This document shows positions 1-64,000 of a stretch of 64,000 nt of DNA, piece by piece (positions within the stretch are counted from its first letter, which is position 1; every line of letters begins with the position of its first letter). Source of the DNA: Spiribacter salinus M19-40. Lineage in GTDB: Bacteria; Pseudomonadota; Gammaproteobacteria; Nitrococcales; Nitrococcaceae. Location of the stretch: positions 1,178,001 to 1,242,000 of the forward strand of contig NC_021291.1 of NCBI RefSeq assembly GCF_000319575.2. Reading direction: 5' to 3'. The notes below the pieces were generated by a model. That model worked only from the letters and a program-made list of their open reading frames with translations. It did no database searches and was not told where the DNA came from. The position numbers were made by a program, and so were the translations under genes.

Positions 1-494
1 TCATTACTCGAGGAGCGAATGCAGACCTCATTATCAAAACGCGCGGCTGACAGGTCTTCGTAACGCGACAGCGGTGGCTCGTCGTATACCTCGGTGTCGT
101 AGTAGATCACGCGAACCCGCTCACTAAAGCCGAACCAGAGCTGTTCTGGATGGCGCAGTGCCTCGGGAATACGGTCTTCGAGGGTGCGCGAATCAACGGC
201 GGTAAAGATGCCCGCTTCCTCTGCGCGCCGGAGTCGGGCGGCATCGACGGTCATGAAAACATCGGCGGGGCTGGCTTCACCCTCCCGGCTAATCCGTTCG
301 ATCAACTGGTCTGAATCGCCCTGCAGGACATTCACCTCAATGCCCGTCTGCGCCTCGAATGCCTCGTAAAGGGCCTCGTCCGAGTCGTAGTGGCGTGCGG
401 TGTAGAGATTCAACGCCTGAGCGCCGGCGACACTGGCGCCCGCCATGAGGCCCACGCCAAGCATTAGCGATGCGCCACGAGTCTTGCTGGACAT
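1..494 (-). CDS. fbpA: Iron(III) ABC transporter substrate-binding protein (FbpA-type), partial
   Basis: Only the N-terminal 164 codons are present; the gene runs off the left edge. It begins with a Sec-type signal peptide (residues 1 to about 25, ending ASVAGAQA) and continues into LNLYTARHYDSDEALYEAF, the usual start of ferric-ion periplasmic binding proteins of the FbpA/IdiA/FutA group. Family blocks such as GDSDQLIERI and VIYYDTEVY follow, and the visible part ends near EVCIRSSSN. The protein would capture Fe(III) in the periplasm for the permease and ATPase encoded nearby. The ATG at 494 has an AAGGAG ribosome site just upstream. The gene is divergent from the ATPase gene, and a perfect inverted repeat lies between them. 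The family call is firm; the exact ligand form is inferred. Confidence 0.88.
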   Translation of the reverse strand, partial: MSSKTRGASLMLGVGLMAGASVAGAQALNLYTARHYDSDEALYEAFEAQTGIEVNVLQGDSDQLIERISREGEASPADVFMTVDAARLRRAEEAGIFTAVDSRTLEDRIPEALRHPEQLWFGFSERVRVIYYDTEVYDEPPLSRYEDLSAARFDNEVCIRSSSN

Positions 495-527
495 GATTGT
501 CTCCTTGCAATGGTTTTAGTTAATGCG

Positions 528-546
528 GATGCGAACCATTCGCATC
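528..546. promoter_or_regulatory. Perfect 19-bp inverted repeat between fbpA and fbpC, candidate Fur box
   Basis: GATGCGAACCATTCGCATC is an exact 8-3-8 palindrome in the 123-bp divergent intergenic region. Length, symmetry and the outer GAT/ATC bases fit a Fur operator, though only about 10 of 19 bases match the E. coli consensus. Its position, 34 bp before fbpA and about 70 bp before fbpC, would let one repressor control both. Assignment to Fur is inference from the iron-transport context. Confidence 0.5.
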
Positions 547-600
547 TAGGAGCATTTAACCTGACCTCCACTGACGGGTCAACCGGCAATGAGAATCGCT

Positions 601-609
601 TGCAATAAC
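601..609 (+). promoter_or_regulatory. Candidate extended -10 element of fbpC
   Basis: TGC-AATAAC is followed by 8 bases and then the ATG at 618. No Shine-Dalgarno sequence precedes the ATG. The geometry resembles other start-proximal -10 elements in this window, but the hexamer is weak and I see no clear -35. Confidence 0.3.
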
Positions 610-617
610 GCCGGGCC

Positions 618-1775
618 ATGGCCGACACTCTGAGGATGAGCGCTCATCAGGACAGTCTCGTCTCCCGGTTTCCGGCAGGCGGCGTATCCGCCGTCCAGGC
701 ACCGTGCCCCTCGCCCGCTGGCGAGGCGTTGCGCCTGGAAGACATTAGCCACGATTTCGAAACGGTCACGGCGGCGGAGGACATCAACCTCAGCGTCGAG
801 CCCGAGGAACTGCTCTGCCTGCTTGGTCCATCGGGCTGCGGCAAAACCACCCTGCTGCGCTTCGCCGCCGGCCTTGAGCGCCCGCAAGCCGGGCGCGTGC
901 GCATCGGCAATACGCTCATGTCCGATTCCGAGAGCAGCATCTGGACCCCGCCCGAGCAGCGACAGGTCGGCCTGGTCTTTCAGGATGCCGTGCTTTTCCC
1001 GCATCTGAGCGTGATGGATAACGTCGGGTTTGGCTTGCCGAAACTCTCGGCGAGGGAACGGGAGCAACGCGCTCGAGCACTGCTCGCCCAGCTTGGCCTG
1101 GCGCCGTTCGCTGAAAGCTTCCCGCATGTCCTCTCCGGGGGTCAGCAACAGCGCGTGGCCCTTGCCCGGGCACTGGCGCCATCACCCCGCATCATGCTGC
1201 TCGATGAACCGTTCTCAGGCCTTGATGCGCGGCTTCGTGACCGCATTCGAGATGACACGCTCCATCTGCTCAAGCGCAACGGGACCGCCACCCTGCTGGT
1301 AACCCATGACCCGGAAGAGGCGCTTTTCATGGCCGATCGTATCGCCGTCATGCGCGATGGACGCATCGTCCAGCAGGGCAACCCCACCGATATTTACTGC
1401 CGCCCGACAGATCCCTTCGTGGTGCGCTTTTTCGGCGACGTCAATGAAGTGCTCGGCGTGGTGGCGGATGGCCGGGTGGAGACCCCGGTCGGCCCAGTCG
1501 ACGCAAGCCACCTGGCGGACGGCACGCCCGCCCAGGTGCTGATCCGCCCAGAGGCATTGCGGGTCGAAAAGCGCTCAGGCGCGCGTGACCACAGCACCAG
1601 CCATGTCCTGATGTCGCGGCTGCTCGGAGGCGCCAGCTTCATCCACCTGTGCGTCCATCAGGGCAATGACGAATTCCACATGCATGCCCACATGCCCGGG
1701 GTTTTTCTGCCCGAGCGGCTCGAACCCATCAATATCCACCTCGACCCGACCCAGGCCTTCGTCTTCCCCGCTTGA
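618..1775 (+). CDS. fbpC: Iron(III) ABC transporter ATP-binding protein (FbpC-type)
   Basis: This 385-residue cytoplasmic ATPase would energise Fe(III) import through the FbpB-type permease. All ABC motifs are present in order: Walker A GPSGCGKTT near residue 70, Q-loop VFQDAVLFPHL, signature LSGGQQQRVALARA, Walker B IMLLDEPF and the switch histidine in VTHDPEEA. The last 120 residues form a TOBE_2-like domain (VLIRPEALRV) typical of CUT1/iron ATPases. About 35 residues precede the first beta strand, longer than usual, so a later start is possible; the upstream -10-like element favours 618. It is divergent from fbpA and converges on fbpB with a 1-bp gap. Confidence 0.9.
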   Translation: MADTLRMSAHQDSLVSRFPAGGVSAVQAPCPSPAGEALRLEDISHDFETVTAAEDINLSVEPEELLCLLGPSGCGKTTLLRFAAGLERPQAGRVRIGNTLMSDSESSIWTPPEQRQVGLVFQDAVLFPHLSVMDNVGFGLPKLSAREREQRARALLAQLGLAPFAESFPHVLSGGQQQRVALARALAPSPRIMLLDEPFSGLDARLRDRIRDDTLHLLKRNGTATLLVTHDPEEALFMADRIAVMRDGRIVQQGNPTDIYCRPTDPFVVRFFGDVNEVLGVVADGRVETPVGPVDASHLADGTPAQVLIRPEALRVEKRSGARDHSTSHVLMSRLLGGASFIHLCVHQGNDEFHMHAHMPGVFLPERLEPINIHLDPTQAFVFPA

Positions 1776-1776
1776 T

Positions 1777-3471
1777 TCAGCTGGCTTGCGACCCCGGCCG
1801 CGAGCGCCGCATGGCCCGACTCAGCAAAATCACAGGAAGGATACCCACCAGCACAATCGCCAGCGAAGCGGTTGCGGACTGACTCAGCCGCTCGTCCGAG
1901 GCGAGCTCGTAGGAGCGCACCGCAAGCGTTGTAAAGTCGAATGGTCGCAAGATGATGGTCGCGGGTAGTTCCTTCATGACATCCACGAACACCAGAATGC
2001 CCGCACCCAGGAGACTGCCGCGCATGATCGGCGCATGCACCCGGCGCAACGTGCCGCCCGGCGTGCGCCCCAGCGTGCGCGAGGCCGCATCCATGGTCGG
2101 CGTGACCTTGGTTAGACTGGCCTGGACCGCGTTATAGGAAACCGCGAGAAAACGCACCAGATAGGCATACACCAAAGCGATGCCTGATCCTGTCAGGATT
2201 AATCCGACATCCCACCCAAACTCGCCTTTTAATAGGCCATAAATCTGCTGATCAGCCCACCCCAATGGGATCAGAATGCCAACCGCTATCACGGCGCCAG
2301 GAATCGCGTAGCCCATTGCCGAGACCCGCACAGCGGCCTGAGTCAATGGCGAAGGCGCCAGGCGAACGCCGTAAGACAGCAGGACGGCCAGACCAACCGC
2401 AAGCAGCGCTGCCAGACCGGCCAGCGTCACGCTATTGAAGATGTAGGGTACAAACGCCCATCCCAGCTTCTGATCACCTGCGGTGACGCTCATCTGCAGT
2501 AGCAACAGCGCCGGCACCACAAAACCCAACACGACCGGCAGCGCACACGCCGCCATGGCGAGCCAGCGCCGCCCAGGCCCCAGTTCATACCGCGGCAGTT
2601 CACGGTAACGGCTAGAGGTATGAAAGAACTGGGCCCGCCCCCGTGAGAAGCGCTCGAGGAGGAGCAACAGCAGCACAAACAGCAGCAGTACGCCCGCCAG
2701 CTGAGCGGCCGCGGTTCGCTCGCCAAGCCCGAACCAGGTCCGATAAATCCCGGTGGTGAAGGTATCCACGGCGAAGAACTGCACCGCACCAAACTCGTTG
2801 AGCGTCTCCATCAGCGCCAACGCCGTGCCGCCAGCGATGGCCGGCCGCGCGAGCGGGACCGCAATCGTCCCGAACAACTTCCAGGGCCCGCGGCCGAGGG
2901 TTCGGCCCACCTCGAGCACGCACACCGACTGCTCGAGAAATGCCGCCCGCGTGAGCAGATAGACGTAGGGATAAAGGACAAGCGAGAGCAGCGTTATTGC
3001 CCCGCCAAGCGAGCGAACCGGTGGAAACCAGTAATCGCCACTCCCCCAGCCGAAGAAATCGCGCAACAGGCTCTGCAATGGACCAGAGAACTGCAGAAAG
3101 TCGGTATACGCATAGGCGATCACGTAGGTCGGCACGGCGAGCGGCAACAGCAGAGCCCATTCAAAAATGCGCTGCCCCGGAAAGCGGCACATCACCACCA
3201 GCCAGGCCGTTCCAACACCAATCACCAGCACGCCTACGCCCACGCCAATGGCAAGGCCAGCGGTGTTAATGAGATAGCGCGGCAATACCGTGCTGGCCAG
3301 ATGACCCCAGATATCCGGTGCCGGCATGAAAATCTGCGCCAGTACCGTCAGCACCGGCAAGGCCACGAACAAGGCGACCAAGGCCATCATGACTGGCCAG
3401 ACCCCGGTCCGTCGGGCCGCGAGGGCCAGACGTGCGGCGAGGGGCAGAGATCGGCGGGCGGTGACGGCCAA
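1777..3471 (-). CDS. fbpB: Iron(III) ABC transporter permease (FbpB-type)
   Basis: This 564-residue inner-membrane protein has two homologous permease halves, as in SfuB/FbpB. Each half carries an EAA-type loop: ASRTLGRTPGGTLRRVHAPIM in the second half and VGRTLGRGPWKLFGTIAVPLA in the first. About twelve hydrophobic segments are visible. The first codon at 3471 is TTG, preceded by GAGGAG at a workable distance; no better upstream start exists and the next Met pair is at residues 28-29, so the TTG is plausible. The gene converges on fbpC rather than sharing an operon with it, and has its own promoter region with a perfect inverted repeat. It should form the Fe(III) channel with FbpA and FbpC. 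Confidence 0.9.
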   Translation of the reverse strand: MAVTARRSLPLAARLALAARRTGVWPVMMALVALFVALPVLTVLAQIFMPAPDIWGHLASTVLPRYLINTAGLAIGVGVGVLVIGVGTAWLVVMCRFPGQRIFEWALLLPLAVPTYVIAYAYTDFLQFSGPLQSLLRDFFGWGSGDYWFPPVRSLGGAITLLSLVLYPYVYLLTRAAFLEQSVCVLEVGRTLGRGPWKLFGTIAVPLARPAIAGGTALALMETLNEFGAVQFFAVDTFTTGIYRTWFGLGERTAAAQLAGVLLLFVLLLLLLERFSRGRAQFFHTSSRYRELPRYELGPGRRWLAMAACALPVVLGFVVPALLLLQMSVTAGDQKLGWAFVPYIFNSVTLAGLAALLAVGLAVLLSYGVRLAPSPLTQAAVRVSAMGYAIPGAVIAVGILIPLGWADQQIYGLLKGEFGWDVGLILTGSGIALVYAYLVRFLAVSYNAVQASLTKVTPTMDAASRTLGRTPGGTLRRVHAPIMRGSLLGAGILVFVDVMKELPATIILRPFDFTTLAVRSYELASDERLSQSATASLAIVLVGILPVILLSRAMRRSRPGSQAS

Positions 3472-3501
3472 CGGCAGGGCTCCTCAGACGTAAATCAGTA
3501 A

Positions 3502-3526
3502 GTGGACCAGATTGGTCCACATAGTA
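3502..3526 (-). promoter_or_regulatory. Promoter/operator of fbpB: perfect 8-3-8 palindrome abutting a -10 box
   Basis: GTGGACCAGATTGGTCCAC (3502-3520) is an exact palindrome. Read on the minus strand it is directly preceded by TACTAT (3526-3521), a reasonable -10 hexamer, so the palindrome would cover the transcription start of fbpB. That is a typical repressor position. The sequence differs from the fbpA/fbpC palindrome, which suggests a different regulator. The regulator is unknown. Confidence 0.5.
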
Positions 3527-3569
3527 CGCCCACGGACACCGTTTTTCAGCCCCACGCATGCGCGGCGGT

Positions 3570-3598
3570 GTTACAGCGTGCCATCCGCGGGGTATCAT
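3570..3598 (+). promoter_or_regulatory. hisC promoter, predicted leaderless
   Basis: GTTACA (3570-3575), a 17-bp spacer and TATCAT (3593-3598) are followed by six bases and the ATG at 3605. The expected start site therefore falls on or next to the start codon, and there is no Shine-Dalgarno sequence. Confidence 0.55.
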
Positions 3599-3604
3599 CC
3601 GAGC

Positions 3605-4678
3605 ATGCAATACGAACGCGACGCGATTCAGGCCATGACAGGCTATACGCCAGGCGAGCAGCCAGCGGATAGTGGGATCATCAAGTTGAATACCAACGAG
3701 AATCCCTACCCGCCCGCCGAATCCGTCATGGTGGCGCTCGGCGCCCTCCAGCCTGAGGCATTGCGCCGTTATCCCTCTCCGAGCGCAGCCACATTTCTGT
3801 CTGAGGCCGCTCGCCTGCACAAGCTCAGCACAGACCAACTGGTTGCCACCAACGGTGGCGATGAGCTATTGCGCCTGGCCATCACGACCTTTGTCGAGCC
3901 AGCCCAGCCGATCGGGATTGCGGAGCCGAGCTATTCACTCTATCCGGTGCTCGCCGCCATCCACGGCAGCCCGGTACACGCCGAGCCGCTTGGCGCTGAC
4001 TGGTCGATGCCAGATGACTTTGGCGCCCGAATGAACGCGGCCGGCGTACCGCTCACCCTATTTGTTAACCCGAATGCCCCGAGTGGTCACCTCACATCGG
4101 CCGAGCGCATCGATGCGCTCGCCAGTGAGCTCGATGGCGTGCTGCTGGTCGACGAGGCCTACGTCGACTTTGCGGACCCGGGGCATGACGTGCTTTCACT
4201 GGTGAACCGACACGACAACCTCCTGATCCTGCGGACGCTGTCGAAAGGTTACTCCCTGGCCGGCCTGCGTCTTGGCTACGGCATTGGCGCGCCCGGCCTG
4301 ATCGCCCCAATCGCGACCAAAACCCGTGACAGCTACAGCGTTGACGCGGTGGCAGATACCCTGGGTGCCGCCGCACTGGCGGACCAGGCGGCGGCCAAGC
4401 GCACCTGGCAAGCCGTTCGCGCAGAACGTCAGCGTGTGTGTGCCGCCCTGCGTACCCGCGGGTTTACCATCCCCGACACCGAGGCAAACTTTTGCCTGGC
4501 GCAGGTGCCGGTCGACGCGCGCAAAGACGCGGCCGGACTGTACGAGGGCCTCAAGGACCGCGGCATTCTGGTGCGGCATTTCTCCACACCCCGGCTGGAG
4601 AACTGCCTGCGCATCAGCATTGGTACCGAAGCGCAGAACAACCTCATGCTGGGCGCGCTCGGCGATCTTCTGCGGTAA
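3605..4678 (+). CDS. hisC: Histidinol-phosphate aminotransferase
   Basis: A PLP enzyme of fold type I (357 residues) that converts imidazole-acetol phosphate plus glutamate to histidinol phosphate in histidine synthesis. Seen: substrate loop NTNENPYPPA, the NPNAPSG Asn motif, DEAYVDF with the cofactor-ring Asp, and TLSKGYSLAGLRLGYG with the Schiff-base lysine at residue 214. An in-frame extension to 3512 exists, but MQYERDAIQAMTGYTPGEQP matches the normal N-terminus and a promoter lies directly before it. It is not with other his genes. The 3' end overlaps the convergent MATE gene by 35 bp. HisC-like paralogues can act on other substrates, so the exact isozyme is not proven. Confidence 0.9.
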   Translation: MQYERDAIQAMTGYTPGEQPADSGIIKLNTNENPYPPAESVMVALGALQPEALRRYPSPSAATFLSEAARLHKLSTDQLVATNGGDELLRLAITTFVEPAQPIGIAEPSYSLYPVLAAIHGSPVHAEPLGADWSMPDDFGARMNAAGVPLTLFVNPNAPSGHLTSAERIDALASELDGVLLVDEAYVDFADPGHDVLSLVNRHDNLLILRTLSKGYSLAGLRLGYGIGAPGLIAPIATKTRDSYSVDAVADTLGAAALADQAAAKRTWQAVRAERQRVCAALRTRGFTIPDTEANFCLAQVPVDARKDAAGLYEGLKDRGILVRHFSTPRLENCLRISIGTEAQNNLMLGALGDLLR

Positions 4679-5978
4679 ACCAGCTGCCCCGACGCCAGGC
4701 CCGGGTAAACACCGTACCCAGTAGCACGCTACGCGCCACAGTGAAGGCGATAAACGCCAGCCACAGCCCATGATTACCCAGGGGCTGCGCTAGCCACCAT
4801 ACCGGCAGATACACCAGGAAAAGCGCGGAAATCATGGTGTCGCGCATCGCTCGCGGTTTTGTTGCCCCGATGAAGATGCCATCCAGCAGATAGCTCGCCG
4901 CAGCCAACAGCGGCATGGCCACCACCCAGATGAGATAGCTCCCGGCCATCACCCGGACTGCCGAGAGGTCGGTCAACACGGCAATCAGCGCGTCACCGAT
5001 GAGCAAAAACACTAGGCTCGCCAGACCAGCCATCAGCATGGACCACTCGGTCGCGGCCCGCACCACCGCCTTGAAACCCGGCTCATCCGCGGCACCGATG
5101 CGTTGACCCACCAGTGACTCCGTGGCGTGAGCGAACCCGTCCAGACCATAAGACGCCAGCAAAACGAATTGCAGCAACACCGCGTTGGCAGCCAATGTGG
5201 TATCACCGAGGCTGGCACCCTGGGCATGAAAAAAAGCAAAGGCGAACAGCAGACACAGCGTGCGAACAAACAACGCGCCGTTCACGCTCAACAATCGCCG
5301 ATAACCGACGGCATCGTTCAACACCCCACGCACCCGGGGCCATCTCCAATCTCGCCAGGCCCAGAGCGCTAGGCCCAGCCCCGTGGCAAGCGTCAGATAG
5401 TCGGCTATGACACTGGCCAACGCGACGCCGTCAGTGGCCATGCCGAGACCCACAACAAACAGCAGATCGAGCAGGATGTTGACGGTGTTGTTGATCACCA
5501 TCAGCACGAGCGTGACCTTGCTGTACCCGCGCCCGAGAAACCAACCAATCAGGGCATAGTTCGCCAGCACGGCGGGGGCGCTGGCCATTCGGATTCGGGC
5601 ATAGATCTCGGCCTCTGCAGTGACCGCTGGGCTGCCATCCAGCAGCGTAAGACCGATGGCAATCAGCCATGGGTGGAGCGCAATCAGCGCAAGCCCAATG
5701 CCCAAAGCAAGCAGCAAACTCTGACCGAGGAGGCGCAGGACGGCGCTAACGTCGCCCCGACCATGGGCCTGGGCGGTCAAGCCCGTGGTGCCCATACGCA
5801 GAAAGCCAAACCCCCAGAAAAGGAAACTGAACAACGTCGCCCCGAGTGTCACACCGCCGAGATAACGACTATCCGGCAAATGCCCCACGACAGCGGTATC
5901 CACCAGTCCGAGCAACGGGACGGTGATATTCGACAGAATCAGCGGCCAGGCCAGCGCCATCATGCGGTGACGGGCCAC
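4644..5978 (-). CDS. MATE-family efflux transporter (DinF-like)
   Basis: A 12-helix antiporter of the MATE/MOP family that exports drugs or metabolites using a cation gradient. The N-terminal sequence WPLILSNITVPLLGLVDTAV is nearly that of DinF, and the whole length shows alternating hydrophobic segments. The start is uncertain: an ATG at 6023 lies on top of the start codon of the divergent yhhQ, so I prefer the GTG at 5978 (444 residues), which matches the DinF N-terminus; ATGs at 5963/5960 are also possible. None has a convincing ribosome site. Unlike E. coli dinF it is not linked to lexA. It overlaps the 3' end of hisC. Substrate unknown. Confidence 0.82.
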   Translation of the reverse strand: MARHRMMALAWPLILSNITVPLLGLVDTAVVGHLPDSRYLGGVTLGATLFSFLFWGFGFLRMGTTGLTAQAHGRGDVSAVLRLLGQSLLLALGIGLALIALHPWLIAIGLTLLDGSPAVTAEAEIYARIRMASAPAVLANYALIGWFLGRGYSKVTLVLMVINNTVNILLDLLFVVGLGMATDGVALASVIADYLTLATGLGLALWAWRDWRWPRVRGVLNDAVGYRRLLSVNGALFVRTLCLLFAFAFFHAQGASLGDTTLAANAVLLQFVLLASYGLDGFAHATESLVGQRIGAADEPGFKAVVRAATEWSMLMAGLASLVFLLIGDALIAVLTDLSAVRVMAGSYLIWVVAMPLLAAASYLLDGIFIGATKPRAMRDTMISALFLVYLPVWWLAQPLGNHGLWLAFIAFTVARSVLLGTVFTRAWRRGSWFTAEDRRARPA

Positions 5979-6004
5979 TGAGGGGCCAACAGCGGTGTCT
6001 GGCT

Positions 6005-6013
6005 TGCTATACT
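6005..6013 (+). promoter_or_regulatory. Extended -10 promoter of yhhQ, predicted leaderless
   Basis: TGC-TATACT (6005-6013) is a near-perfect extended -10 element 8 bp before the ATG at 6022. No Shine-Dalgarno sequence is present. The reverse strand reads TATAGC and may serve the MATE gene. No clear -35. Confidence 0.5.
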
Positions 6014-6021
6014 CTGGCGCC

Positions 6022-6693
6022 ATGAAAACCGTTACCCCTCATCAATTCCGTCAGGCGCTGCTCATTCTGGCGCTCGCGCATATCGGCATCATCGCCGCCA
6101 GCAATTATCTGGTGCAGCTGCCGATTACGATTGCGGGCTTGCATACGACCTGGGGTGCGTTCTCGTTTCCATTCATTTTTCTGGCGACCGACCTCACGGT
6201 ACGCACCTTCGGCAAAGTGGCTGCCCGGCGGATTATCTTATTCGCCATGGCGCCTGCACTGCTGGTCTCCTATGGCCTGGGGAGCCTTTTTCAGCAAGGC
6301 AGCTTTCAGGGCTTAGAGTCCCTGATTGGCTTCAATACCTTCGTTGGCCGAATTGCCATGGCAAGCTTTATGGCCTATGCCCTCGGCCAGCTGCTGGACA
6401 TCCATATCTTTGATCGGCTGCGCCGTAATAACCGCTGGTGGATCGCACCGGCGGTCTCGACAGTCTTTGGCAACGCCGCCGATACGCTGGCTTTCTTTGG
6501 CCTGGCCTTTTATGCCAGCCCCGATCCGTTTATGGCGGCCAACTGGCCAGAGATCGCCCTGGTGGACTACGCCTCGAAGATCATCATCTCGCTGCTGCTG
6601 TTTCTGCCAGCCTATGGCCTGGCATTGACCTGGTTACAGCGGCATCTGCTCGGCCCTGACGGCCGGATCACACTCGAGGCAGCGCCGCGATAG
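6022..6693 (+). CDS. yhhQ: Queuosine precursor transporter, YhhQ family
   Basis: A 223-residue inner-membrane protein with about six helices, of the vitamin-uptake-like (VUT/DUF165) family. The E. coli member imports 7-cyano-7-deazaguanine (preQ0) for queuosine in tRNA. Family features seen: FPFIFLATDLTVRTFGK with the conserved charged TDL region, and PAVSTVFGNAADTLAFF. The start at 6022 is chosen over the upstream ORF start because MKTVTPHQFRQALLILA is the normal N-terminus and an extended -10 element lies just before it. No other queuosine gene is adjacent. Confidence 0.88.
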   Translation: MKTVTPHQFRQALLILALAHIGIIAASNYLVQLPITIAGLHTTWGAFSFPFIFLATDLTVRTFGKVAARRIILFAMAPALLVSYGLGSLFQQGSFQGLESLIGFNTFVGRIAMASFMAYALGQLLDIHIFDRLRRNNRWWIAPAVSTVFGNAADTLAFFGLAFYASPDPFMAANWPEIALVDYASKIIISLLLFLPAYGLALTWLQRHLLGPDGRITLEAAPR

Positions 6694-6712
6694 CGCTGCC
6701 CTTGCGCCCGGC

Positions 6713-7099
6713 TTAGCTCACTGGGCGATGCGGATACCACACCAGCGGCTGGCCCTGGTGGGTATCATCCACCTGGAAGCCATGGCGGGCGTACCACGCC
6801 ATTAGCGCCTGCTGACTGAGCCCACTGCCGTCGTCTGCATTGGCCTGGCCCAACAGCGTCACCCCATGGCGATCACAACAATCCGTGAGCCACGCCAGCA
6901 CGGCGCTCGCCTCGCCCTGGGCTCGCTGAGCCGGCTCCGTCTCGATGCGCATCAGCACCAGATAGTCCGATTCCGCCTCAAGCACGGCCCGAACGTGACC
7001 GAACCAGCGGTAGGCCAGCGTTGCCTCGGGGTCGCTGTCGTCTGGCACGGTTCGCTCGAGCCAGGCCTGCATAGCAGCGTGCACACCAGTCATTGTCAT
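6713..7099 (-). CDS. GNAT-like acetyltransferase
   Basis: A 128-residue cytoplasmic protein. The central stretch LVLMRIETEPAQRAQGEASAV resembles the beta4-alpha3 acetyl-CoA pocket of GNAT enzymes (normally R/Q-x-x-G-x-G/A; here RAQGEA), and MAWYARHGFQ resembles the C-terminal YxxxGF block. The pocket motif is degenerate, so activity is uncertain. It starts 13 bp after the serS stop with a GGAG site and is the last gene of the ftsK-lolA-rarA-crcB-serS operon. Substrate unknown. Confidence 0.65.
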   Translation of the reverse strand: MTMTGVHAAMQAWLERTVPDDSDPEATLAYRWFGHVRAVLEAESDYLVLMRIETEPAQRAQGEASAVLAWLTDCCDRHGVTLLGQANADDGSGLSQQALMAWYARHGFQVDDTHQGQPLVWYPHRPVS

Positions 7100-7112
7100 T
7101 CAGAACTCCGCC

Positions 7113-8402
<1,290 letters not shown>

Positions 8403-8410
8403 TCATCGTC

Positions 8411-8794
8411 CTAAAAACCGCGGGCCAGCAGCACACCCACTGCCGCTGCCCCTATACAGATCACAACGCTCGCCAGGACATAGGCCGCGGCGCGCAAGAT
8501 CGCGCCATGGCTCATCAGGGTCAGTGCATCCAGCGAGAATGCCGAGAACGTGGTCAGCCCACCCAGCAGACCGACCGTCAAAAAATGACGCCAGGCCGGT
8601 GCCAACAATCCGCGCTCGATGAGCAGCACATAGGCCACGCCCATCAGCAGACTACCCGCCACGTTCACCGTCAGCGTCCCCCAGGGGAAGGCGCTGGGCA
8701 GCAGCCGATTCACGGACAGGGTGGCTGCATAGCGCAGCGTGGCCCCGAGGGCACCTCCACTTGCGACCGCGACCCAGTCACCCGGAACCGGCAT
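8411..8794 (-). CDS. crcB: Fluoride ion channel CrcB/Fluc
   Basis: A 127-residue, four-helix membrane protein that lowers cytoplasmic fluoride as a dual-topology dimer. Seen: GGALGATLRY at the N-terminus, WGTLTVNVAGSLLMG with the pore Asn, and GLLGGLTTFSAFS with the sodium-site and phenylalanine-box residues. The start ATG has GAGGTAGGT upstream. It is embedded in the ftsK-lolA-rarA-serS operon. I see no fluoride riboswitch in the 71 bp before it, so expression is probably constitutive with the operon. Confidence 0.93.
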   Translation of the reverse strand: MPVPGDWVAVASGGALGATLRYAATLSVNRLLPSAFPWGTLTVNVAGSLLMGVAYVLLIERGLLAPAWRHFLTVGLLGGLTTFSAFSLDALTLMSHGAILRAAAYVLASVVICIGAAAVGVLLARGF

Positions 8795-8865
8795 GCCACC
8801 TACCTCGTTAACGAAAGGCCGTGAGTTTACGCGAAAGCGGGGTCGGGATCGAAGCGCCCGCCGGC

Positions 8866-10173
8866 TCAGGTGGACGGCTTCCCATGCGCTGCTTGATCCC
8901 GTGCCTCAAGCTCACGGAGCCGCGCAGCGATTCGCTGCTCAAGACCACGCTCGACGGGCTGGTAATACCGCTGGCCGGCCAGCGCATCCGGCAGATATGT
9001 CTCACCCGCGGCATAGCCGTCTGGCTCGTCGTGGGCATAGCGATACGCATGCCCGTAACCCAGCTCTTTCATGAGCTTTGTCGGTGCATTGCGCAAATGC
9101 ACTGGCACCTCGAGGGAGCCATGGGCCCGGGCATCCTGCATCGCGGCGTTGAAGGCCTGATAGACGGCATTGCTCTTGGGGACGGAAGCCAGATACACAA
9201 TCGCCTGGGCAACGGCCAACTCCCCCTCGGGCGAGCCCAAGCGCTCCTGCGCCTGCCAGGCATCCATGGCAACTTGCAGGCCACGCGGATCGGCATTGCC
9301 AATATCCTCCGAGGCCATTCGTACCACCCGCCGCGCGATGTAGAGCGGATCGCACCCCCCTTCCAGCATACGGGCAAACCAGTAGAGGGCCGCGTCCGGC
9401 GCAGACCCCCGGACAGATTTGTGCAGCGCCGAGATCTGGTCGTAGAAGGCGTCTCCACCCTTGTCAAAACGTGCCCGGCCCCCCGCTGCCGCTTCGCGGA
9501 TCACGGCTTGATCAATCAGACCGGCATCACCCGCCAGATCGGCAGCAACCTCAAGCAAGCTGAGGGCCGTGCGGGCATCGCCATCGGCCAGTCGGGCGAT
9601 CGCATCACGGGGCTCGGCATTCAGCGTCAGTTGCCGACTGCCGAGCCCCCTTTCCGAATTCGCCATGGCGCGATCGAGCAGCGCGCCAATGGCCTCGGCA
9701 TCCAACGCCCGCAGCACGTACACCCGAACCCGTGACAGCAGGGCATTATTGAGCTCGAATGACGGGTTCTCAGTGGTGGCACCGATAAACAAGAGCGTGC
9801 CGTCCTCGATGTACGGCAAAAAGGCATCCTGCTGGGACTTGTTAAAGCGATGCACCTCGTCGACAAACAGCAGCGTCTGGCGACCCTGATCCCGGCTATT
9901 ACGCCCGGCGGCCGCCGCCTCCCGAATATCTTTCACGCCGGACATCACCGCCGAGAGCGTCAGAAAATCGGCATCCGCGGCGGCGGCCATCATTCGCGCC
10001 AGGGTGGTTTTGCCCGTACCTGGCGGGCCCCAGAGCACCATGGAGTGCAGCCGTCCAGCGGCAACGGCTTCACCGAGCGGGCGCCCGGCGCCGAGCAAAT
10101 GGGATTGGCCGACGAATTCCGCGACGGTCTGCGGGCGCATGCGATCAGCCAGCGGACGGGTCCAGTCCGTCAT
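8866..10173 (-). CDS. rarA: Replication-associated recombination protein RarA (MgsA)
   Basis: A 435-residue AAA+ ATPase related to clamp-loader subunits and eukaryotic WRNIP1, acting at stalled replication forks. Seen: Walker [10 protein letters not shown] near residue 49, Walker [17 protein letters not shown], sensor [12 protein letters not shown] with the arginine finger in [10 protein letters not shown], and the C-terminal tetramerisation region with [10 protein letters not shown] and [15 protein letters not shown]. Normal length. Its ATG overlaps the lolA stop by 4 bp, so the two are translationally coupled. Confidence 0.95.
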
Positions 10174-10772
10174 GACCCCTCGATCACATCCACGCCCTCT
10201 GGCGGCTCGAAACGCAGGCGCGCCTCATCAATCGACGCGTTGCGCTCAAGTTCACGAAACTGCACTTCGATCCGGTCGCCCAGGCCATCCTCAATCACAA
10301 TCTGAACAGGCACGCCAGCGTTCATTTGCAGCTGGATACGCTGGAAATCCCAGGCTGGATCGGTGGGCTGAAGTTCGACCTGGCCGGCGTCATCGCCCGC
10401 GGTGACCTGAAAGTTGTCGCGCAGATTGGCCATGTCGCCGCTCAACAACTGCGCCGCACCGGCACCCATCGCATCATCCAACGGCCGGACAACGACCTGT
10501 TCAAGATCGACGTCATGCACCCACAGACGCTTACCATCAGCGACGATGATCTGCTCATACGGTGTGCGGTAATGCCAGCGAAAGCGCTGCGAGCGCGCAA
10601 TCCAGAACGCCCCTTCAGCCTCCTCGACCAGATTGCCCGCCTCATCCCGGGTGGTTTGCACGAACGAACCAACCAGTGTGTCGGTCTGCTCGAAGTAGGC
10701 CTCCAGCTGCTCGACGTCGGCATGACCCGGCAGCGCCAGCAGCAGGAGACACAAGGCAATGAACCTGCGCAT
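10170..10772 (-). CDS. lolA: Outer-membrane lipoprotein carrier LolA
   Basis: A 200-residue periplasmic chaperone that takes lipoproteins from LolCDE to LolB at the outer membrane. The signal peptide (1 to about 18, ending LALPGHA) is followed by the LolA fold: [28 protein letters not shown] with the conserved Arg, and [18 protein letters not shown]. It sits between ftsK and rarA as in E. coli, 3 bp after the ftsK stop. Confidence 0.94.
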
Positions 10773-10775
10773 GAC

Positions 10776-13118
10776 TCAGTCCTTCGGTGGCGGTGGGGCG
10801 ATGACCTCGCGACCGCCGTTGGACTGCAGCGGCCCGACGATCCCCGCGGCTTCCATTTCTTCGACCAGCCGTGCAGCCCGGTTATAGCCGATCTTCAAAC
10901 GCCGCTGCACGCCGGAGATGGATGCCTTGCGGGTCTCGGTGACAATCCGCACGGCTTGATCATAGAGCGGATCGGCCTCGCCCCCGCCTGCATTCATGTC
11001 GCCCGCGAGCCCTGGCATTGAGCCATCCGCACCGGATTCCTCGAGGAGCCCCTCGATGTACGCCGGCTCGCCGCTCTTTTTGAGGTGTTCCGCCACCCGG
11101 TGGACCTCGGCATCGGAGACAAACGCCCCATGGACCCGCTCGGGAATGCCCCGGCTGCTCGGGCCGAGGTAGAGCATGTCACCGTGGCCCAGTAACGACT
11201 CCGCCCCCATCTGATCGAGGATGGTGCGGGAGTCGACACGGGAGGACACCTGAAAGGCCATCCGGGTAGGGATATTGGCCTTGATGAGCCCGGTAATGAC
11301 ATCCACGGAGGGGCGCTGCGTCGCCAGGATGAGGTGGATACCCGAGGCACGCGCCTTCTGGGCCAGCCGGGCGATCAGCTCTTCCACCTTCTTGCCCACC
11401 ATCATCATCATGTCGGCAAACTCATCAACCACCACGACAATGTAGGGCATCGGCTCCAGCACGGGCGCGCTCGGTGCCTCGCCGTCACCGTCGAGGGTCG
11501 GCTCGATGCGGTCATCCGGGGGTGCCCACAGGGGATCCGTCAACGGCTCACCGCGCTCGTTGGCCTCCCGGATCTTGCGATTGGCGCCAGCAATGTTGCG
11601 CACGCCCAAGCTCGCCATGAGCCGATAGCGGCGCTCCATCTCGGCAACGCACCAGCGCAGGGCATTGCCGGCCTCTTTCATGTCGGTCACCACCGGCGCG
11701 AGGAGATGCGGGATGCCGTCATACACGGAGAGCTCCAGCATCTTCGGGTCAATCATGATGGTGCGGACCTGCTCGGGGCCATTTTTGTAGAGCAGGCTGA
11801 GAATCATCGCGTTGATCCCCACCGACTTACCTGAACCCGTGGTACCGGCAACCAACAGATGCGGCATCTTGCCGAGATCCACGACCTGGGTGTATCCGCC
11901 GATGTCCTTGCCAATGGCAAGCGTTAGCGGCGAGGCATTCTGCTCGAACTCCTCCGAGCGCACGATCTCGGACAGGGCAATCACCTGGCGATGCTCGTTC
12001 GGGATCTCGAGGCCCACCACGGACTTGCCGGGAATGACCTCGACAACGCGCACCGCCGTCACCGAAAGCGCGCGGGCCAGGTCCTTGGCCAAGTTGGTGA
12101 TCTGACTGACTTTAACGCCAGCCGCTGGCTTGAGCTCAAAGCGCGTGATGACTGGGCCGGGCTGCACCGCGACCACCTCAACCTCAATACCGAAGTCGCG
12201 CAGCTTATGCTCCACCAACCGGGACATGGCCTCCAGCGCGTCCGGGGTATAACCGGGTTTTTCGGTTTTCGGCGGATCGAGTAGCGAAACCGGTGGCAGT
12301 TCACCCGGTGTTGGCGGCGTTTCAAAGAGCTGGATCTGTTGTTCCTTGCGGGCCCGCTCACCCGGTCGCGCATCAGCGGCGGGGGGCGCAATCGCCGGTT
12401 TGGGGCGCTTGCGTGCGCGCTGCTTTTCTTCCTGACGCGCGCTTTGGCGCTGCTGGCGCGCCTGGCGCGCCGCCTGAAGGTCCTGGAGCTTGTTACGGGC
12501 CAGCGTCAGATAATGCCCTTGCGCCAACACGAAGTGCCCCAGATGATCCATCAAGGCAATCCAGGACAGCCCCGTAAACAGGGTCACGCCCGCCAGAAAG
12601 ACCGACAGAGCCAGCAGCGTCGCACCAGTGAAGCTGAAAGCCTGCTCGATGCGATCACCAACCAGGTTACCCAGTACGCCGCCGGAACTCAGCGGGACGG
12701 TGCCGGCCATCGGCTCGACGTGCAGGCGCGCCAGGGCGGCGCCGGCAATCAAGGTCAGGGCAAAGCCCGCCACGCGCACGCCAACAATGCCCCAATGCAC
12801 TTTGCCGTCCCGGCGCTGCCAGCGAAACAACAGCGCGCCCAGCAAACCGATCAGTATGGGAAAGAGAAAACCGAGATAGCCGAACAGATACAAGCTGAGA
12901 TCGGCCCAGTACGCCCCGACGAGACCGCCTGCATTACTGACGCCGGCGGTTGGCCGCGCCTGACTCCAGCCCGGGTCCGCCGGGTCGTAACTCAGAAGCG
13001 CGAGCAGCATGAAACCGGCCACCGCCAGCAACAGCAAAAAGGCGGCCTCACGGAGCATCCGGCCCATTTGCTGGCTGATCGGCGCCAGGGGTTGGCGAGC
13101 TGTCGTCTTGTCTGCCAT
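10776..13118 (-). CDS. ftsK: DNA translocase FtsK
   Basis: A 780-residue septal DNA pump that clears chromosome ends and activates XerCD at dif. The N-terminal ~210 residues hold four membrane helices. A short basic/glutamine linker (to about 270) is much shorter than in E. coli FtsK (1329 residues), but usual for many other bacteria. The alpha/beta motor has Walker [13 protein letters not shown] near residue 425 and Walker [15 protein letters not shown]. The C-terminal gamma winged helix ([19 protein letters not shown]) reads KOPS. It heads the lolA-rarA-crcB-serS operon; a -10-like TACACT lies 7 bp before the ATG. Confidence 0.96.
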
Positions 13119-13125
13119 GAGGCGC

Positions 13126-13131
13126 AGTGTA
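13126..13131 (-). promoter_or_regulatory. Candidate -10 of ftsK, predicted leaderless
   Basis: On the minus strand TACACT is followed by seven bases and the ftsK ATG at 13118. There is no Shine-Dalgarno sequence. No strong -35 is visible. Confidence 0.4.
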
Positions 13132-13204
13132 CAGTAGGCTCCCGGCCTTTAGCAGCGTCAGGCGGCCACGGCACTTCAGCCACGCAATCACGGTCAATTA
13201 AGCC

Positions 13205-14362
13205 ATGGAACTCCGAGCAATCCCCTCGATCAGCGACGTCGATGCCGAGCGCTGGAATGCACTGGCGGGTGCGGACAATCCGTTCCTGCGTCATGAGTTT
13301 CTCGCGGCCCTTGAACACCACGGCGCCGTATCCGAAGACAATGGCTGGGTGCCCTACCACCTGCTGCTCTGGGATGACCAAACGCTGGCCGCCGCCGCAC
13401 CGGCGTACCTGAAGGGGAATTCCTGGGGGGAATTCGTCTTTGATTTTGCCTGGGCACATGCCTATGAGCGCAACGGCCTCGATTACTACCCCAAGCTCGT
13501 CATCGCAGTCCCCTACAGCCCGGTGAACGGTCCCCGAATGCTGCTGAACCCTGATTATCCAGCGGATGGCCTGCGGCACACCCTCGCGGATGGTGCGCGG
13601 CAGATGATGGAAGCCATGGAGGTGAGCTCCGTGCACTGGTTGTTCGCCAACCCAGCGGACATCGACACCTTATCGGCCGCTGACCACGACGTGCGCCTTG
13701 GCTGTCAGTACCACTGGCAGAACGCCGGATACAGCGATTTCGAGGACTTCCTCAGCGGAATGAGTTCGAAGAAGCGCAAAAACATTCGGCGAGAGCGTCG
13801 TCGCGTTGCCGAACAAGGCCTGTCGATGCGCGTGGTTCACGGTGATGAGGCGACTGACGCCCTCTGGGACGCACTGCATGGCTTCTACACCAAAACCTTT
13901 CATGAGCACGGCAATCTGCCCGTCATCACCCGCGCCTGCTTTGCCGAGCTCGGGGAAAAACTGGGTCGCCAGGTCGTGCTCTTCGTTGCAGAGGAATACG
14001 GCGTGCCGGTTGCCGGTGCGATCTGCCTGCGCAGCGAAGACACGCTGTACGGCCGCTACTGGGGCTGTGCCCGAGAGTACGATGATCTGCACTTCGAGAC
14101 CTGTTATTACCAGGGCATCGAATATTGCATCCAGACGGGGCTGGCGCGGTTTGAACCCGGCGCCCAGGGCGAGCACAAGGTTACCCGTGGGTTTCTGCCA
14201 ACGCTGACCCGGTCGGCGCATTATCTGGCGGATGAGCGCTTTCGAGCGGCTGTGGGTGACTTTCTGGCGCGTGAACGCCCCGCGGTAGAAGCCTTCGCAC
14301 GAGATCTGGAGCAGGACGCCCCGTATCGCGCCGAGGTGCTGGAGCGACTCCCCCGTGACTGA
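13205..14362 (+). CDS. FemAB-like (PF04339-type) GNAT-fold acyl/aminoacyl transferase
   Basis: A 385-residue cytoplasmic protein of the uncharacterised FemAB_like family, often annotated as a GNAT N-acetyltransferase or peptidoglycan-related protein. The family signature is very clear: AYLKGNSWGEFVFDFAWAHA, GLDYYPKLVIAVPYSPVNGP, SSKKRKNIRRERRRV and LYGRYWGCAREYDDLHFETC. The fold matches FemX/GNAT aminoacyl transferases that use aminoacyl-tRNA. Its stop overlaps the GTG start of aat by 8 bp, and aat overlaps bpt in the same way, so three transferases of related fold are translationally coupled. Function is not known; a link to N-terminal protein modification is only suggested by context. Confidence 0.8.
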   Translation: MELRAIPSISDVDAERWNALAGADNPFLRHEFLAALEHHGAVSEDNGWVPYHLLLWDDQTLAAAAPAYLKGNSWGEFVFDFAWAHAYERNGLDYYPKLVIAVPYSPVNGPRMLLNPDYPADGLRHTLADGARQMMEAMEVSSVHWLFANPADIDTLSAADHDVRLGCQYHWQNAGYSDFEDFLSGMSSKKRKNIRRERRRVAEQGLSMRVVHGDEATDALWDALHGFYTKTFHEHGNLPVITRACFAELGEKLGRQVVLFVAEEYGVPVAGAICLRSEDTLYGRYWGCAREYDDLHFETCYYQGIEYCIQTGLARFEPGAQGEHKVTRGFLPTLTRSAHYLADERFRAAVGDFLARERPAVEAFARDLEQDAPYRAEVLERLPRD

Positions 14363-15086
14363 AGCGGCGCTGCCCATTCCCTGGCTGGCGGCTGATGACG
14401 AGACGACGCCACTGCCGGATCCAGAGACCGCGCTTGCCGAACCCAATGGGTTGCTGGCCATCGGCGCTTCGCTGTCTCCCCAGCGCCTGGAAGCCGCTTA
14501 CCGGGCTGGCATCTTTCCTTGGTACTCCCCGGGTGAGCCGATCCTCTGGTGGAGTCCTGACCCCCGCGCCATCATTGCGATGGGGACCCTTCATATCAGC
14601 CGATCGCTCGATCGTGCCTTACGACGCCTGGACTATACCGTGACCCTTGATCATGCCTTCGATGCCGTGGTGCAGGCCTGCGCCGCGCCGCGCGCCGACC
14701 AGCCCGGCACCTGGATCACGCCCGACATGCAGGCGGCCTACAGCCGCTTACATACCGTCGGACTGGCTCATTCCATTGAGGTCTGGCGCGATGGCGCGCT
14801 CATCGGGGGGCTGTATGGCGTCTCTCTGGGTCGAGCATTTTTCGGGGAATCCATGTTTAGCCGGGCCACAAACGGCAGCAAAATCGCCATGGCCTGGCTC
14901 TGTGCCCAACTCAGGGCCTGGGAGTTCCACTTCCTCGACTGCCAGATGCCGACCGAACATCTGTCCAGCCTGGGGGCGCAATCGCTGCCGAGACGGCGCT
15001 TCCTGCTCGCCCTTGCCGCCAGCCAGCGCCATGCCACGCACCTTGGGCCGTGGACGCTGGATGTGAAAGACTATCGGCATGACTAG
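14355..15086 (+). CDS. aat: Leucyl/phenylalanyl-tRNA-protein transferase
   Basis: A 243-residue cytoplasmic enzyme that adds Leu or Phe to N-terminal Lys/Arg of proteins, creating N-degrons for ClpS/ClpAP. Seen: ANEPNGLLAIGA-like block (LAEPNGLLAIGASLSPQRL), AYRAGIFPWYSPGEPILWWS with DPRAII, and HSIEVWRDGALIGGLYGVSL, all diagnostic of Aat. The start is GTG at 14355, with a GGAG ten bases upstream, inside the end of the FemAB-like gene. It overlaps bpt by 8 bp (ATGACTAG). Confidence 0.95.
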   Translation: MTEAALPIPWLAADDETTPLPDPETALAEPNGLLAIGASLSPQRLEAAYRAGIFPWYSPGEPILWWSPDPRAIIAMGTLHISRSLDRALRRLDYTVTLDHAFDAVVQACAAPRADQPGTWITPDMQAAYSRLHTVGLAHSIEVWRDGALIGGLYGVSLGRAFFGESMFSRATNGSKIAMAWLCAQLRAWEFHFLDCQMPTEHLSSLGAQSLPRRRFLLALAASQRHATHLGPWTLDVKDYRHD

Positions 15087-15801
15087 GCCCGATTCCCAGG
15101 CGCATTTGCGATTATTCGGTACTGGCCTGAGACCTTGTCCCTACCTGCATGACCGGCCCTCGCAGTTCGACTTTGTCGATCCCCGACTGACACCCACCCC
15201 GGCCCTCTACGACGAGCTGCTCACCCAGGGGTTTCGGCGCGGGGGCGAGCATCTCTACCGGACGGCCTGCCCCGGGTGTCAGGCCTGTCAGAGTCTGCGG
15301 ATACCCGTTGGTGAGTTCACACCCCGCCGACGCCATCGCCGCTGCCTGCGCGACAATGCCGATGTGGACCTGGTGAATGTGGGTTTTCGGTTCGACCCAG
15401 CGCATTTCGCCCTCTACGACCGCTACGTGCGCGCACGGCATCCAGGGGGCGGCATGGATGAGGCCGATCCCGACCTGTACTGGCAATACCTGACCGCCAG
15501 TTGGTGTCCCACCGAGTTCCTGGAGATGCGCCTTGCAGGCCAACTGCTTGGCGTCGCCGTGACGGATGACACCGGCGGCGCCTTATCCGCGGTTTACACG
15601 TTTTTTGACCCGGACCTGCCGCGGCGGAGTCTCGGTACGCTGGCCATTCTGCTGCAGATTGAGGAGGCTCGCCGGCGGCAGCGCGAGTGGCTCTATCTCG
15701 GCTACTGGATTGCGGGGCTGGCGGGGATGACCTACAAGGCGGGGTTCCGTCCCCACGAACGGCTGACCTCCATGGGCTGGGAACCGGTTCCCGCCAGCTG
15801 A
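15079..15801 (+). CDS. bpt: Aspartate/glutamate leucyltransferase
   Basis: A 240-residue bacterial homologue of arginyl-tRNA-protein transferase (Ate1 fold) that transfers Leu to N-terminal Asp/Glu. Seen: the N-terminal CPYLHDRPSQFDFVDP block, GFRRGGEHLYRTACPGCQAC with the conserved cysteines, and LGYWIAGLAGMTYKAGFRPH near the C-terminus. The arrangement aat-bpt with clpS/clpA nearby makes the full bacterial N-degron pathway local to this window. Confidence 0.93.
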   Translation: MTRPDSQAHLRLFGTGLRPCPYLHDRPSQFDFVDPRLTPTPALYDELLTQGFRRGGEHLYRTACPGCQACQSLRIPVGEFTPRRRHRRCLRDNADVDLVNVGFRFDPAHFALYDRYVRARHPGGGMDEADPDLYWQYLTASWCPTEFLEMRLAGQLLGVAVTDDTGGALSAVYTFFDPDLPRRSLGTLAILLQIEEARRRQREWLYLGYWIAGLAGMTYKAGFRPHERLTSMGWEPVPAS

Positions 15802-15806
15802 ACAGC

Positions 15807-15835
15807 TTGGTGATCCCCTGGTGCTCCGGTAGAAT
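15807..15835 (+). promoter_or_regulatory. infA promoter
   Basis: TTGGTG (15807-15812), a 17-bp spacer and TAGAAT (15830-15835). It lies in the bpt-infA gap and gives a leader of about 25 bases that includes a good Shine-Dalgarno sequence (GAGAGAGG). Confidence 0.5.
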
Positions 15836-15866
15836 GGCAGGTTTGGATTCCTAAGAGAGAGGCTTG

Positions 15867-16085
15867 ATGTCGAAGGAAGAAAACATCCGGATGCAGGGCA
15901 CGATTACCGAAGTCATGCCCAACACCATGTTTCGTGTTGAACTGGAGAACGGCCACACCGTGACCGCACATATCTCCGGGAAGATGCGAAAGCACTACAT
16001 CCGCATCCTGCGCGGCGACAATGTCACCGTCGAGCTCACGCCCTATGACTTGAACAAGGGCCGAATCGTTTACCGGGCGAGGTAA
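15867..16085 (+). CDS. infA: Translation initiation factor IF-1
   Basis: A 72-residue single OB-fold protein that blocks the ribosomal A site during initiation. The whole sequence is the canonical IF-1: [20 protein letters not shown], then [17 protein letters not shown]. The ATG at 15867 is preferred to a TTG three bases earlier because it gives the standard MSKEEN start with GAGAGAGG upstream. Confidence 0.98.
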
Positions 16086-16104
16086 CCCCCACCCGGCCAA
16101 CGTT

Positions 16105-16118
16105 GCCCCGGGCGGGGC
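16105..16118. terminator. Weak GC hairpin between convergent infA and clpA
   Basis: GCCCC-GGGC-GGGGC forms a 5-bp stem with a 4-base loop in the 39-bp gap between two convergent genes. No T-run follows on either strand, so if it helps termination it is not a classic intrinsic terminator. Confidence 0.25.
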
Positions 16119-16124
16119 GTTCCC

Positions 16125-18395
16125 CTACTCCACCGGTTCTGGTGTATCCATGTTGAATGCGAGCGCCTCGCCGGTGTCGTCCAGATCAACCTGCACATGA
16201 CCGCCGTTCGACAACCTGCCGAATAACAGCTCGTCGGCCAATGGCCGTTTCACTCGATCCTGAATCAGTCGAGCCATGGGCCGGGCGCCCATTTTCGGGT
16301 CGAATCCCTGCTCGGCGAGCCAGGCCCGGGCTGCATCACTGACCTCAATGGTGACGTGCTTCTCCGCAAGCTGATGACGCAGCTCTCGGATGAACTTCTC
16401 CGCCACCCGCTGGATCACCTCAGGCGCCAGGCCGTTGAACTGAATGATCGCATCCAGCCGATTACGGAACTCAGGCGTGAACTGCTTGCGAATGACCTCA
16501 AGGGCATCACTGCTCTGATCCTGTGGCGTAAACCCGATCGTGCGCCGGTTCTGCTCTTCAGCACCCGCGTTGGTCGTCATCACCAGGATCACGTTGCGGA
16601 AATCCGCATGGCGGCCGTTGTTATCGGTAAGCGAGCCGTGGTCCATCACCTGCAGCAGCAGGTTGAACACATCCGGATGCGCCTTTTCGATCTCATCGAG
16701 CAAGACCACCGAATGTGGGTGCTTGAGCACTTCCTCGGTGAGCAATCCGCCCTGATCAAAGCCCACATAGCCGGGCGGCGCCCCGATCAGGCGTGACACC
16801 GTGTGCCGCTCCATGTACTCGGACATGTCGAAGCGGATCATGTTGATCCCCATCACCTCGGCCAGCTGTCGCGTGACCTCGGTTTTACCCACACCGGTTG
16901 GGCCTGCGAAAAGGAAGCTGCCCACAGGCTTTTCGGTGTCCCGTAACCCGGCTCGCGACATTTTAATGGTCGCTGCCAGCGTATCGATGGCCTCGTCCTG
17001 CCCATAAATGCCGCGCTTGAGATCTTTTTCCATGGTCTCAAGCAAACGCATATCCGAGGTGGACACCCGCTTCGGTGGGATGCGCGCCATCTTGGCAACA
17101 ATCGTTTCCACATCGCCGACACCCACCGTCTTTTTCTTTTTGGACGGCGGCAGCAGCCGCAGATTGGCACCTGCTTCATCGATCACATCGATGGCCTTAT
17201 CCGGCAAATGGCGATCGGTGATGTACTTCGCCGCCAACTCCGCGGCCGACTCCAGCGCCGGATTCGTGTAGCGCACGCCATGATGCGACTCGAACCGGGT
17301 CTTGAGGCCACGCAGAATCTGCACGGTTTCATCAACCGTGGGCTCGGAGACATCGATCTTCTGAAAGCGCCGAGCCAATGCCCGATCTTTCTCGAAAATG
17401 CTGCGATATTCTTGGTAGGTGGTCGAGCCGATGCATTTCAGCTCGCCGCTCGCCAGCATGGGCTTGAGCAGGTTGGAGGCGTCCATCACGCCACCGGATG
17501 CCGAGCCCGCACCGATAATGGTGTGGATTTCGTCGATGAACAGCACGGCGTGCTCTTCTTTCTTCAGCTGAGCCAGCAAGCCTTTCAGGCGCTTTTCAAA
17601 GTCGCCCCGATACTTGGTGCCGGCCACCAGCGCGCCCATGTCCAGCGAGTAAATCGTGGCGTCCGAGAGCACCTCAGGCACATCGCCGTCTTCAATGAGC
17701 TTGGCCAGGCCCTCGGCAATTGCGGTCTTGCCGACACCCGCTTCGCCAACATACAACGGGTTGTTCTTGCGCCGCCGGCAAAGGACCTGAATGGTGCGCT
17801 CGACCTCGTGCTTGCGGCCGATCAGCGGATCGGTCTTGCCCTGACGAGCCCGCGCGTTGAGATCGGTGGCGTAGCTCTCGAGGGGTTTGGCACTGCCGCC
17901 TTCCTCATCAGCCTCGCCCTGTTCACTGGACGAATCCGGCTCGCCACTCGCCTCCTCGCCCGCCACTTTCGAAATGCCGTGAGAGAGGAAATTCACCGCA
18001 TCGAGGCGGGAGATATTCTGCTTGTGCAGGAAGTACACCGCCTGTGACTCCTGCTCGCTGAAGATCGCCACCACCACGTTGGCGCCGCTGACCTCTTTTT
18101 TGCCAGAGGACTGCACGTGCAGGATCGCCCGCTGCAAAACGCGCTGGAATCCCAGCGTTGGCTGGGTCTCGCGGTTGTCATTCGGCGGCAGCAGCGGCGT
18201 CGTCTCGTCAAGGAAGTCTTCCAGCTCCTTGCGCAGAGCATCAAGATCCGCGCCACAAGCACGCAAGACCTCAAGGGCTGCCGGGTTGTCCGTCAACGCC
18301 AGCAGCAGGTGCTCCACGGTCAGGAACTCATGTCGCTTCTCGCGGGCTTCCTTGAAAGCGAGGTTCAACGTGAACTCGAGTTCTTTACTTAGCAT
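16125..18395 (-). CDS. clpA: ATP-dependent Clp protease ATPase subunit ClpA
   Basis: A 756-residue double-AAA+ unfoldase that feeds ClpP. The N-domain ([19 protein letters not shown]) binds ClpS. D1 has Walker [10 protein letters not shown] and D2 GPTGVGKTE, with Walker [14 protein letters not shown] and [12 protein letters not shown]. The ClpP-docking loop is [10 protein letters not shown] (IGF, a usual variant of IGL). The start at 18395 is preceded by AGGTGAG; the in-frame ORF reaching 18473 would overlap clpS and lacks support. A 56-bp gap separates it from clpS. Confidence 0.96.
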
Positions 18396-18451
18396 TCGCT
18401 TCTCACCTAAATCCTGCGTATTGGACCCGCCAATGGCAGGCCGGTTCCGGT

Positions 18452-18772
18452 CTAGGCCGGTTCCATCGTGCACATCAACGGATGGTCATGCTCACGGGCG
18501 TAGTCATTGACCTGATCGACTTTAGTCTCGGCTATGTCTCGACTGAACACACCGCAGACGCCTTTGCCCCGGGTGTGAACATGCAGCATGACCTGGGTGG
18601 CCTGCTCTCGATCCATTCGAAAAAACGATTGCAGCACCTCTACCACAAATTCCATCGGCGTGTAGTCGTCGTTAAGCAATACGACCCGATAGAGCGGCGG
18701 CTGCTTGACCTGCGGCTTCGCTTCTTCGACCGACAGGTCGTCGTCGCGTTTCGGATCGTTCTCTTCACTCAT
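18452..18772 (-). CDS. clpS: ClpAP adaptor ClpS
   Basis: A 106-residue N-recognin that delivers proteins with N-terminal Leu, Phe, Trp or Tyr to ClpA. Seen: the pocket signature [20 protein letters not shown] (NDD and the gating Met), [19 protein letters not shown] (His at the binding pocket) and the C-terminal [10 protein letters not shown]. The first ~25 residues are the flexible acidic tail. It is upstream of clpA in the usual order. Confidence 0.96.
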
Positions 18773-18851
18773 GCCGATATGCCCTGGCCGCGGTCAGTAA
18801 AAGATATGGGGATGAACACCCGATTCTAAAAGGTCCGACCCGCTGCGCCAA

Positions 18852-18860
18852 TGTTATCCT
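18852..18860 (+). promoter_or_regulatory. Extended -10 promoter of mnmA, predicted leaderless
   Basis: TGT-TATCCT (18852-18860) is an extended -10 element seven bases before the ATG at 18868. No Shine-Dalgarno sequence and no clear -35 are seen. Confidence 0.45.
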
Positions 18861-18867
18861 CTCGCTT

Positions 18868-19989
18868 ATGAACAGTGCGTTTCGCGTCATTGTAGGGCTG
18901 TCAGGCGGTGTCGATTCGGCCGTGAGCGCGTGGTTGCTCCGTGAGCAGGGCTACCGCGTCGAGGGTCTGTTCATGAAAAACTGGGAAGACGATGATTCGA
19001 CGAGTCATTGCAACGCCGAAGCAGACTTCGCGGATGCCCGCCAGGTTGCCGATACCCTCGATATCCCGTTGCACCGCGCCAATTTTGCATCCGCCTACCG
19101 GGAAGAGGTCTTCGAGCACTGCCTCGGCGAGTTCCGGGCGGGCCGAACACCGAACCCCGATATCCTGTGCAACCAGCGTATCAAGTTTCGGGCCTTCCTT
19201 GAGTATGCCGAGCGGCTCGGCGCGGATTATGTGGCGACTGGCCATTATGCGGGCATCGGCGGCCCAGCCGGTGCGCACCAGCTCCTGCGGGCCAGCGATC
19301 GTAACAAGGACCAGACCTACTTCCTGTACACCCTCGGACAGGAACCACTGTCGCGTGCGATCTTCCCGCTGGCCAATCTTGCCAAGCCCGAGGTTCGCAG
19401 ACTGGCGGATTCCGCTGGCTTCGGCAACTACGACAAGCCCGATAGCACGGGCATCTGCTTTATTGGTGAGCGTGATTTCCGCGCCTTCCTCGCTCGATAC
19501 ATCAGCACCTCCCCCGGGCCCATTGTGAGTGTCGATGGCGGGGTACTGGGTGAGCACGTCGGACTGGCCTTCTACACGCTTGGGCAGCGTCGCGGGCTTC
19601 ACCTCGGGGGGCATGCCGACCGACCAGGACTGCCATGGTATGTGGCGGAAAAAGATCTGGAAAACAATCGCCTGCTGGTTGCCCAGGGCCACGACCATCC
19701 CGCACTCATGAACATCGGATTGTTTGCCAGCGACTGGCACTGGGTGGATGGACAGGGTCCCATGGGCGAAAAACGCTGCACGGCCCGCCTGCGTCACCGC
19801 CAGCCCGATCAGCCGGCAACGCTGCGCCCAGTCAATGCGGGCCGCTGGCGTGTCGATTTCGATACGCCCCAGCGTGCCGTCGCTCCGGGGCAGTCCGTGG
19901 TTCTGTATGACGGTGAAGTCTGCCTTGGCGGTGGGATCATCGACACGCGTATCCCGGTCCCGGAGGCGAGCGCTGTTGGCGCGGCCTGA
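18868..19989 (+). CDS. mnmA: tRNA-specific 2-thiouridylase MnmA
   Basis: A 373-residue PP-loop ATPase that thiolates U34 of tRNA-Lys, -Glu and -Gln. Seen: PP-loop GLSGGVDSAVSAWLL, the first catalytic cysteine in NPDILCNQRIKF, the second in STGICFIGERDF, and the tRNA-binding region GHYAGIGG. C-terminal beta-barrel domain present. Normal length. It is followed 13 bp later by hflD, a widely conserved pair. Confidence 0.96.
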   Translation: MNSAFRVIVGLSGGVDSAVSAWLLREQGYRVEGLFMKNWEDDDSTSHCNAEADFADARQVADTLDIPLHRANFASAYREEVFEHCLGEFRAGRTPNPDILCNQRIKFRAFLEYAERLGADYVATGHYAGIGGPAGAHQLLRASDRNKDQTYFLYTLGQEPLSRAIFPLANLAKPEVRRLADSAGFGNYDKPDSTGICFIGERDFRAFLARYISTSPGPIVSVDGGVLGEHVGLAFYTLGQRRGLHLGGHADRPGLPWYVAEKDLENNRLLVAQGHDHPALMNIGLFASDWHWVDGQGPMGEKRCTARLRHRQPDQPATLRPVNAGRWRVDFDTPQRAVAPGQSVVLYDGEVCLGGGIIDTRIPVPEASAVGAA

Positions 19990-20002
19990 TGCACAGGAGA
20001 CG

Positions 20003-20593
20003 ATGGCTCTCGCTGCGCTCTTTCAGGCGCTCAGCGAGGTGCGCGGCATTGCCGAGCACGGCCGCCGAGATAGCCGCCGAATCCGACCGTGCCTGCAGGG
20101 GTTACTGGGGGCCTATCAGGGCTCCGTCTCCGAGCTGTATGCCGGCGCTGACGGATTGAGCACGGGGCTGCAAACCCTCGTCGAACATCTATCGCAGCCG
20201 CAAAATTTGCAGCTGACGCGCTATCTGGTCGCCATCATGCAGCTCGAGCGGCGTCTGGCCCGAGATAAGCAGCGGCTCCAGGCGCTGATTAGCGACCTCG
20301 ATCGTGCCCGGAGCCAGGCGCAGTACTTCGACGCGGTTGACCACAGCAACGTGATCGACAATCTCGCCGACATTTACGCTCGGCAGATCAGCCCTCACCG
20401 GCCACGCATTGTGGTTCAGGGCCACGCCCAACACCTACAGGATGCGGGCAACGCCGCCATGATCCGTAGCCTGCTGCTGTCGGCCATCCGCGCGGCGGGA
20501 CTCTGGCGGGCCAATGGCGGGGGCCGGATACGGCTCGTCCTGCAACGGCGCGCGGTTGTGGAGTCTGCCCGAGCGCAGCTGGGTGAGACCTGA
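20003..20593 (+). CDS. hflD: HflD-like high frequency lysogenization protein
   Basis: A 196-residue helical, membrane-associated cytoplasmic protein. In E. coli HflD binds the phage CII activator; its normal cell role is unclear. Recognised from ALAALFQALSEVRGIAEHG, the helical middle LTRYLVAIMQLERRL, and the C-terminal RIRLVLQRRAVVESA. I start it at 20003 (AGGAG five bases before); the longer reading frame upstream lies over mnmA and is spurious. Confidence 0.88.
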   Translation: MALAALFQALSEVRGIAEHGRRDSRRIRPCLQGLLGAYQGSVSELYAGADGLSTGLQTLVEHLSQPQNLQLTRYLVAIMQLERRLARDKQRLQALISDLDRARSQAQYFDAVDHSNVIDNLADIYARQISPHRPRIVVQGHAQHLQDAGNAAMIRSLLLSAIRAAGLWRANGGGRIRLVLQRRAVVESARAQLGET

Positions 20594-20660
20594 TCAGCCA
20601 ACCTGCCATTGCGGCATCGCGTCATGTAAAATATCGATAAGCTGAACGCCCGGAGGAAGC

Positions 20661-23414
20661 ATGAGTAACAGTTACAACGCCCAGAAAACGCTCGATGTGA
20701 ACGGTAAGCGCTATGAGATTTACGCGCTGGACGCGCTGCGCGACCGCTACGACGTCGATCGGCTCCCCTATTCACTGAAAATCCTGCTGGAGAATTTGCT
20801 CCGCAAGGAAGACGGCAAGAACGTCACGACCGAGCAGATCGAGGCGCTCTGCAACTGGGATCCAAAATCAGGTCCAACCGATCAGATTTCGTTCATGCCG
20901 GCCCGTGTGGTGCTCCAGGACTTCACCGGCGTACCCGCGGTTGTTGACCTGGCCGCCATGCGCGATGCCATGAAAAATCTGGGTGGCGACCCTGAGCTCA
21001 TTAACCCGTTGGAGCCAGCGGATTTGGTCATCGACCATTCCGTGATGGTTGACCACTACGGAACGGCCAACGCACTCGACCTAAACTCCAAAATCGAGTT
21101 CAAGCGCAATGAGGAGCGTTACAAGTTCCTGCGCTGGGGCCAGAAGGCGTTTTCAAACTTCCGCGTGGTCCCGCCCGGCACCGGCATCGTCCATCAGGTC
21201 AACCTCGAATACCTCTCGAAAGCGGTATTCACCAAGGAGACCAGTGAGGGAACGTTTGCCTACCCGGACACGCTCGTCGGGACGGACTCGCACACCACGA
21301 TGGTAAACGGCCTGGGCGTGCTTGGCTGGGGCGTCGGTGGCATCGAGGCCGAGGCCGCGATGCTCGGTCAGCCCATCACCATGCTGATCCCTGAGGTCAT
21401 TGGCTTCGAAATCCGCGGTTCTCTGCGCGAGGGCGCAACGGCCACCGACCTGGTACTGACGGTTACGGAAATGCTCCGTAAAAAAGGTGTTGTCGGTAAG
21501 TTCGTCGAGTTCTTCGGCGATGGTCTGGATAATCTGCCCCTGGCTGATCGCGCCACCATCGGCAATATGGCGCCGGAATACGGCGCGACCTGCGGCATCT
21601 TCCCGATCGACGCTGAGACTGTTGAATACCTCCGCAGCTCTGGCCGCGAGGAAGAGACCATCGAACTGGTGGAAGCCTACGCCCGCGAGCAGGGCATGTG
21701 GCGCGAGACCGGCGCTCGCCATGCCGACTACAGCGATGTCGTCACCCTCGATCTGAGTGAGGTGGTGCCCAGCATCGCAGGGCCCAAGCGCCCTCAGGAT
21801 CGCATTGCGCTCACGGATGCGAAGCGCTCGTTCCTGAACTACCTCGAAGAGGAGCTCACGGCGCGGGGCACGATGCCCAATGCCGATGAAGCACGGTTCG
21901 AGGGCGAAGGCGGTGACACCGCACCCGGTAATCAGTTCTGGCACGAAGCCGGTGCCGTCAACGTCGAGCTGGACGGTGAGCAGCAGATGCTCAAGCACGG
22001 CGATGTTGTGATCGCGGCCATCACCTCGTGTACCAACACGTCTAACCCAGCTGTGCTGGTGGCGGCGGGGCTCGTGGCCCAGAAGGCCCACGAGCGGGGG
22101 CTGACCACGAAACCGTGGGTCAAGACCTCCTTTGCTCCAGGCTCGCAGGTCGTCCCGGCCTATCTGGGCAAAGCCGGGCTCATGAAGCCGCTGGAAGATC
22201 TCGGATTTGATGTGGTCGGCTTTGGCTGCACCACCTGTATCGGTAACTCCGGCCCCTTGCCGGAGACGATCAGTGAGGCGATCCGTGAGGGCGACCTGAT
22301 GGTCTCGGGTGTGCTCTCCGGCAACCGCAACTTTGAAGGCCGCATTCACCCGGATGTCCAAGCCAATTACCTGGCCTCTCCGCCCCTGGTTGTGGCCTAT
22401 GCCCTGGCTGGCACCGTCACGCGTGACCTGTCCACCGAGCCGCTGGGCACTGACCCGAATGGTGAGCCGGTCTATCTGAAAGACGTGTGGCCAAGCCAGA
22501 AGGAAATTGCGGACATTATCGAGAAGCACATCAACTCGGACATGTACCGCGAGCAGTATGCCAATGTGTTCGAAGGCTCTGAGGCCTGGCGCAAACTGCC
22601 GGCGCCCGAGGGTGAGATCTATGAGTGGCCCGACTCCACTTATGTACGCAACCCCCCTTACTTCGAAGGCATGGGGCTGGAGCCGAGTGAGATCTCGGAG
22701 ATTCGCCAGGCGCGCTGCCTTGTGAAAGTAGGTGATTCCATCACCACCGATCACATCTCACCGGCCGGTGCGATTAAAGCCGACAGTCCAGCCGGGCAGT
22801 ACCTGCAGGATCTTGGCGTTATGCCGCAGGACTTCAACAGCTACGGCTCCCGGCGCGGCAACCATGAGGTCATGATGCGTGGCACGTTCGCGAACGTGCG
22901 CCTCAAAAACGAGCTTGCGCCTGGCACACAGGGCAGCTGGACGACCTACTTCCCGAATGGCGAGCAGACGTCGATCTACGATGCGGCGATGCGCTACAAG
23001 CAGGAAGGCACACCGCTCGTTGTCCTCGCGGGTAAGGAGTACGGAACCGGCTCCAGCCGTGACTGGGCTGCGAAGGGCACCGCCTTGCTGGGGGTCCGCA
23101 TGGTGATCGCTGAGAGTTATGAGCGGATTCACCGCTCTAACCTTGTCGGTTTTGGCGTCGTCCCCCTGCAGTTCAATGAGGGCGACAGTGCCGAATCCCT
23201 GAGCCTGACCGGTGAGGAGACCTTCAGCATCGGCAGCCTGGAAGCAGAGCCCACCATGGTTACCGTTCGGGCTGTCACACCCGATGGCGAGGTGAAAAGC
23301 TTCGAGGCGAAGGTCCGGGTGGACACCCCGACCGAGTGGGACTACTTCCGCAACGGCGGCATCCTGCACTATGTATTGCGGGAGCTTGCGAATCGGTCTC
23401 AGGCGGCAGCCTGA
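20661..23414 (+). CDS. acnA: Aconitate hydratase A
   Basis: A 917-residue [4Fe-4S] enzyme interconverting citrate and isocitrate in the TCA and glyoxylate cycles. Cluster cysteines are in [10 protein letters not shown] and [13 protein letters not shown]; active-site blocks include [20 protein letters not shown] and [16 protein letters not shown]. The IRP/AcnA-type N-terminus ([19 protein letters not shown]) separates it from AcnB. A strong GGAGGA site precedes the ATG, and a perfect terminator follows. Confidence 0.97.
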
Positions 23415-23451
23415 AAGGACGCAAACGCCACCGTGGGCAGAAATGCCCATC

Positions 23452-23480
23452 AAAAAACCCGGCACTGAGCCGGGTTTTTT
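23452..23480 (+). terminator. Rho-independent terminator after acnA
   Basis: A perfect 12-bp inverted repeat, AAAAAACCCGGC / GCCGGGTTTTTT, with loop ACTGA. It ends in a T-run on both strands, so it can terminate acnA on the plus strand and the TRAP operon arriving on the minus strand. Confidence 0.9.
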
Positions 23481-23514
23481 GTTTCTGAATTTCTTACGAC
23501 GTGCCGCGTTGGTA

Positions 23515-23679
23515 CTAGTTCCGCTTCAGCGCAATATGGCGCCACGTGTCATAGGTGGCCAACGCTGCACAACCACCAATGACGATTATTAGGTCGATGT
23601 GAGGCACAAACAAGGGCACCACAATTAGGAACGCGCCCAACATCAACAGGCCAATCACGGCCATGATTCGATCAGTCAT
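23515..23679 (-). CDS. 54-residue two-helix membrane protein at the end of the TRAP/amidase operon
   Basis: A short reading frame below common ORF cutoffs. The product starts MTDRIMAVIGLLMLGAFLIV and has two hydrophobic segments (about residues 6-26 and 28-42) around a PHIDL turn, ending in a charged tail TYDTWRHIALKRN. Evidence that it is a gene: AGGAGA seven bases before the ATG, an ATGA overlap with the amidase stop, membrane-protein composition, and its position just before the shared terminator. I do not recognise a family. Plausible roles are an accessory subunit of the TRAP transporter or a membrane anchor; neither is shown. Confidence 0.7.
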   Translation of the reverse strand: MTDRIMAVIGLLMLGAFLIVVPLFVPHIDLIIVIGGCAALATYDTWRHIALKRN

Positions 23680-25034
23680 GTCTCGTTCTCCTCATCCGAG
23701 GTGCACTGTGTCATCAGCCACCGTGCTGTCCTGAGTAATCTTGCGTCTTGTCCGTGGGCGCCAACAAGCTGAACGCCGACAGGCAACCCGTTAACACCCG
23801 TTAGAAGCGGTAATGTGATCGTTGGCAGCCCACACAAAGTCCACAGCGTGCAAAAAATCGGGTCACCTGTGGTGCTCAAGTCAGCAGGCGCTTCACCTGG
23901 CGCGGCCGGCGTAATGATCGCGTCGAAGCGCTCGAACAAGGGCTCCAATGCCTCGAGCAATACAAGCTGCATGTCCCGGGCGGCAAGATAATCAACGGCC
24001 GGAATGGCCTGACCTTGGGCCATGAGTGATTTGAAAACATCACTCACCTGCTCAGGATCCCGCTCAGCATAGTGACCCAGGTTCCGAGTCATTTCACTGG
24101 CCATGATGGTGGCGAGCCATCCAGCGCCCCGACCAAACACCTCAGGCAAGGCCGTCTCGACCCCGTGGGAACCCAGCATCTCGATAAGTTCGGAAAACCC
24201 CTCAACAGTTGCCGGCTCAAGTCGCTCACTAAACGGGGTATGAACCATCGCAATGTCGGGCGTGACCGGCGGCGCGGATAGCGCGGTATCGAGAAGCGGG
24301 CCGGGATTGAGGTTACAACCCTCATCTCGACCATCCGGTCCCATCACGGCTGCCGCCAATGCGACATCGTCGATACTCCGGGCAAAAAAACCAACTTGAT
24401 CGAGCGATTGAGCGGCGCTGAGAACACCTGTCCTCGGGACTGCACCAAAACTCGGCTTGTATCCCACCACACCGCAGAATGCCGCCGGGCGTATGACCGA
24501 ACCATTGGTCTGCGTACCCACCGTGAACGGCACCATGCCCGAGGCAACCGCAGCGGCTGAGCCGCTTGAAGAGCCACCTGGCGTGCGAGCCGTATCGTGG
24601 GGGTTGGTCGTGGGTCCCGGATGAAAATACGCCAGCTCACTCGTAACGGTTTTACCCAGTATCACCGCACCTGCATTGCGCAGGCGCTGAACGAGTGTCG
24701 CGTCCTCCAGCGGTCTTTTCCCGGCATCGAGGGCCGTACCATTCTCGGTGGGCATGCCTCGCGCATCGATAATGTCTTTAAGACCGATCGGGACCCCGTG
24801 GAGTGGTCCCAAAGGTAATCCTCGTGCCCGTCGGCGATCAGCTTCTTTGGCCTGCATAAGGGCCTGCTGGCCGTCATAGTGGGCCCAGGCATGGATCGCC
24901 GGCTCCATCGACTCAATGCGCGCAAGACAGGCATTGGTTGCCTGCTCCGCTGACAGAACCCCGTCGCCTAGCTGTTGCACCAGCTGTCTGGCGGTCAGGG
25001 TGGCTGGATCAGCCGTTGGAATACGCTTAACCAT
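23676..25034 (-). CDS. Amidase-signature family hydrolase
   Basis: A 452-residue enzyme hydrolysing an amide of unknown identity. The Ser-cisSer-Lys triad is visible: Lys in PIGLKDIIDARGMPTENG, cis-Ser and nucleophile region in RTPGGSSSGSAAAVA and GTQTNGSVIRPAAFCGVVGY. The core is AtzF/GatA-like but without GatB/GatC partners here. I take the ATG at 25034, which overlaps the dctM stop by 8 bp (ATGGTTAA); the longer frame runs into dctM. Cytoplasmic. Its place behind a TRAP transporter suggests it processes the imported compound. Confidence 0.88.
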   Translation of the reverse strand: MVKRIPTADPATLTARQLVQQLGDGVLSAEQATNACLARIESMEPAIHAWAHYDGQQALMQAKEADRRRARGLPLGPLHGVPIGLKDIIDARGMPTENGTALDAGKRPLEDATLVQRLRNAGAVILGKTVTSELAYFHPGPTTNPHDTARTPGGSSSGSAAAVASGMVPFTVGTQTNGSVIRPAAFCGVVGYKPSFGAVPRTGVLSAAQSLDQVGFFARSIDDVALAAAVMGPDGRDEGCNLNPGPLLDTALSAPPVTPDIAMVHTPFSERLEPATVEGFSELIEMLGSHGVETALPEVFGRGAGWLATIMASEMTRNLGHYAERDPEQVSDVFKSLMAQGQAIPAVDYLAARDMQLVLLEALEPLFERFDAIITPAAPGEAPADLSTTGDPIFCTLWTLCGLPTITLPLLTGVNGLPVGVQLVGAHGQDARLLRTARWLMTQCTSDEENET

Positions 25035-26445
25035 AAATCGTATCTGGCAACCAGAAGACAATCTGTGGGAACACGTAGAGCACAACCATCGCCACCACGA
25101 CGAACAGCAAGAACGGCATACAGCCCTTGAATATCTCAATCAACTGCACCGAGGGCGGCGCTATCCCTTTGAGGTAGTACGCTGACATGGCCATCGGCGG
25201 TGTCAGGAAGGAGGTCTGGAGATTCAGCGCTACGAGAATGCCGAAAAACAATGGATCCACGCCGAAGATATCCAGCAATGGCAGGAAAATCGGCACAAAA
25301 ATGATAATGATCTCGGACCACTCAAGCGGCCATCCCAGCAGGAAAATAATGAGCTGAGCAAGGATCAGGAACGTGATGGTATTCAGGTCCAGACCGACCA
25401 CGAACTCGGTGATCAAGTGCTCGCCACCCAGGTACGAGAACACAGACGAGAACGTCCAGGACCCAACGAACAGCCAACACACCATCGCAGTGGTCTTGAG
25501 TGTGAGGTAAACCGACTCTCGCAGCTTGTCCCAAGTGAGCGCTCGGTAGAGAGCCGACAACGCCAAACCACCCAAAGCCCCAGCCGATGCAGCCTCAGTT
25601 GGCGTCGCCAGACCAAACAGGATCGACCCGAGCACTGCCATAATCAGCACGGCAAGCGGCACGAATGACGTAATCATCATCCACATCAGCCTCCCGAACG
25701 ATAAATCGCCAACTTCTTCATTCGTTGGCTTCGGCGCTGCAGACGGCTGGAGGATGCTTCGTACCACAATGTAAGTGACATAAAGCCCAGCGAGCAGAAG
25801 GCCCGGGAAAAGCGCACCGGCATAAAGCCGCACAATCGATGTGCCCGACGCCGCTGCATACACGATCAACATGATCGAAGGTGGTATCAGGATGCCCAAT
25901 GTCCCACCGGCACAGATAACGCCTGATGCGAAGGACTGGTTATACCGGGCGTTAAGCATCGCGGGCAGCGCCAGCAAACCCATCAACGTCACGACCGCGC
26001 CCACAATGCCGGTCGCTGTCGCAAATAACGTACAGGTGATGAGCGCGGCGACGGCCATGGCCCCAGGCACCCGTCGCGCAGCAATATACAAGGTCGAAAA
26101 AAGACGCTCGACAATGTTGGACCGCTCAACGATATAGCCCATGAAAAGAAACAGCGGGACCGCCGTGAGCACTTCGTTTGCCATCACCGAATAGGTTTGG
26201 TTAACAAACAAGTCAAAAATCCGGCTGTTTAAAAAGCCATTCAAATAGGCCAGCCAAACCTCAAACCCTTCGGCACCCTGCTCAACCAGCCTTTCATAAC
26301 CGATCCACATCCGATCAGCATTAAAATAGGCGTAGTAGCCGAACCCGATCCCCAGGGCCATCAGCGTAAACGCGATAGGAAACCCGAGGAATATAAAGAG
26401 GATGAAGATCCCTAGCATCAGGATCCCGATTTGAGGATCGCTCAT
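25027..26445 (-). CDS. dctM: TRAP transporter large permease DctM
   Basis: A 472-residue inner-membrane protein with about twelve helices, the sodium-coupled transport subunit of a tripartite TRAP system. Recognised from FLGFPIAFTLMALGIGF at the N-terminus, GGTLGILIPPSIMLIVYA, PTEAASAGALGGL and FLTPPMAMSAYYLKG. An extra segment near residues 45-90 makes it longer than the usual ~430, as in several keto-acid/aromatic-acid TRAP systems. Its ATG overlaps the dctQ stop by 4 bp. Confidence 0.94.
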   Translation of the reverse strand: MSDPQIGILMLGIFILFIFLGFPIAFTLMALGIGFGYYAYFNADRMWIGYERLVEQGAEGFEVWLAYLNGFLNSRIFDLFVNQTYSVMANEVLTAVPLFLFMGYIVERSNIVERLFSTLYIAARRVPGAMAVAALITCTLFATATGIVGAVVTLMGLLALPAMLNARYNQSFASGVICAGGTLGILIPPSIMLIVYAAASGTSIVRLYAGALFPGLLLAGLYVTYIVVRSILQPSAAPKPTNEEVGDLSFGRLMWMMITSFVPLAVLIMAVLGSILFGLATPTEAASAGALGGLALSALYRALTWDKLRESVYLTLKTTAMVCWLFVGSWTFSSVFSYLGGEHLITEFVVGLDLNTITFLILAQLIIFLLGWPLEWSEIIIIFVPIFLPLLDIFGVDPLFFGILVALNLQTSFLTPPMAMSAYYLKGIAPPSVQLIEIFKGCMPFLLFVVVAMVVLYVFPQIVFWLPDTIYG

Positions 26446-27044
26446 CGGTTACTCACTCCGGTATTCGGTGTATTCAGATCTTCTTGATAGCCCTGCTCAA
26501 GGAGCTGGTCCTCCAGCTCCGTAACATCGTTCACATCAGGCGGCCATTCGCCTGATCGAATGCAGACGATACAACGGAGGACCTGGGCTACCCCTTGGAT
26601 GAGCAGTAGCGCTCCTCCAACCACTAGCATCGTTTTGAAGTGAAAGATCGGGATGCCTGCTGGAGAAAAAGAGCTCACTTCCATGTACCGCCAGGAACGC
26701 GCTGCGTAACTGGCACCTGCGAAGACGAGCGCGAGAACGCCCGGGAAGAAAAAAAGGAAATAAAGGATTAACTCAACAATGGCTTGGGTTCTTGGCTTCC
26801 AAAGCCGATAAAGGAAATCGCCACGAACGTGCGCATTCCGCGAAAGCGTGTAAGCGCCACCAACCATAAACAAAGTGCCGTACAGGATATAGGACATGTC
26901 ATATGCCCAGGCCGTTGGCGCAGTAAAGAGGTAACGCGATAGCACCTCGTAGCCCATACCAAAGGCCATCAGAAGAATCAGCCAGGCAAAGCTCCGCCCA
27001 ACCCAGGTCGTGAATCGGTCGATAAAGTGAATGGTTTGAAGCAT
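26442..27044 (-). CDS. dctQ: TRAP transporter small permease DctQ
   Basis: A 200-residue protein with four membrane helices. The conserved block GMGYEVLSRYLFTAPTAWAY and LSRNAHVRGDFLYR are typical of DctQ subunits. It partners DctM in the membrane. A strong terminator/attenuator hairpin separates it from the upstream binding-protein gene. Confidence 0.92.
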   Translation of the reverse strand: MLQTIHFIDRFTTWVGRSFAWLILLMAFGMGYEVLSRYLFTAPTAWAYDMSYILYGTLFMVGGAYTLSRNAHVRGDFLYRLWKPRTQAIVELILYFLFFFPGVLALVFAGASYAARSWRYMEVSSFSPAGIPIFHFKTMLVVGGALLLIQGVAQVLRCIVCIRSGEWPPDVNDVTELEDQLLEQGYQEDLNTPNTGVSNR

Positions 27045-27067
27045 AGGGCGCTCTTGATAGCCGACAT

Positions 27068-27100
27068 AAAAAAACTGCCCCGGCCAAAAGGCCGAGGCAG
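27068..27100 (-). terminator. Intergenic terminator/attenuator between dctP and dctQ
   Basis: On the minus strand CTGCCTCGGCC-TTTT-GGCCGGGGCAG forms an 11-bp stem (one G-U pair), followed by seven T. It lies between the binding protein and the permeases, so most transcripts should end after dctP, giving excess binding protein, with read-through for the membrane genes. Confidence 0.85.
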
Positions 27101-27121
27101 GTCATTGGGCTCGAACACGCT

Positions 27122-28297
27122 TTACATGTTCAGCCGGCCTGGGAAGAAGTGCTCGTAGGCGAGCTGCAGGTCCGGCTGGTTCATGAGCTCGTAGAATACC
27201 GTGCGCTCGACCCACTCCTTCTGGCTCTCCATGCACCGACGGGAGAACTCATCCTCTTCAAGCGTTGGAATGAGCGTGCTCCAAGCCTCCAGCTGTGCTG
27301 CGAGGATCTCGTCGGACGTCCGATGAACGGTAACACCCGACTCCGTCTGAAGTGCCTGCAGGTCCGCCGAATAGCGGTCGAGTGCAGAGGCTGTATTCGA
27401 TGTCGACGCGGCCTCAACGGCATGGATGAGGATGGCCCGCAGGTCATCATCAAGACTGTCGAGCATATCCCGGTTAAACAACCACTCAAACGACTCACTG
27501 GCCTGGTGATAAGACCCCAGGTAGTAGTTCTTGGCCACGTCCTGAGCACCGAAATCGCTATCGGACGACGGGTTGTTGAACTCGAATGCGTCGATGACGC
27601 CACGCTCCATGGCCGGAACGATCTCGCCACCCGGCAACTGCGCGACGGCCATGCCCATCTCCTGCAGGAGGTCCGCAGCAAGGCCCACGGTTCGATACTT
27701 GAGGCCCTCGATATCGGACACCGATGTGACATCGTCATTTTTAAACCAGCCGAATGGCTGAGAAGGCATCGGGAAGCCGAAATAACCCTCAACGTTGAAG
27801 CCCATGATGTCTTGAACGAGTTCGCGGTAGAGCTCTTTACCACCGCCTGCGTACCACCACGACATCATGTTGTTGGCATCGCCACCCCAGACCGGGCCAG
27901 TACCGAACAAGGATGCCGCTTTGTTCTTGCCATACCAGTAAACCGGCACATCATGGCCGATATCCAGAAGGCCATCGCTCACCGCATCCATGAGCTGGAA
28001 GGTTCCGACCACGGCGCCTGATGGCAGAAGGTCGATCTGAATGCGGCCGCCGGACATGCTGTGGACGCGATCAACATACTCCTGGGCGAAGTCCTGCCAG
28101 ATATTGCTGGCGCCCCAGGCGGTCTGCATTTTCAGCACAATTGGCGACTGCGCATGCACGTAAGGTGCACCGACGATCGTCGTTCCGGCAGCAGCGACAC
28201 CACCAGCTGCGGCGAGACTGCCCTTTAGAAATTTGCGACGTGAACCGTCTGGCTCCGTCGACTTCGCACTGACGTTGTCCACTTTGGAATCGGTCAT
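27122..28297 (-). CDS. dctP: TRAP transporter substrate-binding protein DctP (TakP-like)
   Basis: A 391-residue periplasmic receptor. The N-terminus has a twin-arginine signal, SRRKFLKGSLAAAGG, with cleavage likely after YVHAQ, so it is exported folded. Ligand-contact blocks LKYRTVGLAADLLQEMG and GGEIVPAMERGVIDAFEFNN closely resemble TakP-type receptors for 2-oxo acids and similar monocarboxylates, but I cannot fix the substrate. A GAGGAGGAG site precedes the ATG. It heads the dctPQM-amidase operon and has inverted repeats in its upstream region. Confidence 0.92.
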   Translation of the reverse strand: MTDSKVDNVSAKSTEPDGSRRKFLKGSLAAAGGVAAAGTTIVGAPYVHAQSPIVLKMQTAWGASNIWQDFAQEYVDRVHSMSGGRIQIDLLPSGAVVGTFQLMDAVSDGLLDIGHDVPVYWYGKNKAASLFGTGPVWGGDANNMMSWWYAGGGKELYRELVQDIMGFNVEGYFGFPMPSQPFGWFKNDDVTSVSDIEGLKYRTVGLAADLLQEMGMAVAQLPGGEIVPAMERGVIDAFEFNNPSSDSDFGAQDVAKNYYLGSYHQASESFEWLFNRDMLDSLDDDLRAILIHAVEAASTSNTASALDRYSADLQALQTESGVTVHRTSDEILAAQLEAWSTLIPTLEEDEFSRRCMESQKEWVERTVFYELMNQPDLQLAYEHFFPGRLNM

Positions 28298-28354
28298 GCT
28301 GCGCTCTCCTCCTCAATGTTGGTACGCACCCCATTGTCGCGGGGCATCGGCAGC

Positions 28355-28390
28355 ACCAATTATTGATCCCCGCAGGGCTCGATAATTGGT
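28355..28390. promoter_or_regulatory. Long inverted repeat upstream of dctP, candidate operator
   Basis: ACCAATTAT and ATAATTGGT form a perfect 9-bp inverted repeat separated by 18 bases, with an inner CCC/GGG repeat. The ACCAAT/ATTGGT arms resemble GntR-family operator halves. On the minus strand TTGGTG within it could be the dctP -35, so binding would block the promoter. No T-run follows, so it is not an intrinsic terminator for glcB. Confidence 0.45.
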
Positions 28391-28403
28391 CTGTCCACGA
28401 AAT

Positions 28404-28440
28404 AGATCATATCTGTGCCCTTCGAGCAAATCACATTTGC
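28404..28440. promoter_or_regulatory. Two short palindromes between glcB and dctP
   Basis: AGAT-CAT-ATCT (28404-28414) and GCAAAT-CAC-ATTTGC (28426-28440) are perfect short palindromes in the 152-bp gap. They could be extra operator sites for the TRAP operon or a 3' structure of the glcB message. I cannot tell which. Confidence 0.3.
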
Positions 28441-28449
28441 ACCTGGGGC

Positions 28450-30618
28450 CTAATGCTCAGCCTTCAGTGCCAGGCGGTGGGCGTGCAACAGGGGCTCCGT
28501 GTAGCCGCTGGGCTGCTCTCGGCCTTTCAGGACGAGGTCGCAAGCCGCCTGGAACGGGATGCCCGAGAAATCGGGGCCCATGGGCGTATAGGTCGGGTCG
28601 TTGGCATTCTGACGATCCACGACGCTGGCCATGCGCTTCATCGTCTCCATGACCTCTGCTTCACTGACGATCCCGTGGTGCAGCCAGTTCGCGATGTGCT
28701 GACTGGAGATACGCAGCGTCGCCCGGTCCTCCATCAAGCCGATGTCATTCACATCAGGCACTTTTGAGCAGCCGATGCCCTGGGCAACCCAACGAACGAC
28801 ATACCCGAGAATGCCCTGGCAATTGTTCTCGAGCTCCTCACGAATCTCCTCGGCGCTCCAGGTGGGGTTGGCCTCCACCGGTACCGTCAGCAAGTCATCC
28901 AGACTCGCCCGGCGCTGGCCTGCAAGCTTTTGCTGCTCGGCACGCACATCGACTTGGTGATAATGGGTTGCATGCAGCGTTGCCGCTGTCGGAGAGGGCA
29001 CCCAGGCGCAGTTGGCGCCCGAGCGCGGATGACCGATCTTGGCGTTGAGCATATCGGCCATGCGATCGGGCATGGCCCACATGCCTTTACCGATCTGGGC
29101 GTGATCAGGCAGCCCACAGGCCAGGCCAATGTCGACGTTCCAGTCTTCGTAGGCGGTCAGCCAGCGAGACTGCTTCATCGCGCCCTTTCGGATCATCGGG
29201 CCGGCTTCCATGCTCGTGTGAATCTCATCACCGGTGCGATCGAGGAAACCCGTGTTGATAAAGATCAGCCGCTCACGGGCGGCATGGATGCAGGCCTTCA
29301 GATTCAGTGTCGTCCGGCGCTCCTCGTCCATGACGCCCACCTTGAGTGTATTCGCTGTGAGGCCAAGCACGCCCTCAACCCGGGAGAAAAGCTCAACGGT
29401 CAGTGCGACTTCCTCTGGCCCGTGCATCTTCGGCTTGACGATATAGACACTGCCGGCCCGGCTGTTACCAGATGGCCGCTGGAGATCGTGCGTGGCAATC
29501 ATTGCGGTGCACAGACCATCCAGAAAGCCCTCGGGGATCGGCTCACCCTGCTCGTCGAGAACGGCCGGCGTGGTCATCAGATGGCCTACATTGCGCACGA
29601 GCAGCAGGCTGCGGCCCGGGCGACTGGTTGTCTCGCCATCAACGCCGGTGTAGAGCCGGTCAGGGTTCAGCGTGCGAGCGACCTGACGGCCCTGCTTTGT
29701 GAAGGTCTCCTCGAGGTCCCCGCGCATCAGCCCCAGCCAGTTACGGTAAACCCCAGCCTTGTCTTCACCGTCCACGGCGGCAACGGAGTCTTCGCAATCC
29801 TGAATCGCTGTCACCGCGGACTCGAGAATGAGGTCTTTCACACCCGCTGGGTGATTCTGTCCAATGGGATCCGTCGGATCGATGCTGATCTCCGCATGCA
29901 ATCCGTGATTGCATAGCAGCACCGCACTCAGGTGGTCATCCGCCGCATAGCCAACAAACTGAGACGGATCCGCCAGGCCAGTCTCACCCCCGTCACCCAG
30001 TTGCACCCGCAGGTCATGGCGTGAACCGGACTGATCAACGCGATAAGCCGTGACCTCACTGTGACTGCCCGCTGCCAGCGGGAACGTTGCATCGAGGAAG
30101 GCGGCGGCCCAGGCGACCACCCGCTTCGCACGCTCAGGATTGAAGGCGCTGCCCCGCTCGGCGCCGTCCGCATCCGGAATCACGTCAGTGCCATAGAGCG
30201 CGTCATACAGGCTCCCCCAGCGAGCATTCGCGGCGTTCAATGCATAGCGGGCGTTGTTGACCGGTACCACAAGCTGGGGGCCAGCCACCTCGGCAATCTC
30301 CCGGTCTACGTTGGTGGTCGAAACCGTAAAGTCCTCGGGCTCGGGCTGAAGATAGCCAATCTCTGTGAGGAACGCCTTGTATGCCGGGTCGCTGTGCCGT
30401 CCCGGGTTGTCGCGGTGCCACTCATCAATCTGGCGTTGGAACCGGTCACGCTGCTCCAGCAGAGCCCGATTCCGCGGACCCAAATCGCGGACAATCGCAG
30501 CCAGCCCGGTCCAGAAGACCTCTGGCGTTATGCCGGTTCCTGGAAGGGCCTCTTCCACGATCAGTTCATGAAGGGGGGCAGCAACCTGCAGTCCCGCGAC
30601 CTGTACACGCTCAGTCAT
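28450..30618 (-). CDS. glcB: Malate synthase G
   Basis: A 722-residue monomeric enzyme condensing glyoxylate and acetyl-CoA to malate. Recognised from [51 protein letters not shown] with the catalytic-site Arg/Glu region, [17 protein letters not shown] and the C-terminal [20 protein letters not shown]. Full normal length. A GGGAGAGAG site precedes the ATG. It is divergent from sthA and lies upstream of the TRAP operon in the same direction. No isocitrate lyase is in the window. Confidence 0.96.
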
Positions 30619-30720
30619 TGATTCACTCTCTCCCGGAAATAATTAGACGGGTAACATAAACCAGACACCCCGCCCCATAAAGACGCAGCACGCCTGAGCC
30701 TCCTCCTGATCGCGGCTGAC

Positions 30721-30729
30721 TGGTATGAT
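30721..30729 (+). promoter_or_regulatory. Extended -10 promoter of sthA
   Basis: TGG-TATGAT is a good extended -10 about 38 bases before the ATG, leaving a normal leader with an AGGAC ribosome site. No clear -35. Confidence 0.4.
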
Positions 30730-30767
30730 TTTCGCCTGCAGTAGGCAGCTTTCAGGACGCGCAGGAC

Positions 30768-32165
30768 ATGAACAATAGCCACTACGACGCCATCGTTCTC
30801 GGCAGTGGGCCGGGCGGTGAAGGCGCCGCCATGAAGCTGGCGAAGAGCGGGCGCTCTGTGGTGATGATTGAACGGCACCATGAAGTGGGCGGCGGTTGTA
30901 CGCATTGGGGGACCATTCCCTCGAAGGCGCTCCGCCACAACATTCGTCGACTGATGGAGTACAACAGCTCGGCGCTGTTTCGGGAGGCGGGCGAGCCACG
31001 GCACCTGTCATACCAAACGATGATGGCCCACGCGCGTCAGGTTATTGCGCAGCAAGTCTCGCTACGCAGTCGCTTTTACCTGCGCAACGATGTGCCTGTG
31101 CTGCGGGGACATGCCCGGTTCGTGGATGCCCACACCATCGAACTTGCAACCCCCGAAGACCGAACGATGCGCCTCACGGCAGACCACTTCGTCCTGGCAA
31201 CAGGGTCGCGGCCCTACCGGCCCGCCGACGTCGACTTCAGCCATGACCGCATACTGGACAGTGATCAGATCCTGGAGATGGATCACACCCCGCGGAACAT
31301 GATCATTTACGGCGCTGGCGTGATCGGCAGTGAGTATGCGTCGATCTTTCGTGGGCTTGGCGTTAAGGTCGATTTGATCAATACCCGCGAGCGCATGCTG
31401 GCGTTTCTCGATGATGAAATCTCCGATGCGCTTTCCTACCATCTTCGTGAACACGGGGTGTTGATTCGCCACCGGGAGGAGACCGCGGGCATTGCCGCGG
31501 ACGATGACGGGGTGACGCTGTCACTGCAGTCCGGCAAATCCATCCGCGGCGACGTCCTGCTCTGGGCCAATGGGCGCACGGGCAACACCGATCACATGGG
31601 GCTGGAAGCCCTGGACGTACCGCCAAATGGTCGCGGACAGATCGAGGTCAACGAGGACTTTCAGACGGCACAGCCGCATATTTATGCCATCGGCGATGTC
31701 ATCGGCTACCCCTCACTGGCGAGTGCCGCCTACGACCAGGGCCGATACGCCGCGACCCATATCCTCGAAGGACAATGTGATTACCGCCTCGCGCATGACG
31801 TGCCGACCGGGATCTACACCATCCCGGAAATCAGCTCGGTGGGCCGAACCGAGGAGGAGCTCACGGATGCGAAGGTGCCCTATGAAGTGGGCCATGCCTT
31901 TTTCAAGGACCTCGCCCGAGCGCAGATTTCCGGGCAGACCACCGGCATGCTCAAGCTGCTGTTCCATGTCGACACGCTTGAGCTGCTCGGCATTCACTGC
32001 TTCGGTGATCAGGCGGCTGAAATCGTGCATATCGGCCAGGCGATCATGGCGCAGCCGGCTCCGAATAACACCCTGCGCTATTTCATGAACACAACATTCA
32101 ACTACCCGACGATGGCCGAGGGCTATCGGGTGGCGGCGCTCAACGGGTACAACCGGGTTCAGTAG
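30768..32165 (+). CDS. sthA: Soluble pyridine nucleotide transhydrogenase
   Basis: A 465-residue flavoprotein moving hydride between NADPH and NAD. FAD site [17 protein letters not shown] at the N-terminus; [15 protein letters not shown] has the SthA pattern with no second redox cysteine (T/P replaces it), which separates it from lipoamide dehydrogenase. NAD-binding [16 protein letters not shown] and C-terminal [19 protein letters not shown] follow. It balances NADPH from central metabolism. Confidence 0.95.
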
Positions 32166-32185
32166 CGCCACCACGCCGTCCGCCG

Positions 32186-32203
32186 CTGTCATCGCATGGT
32201 CAT
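32186..32203 (+). promoter_or_regulatory. Candidate PHO box upstream of ppk1
   Basis: CTGTCAT-CGCA-TGGTCAT: two 7-base direct repeats with a 4-base spacer, matching the PhoB site (CTGTCAT N4 CTGTCAT) at 12 of 14 positions. It lies 43 bp before the ppk start, where it could replace a -35. Assignment to PhoB is inference. Confidence 0.45.
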
Positions 32204-32245
32204 CATGATCATGCAGAGTCCCGGCGAGTAAAAAGGCATGCGCTC

Positions 32246-34324
32246 ATGGATACACCCGATCTCAACAACCCCGAGCTCTACACCAACCGCCAGCTCAGCC
32301 TGCTCGAGTTCAACCGACGCGTCGTGGCGCAAGCGGCCGACCCGGACACACCGCTGCTGGAGCGATTGAAATTTCTCTGCATCGCCAGCTCCAACCTGGA
32401 TGAGTTCTTCGAAATCCGGGTGTCCGGGCTACGCCAGGCCCAGGAGATGGGCGTCGGCCAAAGTGGGCCGGATAACCGCACACCCCAGCAGGTCCTTCGC
32501 GAGATCAGCGACCGGACCCACGCCCTGGTCGATGAGCAATATCGGCTGCTGAATGACGAAGTCACGCCGGCGCTTGCGGAGTCCGGCATCCGCTTCCTAC
32601 GCCGTACCGAATGGACGCCGGCACAGCAGGCGTGGATTCAGAATTACTTCCAGACCGAGCTGCTGCCGATCCTGAGCCCATTGGGACTGGATCCTGCCCA
32701 TCCATTCCCACAGGTTCTGAACAAGAGCCTGAACTTCATCGTGGCGCTAGAGGGTCGGGATGCGTTTGGCCGCAATAGTGGAATGGCGGTTGTCCAAGCG
32801 CCCCGGGCGCTGCCTCGAGTCATTCAGCTACCGGCAACACTTGAGGGCAATGGCCCCTACGACTTTGCTTTCCTCTCCTCGATCATTCATGCCCACGTCA
32901 ACGATCTGTTCCCGGGCATGAATGCCACCGGCTGCTACCAGTTCCGGGTCACGCGCAACAGCGATCTGTACGTCGACGAGGAAGAGATCGATGACCTCCT
33001 ACGCGCCATGGAAGGCGAGCTCCCGTCGCGGCGATACGGCGATGCCGTGCGCCTGGAGGTCGCCGCCAACTGCCCGGAGCACATGTCGCAGTTCCTGTTA
33101 GAAGAGTTCGAACTCGATGCGGATGCCCTCTATCAGGTCAATGGCCCCGTCAACCTCAACCGACTGCTGGCAGTCTGCGACCTGGTCGATCGCCCGGATC
33201 TCAAATACCCGGGGTTTACACCCGGGTTACCCACCGAGCTCCCTCATGGCACCGACCTGATGAAGGTTATGCGGCGGCGGGACATCCTGCTGCATCACCC
33301 CTTCGAGTCATTCGCGCCCGTAGCGGAACTGCTGCGTCAGGCCTCGCAGGACCCAGAGGTCCTGGCGATCAAGCAGACGCTGTACCGCACCGGTGCGGAT
33401 TCAGCGATCGTTGACCACCTCGTCACCGCAGCCCAGGCCGGCAAGGAAGTGACGGTTGTCGTGGAACTGCGTGCGCGGTTTGATGAGGCCGAGAACATTG
33501 GCCTGGCCAACCGGCTCCAGGAAGCCGGCGCGCACGTGGTCTATGGCGTGGTCGGGCACAAGACGCATGCCAAAATGATGATGATCGTTCGCCGTGAGAG
33601 CGGGAAACTGCGGCATTATGTCCACCTCGGCACCGGCAATTATCACTCTCGCACGGCCCGGCTCTACACCGATTACGGCCTGTTAACGGCCAACCCGGCA
33701 ATTGGTGAAGACGTCCACCGCGTCTTTCTGCAGCTAACGAGCCTCGGCAAGGTCTCCCGGCTCACGCATTTGCTCGAGTCACCATTCACCCTGCACCAGG
33801 GCATGCTCGACAAGATTGCCCGCGAGCAGGCCCATGCCGAGGCCGGCCATCCGGCGCGAATCATCATCAAGGTGAATTCCCTGGTTGAGCCGCGGGTCAT
33901 CCGAGCGCTGTATAGCGCCTCCATGGCTGGCGTACAGATTCACTTGATTGTCCGCGGCATGTGCAGCCTTCGCCCCGGTATCGAGGGCATCAGCGACAAC
34001 ATCGAAGTCCGCTCGATTATCGGCCGCTTCCTCGAGCATACCCGCGTGTTCTATTTTGCCAATCATGGCGAACCAGAGCTCTTCTGTAGCTCGGCAGACT
34101 GGATGGAGCGCAACTTTTTCCGGCGCGTGGAGACCGGATTCCCATTGCTCAACCCCGAATTCCGCCAGCGCGTTATCGACGATCTGGAAGCCTACTTACA
34201 GGATAATACCCAGGCGTGGTTGCTCGGCTCAGACGGCCACTACACACGCGATGCCCCAGGCCCTGACGAGGCGGCCTACTCGGCGCAGACTACGCTGCTG
34301 GAGACTTACGCCGAGCGCAACTGA
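32246..34324 (+). CDS. ppk1: Polyphosphate kinase 1
   Basis: A 692-residue membrane-peripheral enzyme that polymerises ATP gamma-phosphate into polyphosphate. N-domain NRQLSLLEFNRRVVAQA; head-domain IASSNLDEFFEIRVSGL; the phosphohistidine motif VGHKTHAKMMMIVRRE and HLGTGNYHSRTARLYTDYG. Normal length. Its 3' end overlaps the convergent exopolyphosphatase gene by 19 bp, so synthesis and breakdown genes face each other. Confidence 0.96.
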   Translation: MDTPDLNNPELYTNRQLSLLEFNRRVVAQAADPDTPLLERLKFLCIASSNLDEFFEIRVSGLRQAQEMGVGQSGPDNRTPQQVLREISDRTHALVDEQYRLLNDEVTPALAESGIRFLRRTEWTPAQQAWIQNYFQTELLPILSPLGLDPAHPFPQVLNKSLNFIVALEGRDAFGRNSGMAVVQAPRALPRVIQLPATLEGNGPYDFAFLSSIIHAHVNDLFPGMNATGCYQFRVTRNSDLYVDEEEIDDLLRAMEGELPSRRYGDAVRLEVAANCPEHMSQFLLEEFELDADALYQVNGPVNLNRLLAVCDLVDRPDLKYPGFTPGLPTELPHGTDLMKVMRRRDILLHHPFESFAPVAELLRQASQDPEVLAIKQTLYRTGADSAIVDHLVTAAQAGKEVTVVVELRARFDEAENIGLANRLQEAGAHVVYGVVGHKTHAKMMMIVRRESGKLRHYVHLGTGNYHSRTARLYTDYGLLTANPAIGEDVHRVFLQLTSLGKVSRLTHLLESPFTLHQGMLDKIAREQAHAEAGHPARIIIKVNSLVEPRVIRALYSASMAGVQIHLIVRGMCSLRPGIEGISDNIEVRSIIGRFLEHTRVFYFANHGEPELFCSSADWMERNFFRRVETGFPLLNPEFRQRVIDDLEAYLQDNTQAWLLGSDGHYTRDAPGPDEAAYSAQTTLLETYAERN

Positions 34325-35802
34325 AAGCCGGCGCTGGCGAGTAACTCGGCCTCTTCCTGAAGGTCGGTTGCGAGCAAGGGCCGCGCATCAAGCCAATCGT
34401 TGGGGAAACGCAGCTCAAGCGTGGGGCCGTCCGCTTGGCAGTCCACAACGGGCAGAGGCTCATCGCTGCGCGCGCGATGCAGAATGACGGCTAGCCTGAG
34501 CAACACGGCCAGCCGCGCCGCGGCATCCTGCCAGTCAGCCGGCAGATCCTTGAACACGCCCTTGGGGAATTTTCGCCGATGCGCACGAACCAGCGTTGCC
34601 AAGACCTGCTGCTCTTCGCGCGAAAATCCGGCGAGATCGCCATGTCGCAGAATGTAATCGCCGTGCTTGTGATATTGGCTGTGAGAGACATCAAGGCCAA
34701 TTTCGTGGGTTCTCGCCGCCCAGACCAGCATGTCGCCAAAAAACTCCGCGTCCAGTGACCAGGCCTGGGCCACCTCCCCACGAAGAAACTCGGCCGTTGT
34801 AGCCACGCGCTGTGCCTGGTCTGAATCGGCATGATACCGGGCCGCGGTGGCCATAACCGTTGCCGTGCGAACGTCCTGATGACGAATACGCCCGAGCAAA
34901 TCGAAGAGCAGCCCCTCTCGCAAGGCACCATCGGCGGCTTCAAGGCGCTCGAGGCCGAGCTGATCAAAGGCACCCAGCAAGACGGCCAGCCCACCCGGCA
35001 GCACCTGCGCCCGCGCGTCGCTTACCCCGGATAGCGCCAGCTTGTCGACATGCCCCGCATCAATAAGCGCCGTTTTCAGTCGCGCCAGCCCAGCGGCATC
35101 AATGCCGGTGTCACTCCAGCCATTGGCGTGCAAGCAGCGCTCGATGGCCTTGATGGTGCCGGAGGCCCCAATCGCGCGCTCCCAGCCCAACCGACGATAA
35201 CGCGCCGCAATCGGCTCAAGCTCACGCCGGGCTGCAACCTCTGCCCGCCGCAACCGCTTTTCGGTAATACGCCCATCAGCAAAGTGCTGCCGGGTCGCAC
35301 TCACGCACCCCATATGAAGGCTCTCCATCTCCTTGGGGATAAAGTGCTCGCCGATGATGAATTCGGTACTGCCACCGCCAATGTCCATCACCAGACGCCG
35401 GTCATCGTCATCCGCAATGCTGTGGGCGACGCCCAGATAGATCAGGCGCGCTTCTTCGTAGCCAGAGACAACCTGAATGGGATGACCCAAAGCCGCTTCC
35501 GCCTCGGCAACGAAGGCGCGCGCATCTCGCGACTGCCTGAGCGTATTGGTCCCAACCGCTCGCACCGCCCCTCGAGGTAATTCGCGGACGCGCTGGCCAA
35601 AGCGCTCCAGACAGGCCAGGGCGCGCTCGCGCGCGGCCTCATCCAAGTTTTTGTCCGCATCCAGTCCGGCGGCCAGCCGAACCGACTCACGCAGACGATC
35701 GACCACCCGCAAGCCATCAGGCTCAGGCCGGGCAACGATCATGTGAAAACTGTTCGAACCAAGATCAACCGCGGCGACCTCACTCTCCTCGTGGTCAGCC
35801 AC
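34306..35802 (-). CDS. ppx: Exopolyphosphatase / pppGpp phosphohydrolase (Ppx/GppA)
   Basis: A 498-residue actin-fold phosphohydrolase releasing phosphate from polyphosphate ends. Seen: VAAVDLGSNSFHMIVARPEP and VMDIGGGSTEFIIGEHF, then a C-terminal HD-like region (WAARTHEIGLDVSHSQYHKHG) as in the long Ppx form. I choose the GTG at 35802, which gives the usual MADHEESEVAAVDLGSNS start with GAGGTG upstream and overlaps the diguanylate cyclase stop by 8 bp. The longer frame to 35928 is inside that gene. E. coli Ppx is inhibited by ppGpp, relevant since relA is close. Confidence 0.92.
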   Translation of the reverse strand: MADHEESEVAAVDLGSNSFHMIVARPEPDGLRVVDRLRESVRLAAGLDADKNLDEAARERALACLERFGQRVRELPRGAVRAVGTNTLRQSRDARAFVAEAEAALGHPIQVVSGYEEARLIYLGVAHSIADDDDRRLVMDIGGGSTEFIIGEHFIPKEMESLHMGCVSATRQHFADGRITEKRLRRAEVAARRELEPIAARYRRLGWERAIGASGTIKAIERCLHANGWSDTGIDAAGLARLKTALIDAGHVDKLALSGVSDARAQVLPGGLAVLLGAFDQLGLERLEAADGALREGLLFDLLGRIRHQDVRTATVMATAARYHADSDQAQRVATTAEFLRGEVAQAWSLDAEFFGDMLVWAARTHEIGLDVSHSQYHKHGDYILRHGDLAGFSREEQQVLATLVRAHRRKFPKGVFKDLPADWQDAAARLAVLLRLAVILHRARSDEPLPVVDCQADGPTLELRFPNDWLDARPLLATDLQEEAELLASAGFQLRSA

Positions 35803-36865
35803 TGCCCACCTCGCTCTCGCCGCGTGCGCGCTCGATAAGCTGCCAGACATCGTCACCCGCGACCCGCTCACCGACGCCGATCGCGCACTGCACGCTGAAC
35901 TGCACCGGCAGCCCCGGAAACCGGCCATTCTGAATGGCGTCCTGAAGCTGGCTGGCCACTCGATTGGCCTCGTCTTCCGGGGTATCGGGGAGGACCACCA
36001 GGAATTCTTCCCCTCCGTAGCGCCCTAACCCGTCAATATCCCGTACGCCTCGACGGAGACGCTCGGCGACGCCCTGCAACACCTCGTCGCCCGCCGGATG
36101 ACCGTATTCGCGATTGACCCGCTTGAAGCGCACGAGGTCGATCATGATCACCGATAGGGGCTGGTCCAGCCGCTCAGCACGCTGCATCTCCTGGGTGAGA
36201 AACGCGATGGTGGCACTGCGATTGCTGATCCCGGTCAGTGGATCGAGGGAGCGCAGGTCATGGACTTCCTCGAGCGCGCGCTGCAAATCAATCTGGCGCT
36301 CTCGTAGCGCTCGTCGCAGGCTGCTGACATGACTCGCAAAAAAGCCGCCACAGGGCACCAGTGTGCTGAGGGCCGCCAGATGCAGAAACTCCACCTGGGG
36401 ATTAAAGGCCTCCGGGCGCTGCTGCCAGACCGCCGCAATCGCCGTGGCATAACAGAACAGGGCAAAACCGCCCAGGGCGGTGAACTGCCGGGCGTTCAGG
36501 CGCAGCACGCCAAACATCAACAACACCAGAAACAGCAGCAGCATGCCGCCCCGTCCGCCATCCAGCAGATACATCGTCATGCCCATCACCAGGCAGACAA
36601 CGATCATCTGGATGCCCGTGAGGCTTGGGTCGGCAAACCGCTCGTTCCGGCCACTGCGCAACAGCGCAAAAAGCGCACCATTGACCAGCAGAATAACCAG
36701 CGCGGCGAACCGCCATTCATGCAGTGCGAGCAGCCCCTGACGGACATACAGTGCCAGCAGCAAGATAGCGAGCAGATAGACCAGAGCGGCCATGAGAAAA
36801 CGGCGCACCCGCAGCGACTGCCGCGGGTCTTCCTGGGGCAGAACAGGACCGAGGGGGAGGTTCAC
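35795..36865 (-). CDS. Membrane diguanylate cyclase (GGDEF domain)
   Basis: A 356-residue protein with five or six N-terminal membrane helices (to about residue 175), a short coiled segment (SLRRALRERQIDLQRALEEVH), then a GGDEF domain: DPLTGISNRSATIAFL, MIDLVRFKRVNREYGHPAGD and active-site RYGGEEFLVVLP with GGEEF at about residues 284-288. It should make c-di-GMP. No RxxD inhibitory site is obvious in the expected place. Start is GTG, overlapping the DUF2721 stop by 4 bp. The sensor part has no recognised ligand domain. Confidence 0.9.
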   Translation of the reverse strand: MNLPLGPVLPQEDPRQSLRVRRFLMAALVYLLAILLLALYVRQGLLALHEWRFAALVILLVNGALFALLRSGRNERFADPSLTGIQMIVVCLVMGMTMYLLDGGRGGMLLLFLVLLMFGVLRLNARQFTALGGFALFCYATAIAAVWQQRPEAFNPQVEFLHLAALSTLVPCGGFFASHVSSLRRALRERQIDLQRALEEVHDLRSLDPLTGISNRSATIAFLTQEMQRAERLDQPLSVIMIDLVRFKRVNREYGHPAGDEVLQGVAERLRRGVRDIDGLGRYGGEEFLVVLPDTPEDEANRVASQLQDAIQNGRFPGLPVQFSVQCAIGVGERVAGDDVWQLIERARGESEVGSG

Positions 36866-37257
36866 TGGTCAGACTCCATTTCAGCAAGCTGAATATTGAG
36901 CGCTGTCACGGAGATCCAGATCTCCCGAACGGAGAGCGCAAGCGAGAGCATCATGAACACGAGACTCGCCCCGAATAGCCAGCGAGCGGCTTCAGGCAGG
37001 CCACCAAACAGTAAAAACATGCTGCCCACACATAGCAGGAGACTGCCGGCGCCGGTGGCCTGCATGGTCTGAATCAGTCGCACCCGGCGCTTGAGATTGT
37101 CAATCTGCGCGAGCAGGTTGCGGCGGTGGGTGCTGGCATACTGCGCCTGTAGATCGCGGATCAACGAGGCAAGTGCCAGAAACCGATTGGTGTAGGCCAG
37201 CAAAAGCAGGGAGACCGCCGGGAACAAAAGCGAGGGCGTGCCCAGCGTCAGTTCCAT
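36862..37257 (-). CDS. DUF2721 family membrane protein
   Basis: A 131-residue protein with three hydrophobic segments (near residues 8-25, 70-90 and 95-115) and a basic middle (STHRRNLLAQIDNLKRRVRL). The pattern TPSLLFPAVSLLLLAYTNRF and REIWISVTALNIQL is the DUF2721 family. Start chosen at 37257 (GGGAGG upstream, 25 bp after the previous stop). It overlaps the cyclase gene by 4 bp. Function unknown. Confidence 0.8.
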   Translation of the reverse strand: MELTLGTPSLLFPAVSLLLLAYTNRFLALASLIRDLQAQYASTHRRNLLAQIDNLKRRVRLIQTMQATGAGSLLLCVGSMFLLFGGLPEAARWLFGASLVFMMLSLALSVREIWISVTALNIQLAEMESDQ

Positions 37258-37282
37258 GAGGGCCTCCCGCTCATCCGCCCCA

Positions 37283-37846
37283 CTAGCGCTGCGTTCCCAT
37301 ATCAAGGCTGCTCTGCGAGCCGGCGACATCCTCGCGCAGGGTCTCGAAGCGCTCGATCATCTCGGGAACCGCGGGATCCTGCTCGGTCATGGCATCAACG
37401 AGGTCAGACTGCAGCGCCTCTTGCGCGTCGCGCACACCGTCATCATCCAGCGCCTCACGGCGAGCGGCCAGAACGGATTCACGGGTCTCCTGATACTCCT
37501 GCATCAGGGCCGCCTGATCCTCTTCGGCAGCCTCGCCGCTTCGCAGCTCACGCGTGATGTCCTGCAGCCGCCGAATGGACTTGCGTGGCTCAACACCCTC
37601 GTCTCGCATGCGGGACATCACCTGGGTCTGCAGCGTGTCCTGCTGGCGCTGGAGCTCGGGATGATCTTCCATCGCCGTCTGGCGAATTTCGGAGAGTGTC
37701 TGCTGGAGTTCACGGAGTTCCTGGCGTTTGCTCTGCAGGCTATCTGTTGTGTCCTGAGCGAAGGATTGACTGCTCAGTGCGAACAGTAACCCTAGCGCTG
37801 CCACGCTCACCATTCGGCCTGCGCGGCTATTCAGCATTGTCATCAT
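37283..37846 (-). CDS. Exported coiled-coil protein, unknown function
   Basis: A 187-residue protein with a Sec signal peptide (about 1-31, ending ALSSQSFA) and then an almost wholly helical, Glu/Gln/Arg-rich mature part (KRQELRELQQTLSEIRQTAM) with heptad-like spacing. The resemblance to periplasmic helical chaperones is only in composition. The first in-frame codon at 37855 is TTG; I prefer the ATG at 37846 with GGAG before it (37843 is possible). It heads the operon with DUF2721, the cyclase and ppx. Confidence 0.7.
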   Translation of the reverse strand: MMTMLNSRAGRMVSVAALGLLFALSSQSFAQDTTDSLQSKRQELRELQQTLSEIRQTAMEDHPELQRQQDTLQTQVMSRMRDEGVEPRKSIRRLQDITRELRSGEAAEEDQAALMQEYQETRESVLAARREALDDDGVRDAQEALQSDLVDAMTEQDPAVPEMIERFETLREDVAGSQSSLDMGTQR

Positions 37847-37885
37847 TCGCTCCAACGACCCATTGGCCCTGCTTAGAAGATCTGC

Positions 37886-37916
37886 AAGTTACCAGTCCGC
37901 GGCTACGCCGTGTCAA
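37886..37916 (-). promoter_or_regulatory. Candidate promoter of the coiled-coil/DUF2721/cyclase/ppx operon
   Basis: On the minus strand a perfect TTGACA (37916-37911) is followed after 19 bp by TGG-TAACTT, an extended -10 (TAACTT at 37891-37886). The spacer is long, which the extended -10 could offset. Confidence 0.4.
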
Positions 37917-37939
37917 TAAGATGCGGGTTGGGGCGATGA

Positions 37940-39598
37940 TTACTTCAAATCGATAATCAGCGGATCGTGATCTGAGGCTCGCCAAACGCCCTCGCCCTCA
38001 CGTGCAAGGTAAGCCGGTTCGTCGGCATTGACCGCCCACGACGTCAGCGCCTGAATTCGGGCAGCCATCGAATCTGTCGCCAGCACGTGGTCCAGATAGC
38101 CTGCGCGGCCGCGGTAAACATAGCCATAGCGTTGGGGTGCCGGTACCCGCTGCGCCAGCTGATCCACCAAGCCCGCCTCCACGAGTCGCTGCACCGGCTG
38201 CTCCTCGGCATAGGCGTTGAGATCGGCCAGAAGCAGCACTGGCGCCTCAGCCAGCTGATCCGCCTCGACCCAGTCGTCCAGCCAACGCGCCAGTGCGTCG
38301 GCCTCAGCCTCCCGCCGCTCGGCCCAGCAACCCGCCCCCCGATCGACATCGCCGTGCTCAGGACAGCCGCCTCGTGATTTGAAATGTGCCCCCGCGACAA
38401 CCAGCGGCTCGCCCTGTGCGTCCTCAAACACCGCAGCGATCGGATCCCGGGCATGCGCCTCGTCGGCGTGGCGGGCCGCTCGCCTCTGCGTCAGACGCGA
38501 CGGGCGAAACAACATAACGGTACGAATAACCGCAGCGCTGCGCTCTGACAGGGTCGCTTGGTAGTGTTGTCCAGGTGGCTGGTCTTCATTCAGCCAGTCC
38601 AGCAGGTCATCAACGGCCGCCGGTTTGTTCTGGATTTCATGGAGCACGAGCAGGTCTGCGTCGAGTGCCCGCAGGGTCGCCCGCAAGCGTGTCCGCTGGC
38701 GCTGAAAGCCCGCTGCGGTGGCGGGTCCACGCCCACCCCGGTCAATGAAGTAGTTCTGCAGGTTGAATTGCACCACCCGCAACGCACTGTCGGCAGGCCG
38801 GCGCGGTGCATCAACCGGGCGTGGATTAGCGGAACGGATCGCCGGTGGCGCAACCGGATGGATACGCCATTCGCCAAATGCGTGTGTGACCACCCCCGTG
38901 ACGGACGCCAGCCGATCCCCGGCGCGTCGCACGCCCGTTTCATCGAGATAGGGCACCGGCCGCGGGTCCCGTCGGTAACTGCCGTCATCGAGCACAACCG
39001 GAAACGGCGTTCCGCCCTTGATGCCGGTATTGCGGGCGAAGGCGCGCCCCCCTTGGGCCAGCCGCATACTGCCGTAGCGACCGAGCTGATAGGTGTCCGT
39101 AACCGTCAACGGACCGTCGATCCGGATCAGGCGGTTCGCAAAGTCCGCCGGGTCATCCAGCGTATCGGCCGGCACGGCTGTCGGTTTGACTGGCTCCGCG
39201 CCACAGTGGACAAGTCCTTCCAGGCGCTCCAGCTGAATGCGACCACGGTAACGCCCGGTCCGGGCTTGCAGGCGCCAGCGCTCAGCCGGTTTTGGCGCAG
39301 CCCCCGGCGTAACGTCCGGGGCATACACAAACAAGCCCACCCGGGGCATATCGGATTCCACAAAAAAACCGTTTAACCCGCTTTGCCCCGGAAAGCTGGC
39401 GCTAACCGGCGCCTCGATGATCACCTCACGCCCCTCTGGGAGTGGCGCGCCATCCACGCCGGCGATTCGGTCAAGGGCAGTGGTACCCGGGTCGCCGCAT
39501 TGCCCCGCGCCTGCCACTGCGGCTGAAGACAGCAGGATCAGGGCGAGCCCAAGCACCCATCGCTGCGGGTTAATGACCACGATGCACGTCGCGAACAT
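37940..39598 (-). CDS. Secreted endonuclease/exonuclease/phosphatase-family nuclease (ExeM-like)
   Basis: A 552-residue exported protein: signal peptide core WVLGLALILLSSAAVA, an OB-like N-terminal part (GLFVYAPDVTPGAAPKP and GRIQLERLEGLVHCG), then an EEP catalytic domain from about residue 270: LLVLHEIQNKPAAVDDLL with the metal Glu, GAHFKSRGGCPEH, VLLLADLNAYAEEQP with the DxN pair, and the final SDHDPLIIDLK. Order and motifs match extracellular nucleases such as ExeM/NucH, though it is shorter. It likely degrades DNA outside the cell or in the periplasm. It starts inside the end of relA (29-bp overlap; a GTG at 39580 would shorten it). Confidence 0.82.
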   Translation of the reverse strand: MFATCIVVINPQRWVLGLALILLSSAAVAGAGQCGDPGTTALDRIAGVDGAPLPEGREVIIEAPVSASFPGQSGLNGFFVESDMPRVGLFVYAPDVTPGAAPKPAERWRLQARTGRYRGRIQLERLEGLVHCGAEPVKPTAVPADTLDDPADFANRLIRIDGPLTVTDTYQLGRYGSMRLAQGGRAFARNTGIKGGTPFPVVLDDGSYRRDPRPVPYLDETGVRRAGDRLASVTGVVTHAFGEWRIHPVAPPAIRSANPRPVDAPRRPADSALRVVQFNLQNYFIDRGGRGPATAAGFQRQRTRLRATLRALDADLLVLHEIQNKPAAVDDLLDWLNEDQPPGQHYQATLSERSAAVIRTVMLFRPSRLTQRRAARHADEAHARDPIAAVFEDAQGEPLVVAGAHFKSRGGCPEHGDVDRGAGCWAERREAEADALARWLDDWVEADQLAEAPVLLLADLNAYAEEQPVQRLVEAGLVDQLAQRVPAPQRYGYVYRGRAGYLDHVLATDSMAARIQALTSWAVNADEPAYLAREGEGVWRASDHDPLIIDLK

Positions 39599-41774
39599 TG
39601 CGCAGGCCCGCGATGCGGTCCACCACCCGACTTAACTGGCCGACGTCGCCCACTTCCACACTCAACACCATGCGGGCGACCTCATCAGTCGGGTCAGTCT
39701 GCGTGTTCACCGCGGTCACATTAATCCCTTCGTTGTTCAGCAGCGAAGAGATATCCCGAATCAGGCCGCGCCGGTCATAGGCCTCCACCGTGATATCGAT
39801 GGCATACAGCTGGGCCGTCTCGTCGGCCCAGCTCACATCGATCAGGCGTTGTGGACTGGTCTCTTCGAGACGCTGGACATTCCGGCAGTCACGGCGGTGA
39901 ATCGTGACGCCCTCGCCGCGCGTGATAAAGCCGATCACCGAGTCGCCTGGCGCGGGCTGACAGCAGCGCGCGATCCGGGTCAGCAGATTCCCGACACCAT
40001 AGATCTGGATATCTTCCTCGCCCCGGCCAGCGGTTTTACGCCGGCGGCTGTGGCGTTTCAGCTGTTCCGGATCATCGTCCGCGGGCAGCAGCCGATCACG
40101 CAGGAGCCCGGCAATCTGCCCGCCGGTGATGTCGCCGCGGCCAATCGCCGCCAGAAACTCTGGCAGCCGAGGGAATCGCGAGCGACCAGCCAGCGCTTCC
40201 AGGTTCACGTCCTCAAGACCCAGCCGATGGAGCTCTCGCTCGAGCACGTGCCGGCCCGTCTCGACATTCTTGTCGTGATCCTGCTGCCGAAACCACGCCC
40301 TGACTTTGGAGCGCGCCCGGGGTGAGGTGAGGTAGCCCAGCGCCGGATTCAGCCAATCGCGGCTTGGCTGACCCTGACGGGCGGTCAGGATTTCCACCTG
40401 GTCCCCGTTTTGAAGGGCCCGAGTGAGCGGCACGATCCGTCCGTTCACGCGGGCGCCCCGGCAGCGATGACCCACCTGACTATGCACGGTATAAGCGAAA
40501 TCAAGGGGCGTACTGCCCCGCGGCAAATCGATCACATCGCCTTGCGGTGTAATGACGTAGACGCGGTCCTCGAAGACCTCGGCCTTGAAGCGGTCAAGAA
40601 AGTCCTCATCCCCATCACCCGGGGCTTCCAGCAACTTGCGCAGCCACGCGACGCGGGCGTCAAAGTCTGGATCTTCGCCACGCCCTTCCTTGTAGCGCCA
40701 GTGGGCGGCGATACCAAGCTCCGCCTGGTCATGCATCTGACGTGTGCGAATCTGAACCTCGACCGCCCGGCCACCCGTGCCGACCACTGCGGTGTGGAGC
40801 GACTGGTAATTATTCTCCTTGGGGCTGGCGATATAATCGTCAAATTCACCAGGAATCGGCTGCCACAAGCTGTGCACGACCCCAAGGGCGGCATAGCACT
40901 GCGGAACGGTGTCCACGAGGATCCGGAAGGCGCGCAGATCAAAAAGCTCGTGGAAGCCCAGGCCCTTGCGCTGCATCTTCCGCCAGATGCTGTACAAGTG
41001 TTTGGGCCGACCGGAGACATTGGCCTCGATGCCTGCCTCGTCCAGGCTGCGCTCCAGCCGGGCCTTCATGGCGTCGATGAACCGCTCTCGATCCACCCGC
41101 TTCTCCGCCAGCAGGCGGGCAATGCGCTGGTAGGACGACGGATCGAGGTAGCGGAAAGCCAGGTCCTCCAGTTCCCATTTGATCTGCCAGATACCCAGAC
41201 GATTGGCGAGTGGCGCGTGGAGATCGAGGGTCTCCCGGGCTATGCGCGCATGATCGGCGTCGGCAACCTGTCGCAGCACCCGCATATCATCCAGACGGTC
41301 AGCCAGAATAAGGAACACCACACGAATATCGCGGGCCATGGCCAGCAGCATCTTGCGAAGGGCTTCGGCGCGTTCACCGGCGTCGCCTGAAACGCCGCTG
41401 CCATGGAGGTGGCCGAGCTTTTCCATGCGCAGGCTGCCCTCAACCAGACTCGCGACCTCCTGACCGCAGGCCTCGGCGATTGCCTCGACACCCAGGTCGC
41501 TACAGGCAGGCAGCTCTTGCACCAGCCCGGCGATTAAGGAGTCAACGTCCAGATCCAGTTCGGCCAGCACAGTCGCCACACGCACGGCATGATCGATGAA
41601 CCGGTCGCCCGTGTTCCGGCGCTGCTGTCCGCAGGATGCGCAAGCAAAAGCCCAGGCGTGGGCTAGCCGGTCGCGCTCGGCGTTTGCTGGCAGCCTCGGC
41701 AGCTGATGCAGCCACGCCTCAAAGCCCTGATCCGCGGGCCGTGACGCGTCTGTCCTGTCCGTCGTTTGCATCAT
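39570..41774 (-). CDS. relA: (p)ppGpp synthetase RelA
   Basis: A 734-residue ribosome-associated alarmone synthetase. The N-terminal hydrolase domain is degenerate: where active SpoT has the HD pair, this has LVQELPACS. The synthetase domain is intact (GRPKHLYSIWRKMQRKG, FHELFDLRAFRILV, GEFDDYIASPKENNYQSLH, AELGIAAHWRYKEG), with acidic RelA-type residues near FHELFD. TGS (VYVITPQGDVIDLPRGSTPL), zinc-finger/helical and C-terminal ACT (AYDRRGLIRDISSLLNNEG) domains follow. I start at 41774 (MMQTTDRT); the longer frame enters the lexA operator region. It is divergent from lexA. Confidence 0.93.
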   Translation of the reverse strand: MMQTTDRTDASRPADQGFEAWLHQLPRLPANAERDRLAHAWAFACASCGQQRRNTGDRFIDHAVRVATVLAELDLDVDSLIAGLVQELPACSDLGVEAIAEACGQEVASLVEGSLRMEKLGHLHGSGVSGDAGERAEALRKMLLAMARDIRVVFLILADRLDDMRVLRQVADADHARIARETLDLHAPLANRLGIWQIKWELEDLAFRYLDPSSYQRIARLLAEKRVDRERFIDAMKARLERSLDEAGIEANVSGRPKHLYSIWRKMQRKGLGFHELFDLRAFRILVDTVPQCYAALGVVHSLWQPIPGEFDDYIASPKENNYQSLHTAVVGTGGRAVEVQIRTRQMHDQAELGIAAHWRYKEGRGEDPDFDARVAWLRKLLEAPGDGDEDFLDRFKAEVFEDRVYVITPQGDVIDLPRGSTPLDFAYTVHSQVGHRCRGARVNGRIVPLTRALQNGDQVEILTARQGQPSRDWLNPALGYLTSPRARSKVRAWFRQQDHDKNVETGRHVLERELHRLGLEDVNLEALAGRSRFPRLPEFLAAIGRGDITGGQIAGLLRDRLLPADDDPEQLKRHSRRRKTAGRGEEDIQIYGVGNLLTRIARCCQPAPGDSVIGFITRGEGVTIHRRDCRNVQRLEETSPQRLIDVSWADETAQLYAIDITVEAYDRRGLIRDISSLLNNEGINVTAVNTQTDPTDEVARMVLSVEVGDVGQLSRVVDRIAGLRNVRDVHRGH

Positions 41775-41800
41775 ATCTGTCAGTTTACCGCGCCCAGGTA

Positions 41801-41834
41801 TTGCATATCCATACAGTACTGTATAAATTAACAG
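41801..41834. promoter_or_regulatory. Tandem LexA (SOS) boxes between relA and lexA
   Basis: CTG-TATAAATTAA-CAG (41819-41834) fits the gammaproteobacterial consensus CTG-N10-CAG with an AT-rich core. Two bases upstream, TTG-CATATCCATA-CAG (41801-41816) is a one-base-off second box. A promoter for lexA, TTGCAT (41801-41806), 17 bp and TAAATT (41824-41829), lies under both, so LexA would repress its own operon. Effects on relA are possible but not shown. Confidence 0.8.
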
Positions 41835-41859
41835 TGTCATTCACGGACCGGAGCAGGAC

Positions 41860-42480
41860 ATGCAGGGCCTCACTCCCCGCCAAGCAGAGATCCTCGAATT
41901 CATTCGGCAGTTCCTGGCGCTCACCGGCTATCCGCCTACGCGCAGCGAAATTGCCAGCGAGCTGGGCTTTCGCTCCGCCAATGCCGCCGAGCAGCACCTG
42001 CGGGCCCTGGCCCGCAAGAACGTCATTACGCTTCAACCGGGGGCCTCCCGCGGGATTCGCCTTTGCGAAGTCAGCGATACCCCAGTGGAAGCCGAAACGG
42101 GGCTGCCCGTCGTCGGGCAGGTTGCAGCAGGCAGCCCCCTGCTCGCCGAGTCGCACATCGACCGCTACTGCCAGGTCAGCAGCGGTCTGTTCTCTCCCGA
42201 TGCCGACTACCTGCTCAAGGTTCGGGGGATGAGTATGCGGGATGCCGGCATCCTTGACGGCGATCTGCTGGCTGTCCATCGGACCACCGATGTCCGGGAG
42301 GGGCAGATTGTCGTCGCTCGCATCGATAACGAAGTCACCGTCAAGCGCTTCTCCCGCGCCGGGCATCAGGTCCGACTCCTGCCGGAGAACGCTGATTTCG
42401 AGCCTATTGAACTGGATCTGCGCCATGACGAGCTCACCATCGAAGGGGTGGGCGTCGGCGTGATTCGCGATGGGCTCTGA
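41860..42480 (+). CDS. lexA: SOS repressor LexA
   Basis: A 206-residue repressor-protease. It aligns without gaps to E. coli LexA over the first 70 residues, including the recognition helix at 41-52 (here [12 protein letters not shown], with Gln replacing Glu45). A 6-residue insertion precedes the self-cleavage site Ala90-Gly91 (GQVAAGSP). The catalytic dyad is Ser125 (RGMSMRD) and Lys162 (EVTVKRF). GGAGCAGGAC lies before the ATG. It is the first gene of lexA-imuA-imuB-dnaE2, a layout often seen for second LexA copies, but the operator is of E. coli type. Confidence 0.96.
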
Positions 42481-42505
42481 GCACCAGACAATCAGGAGAA
42501 ACAAC

Positions 42506-43180
42506 ATGAATCAGGCGATTAATCAGCTGCTCGCACAGCCTGGCATCTGGCGCGCCAGCGACCGCCATCCTTCATCAGAGCCCCGCACTGGCACGCATGT
42601 ACCCAGCGGGTTTTCGGGACTGGATGCGGTACTTCCTGGCGGCGGTTTTCCCACCGGCGCATTGACCGAACTCATCCATGCCCATCATGGCATTGGTGAG
42701 TTGCAGCTGGTCATGCCCGCGCTCGCGCGACTCTCCCGGGGCGGCCGGTGGATTGCACTGATCGCTCCACCTTTTGTGCCGTACGCGCCGGCCATGGCGG
42801 CACAGGGCATTGACCTGTCCCGAGTCCTGGTCGTACATCCCGATAATGGCACGCAGGCCCTTTGGTCTATAGAGCAGGCCCTGCGCACAGGAACCTGCGC
42901 AGCGGTGCTGGCCTGGCCCAGCACCTGTGATGACCGCAGCCTGCGGCGCCTGCAGCTTGCGGCCGAAGCAGGCGACAGTCTCGGCCTGCTGTTTCGTGAA
43001 AACGCTGCCGCCAAGGTGCGTTCACCCGCCGCACTCCGGCTTGTGCTTGATCAAAGCGACCGTCAGCGCCTGGGCGTCAGCGTACTCAAATGCCGCGGCA
43101 CACCGGCTGGCGCCATCGAGCTCGACACCTGGTCCACGGCAGCGGCGGGTCAGCAAATGCCGCTAGCCATGACCCACTAA
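42506..43180 (+). CDS. imuA: Translesion synthesis accessory protein ImuA
   Basis: A 224-residue RecA-fold-like protein required with ImuB and DnaE2 for damage-induced mutagenesis. Seen: FSGLDAVLPGGGFPTGALTEL, GRWIALIAPPFVPYAPAMA and AVLAWPSTCDDRSLRRLQLAA, typical of ImuA/SulA-like proteins. The Walker A loop of RecA is missing, as is usual. The ATG at 42506 has AGGAG upstream, 25 bp after lexA. Confidence 0.9.
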   Translation: MNQAINQLLAQPGIWRASDRHPSSEPRTGTHVPSGFSGLDAVLPGGGFPTGALTELIHAHHGIGELQLVMPALARLSRGGRWIALIAPPFVPYAPAMAAQGIDLSRVLVVHPDNGTQALWSIEQALRTGTCAAVLAWPSTCDDRSLRRLQLAAEAGDSLGLLFRENAAAKVRSPAALRLVLDQSDRQRLGVSVLKCRGTPAGAIELDTWSTAAAGQQMPLAMTH

Positions 43181-43206
43181 ACCGGGCTCTGAGCGGATGC
43201 GTCACC

Positions 43207-44637
43207 ATGCTCTGGTTATGTCTTCACTTTCGCCACCTACCAATGGAAGCGCTGAGTGGTGCCGAGCCAGCGGATTACCCCATCGTGATCACCGAGGCCG
43301 GCCGAATCATGAGGCGCAATCGTCTGGCTCGACAGGACGGCATTCACGATGGCATGTCAGTGGCAGCGGCTCGGGCAATGACCATCGGGTTGCGAGAGTG
43401 GGCGCATTGCCCGGATCGCGAGCGTCGCATGCTCGAGCAACTCGCTACCTGGGCCGGTCAATTCACCTCCCGCGTCAGTGTGCTCGCGCCGCGGTCGCTG
43501 CTGTTGGAAATCGGGGCCAGTCTTCATTATTTCGGTGGCCTCGAACCGCTTCGCCAGCGCCTTCATGATGCGCTCACTACCCTCGGCCACCAGGCTGCGC
43601 CGGGCATTGCGCCAACACCGACGGCGGCATGGCTGCTGGCCCGACATGGCGACACAACGCCCATCACCGACGCCTCCGCGCTTGCCGATCGGCTAGCCTC
43701 TCTGCCCGTTACCCGACTTGATCTGCCAGCGCGTATCCAGAAAGCGCTGAAAGGGTTGGGCTGCCAAACCATTGGGGATCTCCGGGCCATGCCACGGGAT
43801 GGCCTTCGCCGCCGCCTGGGCCAGGCGCTACTCGAGACCCTGCAGCGGGCCCATGGCGAGCGCGCCGACCCACGCATGGACTGGAAGCCTCCAGCGCAGT
43901 TTCGAGCACGCATTGAACTGCCTGCCGAGACCACCGACAGGCAACAACTGCAACCTGGCTTCAGCCATCTGGTGGATGCGCTATGCGGGCACTTACAACG
44001 CCTGGATGCCGGCATCACGCGTCTGCACTTCCGACTCCACCACAACGATCGGCCCGCGACACCGCTGCGCGTGGGCATCATGACGCCGAGTCGTGACAGG
44101 GAACGCTTGATGGCACTGCTCGAACAGCAACTGGCGCAGTGCCAGCTCACAACCGGCGCACAAGCCATCAGCCTGAAGGCCGGTCGCCTGCAACCGCTCA
44201 CTGGACAGAGCCAGGACCTGCTGGGAGATGCGACCGAAAACAACACCGCAGCGGCCTGGCAGCGACTGGTCGAAGACCTGGACAACCGCCTGGGACAAGG
44301 TCGGGTGCGGGCACTGTCAGTGCGTGAGGAACACCGACCAGAGCACGCATGGCAATACGCCGAACCGGGCCAGGGGCGTGGCAATGGCGGTCAGACACCG
44401 CGACCAACTTGGCTATTGCCCCAGCCAGCAGTCCTGGAAAGTCATGATGGCCGCCCTCACTATCATGGCCGCCTCATCCTCGAGCATGGACCTGAGCGCA
44501 TCGAATCCGGGTGGTGGGATGGCCAGGACGTCAGCCGCGATTATTACCTGGCTGCCAGCCCGACCGGTGAGCGGCTATGGATTTTCCGCGAGCGTCGTGG
44601 CGCACGCGGCTGGTACCTGCATGGCCTTTTTGCCTGA
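43207..44637 (+). CDS. imuB: Y-family pseudo-polymerase ImuB
   Basis: A 476-residue adaptor related to DNA polymerase IV. The N-terminus MLWLCLHFRHLPMEAL keeps the fold but lacks the catalytic Asp of Y-family enzymes, as in known ImuB. The central part has the helix-hairpin-helix region (ALKGLGCQTIGDLRAMPRDGL). TGQSQDLLGD near residue 375 fits a degenerate beta-clamp motif. The C-terminus (GERLWIFRERRGARGWYLHG) is the usual ImuB end. I start at 43207; the longer frame lies over imuA. It should link DnaE2 to the clamp. Confidence 0.92.
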   Translation: MLWLCLHFRHLPMEALSGAEPADYPIVITEAGRIMRRNRLARQDGIHDGMSVAAARAMTIGLREWAHCPDRERRMLEQLATWAGQFTSRVSVLAPRSLLLEIGASLHYFGGLEPLRQRLHDALTTLGHQAAPGIAPTPTAAWLLARHGDTTPITDASALADRLASLPVTRLDLPARIQKALKGLGCQTIGDLRAMPRDGLRRRLGQALLETLQRAHGERADPRMDWKPPAQFRARIELPAETTDRQQLQPGFSHLVDALCGHLQRLDAGITRLHFRLHHNDRPATPLRVGIMTPSRDRERLMALLEQQLAQCQLTTGAQAISLKAGRLQPLTGQSQDLLGDATENNTAAAWQRLVEDLDNRLGQGRVRALSVREEHRPEHAWQYAEPGQGRGNGGQTPRPTWLLPQPAVLESHDGRPHYHGRLILEHGPERIESGWWDGQDVSRDYYLAASPTGERLWIFRERRGARGWYLHGLFA

Positions 44638-44646
44638 GGGGTGGCC

Positions 44647-47600
44647 ATGAAACGTGATGCCCCGCCCTACGCCGAACTCCACTGTCTGAGCAACTTCACC
44701 TTTCTTCGCGGTGCCTCCCACCCCGAAGAACTGGTCGCACGAGCAGCCGATCTGGGCTACCGCAGCCTGGCCATCACGGACGAGTGCTCTCTGGCTGGCG
44801 TTGTGCGGGCCCATGCCGCCGCCCGCCAGCATGACCTTCATCTAATCATCGGCAGCGAGTTCTATCTTGAAGACGGCTTGCATCTGATCCTGCTGGCACC
44901 GGATCGGGCCGCCTACGGCCGGCTCTCGGCATTGATCGCGCTCGGCCGCAGTCAGGCCACCAAAGGCACCTATCATCTCACCCGGAGCGATCTGCAGGAT
45001 GGCATCCCCGGTTGCCTGGCCCTGCTGGTCACTGACACCAACACGGCCGATGACTCGGCTCACTGGGTCGCCCGCACTTTCCCGGGTCGTGCCTGGCTAA
45101 CCACGTCGGTGCAGCGTGATGGCCTCGATACCGCGCGTTTCGATCACTGCCGTGCGCTCGCGAGCCGCCATGGCCTGCGCGCGACAGCCAGCAGTGGGGC
45201 GCTAATGCACCGGCGGAGCCGACGCGCCTTGCAGGACACCCTCACCGCGGTCCGGCTGCAGCAACCAATCAGCGCACTGGGGCACGCGCTGGCGGCCAAT
45301 GGCGAGCGACATCTTCGCAGCCGCGCCCGGCTGGCACGGGACTACCCCCGAGACATGCTGGCCGAAGCCCTGCGCATTGCTCGACGCTGCCGTTTCTCTC
45401 TTGATGAACTGCGCTATGAATACCCCGAAGAACTGGTGGCCGAGGGCCATACCCCGGCGAGCTGGTTACGACATCTCGTAGAGACCGGTGCCCACACAAC
45501 CTGGCCAGCCGGCATCCCTGAACGTGTTCGCCACGCCATCGAACACGAGCTTGCCCTGATCAGCGAGCTGGCCTATGAACCCTATTTCCTGACCGTACAC
45601 GATGTCGTCGCATTCGCCCGCCAGCGCGGCATTCTGTGTCAGGGACGCGGATCGGCGGCTAACTCGACGGTCTGCTACTGCCTGGGCATCACCGCCGTCG
45701 ATCCCTCTCGCGCCAGTCTGCTGTTCGAGCGCTTCATCTCTCGCGAGCGTAATGAGCCGCCGGATATCGATGTCGATTTCGAGCATGACCGCCGCGAAGA
45801 GGTCATTCAGTACATCTACCGCAAGTACGGCCGTCACCGAGCGGCCATCGCAGCAACCGTCATCTGTTATCGCCCCCGCAGCGCACTGCGGGATGCTGGC
45901 CGAGCGCTTGGCCTCGATGCCGACCAGCTCCAGCGTCTGACTGGCAGCATGCAGTGGTGGGATGGTCAGCACATCGAACGAGCGCGCCTTGAGGCGGCGG
46001 GCTTTGATCCGGACAACCCAGTGATCCATCGCTTGCTGACGCTGGTGCGCACCATGATCGGATTTCCTCGCCATCTGTCGCAGCACGTCGGCGGGTTCGT
46101 CATCAGCCGCGGGCCGCTCAGCGAGCTCGTTCCCACTGAAAATGCCGCCATGGCGGGGCGCAGCATCATCCAGTGGGACAAGGACGACCTGGAAACCCTG
46201 GGGCTGCTCAAAGTCGACTGCCTTGCCCTGGGCATGCTCAGCGCCATTCGGCGCAGCTTCGATCTGCTGAACCTGCACTACAACCGCCCACTGTCACTGG
46301 ATACGCTCCCGCGAGAAGACCCTCAGGTCTACGACATGCTCTGCCGGGCTGACACAGTGGGCGTATTCCAGGTTGAGTCCCGGGCGCAGATGGCCATGCT
46401 GCCGCGCCTGCGACCACGGGCCTTCTATGACCTGGTCATCGAAATATCGATTGTCCGCCCAGGACCGATCCAGGGCGATATGGTGCACCCCTATCTCCGC
46501 CGTCGGGCTGGTGAAGACGCCGTGGAATACCCCAGCGACGAAGTCCGCGGCGTGCTGGAGCGAACCCTCGGTGTGCCCATCTTCCAGGAGCAGGTCATGC
46601 AGCTCGCCGTGGTCGCCGCTGGCTTCAGCCCAGGCGAAGCCGATCAACTCAGACGCGCCATGGCGGCCTGGAAAAAACGGGGTGGGCTGGGGCCTTTTCG
46701 CGAGCGGCTCCTCGAAGGCATGGCCGAGCGAGGTTATGCGCCTGAATTTGCCCATCGGGTTTTCGAGCAGATCTGCGGCTTTGGTGAATACGGCTTCCCG
46801 GAGTCCCATGCCGCCAGTTTTGCCCTGCTGGTTTATGTCTCGGCATGGATCAAATGCCACTACCCGGAGGTCTTTGTCTGCGCCCTGTTAAACAGCCAGC
46901 CCATGGGCTTTTATGCCCCAGCCCAGCTGGTTCGCGACGCCCGAGCCCACGGCGTAGAGGTGCGCGGTGTGGATGTCCGCTTTAGCGACTGGGATTGCAC
47001 GCTGGAGCAAGACACGGACCAACGCCCGGCCTTGCGGCTGGGTCTGCGGTTGATTCGCGGTTTTGGCCAGGCCGCTGCCGAGCGTCTGATGGCGGCTCGG
47101 GATAACGAACACGCCTTTGCCGATGTCGCTGACCTTGGCCGGCGAGCCCAGCTCGACCGGGGCGATCTGCGTGCCCTGGCCGATGCCGGGGCACTCGCGG
47201 GACTCGGGGGACACCGACATCAGGCCTGGTGGCATGTGCTGGGCATTGAGGCCCATGGACCCTTACTCGAAAACGCCCCGGATCAGGAATCGCCCACAAC
47301 CCTGCGCGCCCCCAGCGAGGCTGAAAATCTGCTGGGCGACTATCGCAGCCTTGGCCTGACGCTGGGCCGTCACCCCATTGCCCTGCTCCGCGATCAGCTC
47401 CGCCGGCACGGCTATCGCCCGGCCAGTGAGCTGACCCGGAGCGGCCATCGGCGCATCGCACGCAGCGCAGGCCTGGTCACAAACCGACAGCGCCCCGGCG
47501 CAGCGGGGGGTGTCGTATTCCTGACGCTTGAGGACGAGACCGGCACAGTGAATGTTGTGGTCTGGAAGGATCTTGCACGGCGGCAGCGCCAGATTCTGGT

Positions 47601-47733
47601 GGGTGCGAGTCTGCTGGGTGTCGTGGGGATCTGGGAGCGCCGCGACGAGGTTGAACACCTCATTGCAGGCCGGCTGGAAGACCACAGCCACCTTCTGGGC
47701 ACTCTGGAGACGCGATCTCGGGATTTTCACTGA
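44647..47733 (+). CDS. dnaE2: Error-prone DNA polymerase DnaE2 (ImuC)
   Basis: A 1028-residue C-family polymerase that copies past lesions. N-terminal PHP domain (YAELHCLSNFTFLRGASHPE; SLAITDECSLAGVVRAH), polymerase palm with catalytic Asp triad region PPDIDVDFEHDRREEVIQYI, SQHVGGFVISRGPLSELVP, and OB domain VFLTLEDETGTVNVVVWKD. Length is typical of DnaE2 rather than the replicative DnaE1 (~1160). ATG at 44647 is preceded by GAGGGG; a GTG two codons earlier is possible. Last gene of the SOS operon. Confidence 0.96.
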   Translation: MKRDAPPYAELHCLSNFTFLRGASHPEELVARAADLGYRSLAITDECSLAGVVRAHAAARQHDLHLIIGSEFYLEDGLHLILLAPDRAAYGRLSALIALGRSQATKGTYHLTRSDLQDGIPGCLALLVTDTNTADDSAHWVARTFPGRAWLTTSVQRDGLDTARFDHCRALASRHGLRATASSGALMHRRSRRALQDTLTAVRLQQPISALGHALAANGERHLRSRARLARDYPRDMLAEALRIARRCRFSLDELRYEYPEELVAEGHTPASWLRHLVETGAHTTWPAGIPERVRHAIEHELALISELAYEPYFLTVHDVVAFARQRGILCQGRGSAANSTVCYCLGITAVDPSRASLLFERFISRERNEPPDIDVDFEHDRREEVIQYIYRKYGRHRAAIAATVICYRPRSALRDAGRALGLDADQLQRLTGSMQWWDGQHIERARLEAAGFDPDNPVIHRLLTLVRTMIGFPRHLSQHVGGFVISRGPLSELVPTENAAMAGRSIIQWDKDDLETLGLLKVDCLALGMLSAIRRSFDLLNLHYNRPLSLDTLPREDPQVYDMLCRADTVGVFQVESRAQMAMLPRLRPRAFYDLVIEISIVRPGPIQGDMVHPYLRRRAGEDAVEYPSDEVRGVLERTLGVPIFQEQVMQLAVVAAGFSPGEADQLRRAMAAWKKRGGLGPFRERLLEGMAERGYAPEFAHRVFEQICGFGEYGFPESHAASFALLVYVSAWIKCHYPEVFVCALLNSQPMGFYAPAQLVRDARAHGVEVRGVDVRFSDWDCTLEQDTDQRPALRLGLRLIRGFGQAAAERLMAARDNEHAFADVADLGRRAQLDRGDLRALADAGALAGLGGHRHQAWWHVLGIEAHGPLLENAPDQESPTTLRAPSEAENLLGDYRSLGLTLGRHPIALLRDQLRRHGYRPASELTRSGHRRIARSAGLVTNRQRPGAAGGVVFLTLEDETGTVNVVVWKDLARRQRQILVGASLLGVVGIWERRDEVEHLIAGRLEDHSHLLGTLETRSRDFH

Positions 47734-47742
47734 CGAACGCCT

Positions 47743-47748
47743 TATCAT
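47743..47748 (+). promoter_or_regulatory. Candidate -10 of recQ, predicted leaderless
   Basis: TATCAT is followed by six bases and the recQ ATG at 47755, in the 21-bp gap after dnaE2. No Shine-Dalgarno sequence is present. The same hexamer and spacing occur before hisC. Confidence 0.35.
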
Positions 47749-47754
47749 GGGCGA

Positions 47755-49584
47755 ATGCCCCCATCAGACAACGGCCAGACCCCACGCGCCATTCTCGAGC
47801 GGATCTTCGGCTACCGCAGTTTTCGTGGTCAGCAAGCTGCGGTTGTCGATTGGGTCAGTGAAGGCGGCAATGCCCTGGTGCTCATGCCCACCGGTGGGGG
47901 CAAGTCGTTGTGCTACCAAATCCCCGCCCTCGTCCGAACGGGGCTCGCGGTCGTGATCTCGCCGCTGATTGCACTCATGCATGACCAGGTCACCGCACTG
48001 AGACAGCAGGGCGTGCGGGCCGCCGCGCTCAATTCCAGTCTGGATCCGGTGGAGCGCATCGAGGTTGAACAGGCGATTGAAGCCGGCACCCTTGATCTGC
48101 TTTATGTCGCTCCCGAACGGCTGCTGTCCGGCGATCTGCTTAACCGGCTCTCGCGCCGACCTGTCGCACTGTTTGCCATCGACGAGGCGCACTGCGTGTC
48201 GCAATGGGGACATGATTTCCGACCCGAATATCTCCAGCTGGGCATTCTTGGGGAGCGCTTCCCCGCGGTTCCCCGGGTCGCGCTGACCGCGACCGCCGAT
48301 ACCCGCACCCGCGAGGAGATTCATCGCCAGCTGCTTCCCGCCGATGCCCGCGTCTTCGTCTCAAGCTTCGATCGCCCCAACATTCGCTATCACGTCGGCG
48401 TCAAAGAAAAACCCCGAGAGCAATTACTGCGCTTCATCCGCGAGCGTCATGCCGGAGAATCCGGCATTGTCTACTGCATGTCCCGCCGGGCGACCGAGCA
48501 GATTGCCGACTGGCTGAACGCGCGGGATATCCCCGCGCTTGCCTATCACGCCGGGATCGACCCTGCGCAGCGCCAAGCACACCAGGGCCGATTCCTTCGC
48601 GAGGATGGCCTTGTCATGGTCGCCACCGTCGCCTTTGGCATGGGTATCGACAAGCCGGATGTGCGTTTTGTCGCGCATCTGGATCTACCCAAGACCCTTG
48701 AGGCCTATTACCAGGAGACCGGGCGCGCTGGCCGCGATGGCCTGCCGGCGGAGGCCTGGCTGATTTACGGCCTGCAGGACATTTACCGGCTTCGACAGAT
48801 GAGCGCCGAGTCGACCGCAGGCGATGATCACAAACGCCGGGAACATCAGCGCCTTGAAGCCCTGCTGGGTTTTTGTGAGACGACCGGTTGCCGGCGGCCG
48901 GCATTACTTGGCCATTTCAGTGAGACGCACGCCGGTGAATGCGGCAACTGCGACAACTGCCTTACCCCGCCCGCTACCTGGGACGCCACGGATGCGGCTC
49001 GCCGAGTACTGTCCTGCGTCTACCGCACGGGCCAGCGCTTTGGGGCCAAACATGTCATTGACGTCCTGCGGGGCGCTGATGATGAGCGGATTCGGCGACT
49101 GGGCCACGATCAGTTAACCACCTGGGGCATTGGCCAGGATCTGGCCGCAGGACTATGGCAGTCCGTTATCCGCCAGCTTCTGGCCCACGGCCTGCTCGCC
49201 CCCGATCCGAACGGGCACGGGGGACTGCAGCTCACCGATGCCTGTCGCCCGGTTCTGCGGGGAGAGACACGAATCGAGCTGCGTGAGGATGCGCTGCCAA
49301 CCCGCCAGCGCCCATCCCACCAACGCATCGAGGCAGCCGACGTGGCGGCCGACCCGGACACTTGGGCCACCCTGCGGGCCGAGCGGCGCCGGCTTGCTGA
49401 AGCAGAAGGCGTGCCGCCTTACATTATCTTTCACGACGCCACCCTGCTGGCCATGCTCGAGCAGCAGCCGCGTAATCTGGCCGAGATGGCCGATGTGCCC
49501 GGGGTCGGCGCACACAAGCTCAGCCGCTATGGTGAGGCGTTCCTAGCCGCGCTCGCGGCTTCCCCGAGCACTTCAGGCGCCTGA
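47755..49584 (+). CDS. recQ: ATP-dependent DNA helicase RecQ
   Basis: A 609-residue 3'-5' helicase of the RecF pathway. Seen: motif 0 [10 protein letters not shown], Walker [22 protein letters not shown] box [19 protein letters not shown], motif [15 protein letters not shown], zinc cysteines in [24 protein letters not shown], a winged helix, and a C-terminal HRDC domain ([18 protein letters not shown]). Normal length. It directly follows dnaE2; I see no own SOS box. Its last 58 bp overlap leuA. Confidence 0.96.
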
Positions 49585-51227
49585 ACGGCCATGCGGTTCA
49601 GGCCGCTCAGCACCGCCCGAATGGACGCCGTGACGATGTTGGCATCCAGGCCAACGCCATAGACATCACCCTCAATGGGCGCCGCGGCCAGCTCCATAAA
49701 ACAAATCGCGCCGGCATCCGACCCATGACTCAGTGAGTGCTCCTCGTAATGCTGCACTTTGACCGGGCTGCCCAGGGCATCCAGCAAGGCGTCAATCGGG
49801 CCGTTCCCGAATCCGGTCAGCACCTGCTCTTCGCCCCCGCGGTCCAGGCGCAAACGAATGCCCTGGCGGTCATTGGCATCAAACAGTGCATGCCCGAGAT
49901 AATGCAAAGGAGAATCAAGGGTCAGATACTCCCGCTCGAAAATGGCCCAAAGCTGGTCTGCAGCGACGGTCCCGCCCGACGCGTCGGTGTGTGCCTGAAC
50001 GACCTGCGAGAACTCCACCTGGAGGCGCCGGGGCAGGCTGACGCCGTACTCACGCTCAAGGAGATAGGCGATCCCGCCTTTGCCTGACTGGCTATTAACC
50101 CGAATGACCGACTCGTAGCTGCGGCCGATATCCCGCGGATCAATGGTGAGATAGGGCACTTGCCAGACCCCGTCCTCGGGCTGGACGGCAAATCCCTTGC
50201 GAATGGCGTCCTGGTGCGACCCTGAAAACGCGGTGAAGACCAGATCGCCCACATACGGATGCCGCGGGTGCACGGGCATCTCCGTGCACTGCTCAACGGT
50301 GCGCAAAACCTCGTTAATCCGCGAGAGATCCAGGCCCGGGGACACACCTTGCGTGTAGAGATTGAGCGCCAAGGTCACCAGATCCACATTGCCGGTGCGC
50401 TCACCGTTACCGAACAGGCAACCCTCCACCCGATCCGCACCAGCCATCAGCGCCAGCTCGGTCGCGGCCACGCCCGTCCCACGATCGTTGTGCGGATGCA
50501 CACTGAGCACGATGCCCTCACGCCGAGCCAGATGCCGATGCATCCACTCGATTTGATCGGCGTAGACATTGGGCGTGGACATCTCAACCGTGGCCGGCAA
50601 GTTGATGATAACCGGGCGTTCGGGCGCAGCCTGCCAAACCGCCGTGACCGCATCGACCACCTCAAGGGCGAACTCGGGCTCCGTGGCACTGAAGGTCTCC
50701 GGGCTGTACTGAAAACGCCAGTCGGTCTGCGGATTCTCATCGGCCAGGGCCTGGATATGGCCCGCAGCCTCGACGGCCATGGTGCGAACGCCCTCTGCCG
50801 CCTGCCGAAAGACGACGTCGCGAAATACCGGTGAGGTCGCATTGTAGACATGCACAATGACCCGTGGAGCGCCCGCGACGGACTCGAACGTCCGGGCAAT
50901 CAGATCGGGCCGTGCCTGCGTCAGCACCTCAATCCACACGCCCTCCGGAATCGCGTCGGTATCAATCAAATGTCGGACAAAGTCGTGATCAGCCTGTGAG
51001 GCGGAGGGGAAACCCACCTCAATCTCCTGAAATCCGATCTCGATCAGGCAGTCATACAAGGCCCGCTTGCGCGGCACATCCATCGGCTCGAACAAAGCCT
51101 GATTACCGTCACGCAGATCGGTACTCATCCAGATCGGCGGCCGTGTGAGGGTGCGATCAGGCCATTGCCGGTCGCTCAGCCGCACGGGCCGGTAGGGCTG
51201 ATATTTCTGGCTAGGATCCTTGAGCAT
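49527..51227 (-). CDS. leuA: 2-isopropylmalate synthase (long LeuA type)
   Basis: A 566-residue enzyme condensing 2-oxoisovalerate and acetyl-CoA, the first step of leucine synthesis. Catalytic metal and substrate blocks: [58 protein letters not shown]-terminal LeuA dimer/regulatory domain binds leucine ([19 protein letters not shown]). The N-terminus ([19 protein letters not shown]) is that of the long Corynebacterium-like subtype. A leucine-rich leader ORF lies upstream. Confidence 0.95.
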
Positions 51228-51262
51228 GCTGGCGCGCTCCCTGTGATTAAACGAGTCTGCTG

Positions 51263-51275
51263 CCGCCGGTGGCGG
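51263..51275 (-). promoter_or_regulatory. Hairpin between the leu leader and leuA
   Basis: CCGCC-ACC-GGCGG (minus strand) forms a 5-bp stem 36 bp before leuA. The T-rich stretch after it (GTTTAAT) is short and not immediate, so an attenuator role is only possible. Bases GGCGGCAGCAG could also pair with the CTG-repeat part of the leader. Confidence 0.3.
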
Positions 51276-51309
51276 TCATTGGGAAAAGCAACGATTGGAG
51301 GGGGATTAT

Positions 51310-51396
51310 TTAACTGCGCGCGCGGCGCAGCAGCAGGCCAGCCAGAAGGCCCAGGGAGCGGAGCAGTCGTGCAAGATTGTTGATTGTCATCGACAT
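51310..51396 (-). CDS. leuL: Leucine-rich leader peptide of leuA
   Basis: A 28-residue reading frame just before leuA, too short for usual cutoffs. It begins MSMTINNLARLLRSLGLLAG and then has three consecutive CTG codons, so 9 of 28 residues are leucine. It ends 82 bp before leuA. A GC hairpin (51314-51330) overlaps the last codons just after the CTG run. Composition and place match attenuator leaders such as LeuL. The -10 of its promoter is six bases before its ATG. Confidence 0.75.
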   Translation of the reverse strand: MSMTINNLARLLRSLGLLAGLLLRRARS

Positions 51397-51402
51397 AGCC
51401 CG

Positions 51403-51432
51403 AGTAAACCGTTAACGGCATCGGGAAGTCAA
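51403..51432 (-). promoter_or_regulatory. leuL-leuA promoter
   Basis: On the minus strand TTGACT (51432-51427), an 18-bp spacer and TTTACT (51408-51403) precede the leader-peptide ATG at 51396 by six bases. This is the best -35 in the set of start-proximal promoters here. Confidence 0.6.
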
Positions 51433-51441
51433 GCGATCCGG

Positions 51442-51447
51442 TAGACT
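51442..51447 (+). promoter_or_regulatory. Candidate -10 of the ABC exporter operon, predicted leaderless
   Basis: TAGACT is followed by six bases and the ATG at 51454. It lies just upstream of the divergent leuL promoter. No clear -35 or Shine-Dalgarno sequence. Confidence 0.4.
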
Positions 51448-51453
51448 GGGGCC

Positions 51454-53265
51454 ATGTCAACATCCCCGCATTCATGGCGGCAATACCTTGGGGTTTTCCG
51501 CTATAGCCGTCGAGCCATTGAGCTCGTCTGGCAAACGAGCCGCGCACTCACGTTCATACTGGCCATCGCAACGCTCGTGGCCGGCCTGCTCCCTGCCGCT
51601 GCCGCGTGGGTCGGTCAGCTCATCGTCGATGGTGTCGTGGCCGCGATCGAGGCCGATGCCGGCATCCCCGAGCGGCTGTTGTGGCTCGTCGCCCTGGAGG
51701 GGGGAATCATCGCGGGCATCGCCGGTGGCCAGCGCGCGATCCAGACCGTGCAGTCCCTGTTGCGCGCGCAGCTCGGCCAGCGCGTTAACGTCATGATTCT
51801 TGAAAAAGCGCAGACGCTGCAGCTTGCAGACTTCGAAGACTCGGAGTTCTACGACAAGCTCACACGCGCCCGTCGCGAGGCCTCAAGCCGCCCTCTCAGC
51901 CTCGTTAACCGAACTTTCGGTCTCATCCAGAATGGCCTGTCACTTGCCAGCTTTGCCGGCCTCCTGTTTGCGTTTTCGCCCTGGGCGGTCGCCATCCTCG
52001 TGCTCGCCGGGCTCCCGCAATTCTTCTCCGAGGCCAAGTTCTCCGGCGATGCCTTTCGGCTCTTTCGCTGGCGCAGTCCTGACACCCGTCAGCAGATGTA
52101 CCTCGAGACAGTCCTTGCTCGAGAGGACAGCGCCAAGGAGGTCAAGCTCTTTCAACTCGGTCCGCTGCTGCTGCAGCGCTATCGCGACATCTTCGAACGA
52201 CTCTATCGCGAGGACCGAAGCCTGACACTGCGCCGAGATTTGTGGGGCTTTGGCCTGGGGTTGATTGCGACGCTGGCGTTTTACGCCACCTATGCGTGGA
52301 TTGTGATGAGCACCGTGGCCGGTGCGATCACGCTCGGGCAGATGACGATGTATCTGGCCGTATTCCGCCAGGGCCAGAGCGCTGTCAGCGCCAGTCTCAC
52401 GGCCATTAGCGGCATGTACGAGGACAACCTCTACCTGTCCAACCTGTATGAATACCTGGAACAGCCGGTGAGCACCGGAACCGGGGAGGCCACCACCGGT
52501 GCCATCCCTAATGATGGCCTACGCTTTGAGGGCGTTAGCTTTCGCTATCCTGGCAGTGAGCAATTCGCGCTCGAGTCGATCGACCTTCACCTGGCCCCGG
52601 GCCAGACCCTCGCCCTTGTCGGCGCAAATGGCTCAGGTAAAACCACGCTGATCAAGCTACTGGCAGGTCTCTACACCCCTTCCGCAGGGTGTATCCGACT
52701 GGATGGCACGGATCTTCGCGATTGGGATAGCACCACGCTGCGCCAGCGGATCGGAATCATTTTCCAGGACTTCATGCGCTACCAGCTCCCCGTTGGCGAG
52801 AACATCGGTGCCGGCGACGTCACCCACTTTCAGGACGAAGCGCGCTGGCAACAGGCCGCCCGCCAGGGTCTGGCTGATGCCTTCATTGAAGAGATCCCGG
52901 GTGGCTACCACGCCCAGCTGGGACGCTGGTTCAAGGATGGCCGCGAACTGTCCGGCGGACAGTGGCAAAAAATCGCTGTGGCGCGGGCGTTCATGCGTGA
53001 GGAGGCCGACGTGCTTGTACTCGACGAGCCGACAGCTGCCATGGACGCGGCGGCAGAGGCGGAGATCTTCGCCCATTTCCGCGAGCTGACCCGAGACCGC
53101 ATGGCCATCCTGATCTCCCACCGTTTCTCGACCGTGCGCATGGCCGATGAAATCGCCGTCATCGATGGCGGGCGCATTATTGAGCGGGGCAGTCATGACA
53201 GCCTGCTAGCCCGAGAGGGCCAGTATGCCCATCTGTTCCAACTACAGGCGGCGGGCTACCAGTGA
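51454..53265 (+). CDS. ABC exporter, fused permease and ATPase
   Basis: A 603-residue half-transporter with about six N-terminal membrane helices (to residue ~330) and an ATPase domain: Walker A VGANGSGKTTLIKLLAGLY near 390, Q-loop IIFQDFMRYQLPVGENIGAGD, signature LSGGQWQKIAVARAFM near 499, Walker B VLVLDEPTAAMD and H-loop ILISHRFSTVRMAD. The membrane part (QTLQLADFEDSEFYDKLTRA) resembles ABCB-like exporters seen in peptide/antibiotic export, but no substrate can be named. The stop overlaps the tmcA start (GTGA). Confidence 0.88.
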   Translation: MSTSPHSWRQYLGVFRYSRRAIELVWQTSRALTFILAIATLVAGLLPAAAAWVGQLIVDGVVAAIEADAGIPERLLWLVALEGGIIAGIAGGQRAIQTVQSLLRAQLGQRVNVMILEKAQTLQLADFEDSEFYDKLTRARREASSRPLSLVNRTFGLIQNGLSLASFAGLLFAFSPWAVAILVLAGLPQFFSEAKFSGDAFRLFRWRSPDTRQQMYLETVLAREDSAKEVKLFQLGPLLLQRYRDIFERLYREDRSLTLRRDLWGFGLGLIATLAFYATYAWIVMSTVAGAITLGQMTMYLAVFRQGQSAVSASLTAISGMYEDNLYLSNLYEYLEQPVSTGTGEATTGAIPNDGLRFEGVSFRYPGSEQFALESIDLHLAPGQTLALVGANGSGKTTLIKLLAGLYTPSAGCIRLDGTDLRDWDSTTLRQRIGIIFQDFMRYQLPVGENIGAGDVTHFQDEARWQQAARQGLADAFIEEIPGGYHAQLGRWFKDGRELSGGQWQKIAVARAFMREEADVLVLDEPTAAMDAAAEAEIFAHFRELTRDRMAILISHRFSTVRMADEIAVIDGGRIIERGSHDSLLAREGQYAHLFQLQAAGYQ

Positions 53266-55274
53266 GCCCAACGGCATGCCGTGAACTGATCTGGGTCACT
53301 GGTGCGGCAGCGGCCACCCGGGCCCACGCCGAGGCCTGTCTGCGGGCCCAGCATCAACAGCCGGTCGGCTGGATTGGCACCCCCTCATCGCCCTGGCCAC
53401 CAGCCTGGTCGGTGGTGCCCACCGGGCAGGGCCGCCAGCTCCTCGGGCGAACCCTGACGGCCGGTGTACTGGATGCCCATGCCGGTTTTGATCCGGATGA
53501 CTTTGGCGCCCTCAGCGGCACCATCAGCGGCGGCGGTGCCCTCATCTTGCTGAGCCCACCGGCTGAGGCGTGGCCGGAACAGCCTGACCCCGCCCTTCAG
53601 CCCCTGCTCACCCATGGCCTCACCCTGACCGATTTCCAGGGCCATTTCCTGGCCCGACTGATCCGGCTCCTGAATGACGATCCGGCGGTCACGCACGTTG
53701 ATGTTGCAACGGCCAACCGGCACCCACGCGCCTTAACTCCACCGTCAACCGCTCAGCCGGTCACCACACACGATCAACAGACCGCCATCGCCGCGATCAC
53801 CGCATTAGCCGAGCCCCCCCTGCCGGCCACGCTGCTGATTACGGCCGATCGCGGTCGGGGCAAATCCGCTGCGCTTGGATTGGCGGCCCAGGCCCTGTGC
53901 GATCCGAGCGTGCGATTAACCGGGCCATCCCGGGCCGCCGTGGAACGCGTGATTGCGCATGCCGGATCAGCTGCGCCCCGTTTCACCGCCCCTGAACGCG
54001 TGACAGCCGACGACGGACTGCTCATGGTCGACGAGGCCGCCGCTCTCCCCCTCGGGCTGCTCGCCCAACGCGTTAGAGAAAACCCCCGGTGTGTGCTGAC
54101 CGGCACGGTGCATGGTTATGAGGGCAGCGGCCACGGCTTGACGCTGCGCCTGGCTCGGATCCTGGAGGACGCCGGATGCCCGCTTCAGCGGCTGCATCTA
54201 ACCGAACCGATCCGTTGGCCGCTCAACGACCCGCTCGAGGCACTCACGGATCGCATCCTCCTGCTCAGTGCTGAACCCCAACCCACCGACTCGCGCACTG
54301 CCCGGGCCACCGTGACCGTCGAGCCCATGGCGGCCGAGGCGCTAGCGGGCAACGAGACGGATCTGCACGATGCCTTCGGGCTACTGGTGGCCGGGCACTA
54401 TCAAACCCGACCGCGGGATTGCCGCCAGCTCCTGGATGACCCAGCCATGCAGATCGTCGTCGCGCGCGCGGGCCGGCAGATCATTGGCATCGCGGCAGCC
54501 CGCCCGGAAGGGGGGCTGGACGCTGATCTGGCTGAAGCGGTTTACCTTGGCAGACGCCGGCCAGCAGGTCATTTAATCGCTCAATCTCTGACGTTTCACG
54601 CCGGCATCAGGGAAGCGGCCAGGCAATCGGGGCTGCGTATCCAGCGGATCGCCGTACACCCTGATTGGCAGCGCCAGCGGGTCGGTCAAGCACTCGTGGA
54701 CGCCCTGGCGAACACAGCCAGTGAGAGCGGGTGTGACTGGTTGGGGACAAGCTTTGCCGCCAGCCCAGCGCTCATCGATTTCTGGCGAGCCTGTCGACTG
54801 GACGTTGCGCGGGTCGGTAATCGACGCGATCCCCGCAGCGCCAGTCACGCCGTCATTATGCTGCGGGCACTCAGCGCGGCGGGGACGTCGTTGATCACCC
54901 AGGCGCGGCAGCGTGTCGCCGTGCACCTGCCCGATCAGCGCCAGCACGCCCTCTGCGACCTGCCCACGCCGCTCTTTGAGCGGCTATCCAGACACCTGCC
55001 GCCCCACCCACCAACAGAATCCGTCGATCAAGCCGATCTGCGCGCCTTTGCCTATGGTTACCGTGCATTACTGGACAGCCACGGCGCACTGGCGCGACGG
55101 GCGCAGGGCGTCGACAATGGGTGGTCGCCTTTAGACGATGCCCTGCTGGCGACGGCCATTCGCGCGCCTCAGGACAGCGCGGCGCTTGCGAGCGCGGCAG
55201 GCGTGACGGGCCGTCGCGAGGCACTCGCCCGCCTGCGATGCATCGCGCAACAATTGCTGGAGAGTGATCCATGA
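53262..55274 (+). CDS. tmcA: tRNA(Met) cytidine acetyltransferase TmcA
   Basis: A 670-residue enzyme forming N4-acetylcytidine at the wobble base of elongator tRNA-Met, using ATP and acetyl-CoA. Order: N-terminal domain, helicase-like ATPase with Walker A TADRGRGKS (194-202) and Walker B LLMVDEAAALPLGLL, GNAT domain with RIAVHPDWQRQRVGQALVDAL and DWLGTSFAASPALIDFW, then a C-terminal tRNA-binding part. Start is GTG, in a 4-bp overlap with the exporter gene; the end overlaps the UvrA gene by 4 bp (ATGA). Confidence 0.93.
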   Translation: MSPTACRELIWVTGAAAATRAHAEACLRAQHQQPVGWIGTPSSPWPPAWSVVPTGQGRQLLGRTLTAGVLDAHAGFDPDDFGALSGTISGGGALILLSPPAEAWPEQPDPALQPLLTHGLTLTDFQGHFLARLIRLLNDDPAVTHVDVATANRHPRALTPPSTAQPVTTHDQQTAIAAITALAEPPLPATLLITADRGRGKSAALGLAAQALCDPSVRLTGPSRAAVERVIAHAGSAAPRFTAPERVTADDGLLMVDEAAALPLGLLAQRVRENPRCVLTGTVHGYEGSGHGLTLRLARILEDAGCPLQRLHLTEPIRWPLNDPLEALTDRILLLSAEPQPTDSRTARATVTVEPMAAEALAGNETDLHDAFGLLVAGHYQTRPRDCRQLLDDPAMQIVVARAGRQIIGIAAARPEGGLDADLAEAVYLGRRRPAGHLIAQSLTFHAGIREAARQSGLRIQRIAVHPDWQRQRVGQALVDALANTASESGCDWLGTSFAASPALIDFWRACRLDVARVGNRRDPRSASHAVIMLRALSAAGTSLITQARQRVAVHLPDQRQHALCDLPTPLFERLSRHLPPHPPTESVDQADLRAFAYGYRALLDSHGALARRAQGVDNGWSPLDDALLATAIRAPQDSAALASAAGVTGRREALARLRCIAQQLLESDP

Positions 55275-58200
55275 GTGACGAGGTCATCCGCATCCGCGGA
55301 GCCCGCCAGAACAACCTGCGCAACCTGGACCTGGACCTGCCGACCGGCGAGTTCACCGTGATTACCGGTGTATCCGGATCCGGCAAGTCATCACTGGCTT
55401 TCGACACGTTGTATGCCGAGGGGCAGCGCCGCTACGTCGAGACATTCTCGCCCTATGCCCGGCAGTTTCTGGACCGTATGGACCGCCCTGCCACCGATCG
55501 CGTGGAGGGGATTCCACCAGCGATCGCCATTGATCAGACCAACCCGGTGCGCACCTCACGCTCCACCGTGGGCACGATGACCGAGCTCAACGACCATCTG
55601 AAATTGCTCTTTGCCCGGGCTGCCCGTTTGTACTGCGGTGGCTGTGGTCGGCAGGTCACGCGAGACACCGCAGACGGCATCTTTGAGCGCCTGCAAGGCC
55701 GGTGCGAAGGCAAGCGCGTGCTCATCGCCTTTGATGTGGCCATCCCGACCCAGTACGAGGCCGCAGAGATTCGCGCACTGCTTGAGCGCCAGGGCTATAC
55801 GCGCATCGAAGACAGCCCCAATGGCGGGCTGCGGGTGATTCAGGATCGCGTGCGCCTCACCGCCGAGCGCCGTGATCGCATCATCGAGGCGCTCGAAGCG
55901 GCATTCACCCATGGCCGCGGCCGCCTGGTGGTGGTCGAGCTCGATGACCAGCGGGCGCCCGTGGTCACCCATCGTTTCTCGAGCGATCTCCACTGCCCGG
56001 ACTGCGACCGCCATTATCAGGAGCCCACGCCCAGCCTGTTTTCCTTTAACTCACCGATTGGCGCCTGCGAGACCTGCCGCGGCTTCGGCCGGGTCATGGG
56101 CATCGATTATGGGTTGGTCATACCCGACCCGCGGCTTAGCCTGCGCGACGGAGCCATCCGGCCCTGGCAGTCCGGCAAATCCGCTGAATGCCAGAAAGAC
56201 CTCCTCCGTCATGCGCGCCGCCAGGGCGTGGCCGTCGATATCGCCTGGGAAGATCTGCCCGAGGCCGATCGGCGCTGGGTACTGGAAGGCGACGGGAAAC
56301 GCCGGGATGACTGGTACGGCGTCCAGGGCTTCTTCGACTGGCTCGAGGCCAAGAGCTACAAGATGCATGTCCGGGTCCTGCTCTCCAAATATCGCAGCTA
56401 CGACCTCTGCCCTGATTGTGAGGGCGCACGCTTAAAGCCCGAGGCCCTGCTCTGGCGCCTGGGAGGGCATGCGGAAGCCGCGGCAGCGCTGCCCACGGAC
56501 CAACGGCATCGCCCCCGAGGCACCACAGTGTCAGAGGAGGCGTTCCAGGGCCTGCCCGGGTTGTGTGTCTACGACCTGATGACGCTGCCGCTTGATCGCA
56601 CCGCGCGCTTTTTTGCCGATGTTGCCTTGCCTGCGCCAATGGATGACGCCGTCCCGGTGCTCATGGAGGCCATCGGCAGTCGGCTGGGGTTTCTTGAACA
56701 GGTCGGCGTGGGCTACCTCACTCTGGACCGCCAGTCCCGCACGCTCTCGGGCGGGGAAGTCCAGCGCATCAATCTGACCACGGCCCTCGGGACATCACTG
56801 GTCAATACGCTTTTTGTACTGGATGAACCCAGTATCGGCCTGCATCCGCGGGATATCGGTCGGATCACCGGCGTTATGCAGCGCCTGCGGGATGCCGGCA
56901 ACACGCTGGTCGTGGTGGAGCACGATCCGGACATCATGCAGGCGGCCGAGCGCATCCTGGATATCGGCCCCGGGCCCGGCCGGGCCGGCGGCGACATCGT
57001 GTTCAATGGCACGCCAGCGGCACTGCGCGCCGACCAGACCTCCCTGACCGGGGCGTATCTGCGCGGCAGCCAGACCGTGGCCGCCCAAGACCGGACACCG
57101 CGTGGTGAGCCCGAGACCTGGCTCGAGATTCGGGGCGCCCGAGAACACAATTTGCAGGGCATCGACATCCGCCTGCCCCTGCATCGCCTGGTCTGTCTGA
57201 CGGGTGTATCGGGTTCCGGCAAGTCCACGTTGCTGGAGACCGTGCTGTACCGAGCCTTGCGAAAACAACTCGGCGAGGCGGTCGATCCACCCGGCGCCCA
57301 CGATGCGCTGCTGGGCGCTGAGACCATCGATGAGGTGGTCATGGTGGATCAATCAGCCATCGGCCGGACCACGCGCTCAAACCCGGCGAGCTACGTTGGC
57401 GCCTTCGACCCCATTCGCAAGGCCTTCGCGCGTGAACCGCTGGCGAAGGAGCGGGGCTACACGGCTGGCACATTCAGTTTTAATGCGGGCAATGGCCGCT
57501 GCCAGGCCTGCGGCGGTAACGGTTTTGAACACGTGGAGATGCAGTTTCTCTCCGATGTCTACTTGCGCTGCCCGACCTGTGATGGCCGGCGCTTCCGCGA
57601 CAGTGTCCTTGAGGTCCGCTTGCCGCCGGCTCACGACCTGGCGCGCGGCCCGGCCTCCATCGCCGATTGTCTTGAGATGACGGTGGATGAGGCGACCGCC
57701 TTCTTTGCCGATTACCCGGAAATCCTCCGCGGCCTCGAGCCCCTTGTCGCTGTGGGCTTGGGCTACATGCAGCTTGGTCAGCCTGTCCCGACGCTATCGG
57801 GGGGCGAGGCGCAGCGCCTCAAACTCGCCGGGCATCTGGCAAAGGCGGGCCGACGCCGCGGCGGCCACAAACTATTCTTGTTTGATGAACCCACCACCGG
57901 TCTGCATTTCGCGGACATCAGCGTGCTGCTCACCGCCCTCGAACGTCTGATTGCCAACGGCCATTCCGTCATCCTGATCGAGCATAACCTCGACGTCATG
58001 CTGGCCTCGGACTGGCTCGTCGATCTTGGCCCCGAGGGCGGCGATGCCGGGGGTCAGCGCCTGGCTGAAGGCCCACCCAGTGCCGTCATGGCCAGTGAGG
58101 CCAGCCACACGGGGGCCGCCCTGAAGCGCTATCGGGCCAGTCGCGATCACGGCACCCCCTCCGCGCTCGCCGTGGCCGATGCACCAGCCACAGCGCCAGC

Positions 58201-60784
58201 GCCAGCGCCAGCGCGAGAGCGCGCTATCCGGGTACGCAACGCCAGGGAGCACAACCTCAAGGGCATTGATGTACGCATCCCCGAACAGGGCATGACGGTA
58301 ATCACGGGGCTGTCAGGCTCGGGCAAAAGCACCGTGGCCTTTGACATTCTATTCAACGAAGGCCAGCGCCGTTATCTGGAATCGTTGAACGCCTACGCCC
58401 GGCAGTTCATGCAGCCCGCTGCCCGACCCGATGTCGATGCCGTCTACGGCATTCCGCCGACCGTTGCGATTGAACAGCGGACCAGTCGTGGCGGACACAA
58501 AAGTACTGTGGCGACGTTGACCGAACTTCACCACTTCTTGCGCCTGCTGTTCGTCAAGCTTGGCACTCAGTACTGCCCGGACTGCGATCGTCCCATCAGC
58601 GAGCAAAGCCGCGAGGCGATTGCGGCCCACCTGCTGGAACACCATCGCGGCGAGCCCATTACCCTGCTGGCGCCGCTGGTGATTGCCCGTAAGGGCTACT
58701 ACACCGATCTGGCGCAGTGGGCCGCCGGGAAAGGATTTGATGTCCTGCGGGTAGACGGCACCGATCGGCCCACCGACGAGTGGCCTCGGCTTGATCGCTA
58801 CCAGGAACACGACATCGATCTGCCGGTGGCCACACTCACGCCAGACCCGACGCAAGAGGCCGTGCTTGAAGACGCCCTGGATCGGGCCCTTGGCTATGGC
58901 CGCGGTCAGCTCCGCGTCGCAGCGCCAGATGGCACGAACCCCCTCTACTCCACCGAACGCGCCTGCCCGGGCTGCGCGCGAAGCTTTGCTGAACTGGATC
59001 CCCGGCTTTTCTCGTACAACACCCGCCATGGCTGGTGCCCGCGCTGTTTCGGCACGGGTGTTGTCCTCGCGGGCTTCGATGAGGAACAGACCGGTGAGGA
59101 ACGGCAGTGGCGGGCGGATGAGGACGAGCATCCGGTGACCTGCCCAGCCTGTGGCGGTCACCGATTAAGGCCCGAAGCCCTTGCCGTGCGGTTTATGGAT
59201 CGCGGGATCGCCGATTACGGGCAGTTTTCCATTCGCGAGGCCCGCGCGTTCTTTGATGACATGCGTCTGTCGGGCCGCGAGGCCGAAGTCGCCCGAGACA
59301 TCCTGAGCGAGCTGCGAAGCCGCCTGGGCTTCCTCTCCTCCGTGGGGCTCGATTACCTCACGCTGGATCGCGCCGCGCCCACGCTCTCCGGCGGTGAGGC
59401 GCAACGCATCCGACTCGCCGCACAACTCGGTTCAAATCTGCAGGGGGTGTGCTACATCCTGGACGAGCCCACGATTGGCCTGCACGCCCGGGATAATCGC
59501 ATGCTGCTCGACACCCTCGGCGCGCTGGAGCGCAAGGGCAACACGCTGGTCGTTGTCGAGCATGACGAGGACACCATTCGGCGTGCCGATCATGTCATCG
59601 ATCTCGGCCCCGGCGCCGGCGTGCGCGGTGGGCGGATCGTTGCCGAAGGCCAGCTACCCGCGCTGCTGGACAACCCCGATTCGGTCACCGGTCGCGCCCT
59701 GGCCCACCCGATGCCACATCCGCTGCGCGGTGAGCGCCGCGATCCGCATGCGGAACCCGTGCTGGTCATTGAGGGCGCCTCGGCCAACAACCTCAAAGAC
59801 CTGAATGCGCACATCCCACTGGGGCGCCTGACGGTCGTCAGCGGCGTCTCCGGTTCCGGCAAGAGCACGCTGATCCGTGAGGTCCTGCACGGCAACCTGC
59901 GCCAGCAACTCAACCGTCACGCAGACCCGAATCGGGCTGCCACGGGCTGTCGCAAGCTCGTCGGCCACGCGGGCCTGGATCGGGTGCTTGAAGTTGATCA
60001 GACCCCGATTGGCAAAACGCCGCGCTCGTGTCCGGCAACCTACGTGGGCATTTATGATGATATCCGCCGCTTGTTCGCGCAGACCGAGGAGGCGCGCATT
60101 CGCGGCTATGGCCCCGGGCGCTTCTCGTTCAACACACGCGAAGGCCGCTGCCCGGAATGCGAGGGCCAGGGCATGCGACGCATTGAAATGAACTTTCTAC
60201 CGGATGTCACCGTTCCCTGTGAAAGCTGTCGCGGTCAGCGCTTCACGCCAGAGACGCTGGCAGTCACCTGGCGTGGCCGCTCCATTGGCGAGGTACTCGA
60301 CATGGACATCGAAACGGCCGTCACGTTTTTTGAGGCCCATTCGAAGCTGCATCATGCGCTCGGGCTCCTACGCGACACCGGCCTGGGGTATCTGACCCTT
60401 GGGCAACCCAGTCCAACGCTCTCCGGTGGCGAGGCCCAACGGATCAAACTGGTCAGCGAGCTGGCGAAAGCACGGCCCGATACCGGGCGTGGTCGCCAGC
60501 CGCGAACGCTGTATATTCTCGATGAGCCCACCGTGGGTCTGCATATCGCCGATGTCGAACGCTTGATCGCCGTGCTACACCGCCTCGCGGACGCAGGCCA
60601 TAGCGTGGTGGTGATCGAGCACAATCTGGATGTGCTGACCGAAGCCGACTGGCTCATCGACCTCGGCCCGGAAGGCGGTGCCGATGGCGGACAGATTGTC
60701 GCTCAGGGCACCCCCGAGCAGGTAAGCCGCAACCCGGATTCCCACAGCGGCCGCATGCTGTCGGAATTTCTGGATGACCATTGA
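55271..60784 (+). CDS. uvrA: Double-length UvrA (tandem UvrA fusion)
   Basis: A single 1837-residue frame, about twice a normal UvrA (~940). It contains two complete UvrA units, hence four ABC ATPase sites. Unit 1 (1 to ~960): Walker A GVSGSGKSS at 33-41 and GVSGSGKST near 644; signatures LSGGEVQRINL near 491 and LSGGEAQRLKL near 841; zinc modules HCPDCDRHYQEPTPSLFSFN and RCQACGGNGFEHVEM. A Pro/Ala linker (ATAPAPAPARERA, ~975) follows. Unit 2: Walker A near 1013 and 1524; signatures near 1371 and 1717; zinc modules ACPGCARSFAELDPRLFSYN and RCPECEGQGMRRIEMNFLPD. All motifs look intact. Such fused UvrAs occur in scattered bacteria; whether this is the main repair UvrA or an extra copy cannot be told here. 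Confidence 0.95.
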   Translation: MSDEVIRIRGARQNNLRNLDLDLPTGEFTVITGVSGSGKSSLAFDTLYAEGQRRYVETFSPYARQFLDRMDRPATDRVEGIPPAIAIDQTNPVRTSRSTVGTMTELNDHLKLLFARAARLYCGGCGRQVTRDTADGIFERLQGRCEGKRVLIAFDVAIPTQYEAAEIRALLERQGYTRIEDSPNGGLRVIQDRVRLTAERRDRIIEALEAAFTHGRGRLVVVELDDQRAPVVTHRFSSDLHCPDCDRHYQEPTPSLFSFNSPIGACETCRGFGRVMGIDYGLVIPDPRLSLRDGAIRPWQSGKSAECQKDLLRHARRQGVAVDIAWEDLPEADRRWVLEGDGKRRDDWYGVQGFFDWLEAKSYKMHVRVLLSKYRSYDLCPDCEGARLKPEALLWRLGGHAEAAAALPTDQRHRPRGTTVSEEAFQGLPGLCVYDLMTLPLDRTARFFADVALPAPMDDAVPVLMEAIGSRLGFLEQVGVGYLTLDRQSRTLSGGEVQRINLTTALGTSLVNTLFVLDEPSIGLHPRDIGRITGVMQRLRDAGNTLVVVEHDPDIMQAAERILDIGPGPGRAGGDIVFNGTPAALRADQTSLTGAYLRGSQTVAAQDRTPRGEPETWLEIRGAREHNLQGIDIRLPLHRLVCLTGVSGSGKSTLLETVLYRALRKQLGEAVDPPGAHDALLGAETIDEVVMVDQSAIGRTTRSNPASYVGAFDPIRKAFAREPLAKERGYTAGTFSFNAGNGRCQACGGNGFEHVEMQFLSDVYLRCPTCDGRRFRDSVLEVRLPPAHDLARGPASIADCLEMTVDEATAFFADYPEILRGLEPLVAVGLGYMQLGQPVPTLSGGEAQRLKLAGHLAKAGRRRGGHKLFLFDEPTTGLHFADISVLLTALERLIANGHSVILIEHNLDVMLASDWLVDLGPEGGDAGGQRLAEGPPSAVMASEASHTGAALKRYRASRDHGTPSALAVADAPATAPAPAPARERAIRVRNAREHNLKGIDVRIPEQGMTVITGLSGSGKSTVAFDILFNEGQRRYLESLNAYARQFMQPAARPDVDAVYGIPPTVAIEQRTSRGGHKSTVATLTELHHFLRLLFVKLGTQYCPDCDRPISEQSREAIAAHLLEHHRGEPITLLAPLVIARKGYYTDLAQWAAGKGFDVLRVDGTDRPTDEWPRLDRYQEHDIDLPVATLTPDPTQEAVLEDALDRALGYGRGQLRVAAPDGTNPLYSTERACPGCARSFAELDPRLFSYNTRHGWCPRCFGTGVVLAGFDEEQTGEERQWRADEDEHPVTCPACGGHRLRPEALAVRFMDRGIADYGQFSIREARAFFDDMRLSGREAEVARDILSELRSRLGFLSSVGLDYLTLDRAAPTLSGGEAQRIRLAAQLGSNLQGVCYILDEPTIGLHARDNRMLLDTLGALERKGNTLVVVEHDEDTIRRADHVIDLGPGAGVRGGRIVAEGQLPALLDNPDSVTGRALAHPMPHPLRGERRDPHAEPVLVIEGASANNLKDLNAHIPLGRLTVVSGVSGSGKSTLIREVLHGNLRQQLNRHADPNRAATGCRKLVGHAGLDRVLEVDQTPIGKTPRSCPATYVGIYDDIRRLFAQTEEARIRGYGPGRFSFNTREGRCPECEGQGMRRIEMNFLPDVTVPCESCRGQRFTPETLAVTWRGRSIGEVLDMDIETAVTFFEAHSKLHHALGLLRDTGLGYLTLGQPSPTLSGGEAQRIKLVSELAKARPDTGRGRQPRTLYILDEPTVGLHIADVERLIAVLHRLADAGHSVVVIEHNLDVLTEADWLIDLGPEGGADGGQIVAQGTPEQVSRNPDSHSGRMLSEFLDDH
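58191..58214 (+). repeat. Four tandem CAGCGC hexamers in the UvrA inter-unit linker
   Basis: CAGCGC is repeated four times in a row and encodes the Pro-Ala linker between the two UvrA units. A hexamer keeps frame when copy number changes, so linker length can vary by slippage without breaking the gene. Confidence 0.85.
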
Positions 60785-60810
60785 ATTGTTCCAAACCAAA
60801 GGAGAGACCC

Positions 60811-61275
60811 GTGCCAAAAAGTGAAGTCTTCAGCCTCCATACGCCCCTACCGCTAGCCCGCGCCCGCCAGATCATTCAGGCCGCGCTGGGCCGTGGCCGG
60901 GAGCGCGCGTTCATGCCGCTCACCGTGGTGGTCCTGGACAGCGGGGGACACATGATTGCCATGGAGCGAGAGGATGGCGCCGGTGTGGTCCGCCAGCAGG
61001 TCGCCGCCGGGAAGGCCTGGGGGGCGCTTGGCATTGGCGTTGGCAGCCGCACCGTCGGCGCCCGCAATCAGGGCCGAGACGCGTTCATGGCCGGGGTCGC
61101 AGCCGCATCGGATGGTCAGTTCATCCCGGTTCCGGGTGGGGTATTGGTCATCGAAAACGGCGAAGCCATTGGTGCCGTTGGCGTCAGCGGTGACACCTCT
61201 GACGCCGATGAAGAGTGCGCCATTGCCGGTATTGAGGCGGCAGGCTACCGCGCCGGTGTCGATACACCGGACTAG
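60811..61275 (+). CDS. HbpS/GlcG-family (DUF336) protein
   Basis: A 154-residue single-domain protein. Family signs: LPLARARQIIQAALGRGRE, VVVLDSGGHMIAMEREDGA, QGRDAFMAGVAAAS..PVPGGVLVIENGEAIGAVGVSG and DEECAIAGIEAAG. Members include haem-binding HbpS and GlcG of glycolate operons; the biochemical role is often unclear. I start at the GTG 60811 because AGGAG lies eight bases before; the in-frame TTG at 60781 overlaps the UvrA stop. It is the last gene of the exporter-tmcA-uvrA operon and touches the convergent hslR (4-bp overlap). Confidence 0.85.
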   Translation: MPKSEVFSLHTPLPLARARQIIQAALGRGRERAFMPLTVVVLDSGGHMIAMEREDGAGVVRQQVAAGKAWGALGIGVGSRTVGARNQGRDAFMAGVAAASDGQFIPVPGGVLVIENGEAIGAVGVSGDTSDADEECAIAGIEAAGYRAGVDTPD

Positions 61276-61682
61276 TCACCCTCGCCGCTGCGGCCGCCAC
61301 CGCGTTTGAAGGCGGCCAGCTCGCGGCGACTCCGGCGCTCGGGCCGGTGGTGGGGCCTTGGCTGAGCCGCCGCGGCCAGCCGCCACTCGGCTCGGCGTGC
61401 CTCGCGGGCCTCGGCGCTCTCCGGCGTTTCCTGGTACAGCGTCTCAGCCACCGCCGCTGGCCCGCGCTGTTCCGATACATCAAGAACATCCACTTCGAAG
61501 TCCTGAGCCCCTTTGCGGATGCTCAGGCGCTGGCCCGGTCGCAGTGCCCGCGCGGGCTTCGCCCGCACGCCATCCACACTGACCCGACCACTCCGAACCG
61601 CCTCAATGGCCAGCCGACGCGTTTTGAAAAAACGCGCCGCCCAGAGCCATCGATCGAGGCGGACAGACTCAGCGCTGGACAT
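61272..61682 (-). CDS. hslR: Heat-shock protein 15 (S4-domain RNA-binding)
   Basis: A 136-residue cytoplasmic protein binding stalled 50S-nascent chain complexes. The S4 domain is clear: VRLDRWLWAARFFKTRRLAIEAV, GRVSVDGVRAKPARALRPGQ. The C-terminal ~50 residues are basic and Arg-rich (HHRPERRSRRELAAFKRG), as in Hsp15. Start at 61682 overlaps the CBS gene stop by 14 bp; an upstream in-frame ATG is less likely. Confidence 0.9.
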   Translation of the reverse strand: MSSAESVRLDRWLWAARFFKTRRLAIEAVRSGRVSVDGVRAKPARALRPGQRLSIRKGAQDFEVDVLDVSEQRGPAAVAETLYQETPESAEAREARRAEWRLAAAAQPRPHHRPERRSRRELAAFKRGGGRSGEGD

Positions 61683-62127
61683 GGCCCCCATAGCTGCCAT
61701 GCACATAGCTTGTCAGATCTGCAAGCTCCAGTTCCCGGTTTTCCACCACGGCCGCGGTCAGATCACGCACAGAGATCATGCCGAGTACCTGGGCTTCATC
61801 CATGACCGGCAAATGCCGGACGTTGTGCTCATTCACCAGCGCCATTGCATCCTCAACCGTTCCCTCGGGACCAATCCAGAACACCTCACGGGTCATGACG
61901 GCCTCCAGCGCGGTGGCGTCTGGATCAAGGCGATCCTCGAGAACGCGTCGCAGCACATCCCGCTCGGTAAACACGCCCAGCAACTCGTCATCCGGGTTCA
62001 TGATCAGAATGGCCCCGATGTTCTTCCGGTTCATCAATGAGACGGCTTCGCGGACGGTATGGTCTGGCCCGAGCACGTGCAGATTGCCTGCCCGCGGCCC
62101 GAGCAGGGATTTCACCGTTCGACGCAT
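61669..62127 (-). CDS. Two-CBS-domain protein
   Basis: A 152-residue protein made of a CBS pair: first DHTVREAVSLMNRKNIGAIL with LLGVFTERDVLRRVL, second PEGTVEDAMALVNEHNVRHL with VLGMISVRDLTAAVV. Stand-alone CBS pairs bind adenine nucleotides and act as energy or redox sensors; the partner is unknown here. ATG at 62127 has GAGGAGGAG upstream; the longer frame overlaps rraA. Likely co-transcribed with rraA and hslR. Confidence 0.87.
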   Translation of the reverse strand: MRRTVKSLLGPRAGNLHVLGPDHTVREAVSLMNRKNIGAILIMNPDDELLGVFTERDVLRRVLEDRLDPDATALEAVMTREVFWIGPEGTVEDAMALVNEHNVRHLPVMDEAQVLGMISVRDLTAAVVENRELELADLTSYVHGSYGGHVQR

Positions 62128-62158
62128 CACGCTCCTCCTCCAGGGTGATCCGCTCGCC

Positions 62159-62638
62159 TTAGGCAAGCGGCTCCTGTGCCACCACAATACCGTCGCGATC
62201 CGCGCAGAGCCATTCACCCGGTGAGACGGTCACCCCGGCAAACGTCACCACGACGCCGACCTCACCCTCACCGCCCTTGTGACTGCGACAAGGGTGTGTG
62301 TTCAGTGCCTTGATCCCGATATCCAGATCCGCAAGATCCGCAGCGTCACGGACACAGCCATAGATCAGCAATCCGCTCCAGCCATTATCCCGGGCCCGGG
62401 CCGCCAGCATGTCGCCCATGAGCGCACACCGAAGCGACCCCGCCCCATCGACCACCAGTACGCGGCCCTCACCCGGTGTTTCCAGCACCTCGCGGACCCG
62501 GCTATTGTCTTCGAACGTCTTGACCGTCTCTATCAGTCCGGCAAATCCGTGCCGGCCACCGTAGTTACCAAACAGGGGCGCCATGACCCGCAGCCCCTCG
62601 GCATGCTCATCACAAAGATCGGTGGTTTTAATCGCCAT
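62159..62638 (-). CDS. rraA: RraA-family protein (RNase E regulator / HMG aldolase fold)
   Basis: A 159-residue protein. Family marks: TTDLCDEHAEGLRVMAPLFG, GEGRVLVVDGAGSLRCALMGD, GLLIYGCVRDAADLADLDIG and VSPGEWLCADRDGIVV. The conserved Arg-Asp pair (GCVRDAAD) of the HMG/CHA aldolase fold is present, so an aldolase or decarboxylase activity is also possible. In E. coli RraA inhibits RNase E. AAAGGAG precedes the ATG. Confidence 0.9.
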   Translation of the reverse strand: MAIKTTDLCDEHAEGLRVMAPLFGNYGGRHGFAGLIETVKTFEDNSRVREVLETPGEGRVLVVDGAGSLRCALMGDMLAARARDNGWSGLLIYGCVRDAADLADLDIGIKALNTHPCRSHKGGEGEVGVVVTFAGVTVSPGEWLCADRDGIVVAQEPLA

Positions 62639-62710
62639 CGAAAGCTCCTTTGTTCCCTGGCAAAGCTAACCGTCTCGGCGCGATCGGGCAACCGGGTGCC
62701 TGGTCCCGGT

Positions 62711-62738
62711 TTGACAGGGGCTGGCCGACCGGGAGAAT
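62711..62738 (+). promoter_or_regulatory. Promoter of the phosphoribulokinase-type gene
   Basis: A perfect TTGACA (62711-62716), 16 bp and GAGAAT (62733-62738). This gives a leader of about 45 bases with GAGGTG six bases before the ATG. A TTTAAT at 62772 is an alternative -10. Confidence 0.5.
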
Positions 62739-62789
62739 GACCCACCGCAACCACCACCCCATTCGGGTCCTTTTAATGAGGTGCTCTAC

Positions 62790-63803
62790 ATGCCCCCCAC
62801 GCCCGCGACGCGTGCGCAGCCCATTCCCGGTGCCGGCCAGCTCGAGCAGCGACTGCGCGAGCGTCGCCAGCCCCTGCTGATTGGCGTCGCCGGCGACAGC
62901 GGCAGCGGCAAGAGCACCTATACGCGCGGCATTGAGTGGCTGCTCGGTAGAGACATCGTCAGTCAGATCAGCCTCGATGGCTATCACTGCGAGGACCGCG
63001 CGACCCGTCAGACGACCGGCCGGACCCCGCTTGACCCCGACGCGAACCACCTGGACCAGGCAGTGGAGCATCTGCGCGCATTACAGGCCGGCCAAACGGT
63101 GGACATTCCTGTCTACGACCATACGCGCGGGTGCTTCCTGCCGGCGCGTCGGCATGAGCCCACCCCAGTGATCGTTGTTGAGGGCTTGCACACGCTCTAC
63201 CGCGGCTTCCGGGAATTGCTGGATTTTGCCCTTTATGTCGACACCGACGCAGCCGTCAAACGGATCTGGAAGTTCGAACGCGACACGCGCGAGCGCGGAT
63301 ACGCCGGCGAAGCAGTGGAGGCGGAGATCAAACGGCGCTCGGACCAGTACGACCGCTGGATCGCCGGTCAGCAGGCGGACGCCGACGTCATCCTGCGGAT
63401 ACACCCGAGTGGGCTGGACGATCTGGCACTGGGGCGTCTTGAAGTGCCCGAGGGGCCGAGCTGCCATCACTTGGAGGTCATCGTTAAACCACGGCCCGGC
63501 GAACAGCCCGCGCTCTACTTCCCGGTCGATCTCAATAACATGACCCGCGAGGCGGCCATGCCCTTTTTGCTGGCGACGGTACCGAGCCGGTTTCGCGACG
63601 AAACCGTCAACGTCCTCCACGTTGATGGCTACATGCCACCCGCCGCGCTGGAGACCCTCGAGCGCGAGATCTGTGCCTTCGCGGGGGTCGACTCACCCGC
63701 GGGCGACACACCCTCGGCGGCGGACCGCACACCCACAGTGCGCTTTGCCCAGATGCTGATTGCCTGGCCCATCCTCAGCCACCTGGCGGCATTAACCCGC
63801 TAG
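62790..63803 (+). CDS. prk: Phosphoribulokinase / uridine kinase family P-loop kinase (class II-like PRK)
   Basis: A 337-residue cytoplasmic kinase. P-loop GVAGDSGSGKSTYTRGIEW near residue 33; then SQISLDGYHCEDRATRQTTG, TPLDPDANHLDQAVEHLRAL, VYDHTRGCFLPARR, VIVVEGLHTLYRGFRELLDF and KRIWKFERDTRERGY. These follow the order of cyanobacterial/plant-type PRK, which makes ribulose-1,5-bisphosphate, rather than the class I type. The P-loop position that is a regulatory Cys in plant enzymes is Ser here, so thiol control is not expected. No RuBisCO or other Calvin gene is nearby. Start at 62790 (GAGGTG six bases before). Substrate is inferred. Confidence 0.8.
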   Translation: MPPTPATRAQPIPGAGQLEQRLRERRQPLLIGVAGDSGSGKSTYTRGIEWLLGRDIVSQISLDGYHCEDRATRQTTGRTPLDPDANHLDQAVEHLRALQAGQTVDIPVYDHTRGCFLPARRHEPTPVIVVEGLHTLYRGFRELLDFALYVDTDAAVKRIWKFERDTRERGYAGEAVEAEIKRRSDQYDRWIAGQQADADVILRIHPSGLDDLALGRLEVPEGPSCHHLEVIVKPRPGEQPALYFPVDLNNMTREAAMPFLLATVPSRFRDETVNVLHVDGYMPPAALETLEREICAFAGVDSPAGDTPSAADRTPTVRFAQMLIAWPILSHLAALTR

Positions 63804-64000
63804 ACGCTGGGTCCGGCACCGCCGGCTTCACCCCGGGCAAAGGCCTCGATCGCCGGCTGCATCTGCTGGATCGTATCGTAACCCTCGGCAATGGCCTCAT
63901 CGCCGCGATGCAGCTCGAGCAAGCCGATATGAGCCAGTCGCGGGCTGATCAGAAGATCGGGCGGATCACCGGCCATCCGACTGCGGGTAATACGATCCTG
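63800..64000 (-). CDS. Patatin-like phospholipase family protein, C-terminal part
   Basis: The last 66 codons of a gene running off the right edge. The readable end, ITRSRMAGDPPDLLISPRLA, then HIGLLELHRGDEAIAEGYDT, is characteristic of bacterial patatin-like (RssA/NTE type) serine lipases, which often end with this DPPD-L-PRLAHIG-EFHRA block. The catalytic Ser-Asp dyad lies outside the window. Its stop overlaps the kinase stop by 4 bp (convergent). Confidence 0.7.
   Translation of the reverse strand, partial: QDRITRSRMAGDPPDLLISPRLAHIGLLELHRGDEAIAEGYDTIQQMQPAIEAFARGEAGGAGPSV

Follow-up and report, generated by a model that had tools for sequence, protein, structure and literature searches.

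The leuA gene of Spiribacter salinus M19-40, whose genome measures 1.74 Mb, is preceded by a short leucine-rich open reading frame, and this raises the question of whether the frame senses leucine on behalf of leuA and, if so, how the ribosome enters it and on what output it acts. In Escherichia coli, leuL is led by a Shine-Dalgarno sequence, relies on rare CUA codons and has an intrinsic terminator at its end. The Spiribacter leader resembles leuL in its short ORF, its run of Leu codons and its hairpins before leuA, whereas it differs in being apparently leaderless, in using CTG codons and in lacking a U-tract. Leaderless mRNAs are usually regarded as uncommon in Proteobacteria. The locus was analysed within a 64,000-nt stretch of genomic DNA, hereafter the window, and was compared with its counterparts in other genomes.

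Results and Discussion

The leader lies on the minus strand, 82 nt separating its stop codon from leuA, and encodes MSMTINNLARLLRSLGLLAGLLLRRARS (Table 1). The original prediction, of a 28-codon frame upstream of leuA with nine Leu codons and a CTG triplet, was confirmed in the sequence, and the two hairpins that it had placed over the last codons (H1, 51334-51313) and before leuA (H2, 51275-51263) are both present. On the plus strand, a divergent ABC transporter permease/ATPase gene (51454-53265) begins 57 bp away from the ATG of the leader, which leaves the two promoters a very short common region.

Table 1. Elements of the leuA leader region, with positions in the window
Feature	Position	Strand	Basis
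-35 hexamer TTGACT	51427..51432	-	sequence; 18 nt upstream of -10
-10 hexamer TTTACT	51403..51408	-	sequence; 6 nt to leader ATG
Leucine-rich leader ORF, 28 codons, 9 Leu, probably leaderless	51310..51396	-	sequence and comparison
Putative transcript start	at or adjoining 51396	-	sequence
CTG CTG CTG, proposed sensor codons	51328..51336	-	LLL/LL before R-x-A-R in most relatives
Hairpin H1, last Leu codons to just 5' of stop	51313..51334	-	predicted fold and swap test
G-free C-rich stretch, 17 nt, directly 3' of stop; proposed Rho-loading (rut-like) site	51293..51309	-	composition and fold
Hairpin H2, CCGCC-ACC-GGCGG	51263..51275	-	sequence; pairing of arms better within species than across them
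leuA Shine-Dalgarno AGGGAG	51237..51242	-	sequence
leuA, 2-isopropylmalate synthase, 566 aa, long TIGR00970/PRK03739 kind	49527..51227	-	

The first relatives were chosen by LeuA protein similarity, without use of the motif. All 11 family genomes with a close long-type leuA (L002-L012) possess a short ORF ending in L-R-x-A-R/H-S, located 80-241 nt before leuA. Eight of these ORFs have a clear Leu run, and in L008, L009 and L011 the run is looser. No comparable ORF was seen in the loci from other families of the order in which LeuA is 57-60% identical (L013-L031). A search of GTDB genomes with the degenerate 24-mer CTGCTGCGCCNNGCGCGCAGYTRA returned 23 loci, all of them immediately before a leuA that was of either of two non-orthologous kinds; most belonged to Burkholderiales with a short, TIGR00973-like LeuA, and the others, including Arhodomonas aquaeolei, were long-type. 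A covariance model built from H1 and the C-rich stretch matched 63 of 300 Burkholderiales genomes (E up to 0.01), and leuA adjoined the match in 60 of the 76 loci fetched. The matches without a nearby leuA (L060-L063, L094-L097, L126, L164, L168, L177, L178 and L183-L185) were mostly weak and were judged to be due to chance.

Altogether 87 leaders, 68 of them non-redundant, were read, located 74-241 nt upstream of leuA in every case and preceding both non-orthologous kinds of the gene. Leucine makes up 27% of their residues, and LLL or LL stands before R-x-A-R in most. Conservation of the Leu run in relatives, which had been suggested as a check, was looked for in this way, and the ORF, its place and its apparent position at the transcript 5' end proved to be kept in Gamma- and Betaproteobacteria. 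A leader ORF with many codons for the pathway's end product is thus conserved before the biosynthetic gene, as expected of an amino acid attenuator that works by ribosome stalling, and the leader is very probably a Leu-codon attenuator of leuA, as judged from sequence comparison.

Several observations concern the limits of this distribution. The leader was not seen at one Neisseria leuA and one plasmid-borne Caballeronia leuA. S. salinus itself has a second leuA of the non-orthologous short kind (L186; G000:C1:523880-525364), downstream of a gene for a putative pssA-like membrane protein, and no promoter-spaced Leu-run ORF was seen upstream of it; several other members of the genus possess the short-kind leuA only. 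Among the long-type leaders outside the genus (L007-L012, L033, L049, L057/L058 and L166), the distance to leuA is often 200-240 nt, and a second control element may be present in these gaps, which hold another small frame (SGRRAMxxWQPxG-like in L010) as well as a long GC-rich hairpin that has a Shine-Dalgarno sequence of its own. Many Burkholderiales leaders (L032-L053 and L127-L144) have a linear motif in common that separates the C-rich stretch from H2, some 15-30 nt past the leader stop; it reads CAATTCG, with AGTACC-like bases following.

Concerning initiation, a strict sigma-70 scan of the window did not report the promoter at 51403-51432. Nevertheless, the "good promoter" of the original prediction is right on comparative grounds, because the position of the -10 hexamer is conserved in relatives; TTGACT/TTGACA-like hexamers also occur upstream of the leader in the family relatives. 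In this comparison the start codon was not picked by the promoter, and the best -10-like hexamer was sought in a 150-nt region. It was found 6-10 nt before an in-frame ATG in 73 of the 87 leaders, the mean -10 score by offset reaching its maximum at 6-7 nt before the ATG, and a Shine-Dalgarno sequence was absent within 20 nt of the leader start in 85. Two leaders (L044 and L050) have a GTG start at the same spot. Judged by promoter spacing and the missing Shine-Dalgarno sequence, the leader appears to have the two marks of a leaderless attenuator ORF, namely an ATG at the 5' end of the transcript and no Shine-Dalgarno sequence. It is very probable that the sensor ORF is leaderless, and the earlier suspicion of a leaderless sensor peptide is in this sense supported.

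The predicted fold is a weaker guide. The z-score of the whole leader is only -1.9, so the fold alone proves little, and dinucleotide-shuffle z-scores are weak for H1 alone (-0.5) and for the H2 region (-1.3). The comparison of sequences shows that conservation, rather than fold, sets the leader apart from chance. Arms of H1 pair weakly better within than between species (p 0.03), and those of H2 clearly better, none of 2000 permutations being as good.

Because 75 of the 87 leaders share the peptide end L-R-x-A-R(S), we considered whether this C-terminus is a nascent-peptide arrest motif acting by its amino acid sequence, as has been proposed for the RAPP end of Bordetella CruR (PMC9426467). 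However, conservation extends to the third codon positions, with CTG CGC nnn GCG CGC in 73-75 of the 75, which points to a constraint on the RNA; model-based sampling favours fixed codons, and the same codons are present in the motif-independent loci found by protein similarity. Moreover, divergent leaders end in LLLPSGS (L113) or LLLPCQGR (L072) with the stem rebuilt from other bases. Peptide arrest is thus highly improbable. What is kept therefore seems to be the RNA and not the end of the peptide, with H2 as the better-supported hairpin.

As for the output step, the arrangement of a Leu run within one hairpin and a second hairpin downstream recalls classical transcription attenuation by mutually exclusive antiterminator and intrinsic terminator, as in E. 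coli leuL and trpL. However, at least five T in the 8 nt 3' of H2 were found in only five of the 87 leaders, the U-tract being absent in the other 82, and no intrinsic terminator was found before leuA in the window. Since H2 has no U-tract, it is not an intrinsic terminator, and that reading was dropped. In addition, pairing between H1 arms and H2 arms did not exceed that of swapped controls. Classical attenuation is thus very unlikely; the ribosome-stalling attenuation first proposed is supported by the Leu-rich ORF kept before leuA, and its classical form with a competing intrinsic terminator is not supported.

The stretch directly past the stop codon is nearly free of G and rich in C. In the 15 nt past the stop, G accounts for 0-3% and C for 42-65% of the bases of the 87 leaders. 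A G-free 16-mer with at least seven C at the stop was found in 53 of the 87, versus 0.08% of background windows. For rut-like windows of 78 nt in which the C/G ratio is at least 1.5, the figures were 76% of leaders and 17% of the background. These wider counts are biased towards the C-rich stretch by the C-rich columns inside the covariance model; the 11 loci found by protein similarity are free of this bias, and only two G occur in their 165 nt past the stop (counted by eye). In the predicted folds, the C-rich stretch is 78% unpaired on average, and its pairing with the H2 and Shine-Dalgarno sequence of its own species is weaker than with those of other species, as if it were being kept single-stranded. 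Thus, C-rich, G-poor and unstructured RNA at the end of the uORF is combined with the lack of an intrinsic terminator, as in uORF-gated Rho attenuators. A G-free, C-rich and unpaired stretch with low pairing of its own and no U-tract points to Rho, and we give about an even chance to Rho being the output step of the attenuator.

Two further explanations bear on the pairing data. According to the first, the leader or C-rich stretch sequesters the leuA Shine-Dalgarno sequence, and a ribosome stalled on the Leu codons frees it, so that attenuation is translational, much as with the base stem proposed for the LEU element of Actinobacteria. The leader ORF in the window contains CGCTCCCTG, the complement of CAGGGAGCG at the leuA Shine-Dalgarno sequence, and the two are paired in the MFE fold; matches are similar in L006 and L171 and, by eye, in L005. 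On the other hand, among 58 non-redundant leaders the pairing with the species' own Shine-Dalgarno sequence was no better than swapped pairing, either for the ORF (p 0.82) or for the C-rich stretch (p 0.9998). As a general mechanism, sequestration, attractive in L002, L005, L006, L007 and L171, was rejected on this species-swap test; it may operate in single lineages such as Spiribacter, and we regard translational attenuation as unlikely overall.

The second is a competing-structure Rho attenuator of the mgtL type, in which the part of the ORF immediately preceding the Leu run would bind the 5' arm of H2, and the position of the ribosome would pick either H2 or the ORF:H2-arm helix, altering the access of Rho. 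Pairing with the own H2 5' arm beat swapped pairing (p 0.0024 overall; p 0.0028 in the 44 short-type leaders), and long matches are found in L050, L155 and L125. However, this signal is one of twelve tests, falls to p 0.021 after GC stratification and is absent (p 0.32) among the 24 leaders of the long type, to which that of the window belongs. This arrangement is likewise unlikely.

Based on this evidence, we propose a leucine-responsive leuA attenuator in which a leaderless Leu sensor ORF acts through Rho-dependent termination, a model that we consider to have roughly equal chances of being right or wrong. Transcription very probably starts at the leader ATG, so that the ribosome would initiate right at the end of the message with no Shine-Dalgarno sequence to guide it. 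When leucine is plentiful, the ribosome would cross the Leu codons and leave at the stop, H1 would refold and the C-rich stretch would be exposed; Rho would then load on it and halt transcription before or within early leuA. When leucine is scarce, the ribosome would stall on the CTG run with H1 melted, covering the C-rich end of the ORF and abutting the start of the C-rich stretch, so that Rho would be unable to load or to catch RNA polymerase and leuA would be transcribed. H2 would be a conserved non-terminator hairpin, perhaps serving for pausing or for protection of the 3' end. Some points count against this model. The sensor codons are mostly CTG, which is leuA's own commonest Leu codon and not a rare one. 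Occlusion of the C-rich stretch would be only partial, because a ribosome stalled at the Leu run reaches about the stop codon. The weak pairing between the leader and the 5' arm of H2 also tells against it, since a competing-structure step could operate instead.

Several known systems share parts of this anatomy; closest in type are the leucine leaders of Actinobacteria and the leaderless trpL of Sinorhizobium. The LEU element of Actinobacteria consists of a proposed base stem between the Leu run and the Shine-Dalgarno sequence and a pseudoknot before leuA (PMC1262725), and LeuL1 of Streptomyces lividans has been reported to be leaderless (PMC8079986). Our leader is like both in being a Leu-rich leader before leuA without an intrinsic terminator. 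In contrast to the LEU element, pairing of the Leu run with the Shine-Dalgarno sequence is unsupported as a general feature by the swap test on the 58 leaders, the 9-nt match in the window lies outside the CTG run, and the succession of H1, C-rich stretch and H2 differs. In Sinorhizobium meliloti, trpL is a leaderless attenuator ORF whose ATG is the 5' end of the transcript (PMC7298713); it is similar as an amino acid attenuator ORF with a 5'-end ATG in a proteobacterium, and it differs in its Trp codons and its mutually exclusive terminator and antiterminator structures.

Precedents for Rho gated by a uORF are Bordetella pertussis CruR (PMC9426467), tnaC and mgtL (PMC12218461, PMC5021804) and the S. 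meliloti DUF1127 uORF (PMC12218461). These share with our leader an unstructured stretch with more C than G at or after the uORF and the lack of an intrinsic terminator. In contrast, their signals are copper for CruR, tryptophan excess for tnaC, proline limitation for mgtL and tetracycline for the DUF1127 uORF, and they are not described as leaderless Leu-run sensors; Rho has been demonstrated for CruR, whereas for the leuA leader we infer it.

No Rfam family matched the leader, at gathering scores or at E up to 1, and no description of this leuA leader element was found in the literature searched; subscription surveys, such as that of proteobacterial attenuators in 2004, were outside our reach, so that priority is uncertain. 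The leader is apparently widespread and uncatalogued.

Conclusions

We tentatively propose, with confidence slightly short of even, that the leader represents a widespread, uncatalogued class of leucine attenuator shared by Gamma- and Betaproteobacteria and placed before two kinds of leuA, whose leaderless uORF would control the access of Rho to a C-rich stretch, free of G, beside the uORF's stop codon. The sequence model predicts that leuA is regulated in many Burkholderiales, for which Rfam lists no such regulation. The leader appears to be a natural test bed for leucine-gated Rho termination and for why an attenuator omits the Shine-Dalgarno sequence, its ATG apparently staying at the promoter start point across dozens of species, two large groups and two unrelated kinds of leuA. 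If true, this placement before two non-orthologous kinds of leuA would imply that selection has long favoured leaderless initiation in a sensor that works through the ribosome.

Follow-up and report, generated by a model that had tools for sequence, protein, structure and literature searches.

The described proteins closest to the one reported here are the canonical class I UvrA, typified by that of E. coli, the class II UvrAs together with Ecm16 and DrrC, and the long “excinuclease ABC subunit A” proteins of the NF001885/PRK00635 model. Members of that model are presumably the chlamydial tandem UvrAs. For the ordinary UvrA dimer, the choice between UvrA2B1 and UvrA2B2 as working sensor is still argued, as is the way in which the damaged strand is selected (PMC3025350, PMC7835731, PMC7616783). 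The symmetry of that dimer makes the stoichiometry and strand question hard to test because both protomers carry the same mutation. In one study, R216A E222A is the UvrB-surface mutant of E. coli UvrA, R712, R722, R724 and R730 are the DNA-binding arginines, and deletion of the insertion domain has effects that differ between published assays (PMC3025350). As marks of a class I UvrA we took two complete ABC ATPase sites per unit and, in every unit, an insertion domain and UvrB-docking residues; as the mark of a class II UvrA we took the absence of the UvrB-binding domain. Docking was scored at R176, D205, R206, R216 and E222 of E. coli UvrA, of which R176 and R206 are, we assume from the UvrA-UvrB structure, UvrB contacts.

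Here we analysed a 64,000-nucleotide stretch (the window) of the genome of Spiribacter salinus M19-40, which is 1.74 Mb long, a single contig and 100% complete. One frame in the window encodes two UvrA units on a single chain (Table 1), and we compared it with its relatives and with the canonical UvrAs of the same genomes.

Sequence sets

Residue counts were made on 130 unit pairs, of which 129 are fused and one is split (locus L166, discussed below). They came from 34 of 39 genus or class loci, 66 of 80 named loci (L166 included) and all 30 Verrucomicrobiota loci; loci were dropped where no stored frame of more than 1650 aa held both units. The 130 pairs hold 128 distinct unit 1 rows, and two of the loci, L030 and L137, are probably one genome. 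The canonical set consists of 47 UvrAs taken from tandem-bearing genomes, with E. coli UvrA as the sole outside reference. A smaller alignment of tandem relatives has 33 rows.

Table 1. Features of the tandem uvrA locus, with positions in the window.
Feature	Position	Strand	Residues and remarks
ABC exporter	51454..53265	+	scores under the cut-offs of all 25 NCBIfam families shown; its end overlaps the start of tmcA
tmcA-like gene	53262..55274	+	Pfam TmcA_N and NAT10_TcmA_helicase; below NCBIfam NF041296 cut-off
Tandem uvrA gene	55271..60784	+	1837 aa; full length kept in relatives
Unit 1	55271..58135	+	residues 1-955; UvrA that has the insertion domain and in which the UvrB-docking residues are conserved
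Walker A 1	55367..55390	+	residues 33-40
Unit 1 UvrB-interaction domain	55646..55993	+	residues 126-241; docking residues R178, D192, R193, R203, E209
Unit 1 insertion domain	56078..56407	+	110 residues between C269 and C380; Pfam UvrA_DNA-bind at residues 279-347
Signature 1	56744..56767	+	residue 492; LSGGEVQR, identical in 31/33 aligned sequences
Walker A 2	57203..57226	+	residues 645-652
Signature 2	57794..57817	+	LSGGE at residue 842
Linker, Ala/Pro-rich	58136..58219	+	about residues 956-983
Unit 2	58220..60781	+	residues 984-1837; UvrA without insertion domain
Walker A 3	58307..58330	+	residues 1013-1020
Unit 2 UvrB-interaction domain	58586..58963	+	residues 1106-1231; Pfam UvrA_inter at 1112-1219
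RKG motif	58688..58696	+	residues 1140-1142; whole motif in 130/130 unit 2 rows and 0 unit 1 rows
Unit 2 insertion-domain remnant	59048..59140	+	31 residues between C1259 and C1291
Signature 3	59384..59407	+	LSGGE at residue 1372
Walker A 4	59843..59866	+	residues 1525-1532
Signature 4	60419..60442	+	LSGGE at residue 1717

Distribution of the tandem gene

All 14 genomes of the genus, the source genome counted, match the tandem gene, and 12 of them hold a frame of at least 1783 aa; the matches of the other two (G007 and G009) run into contig ends. In a sample of the class, 37 of 274 genomes, again counting the source genome, match at E ≤ 1e-190, and a frame of at least 1795 aa is present in 28 of the 37. 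A scan of genome contigs gave at least 588 relatives among at least 592 stretches. The best 80 of these were kept, and they come from Gamma- and Betaproteobacteria, from records labelled only Proteobacteria or bacterium, and from MAGs labelled Desulfuromonadales, Geobacter, Nitrospinota, Spirochaetes and Verrucomicrobia. The phylum to which the Verrucomicrobia MAG belongs is called Verrucomicrobiota here after the title of that record; of 194 genomes from it, 64 match at E ≤ 1e-185, a limit which, like that of 1e-190 used for the class, is strict enough to miss divergent tandem copies. In 55 of the 64 the frame is 1818 to 2134 aa long; among the remaining nine matches, several look like single UvrAs. 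At three MAG loci (L134, L174 and L121) the tandem frame is broken or oddly arranged.

The gene is also found on plasmids. Mycetohabitans rhizoxinica pBRH01 (5928 bases) and Burkholderia pyrrocinia pBPJTT (5904 bases) both have it annotated as a single CDS with the name “excinuclease ABC subunit UvrA”. Since both records file it as a plain uvrA, gene lists may confuse the tandem gene with the true uvrA. In a plasmid collection the stretch of unit 1 around the insertion domain matches 135 records, 72 of them predicted to be conjugative. Many of these matches are from Enterobacter, Klebsiella and Citrobacter; the best 10 of the 135 are all from Cupriavidus or Mycetohabitans, and the others may be other kinds of UvrA. 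In a phage collection 30 records match the unit 2 stretch, with 36.6-39.7% identity in the ten listed, and some of the 30 may be bacterial contigs filed as phages.

Two diverged UvrA units on one chain

The original prediction of a single uninterrupted frame of 1837 residues, with two UvrA units joined by a Pro/Ala linker, was borne out: the frame runs from ATG to TGA, and an Ala/Pro-rich stretch separates the units. Across 33 aligned sequences the span matching residues 955-985 varies from 17 to 44 residues. The whole protein scores as a UvrA against NF001503 (1999.2 bits, cut-off 1147) and TIGR00630 (1944.3 bits, cut-off 729.8). Units 1 and 2 share 41.0% identity over 832 aligned residues, and are respectively 43.8% and 48.3% identical to E. 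coli UvrA. AF2 models of the units, each folded alone, gave a pLDDT of 88 for unit 1 and 86 for unit 2, and the best crystal matches were UvrA structures in both cases (2r6f and 3uwx, respectively).

Alignment to E. coli UvrA accounts for every domain in unit 1 and for all except the insertion domain in unit 2, so that the description of the chain as two full UvrA units has to be given up. The cysteines that bound the insertion-domain segments in Table 1 lie between the Zn2 pairs. The span corresponding to E. coli residues 285-403 has a median of 119 residues (116-122) in the 47 canonical UvrAs and 105 residues (100-115) in the 130 unit 1 rows, and a median of 27 residues (12-76) in the 130 unit 2 rows. 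It is no longer than 49 residues in 129 of these 130, locus L171 being the outlier. Pfam UvrA_DNA-bind matches unit 1 in all 33 rows of the smaller alignment and is absent for unit 2 among the best 25 of 30 families. Thus the insertion domain that a class I UvrA has in every unit has been lost from unit 2. Neither unit shows any change at its Zn2 and Zn3 cysteines over the same 33 relatives, and every Zn1 cysteine is present in 31 or more of them.

The four ABC sites that had been predicted to be intact are conserved across the 130 pairs with few exceptions, and each unit has Walker A, signature and Walker B at both of its sites, as expected of a class I UvrA. Walker A lysines are present at both sites in all 130 unit 2 rows; in unit 1 they are present in all 130 rows at the second site and in 125 at the first, where the other five rows are four with a gap and one that is cut. 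Signatures 1 to 4 are kept in 130, 130, 126 and 128 rows, and the H-loop in 126 to 130. The Walker B motifs lie at residues 517, 871, 1397 and 1750, and the catalytic Glu was found, where examined, in every row with a letter at that position. At the fourth site the Asp just before the catalytic Glu is replaced by Glu in 26 of the 30 Verrucomicrobiota rows. We considered whether the fourth Walker B had been lost in those 26 rows and rejected this, the catalytic Glu being present in all 127 rows with a letter there.

The units differ more in what surrounds these sites. Of the published DNA-binding arginines, R712, R722, R724 and R730 are found in 130, 116, 111 and 123 of the 130 unit 2 rows; in unit 1 the first three are found in 130, 50 and 114 rows and R730 in about 1%. 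Directly after signature I, R496, A498 and Q500 are gone from unit 1 and present in unit 2. In the canonical set 359 positions show conservation of 95% or more; both units keep 212 of them, unit 1 alone 34, unit 2 alone 36 and neither unit 31, with 46 falling elsewhere.

Genomic context and regulation

The tandem gene had been placed in an operon with an exporter and tmcA. The arrangement is real, the TGA of the tmcA-like gene overlapping the ATG of the tandem uvrA (ATGA), and it says little about function since the tmcA neighbour is confined to the genus. There tmcA adjoins the tandem gene at all nine loci searched; it is beside it at none of 109 loci from outside the genus, many of which have short flanks. 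When ORFs within 5 kb were clustered, no family recurred at more than 8 of the 80 named loci, of which 57 have at least 3 kb upstream and 61 at least 3 kb downstream. We therefore rejected the idea of a partner operon. Nor did the 5 kb flanks of the 80 named loci contain neighbours pointing to repair. On Mycetohabitans rhizoxinica pBRH01 the tandem uvrA adjoins a non-ribosomal peptide synthetase gene (L271 8042-10900).

The prediction that no LexA box precedes the operon was correct, and the window supplies a control. Its lexA gene (41860-42480; TIGR00498, 235 bits) is preceded by a perfect CTGT-N8-ACAG box at 41819-41834, which ends 25 bases before the lexA ATG, and from its sequence a LexA box of the E. 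coli type seems to be in use at this gene. From that box to position 52096, inside the exporter gene, there is no site with one mismatch or fewer. The whole genome has seven CTGT-N8-ACAG sites and twelve of the reversed pattern, and most of the seven may be due to chance. The canonical uvrA likewise shows no box with at most one mismatch in its 4611-base locus, including about 285 bases upstream, and so the lack of a LexA box does not set the tandem gene apart. We also noted that lexA with its box is followed by imuA (NF033429) and an IMS-domain gene resembling imuB, forming a cassette of the lexA-imuA-imuB type at 41819-44637.

UvrB-docking residues are kept mostly in unit 1

The UvrB-interaction domain is present in both units, so the absence that marks class II UvrA does not apply to either, and the docking residues that a class I UvrA has in every unit are found in unit 1 only. 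Those of unit 1 listed in Table 1 correspond in order to E. coli R176, D205, R206, R216 and E222. In unit 2 the same positions are occupied by V1158, A1187, T1188, V1198 and D1204, while the fold and the RKG/DG/H face are retained. Each of the five residues is present in all 47 canonical UvrAs, in 121, 118, 124, 123 and 104 of the 130 unit 1 rows, and in 13, 2, 13, 6 and 27 of the 130 unit 2 rows when these are aligned apart. R158, K159, G160, D180 and H198 are present in all 130 unit 2 rows. Aligning the canonical UvrAs with one unit at a time leads to the same result, one of the 130 unit 1 rows being too short, and the AF2 model of unit 2 (strand 196-206 and helix 210-226) supports the residue register at the docking positions.

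The contrast is also clear within individual pairs. Both R206 and R216 are in unit 1 and neither is in unit 2 in 111 of the 130 pairs, and the reverse was never seen (0/130). Among the 19 pairs that depart from this strict pattern, unit 2 retains one of the two residues in 10, unit 1 has Ala at R216 in three (L030, L040 and L137), unit 1 lacks one or both in four from Verrucomicrobiota, and unit 1 is gapped at these positions in the remaining two. Sixteen positions of the domain reach 95% conservation or more among the canonical UvrAs. Unit 1 alone keeps R176, D205, R206, R216 and E222, and unit 2 alone keeps L151, G160, R178, G181 and H198; two are kept in both units, three in neither, and one is mixed.

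Pfam scores alone give the opposite impression, since UvrA_inter matches unit 2 in 33 of 33 rows (best 2.1e-28) and unit 1 in 23 of 33 (best 1e-8). On that basis we first took unit 2 to be the UvrB binder, a reading dropped after the residue-level counts. We prefer unit 1 as the UvrB dock despite its weaker match because we gave contact residues more weight than the score of the fold.

The docking residues bear on whether the protein uses UvrB at all. Ecm16 works without UvrB and requires its insertion domain (PMC10192343). As a protector of the DrrC/Ecm16 kind, the tandem protein would bind DNA that carries an intercalator or bulky ligand and use ATP to strip this off, independently of UvrB. 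The exporter in line with the tandem uvrA in the source genome and the peptide synthetase gene beside it on the Mycetohabitans rhizoxinica plasmid would suit such a UvrB-independent protector, yet neither an exporter nor a biosynthesis gene is a recurrent neighbour. Moreover, neither the UvrB-binding domain nor Zn1 is present in Ecm16 and the class II UvrAs (PMC5128194, PMC10192343), whereas both tandem units keep the UvrB-interaction domain, most rows keep Zn1, and the docking residues of unit 1 persist in 80-95% of the 130 rows. We consider this explanation unlikely.

The strict conservation of R158, K159, G160, D180 and H198 and the uniform UvrA_inter match in unit 2 could also mean that this unit docks a UvrB (or Mfd) of its own through a changed interface, the RKG/DG/H198 face, and that the protein is a repair sensor holding two UvrBs. 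However, R216 and E222, the pair altered in the E. coli UvrB-surface mutant (PMC3025350), are rare in unit 2, and the source genome encodes only one UvrB over the family cut-off, with no changed partner evident. A second UvrB dock on unit 2 thus seems quite improbable to us.

Canonical UvrA in the same genomes and origin of the tandem form

The original prediction had allowed that the tandem gene might encode the main repair protein, depending on whether the genome has a separate uvrA of about 940 residues. It does: a frame of about 950 aa shares 67.4% identity with the E. coli protein. When E. coli UvrA was the query (E ≤ 1e-250), canonical copies turned up in 48 of the 49 other tandem-matching genomes, contig ends cutting a few of the copies short, and the sole exception is a genome that is 58% complete. 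Canonical uvrA is likewise present in 16 of 16 genomes from which named loci come. We rejected a role of the tandem protein as the main UvrA of the cell because the same genome encodes the canonical one. Achromobacter marplatensis (L257) has, besides its canonical and tandem genes, a third UvrA-like frame of 859 aa (G293:C56:235513-237603) with a very long tree branch.

We placed both units in a quick IQ-TREE with standard UvrAs, as the original prediction had proposed, using 70 rows that combined a hand-picked core with a random draw (26 unit 1, 26 unit 2, 17 canonical, among them E. coli, and one class II). Three groups result, one each for unit 1, unit 2 and canonical UvrA (SH-aLRT 100, 99 and 99), with three changes, the minimum; the tree is unrooted, its class II row is long-branched, the composition of several rows is unusual, and long rows make a quick tree less safe. 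Six divergent Verrucomicrobiota rows are set apart in both unit groups, and they are the same six. Because each unit forms its own group, the sequences fit one old duplication and fusion, in line with the earlier view that the halves are diverged and not recently duplicated. Purifying selection acts on the two units, within the genus, at a level near that of canonical uvrA (median pN/pS 0.228 for unit 1 and 0.219 for unit 2, 45 pairs each, and 0.190 for canonical uvrA, 28 pairs).

At L166, in a Verrucomicrobia MAG, the single split pair consists of two frames about 3 kb apart, 3714-6614 for unit 1 and 9845-12355 for unit 2, with three other-strand ORFs between them and a partial copy of the start of unit 2 just upstream of the second frame. 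We considered whether this is the ancestral state and rejected it, given that partial copy and the nesting of the L166 units inside the tandem groups; we take it as a later split or rearrangement.

The tree also bears on how the units pair. The linker is short, in view of the spans given above, and canonical UvrA accompanies the tandem form in all but one of the genomes counted above; both would suit tandem chains that pair between molecules or with canonical UvrA in higher-order assemblies, the linker being a mere tether. Against this, both unit groups arise once and with the same main split, and the complementary losses fit units that evolved as mutual partners, making such pairing very unlikely. 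As for an assembly artefact, which the original prediction had named as the outcome that would overturn it and which matches in all 14 genus genomes rule out, or a recent duplication, we found no point in favour and give them practically no credence in view of the long frames in the class and in Verrucomicrobiota, the single CDS in two complete plasmids and the divergence of the halves.

A proposed one-sided UvrA in a single chain

On balance we favour, with some reserve, reading the tandem protein as an asymmetric UvrA pseudo-dimer made of a single chain, which has one insertion domain and a single UvrB dock and would serve as an accessory sensor in repair, loading UvrB from one side. The halves would probably fold head to head on each other, like the protomers of an ordinary UvrA dimer, which would unite four ATPase sites in a single chain. 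Different surfaces were lost from the two halves after what was probably a single old duplication and fusion: unit 1 retained the insertion domain, for DNA contact and damage discrimination, and the UvrB-docking face, and unit 2 lost both and retained another face of the same UvrB-interaction domain, RKG/DG/H198, and the full set of DNA-binding arginines of signature domain II. Damage would then be recognised in one fixed orientation, and one UvrB, the ordinary cellular one, would be handed over from one side, giving UvrA2B1 by construction. The simplest reading is that each molecule would have one composite UvrB site, possibly formed by the UvrB-interaction domain of unit 1 with signature II of unit 2, the half with intact arginines. 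We infer that pairing is intramolecular, that one UvrB is bound per molecule and that the protein works in repair, presumably as an accessory nucleotide-excision-repair sensor alongside canonical UvrA. The original prediction of a built-in heterodimer with specialised units accordingly stands as far as the complementary losses in the 130 pairs go, and fails in so far as unit 2 is not a full UvrA.

The tandem form suggests duplication followed by complementary loss inside one domain. More broadly, and tentatively, it may represent a widespread class of single-chain UvrA in which the halves split the work of one dimer and in which damage recognition and UvrB loading are obligately one-sided, that is, a natural UvrA2B1 machine that fixes which strand gets UvrB. 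As a covalent pair with one insertion domain and, judged by residues, one UvrB dock, it allows each half to be changed alone.

Comparison with described UvrA proteins

A search of the open-access literature found no recognised description of a tandem UvrA or of its asymmetry, and the tandem UvrA is apparently unstudied. The long NF001885/PRK00635 proteins are of similar length and are also of the UvrA type. However, against that model (1809 positions) the tandem protein scores 1110.1 bits and five Verrucomicrobiota tandems score 1047-1210, all far below the cut-off of 3054. Like class II UvrA (D. radiodurans UvrA2) and Ecm16/DrrC, the tandem protein is a second UvrA in its genome and keeps an insertion domain, in unit 1. 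Unlike those proteins, which are without the UvrB-binding domain (PMC5128194, PMC10192343), it has this domain in both units. It resembles canonical class I UvrA (E. coli; TIGR00630, NF001503) in that each half has two ABC cassettes, the UvrB-interaction domain and the Zn modules, and differs from it in having two units per chain, a single insertion domain and docking residues in one unit, and in being extra to a canonical copy.
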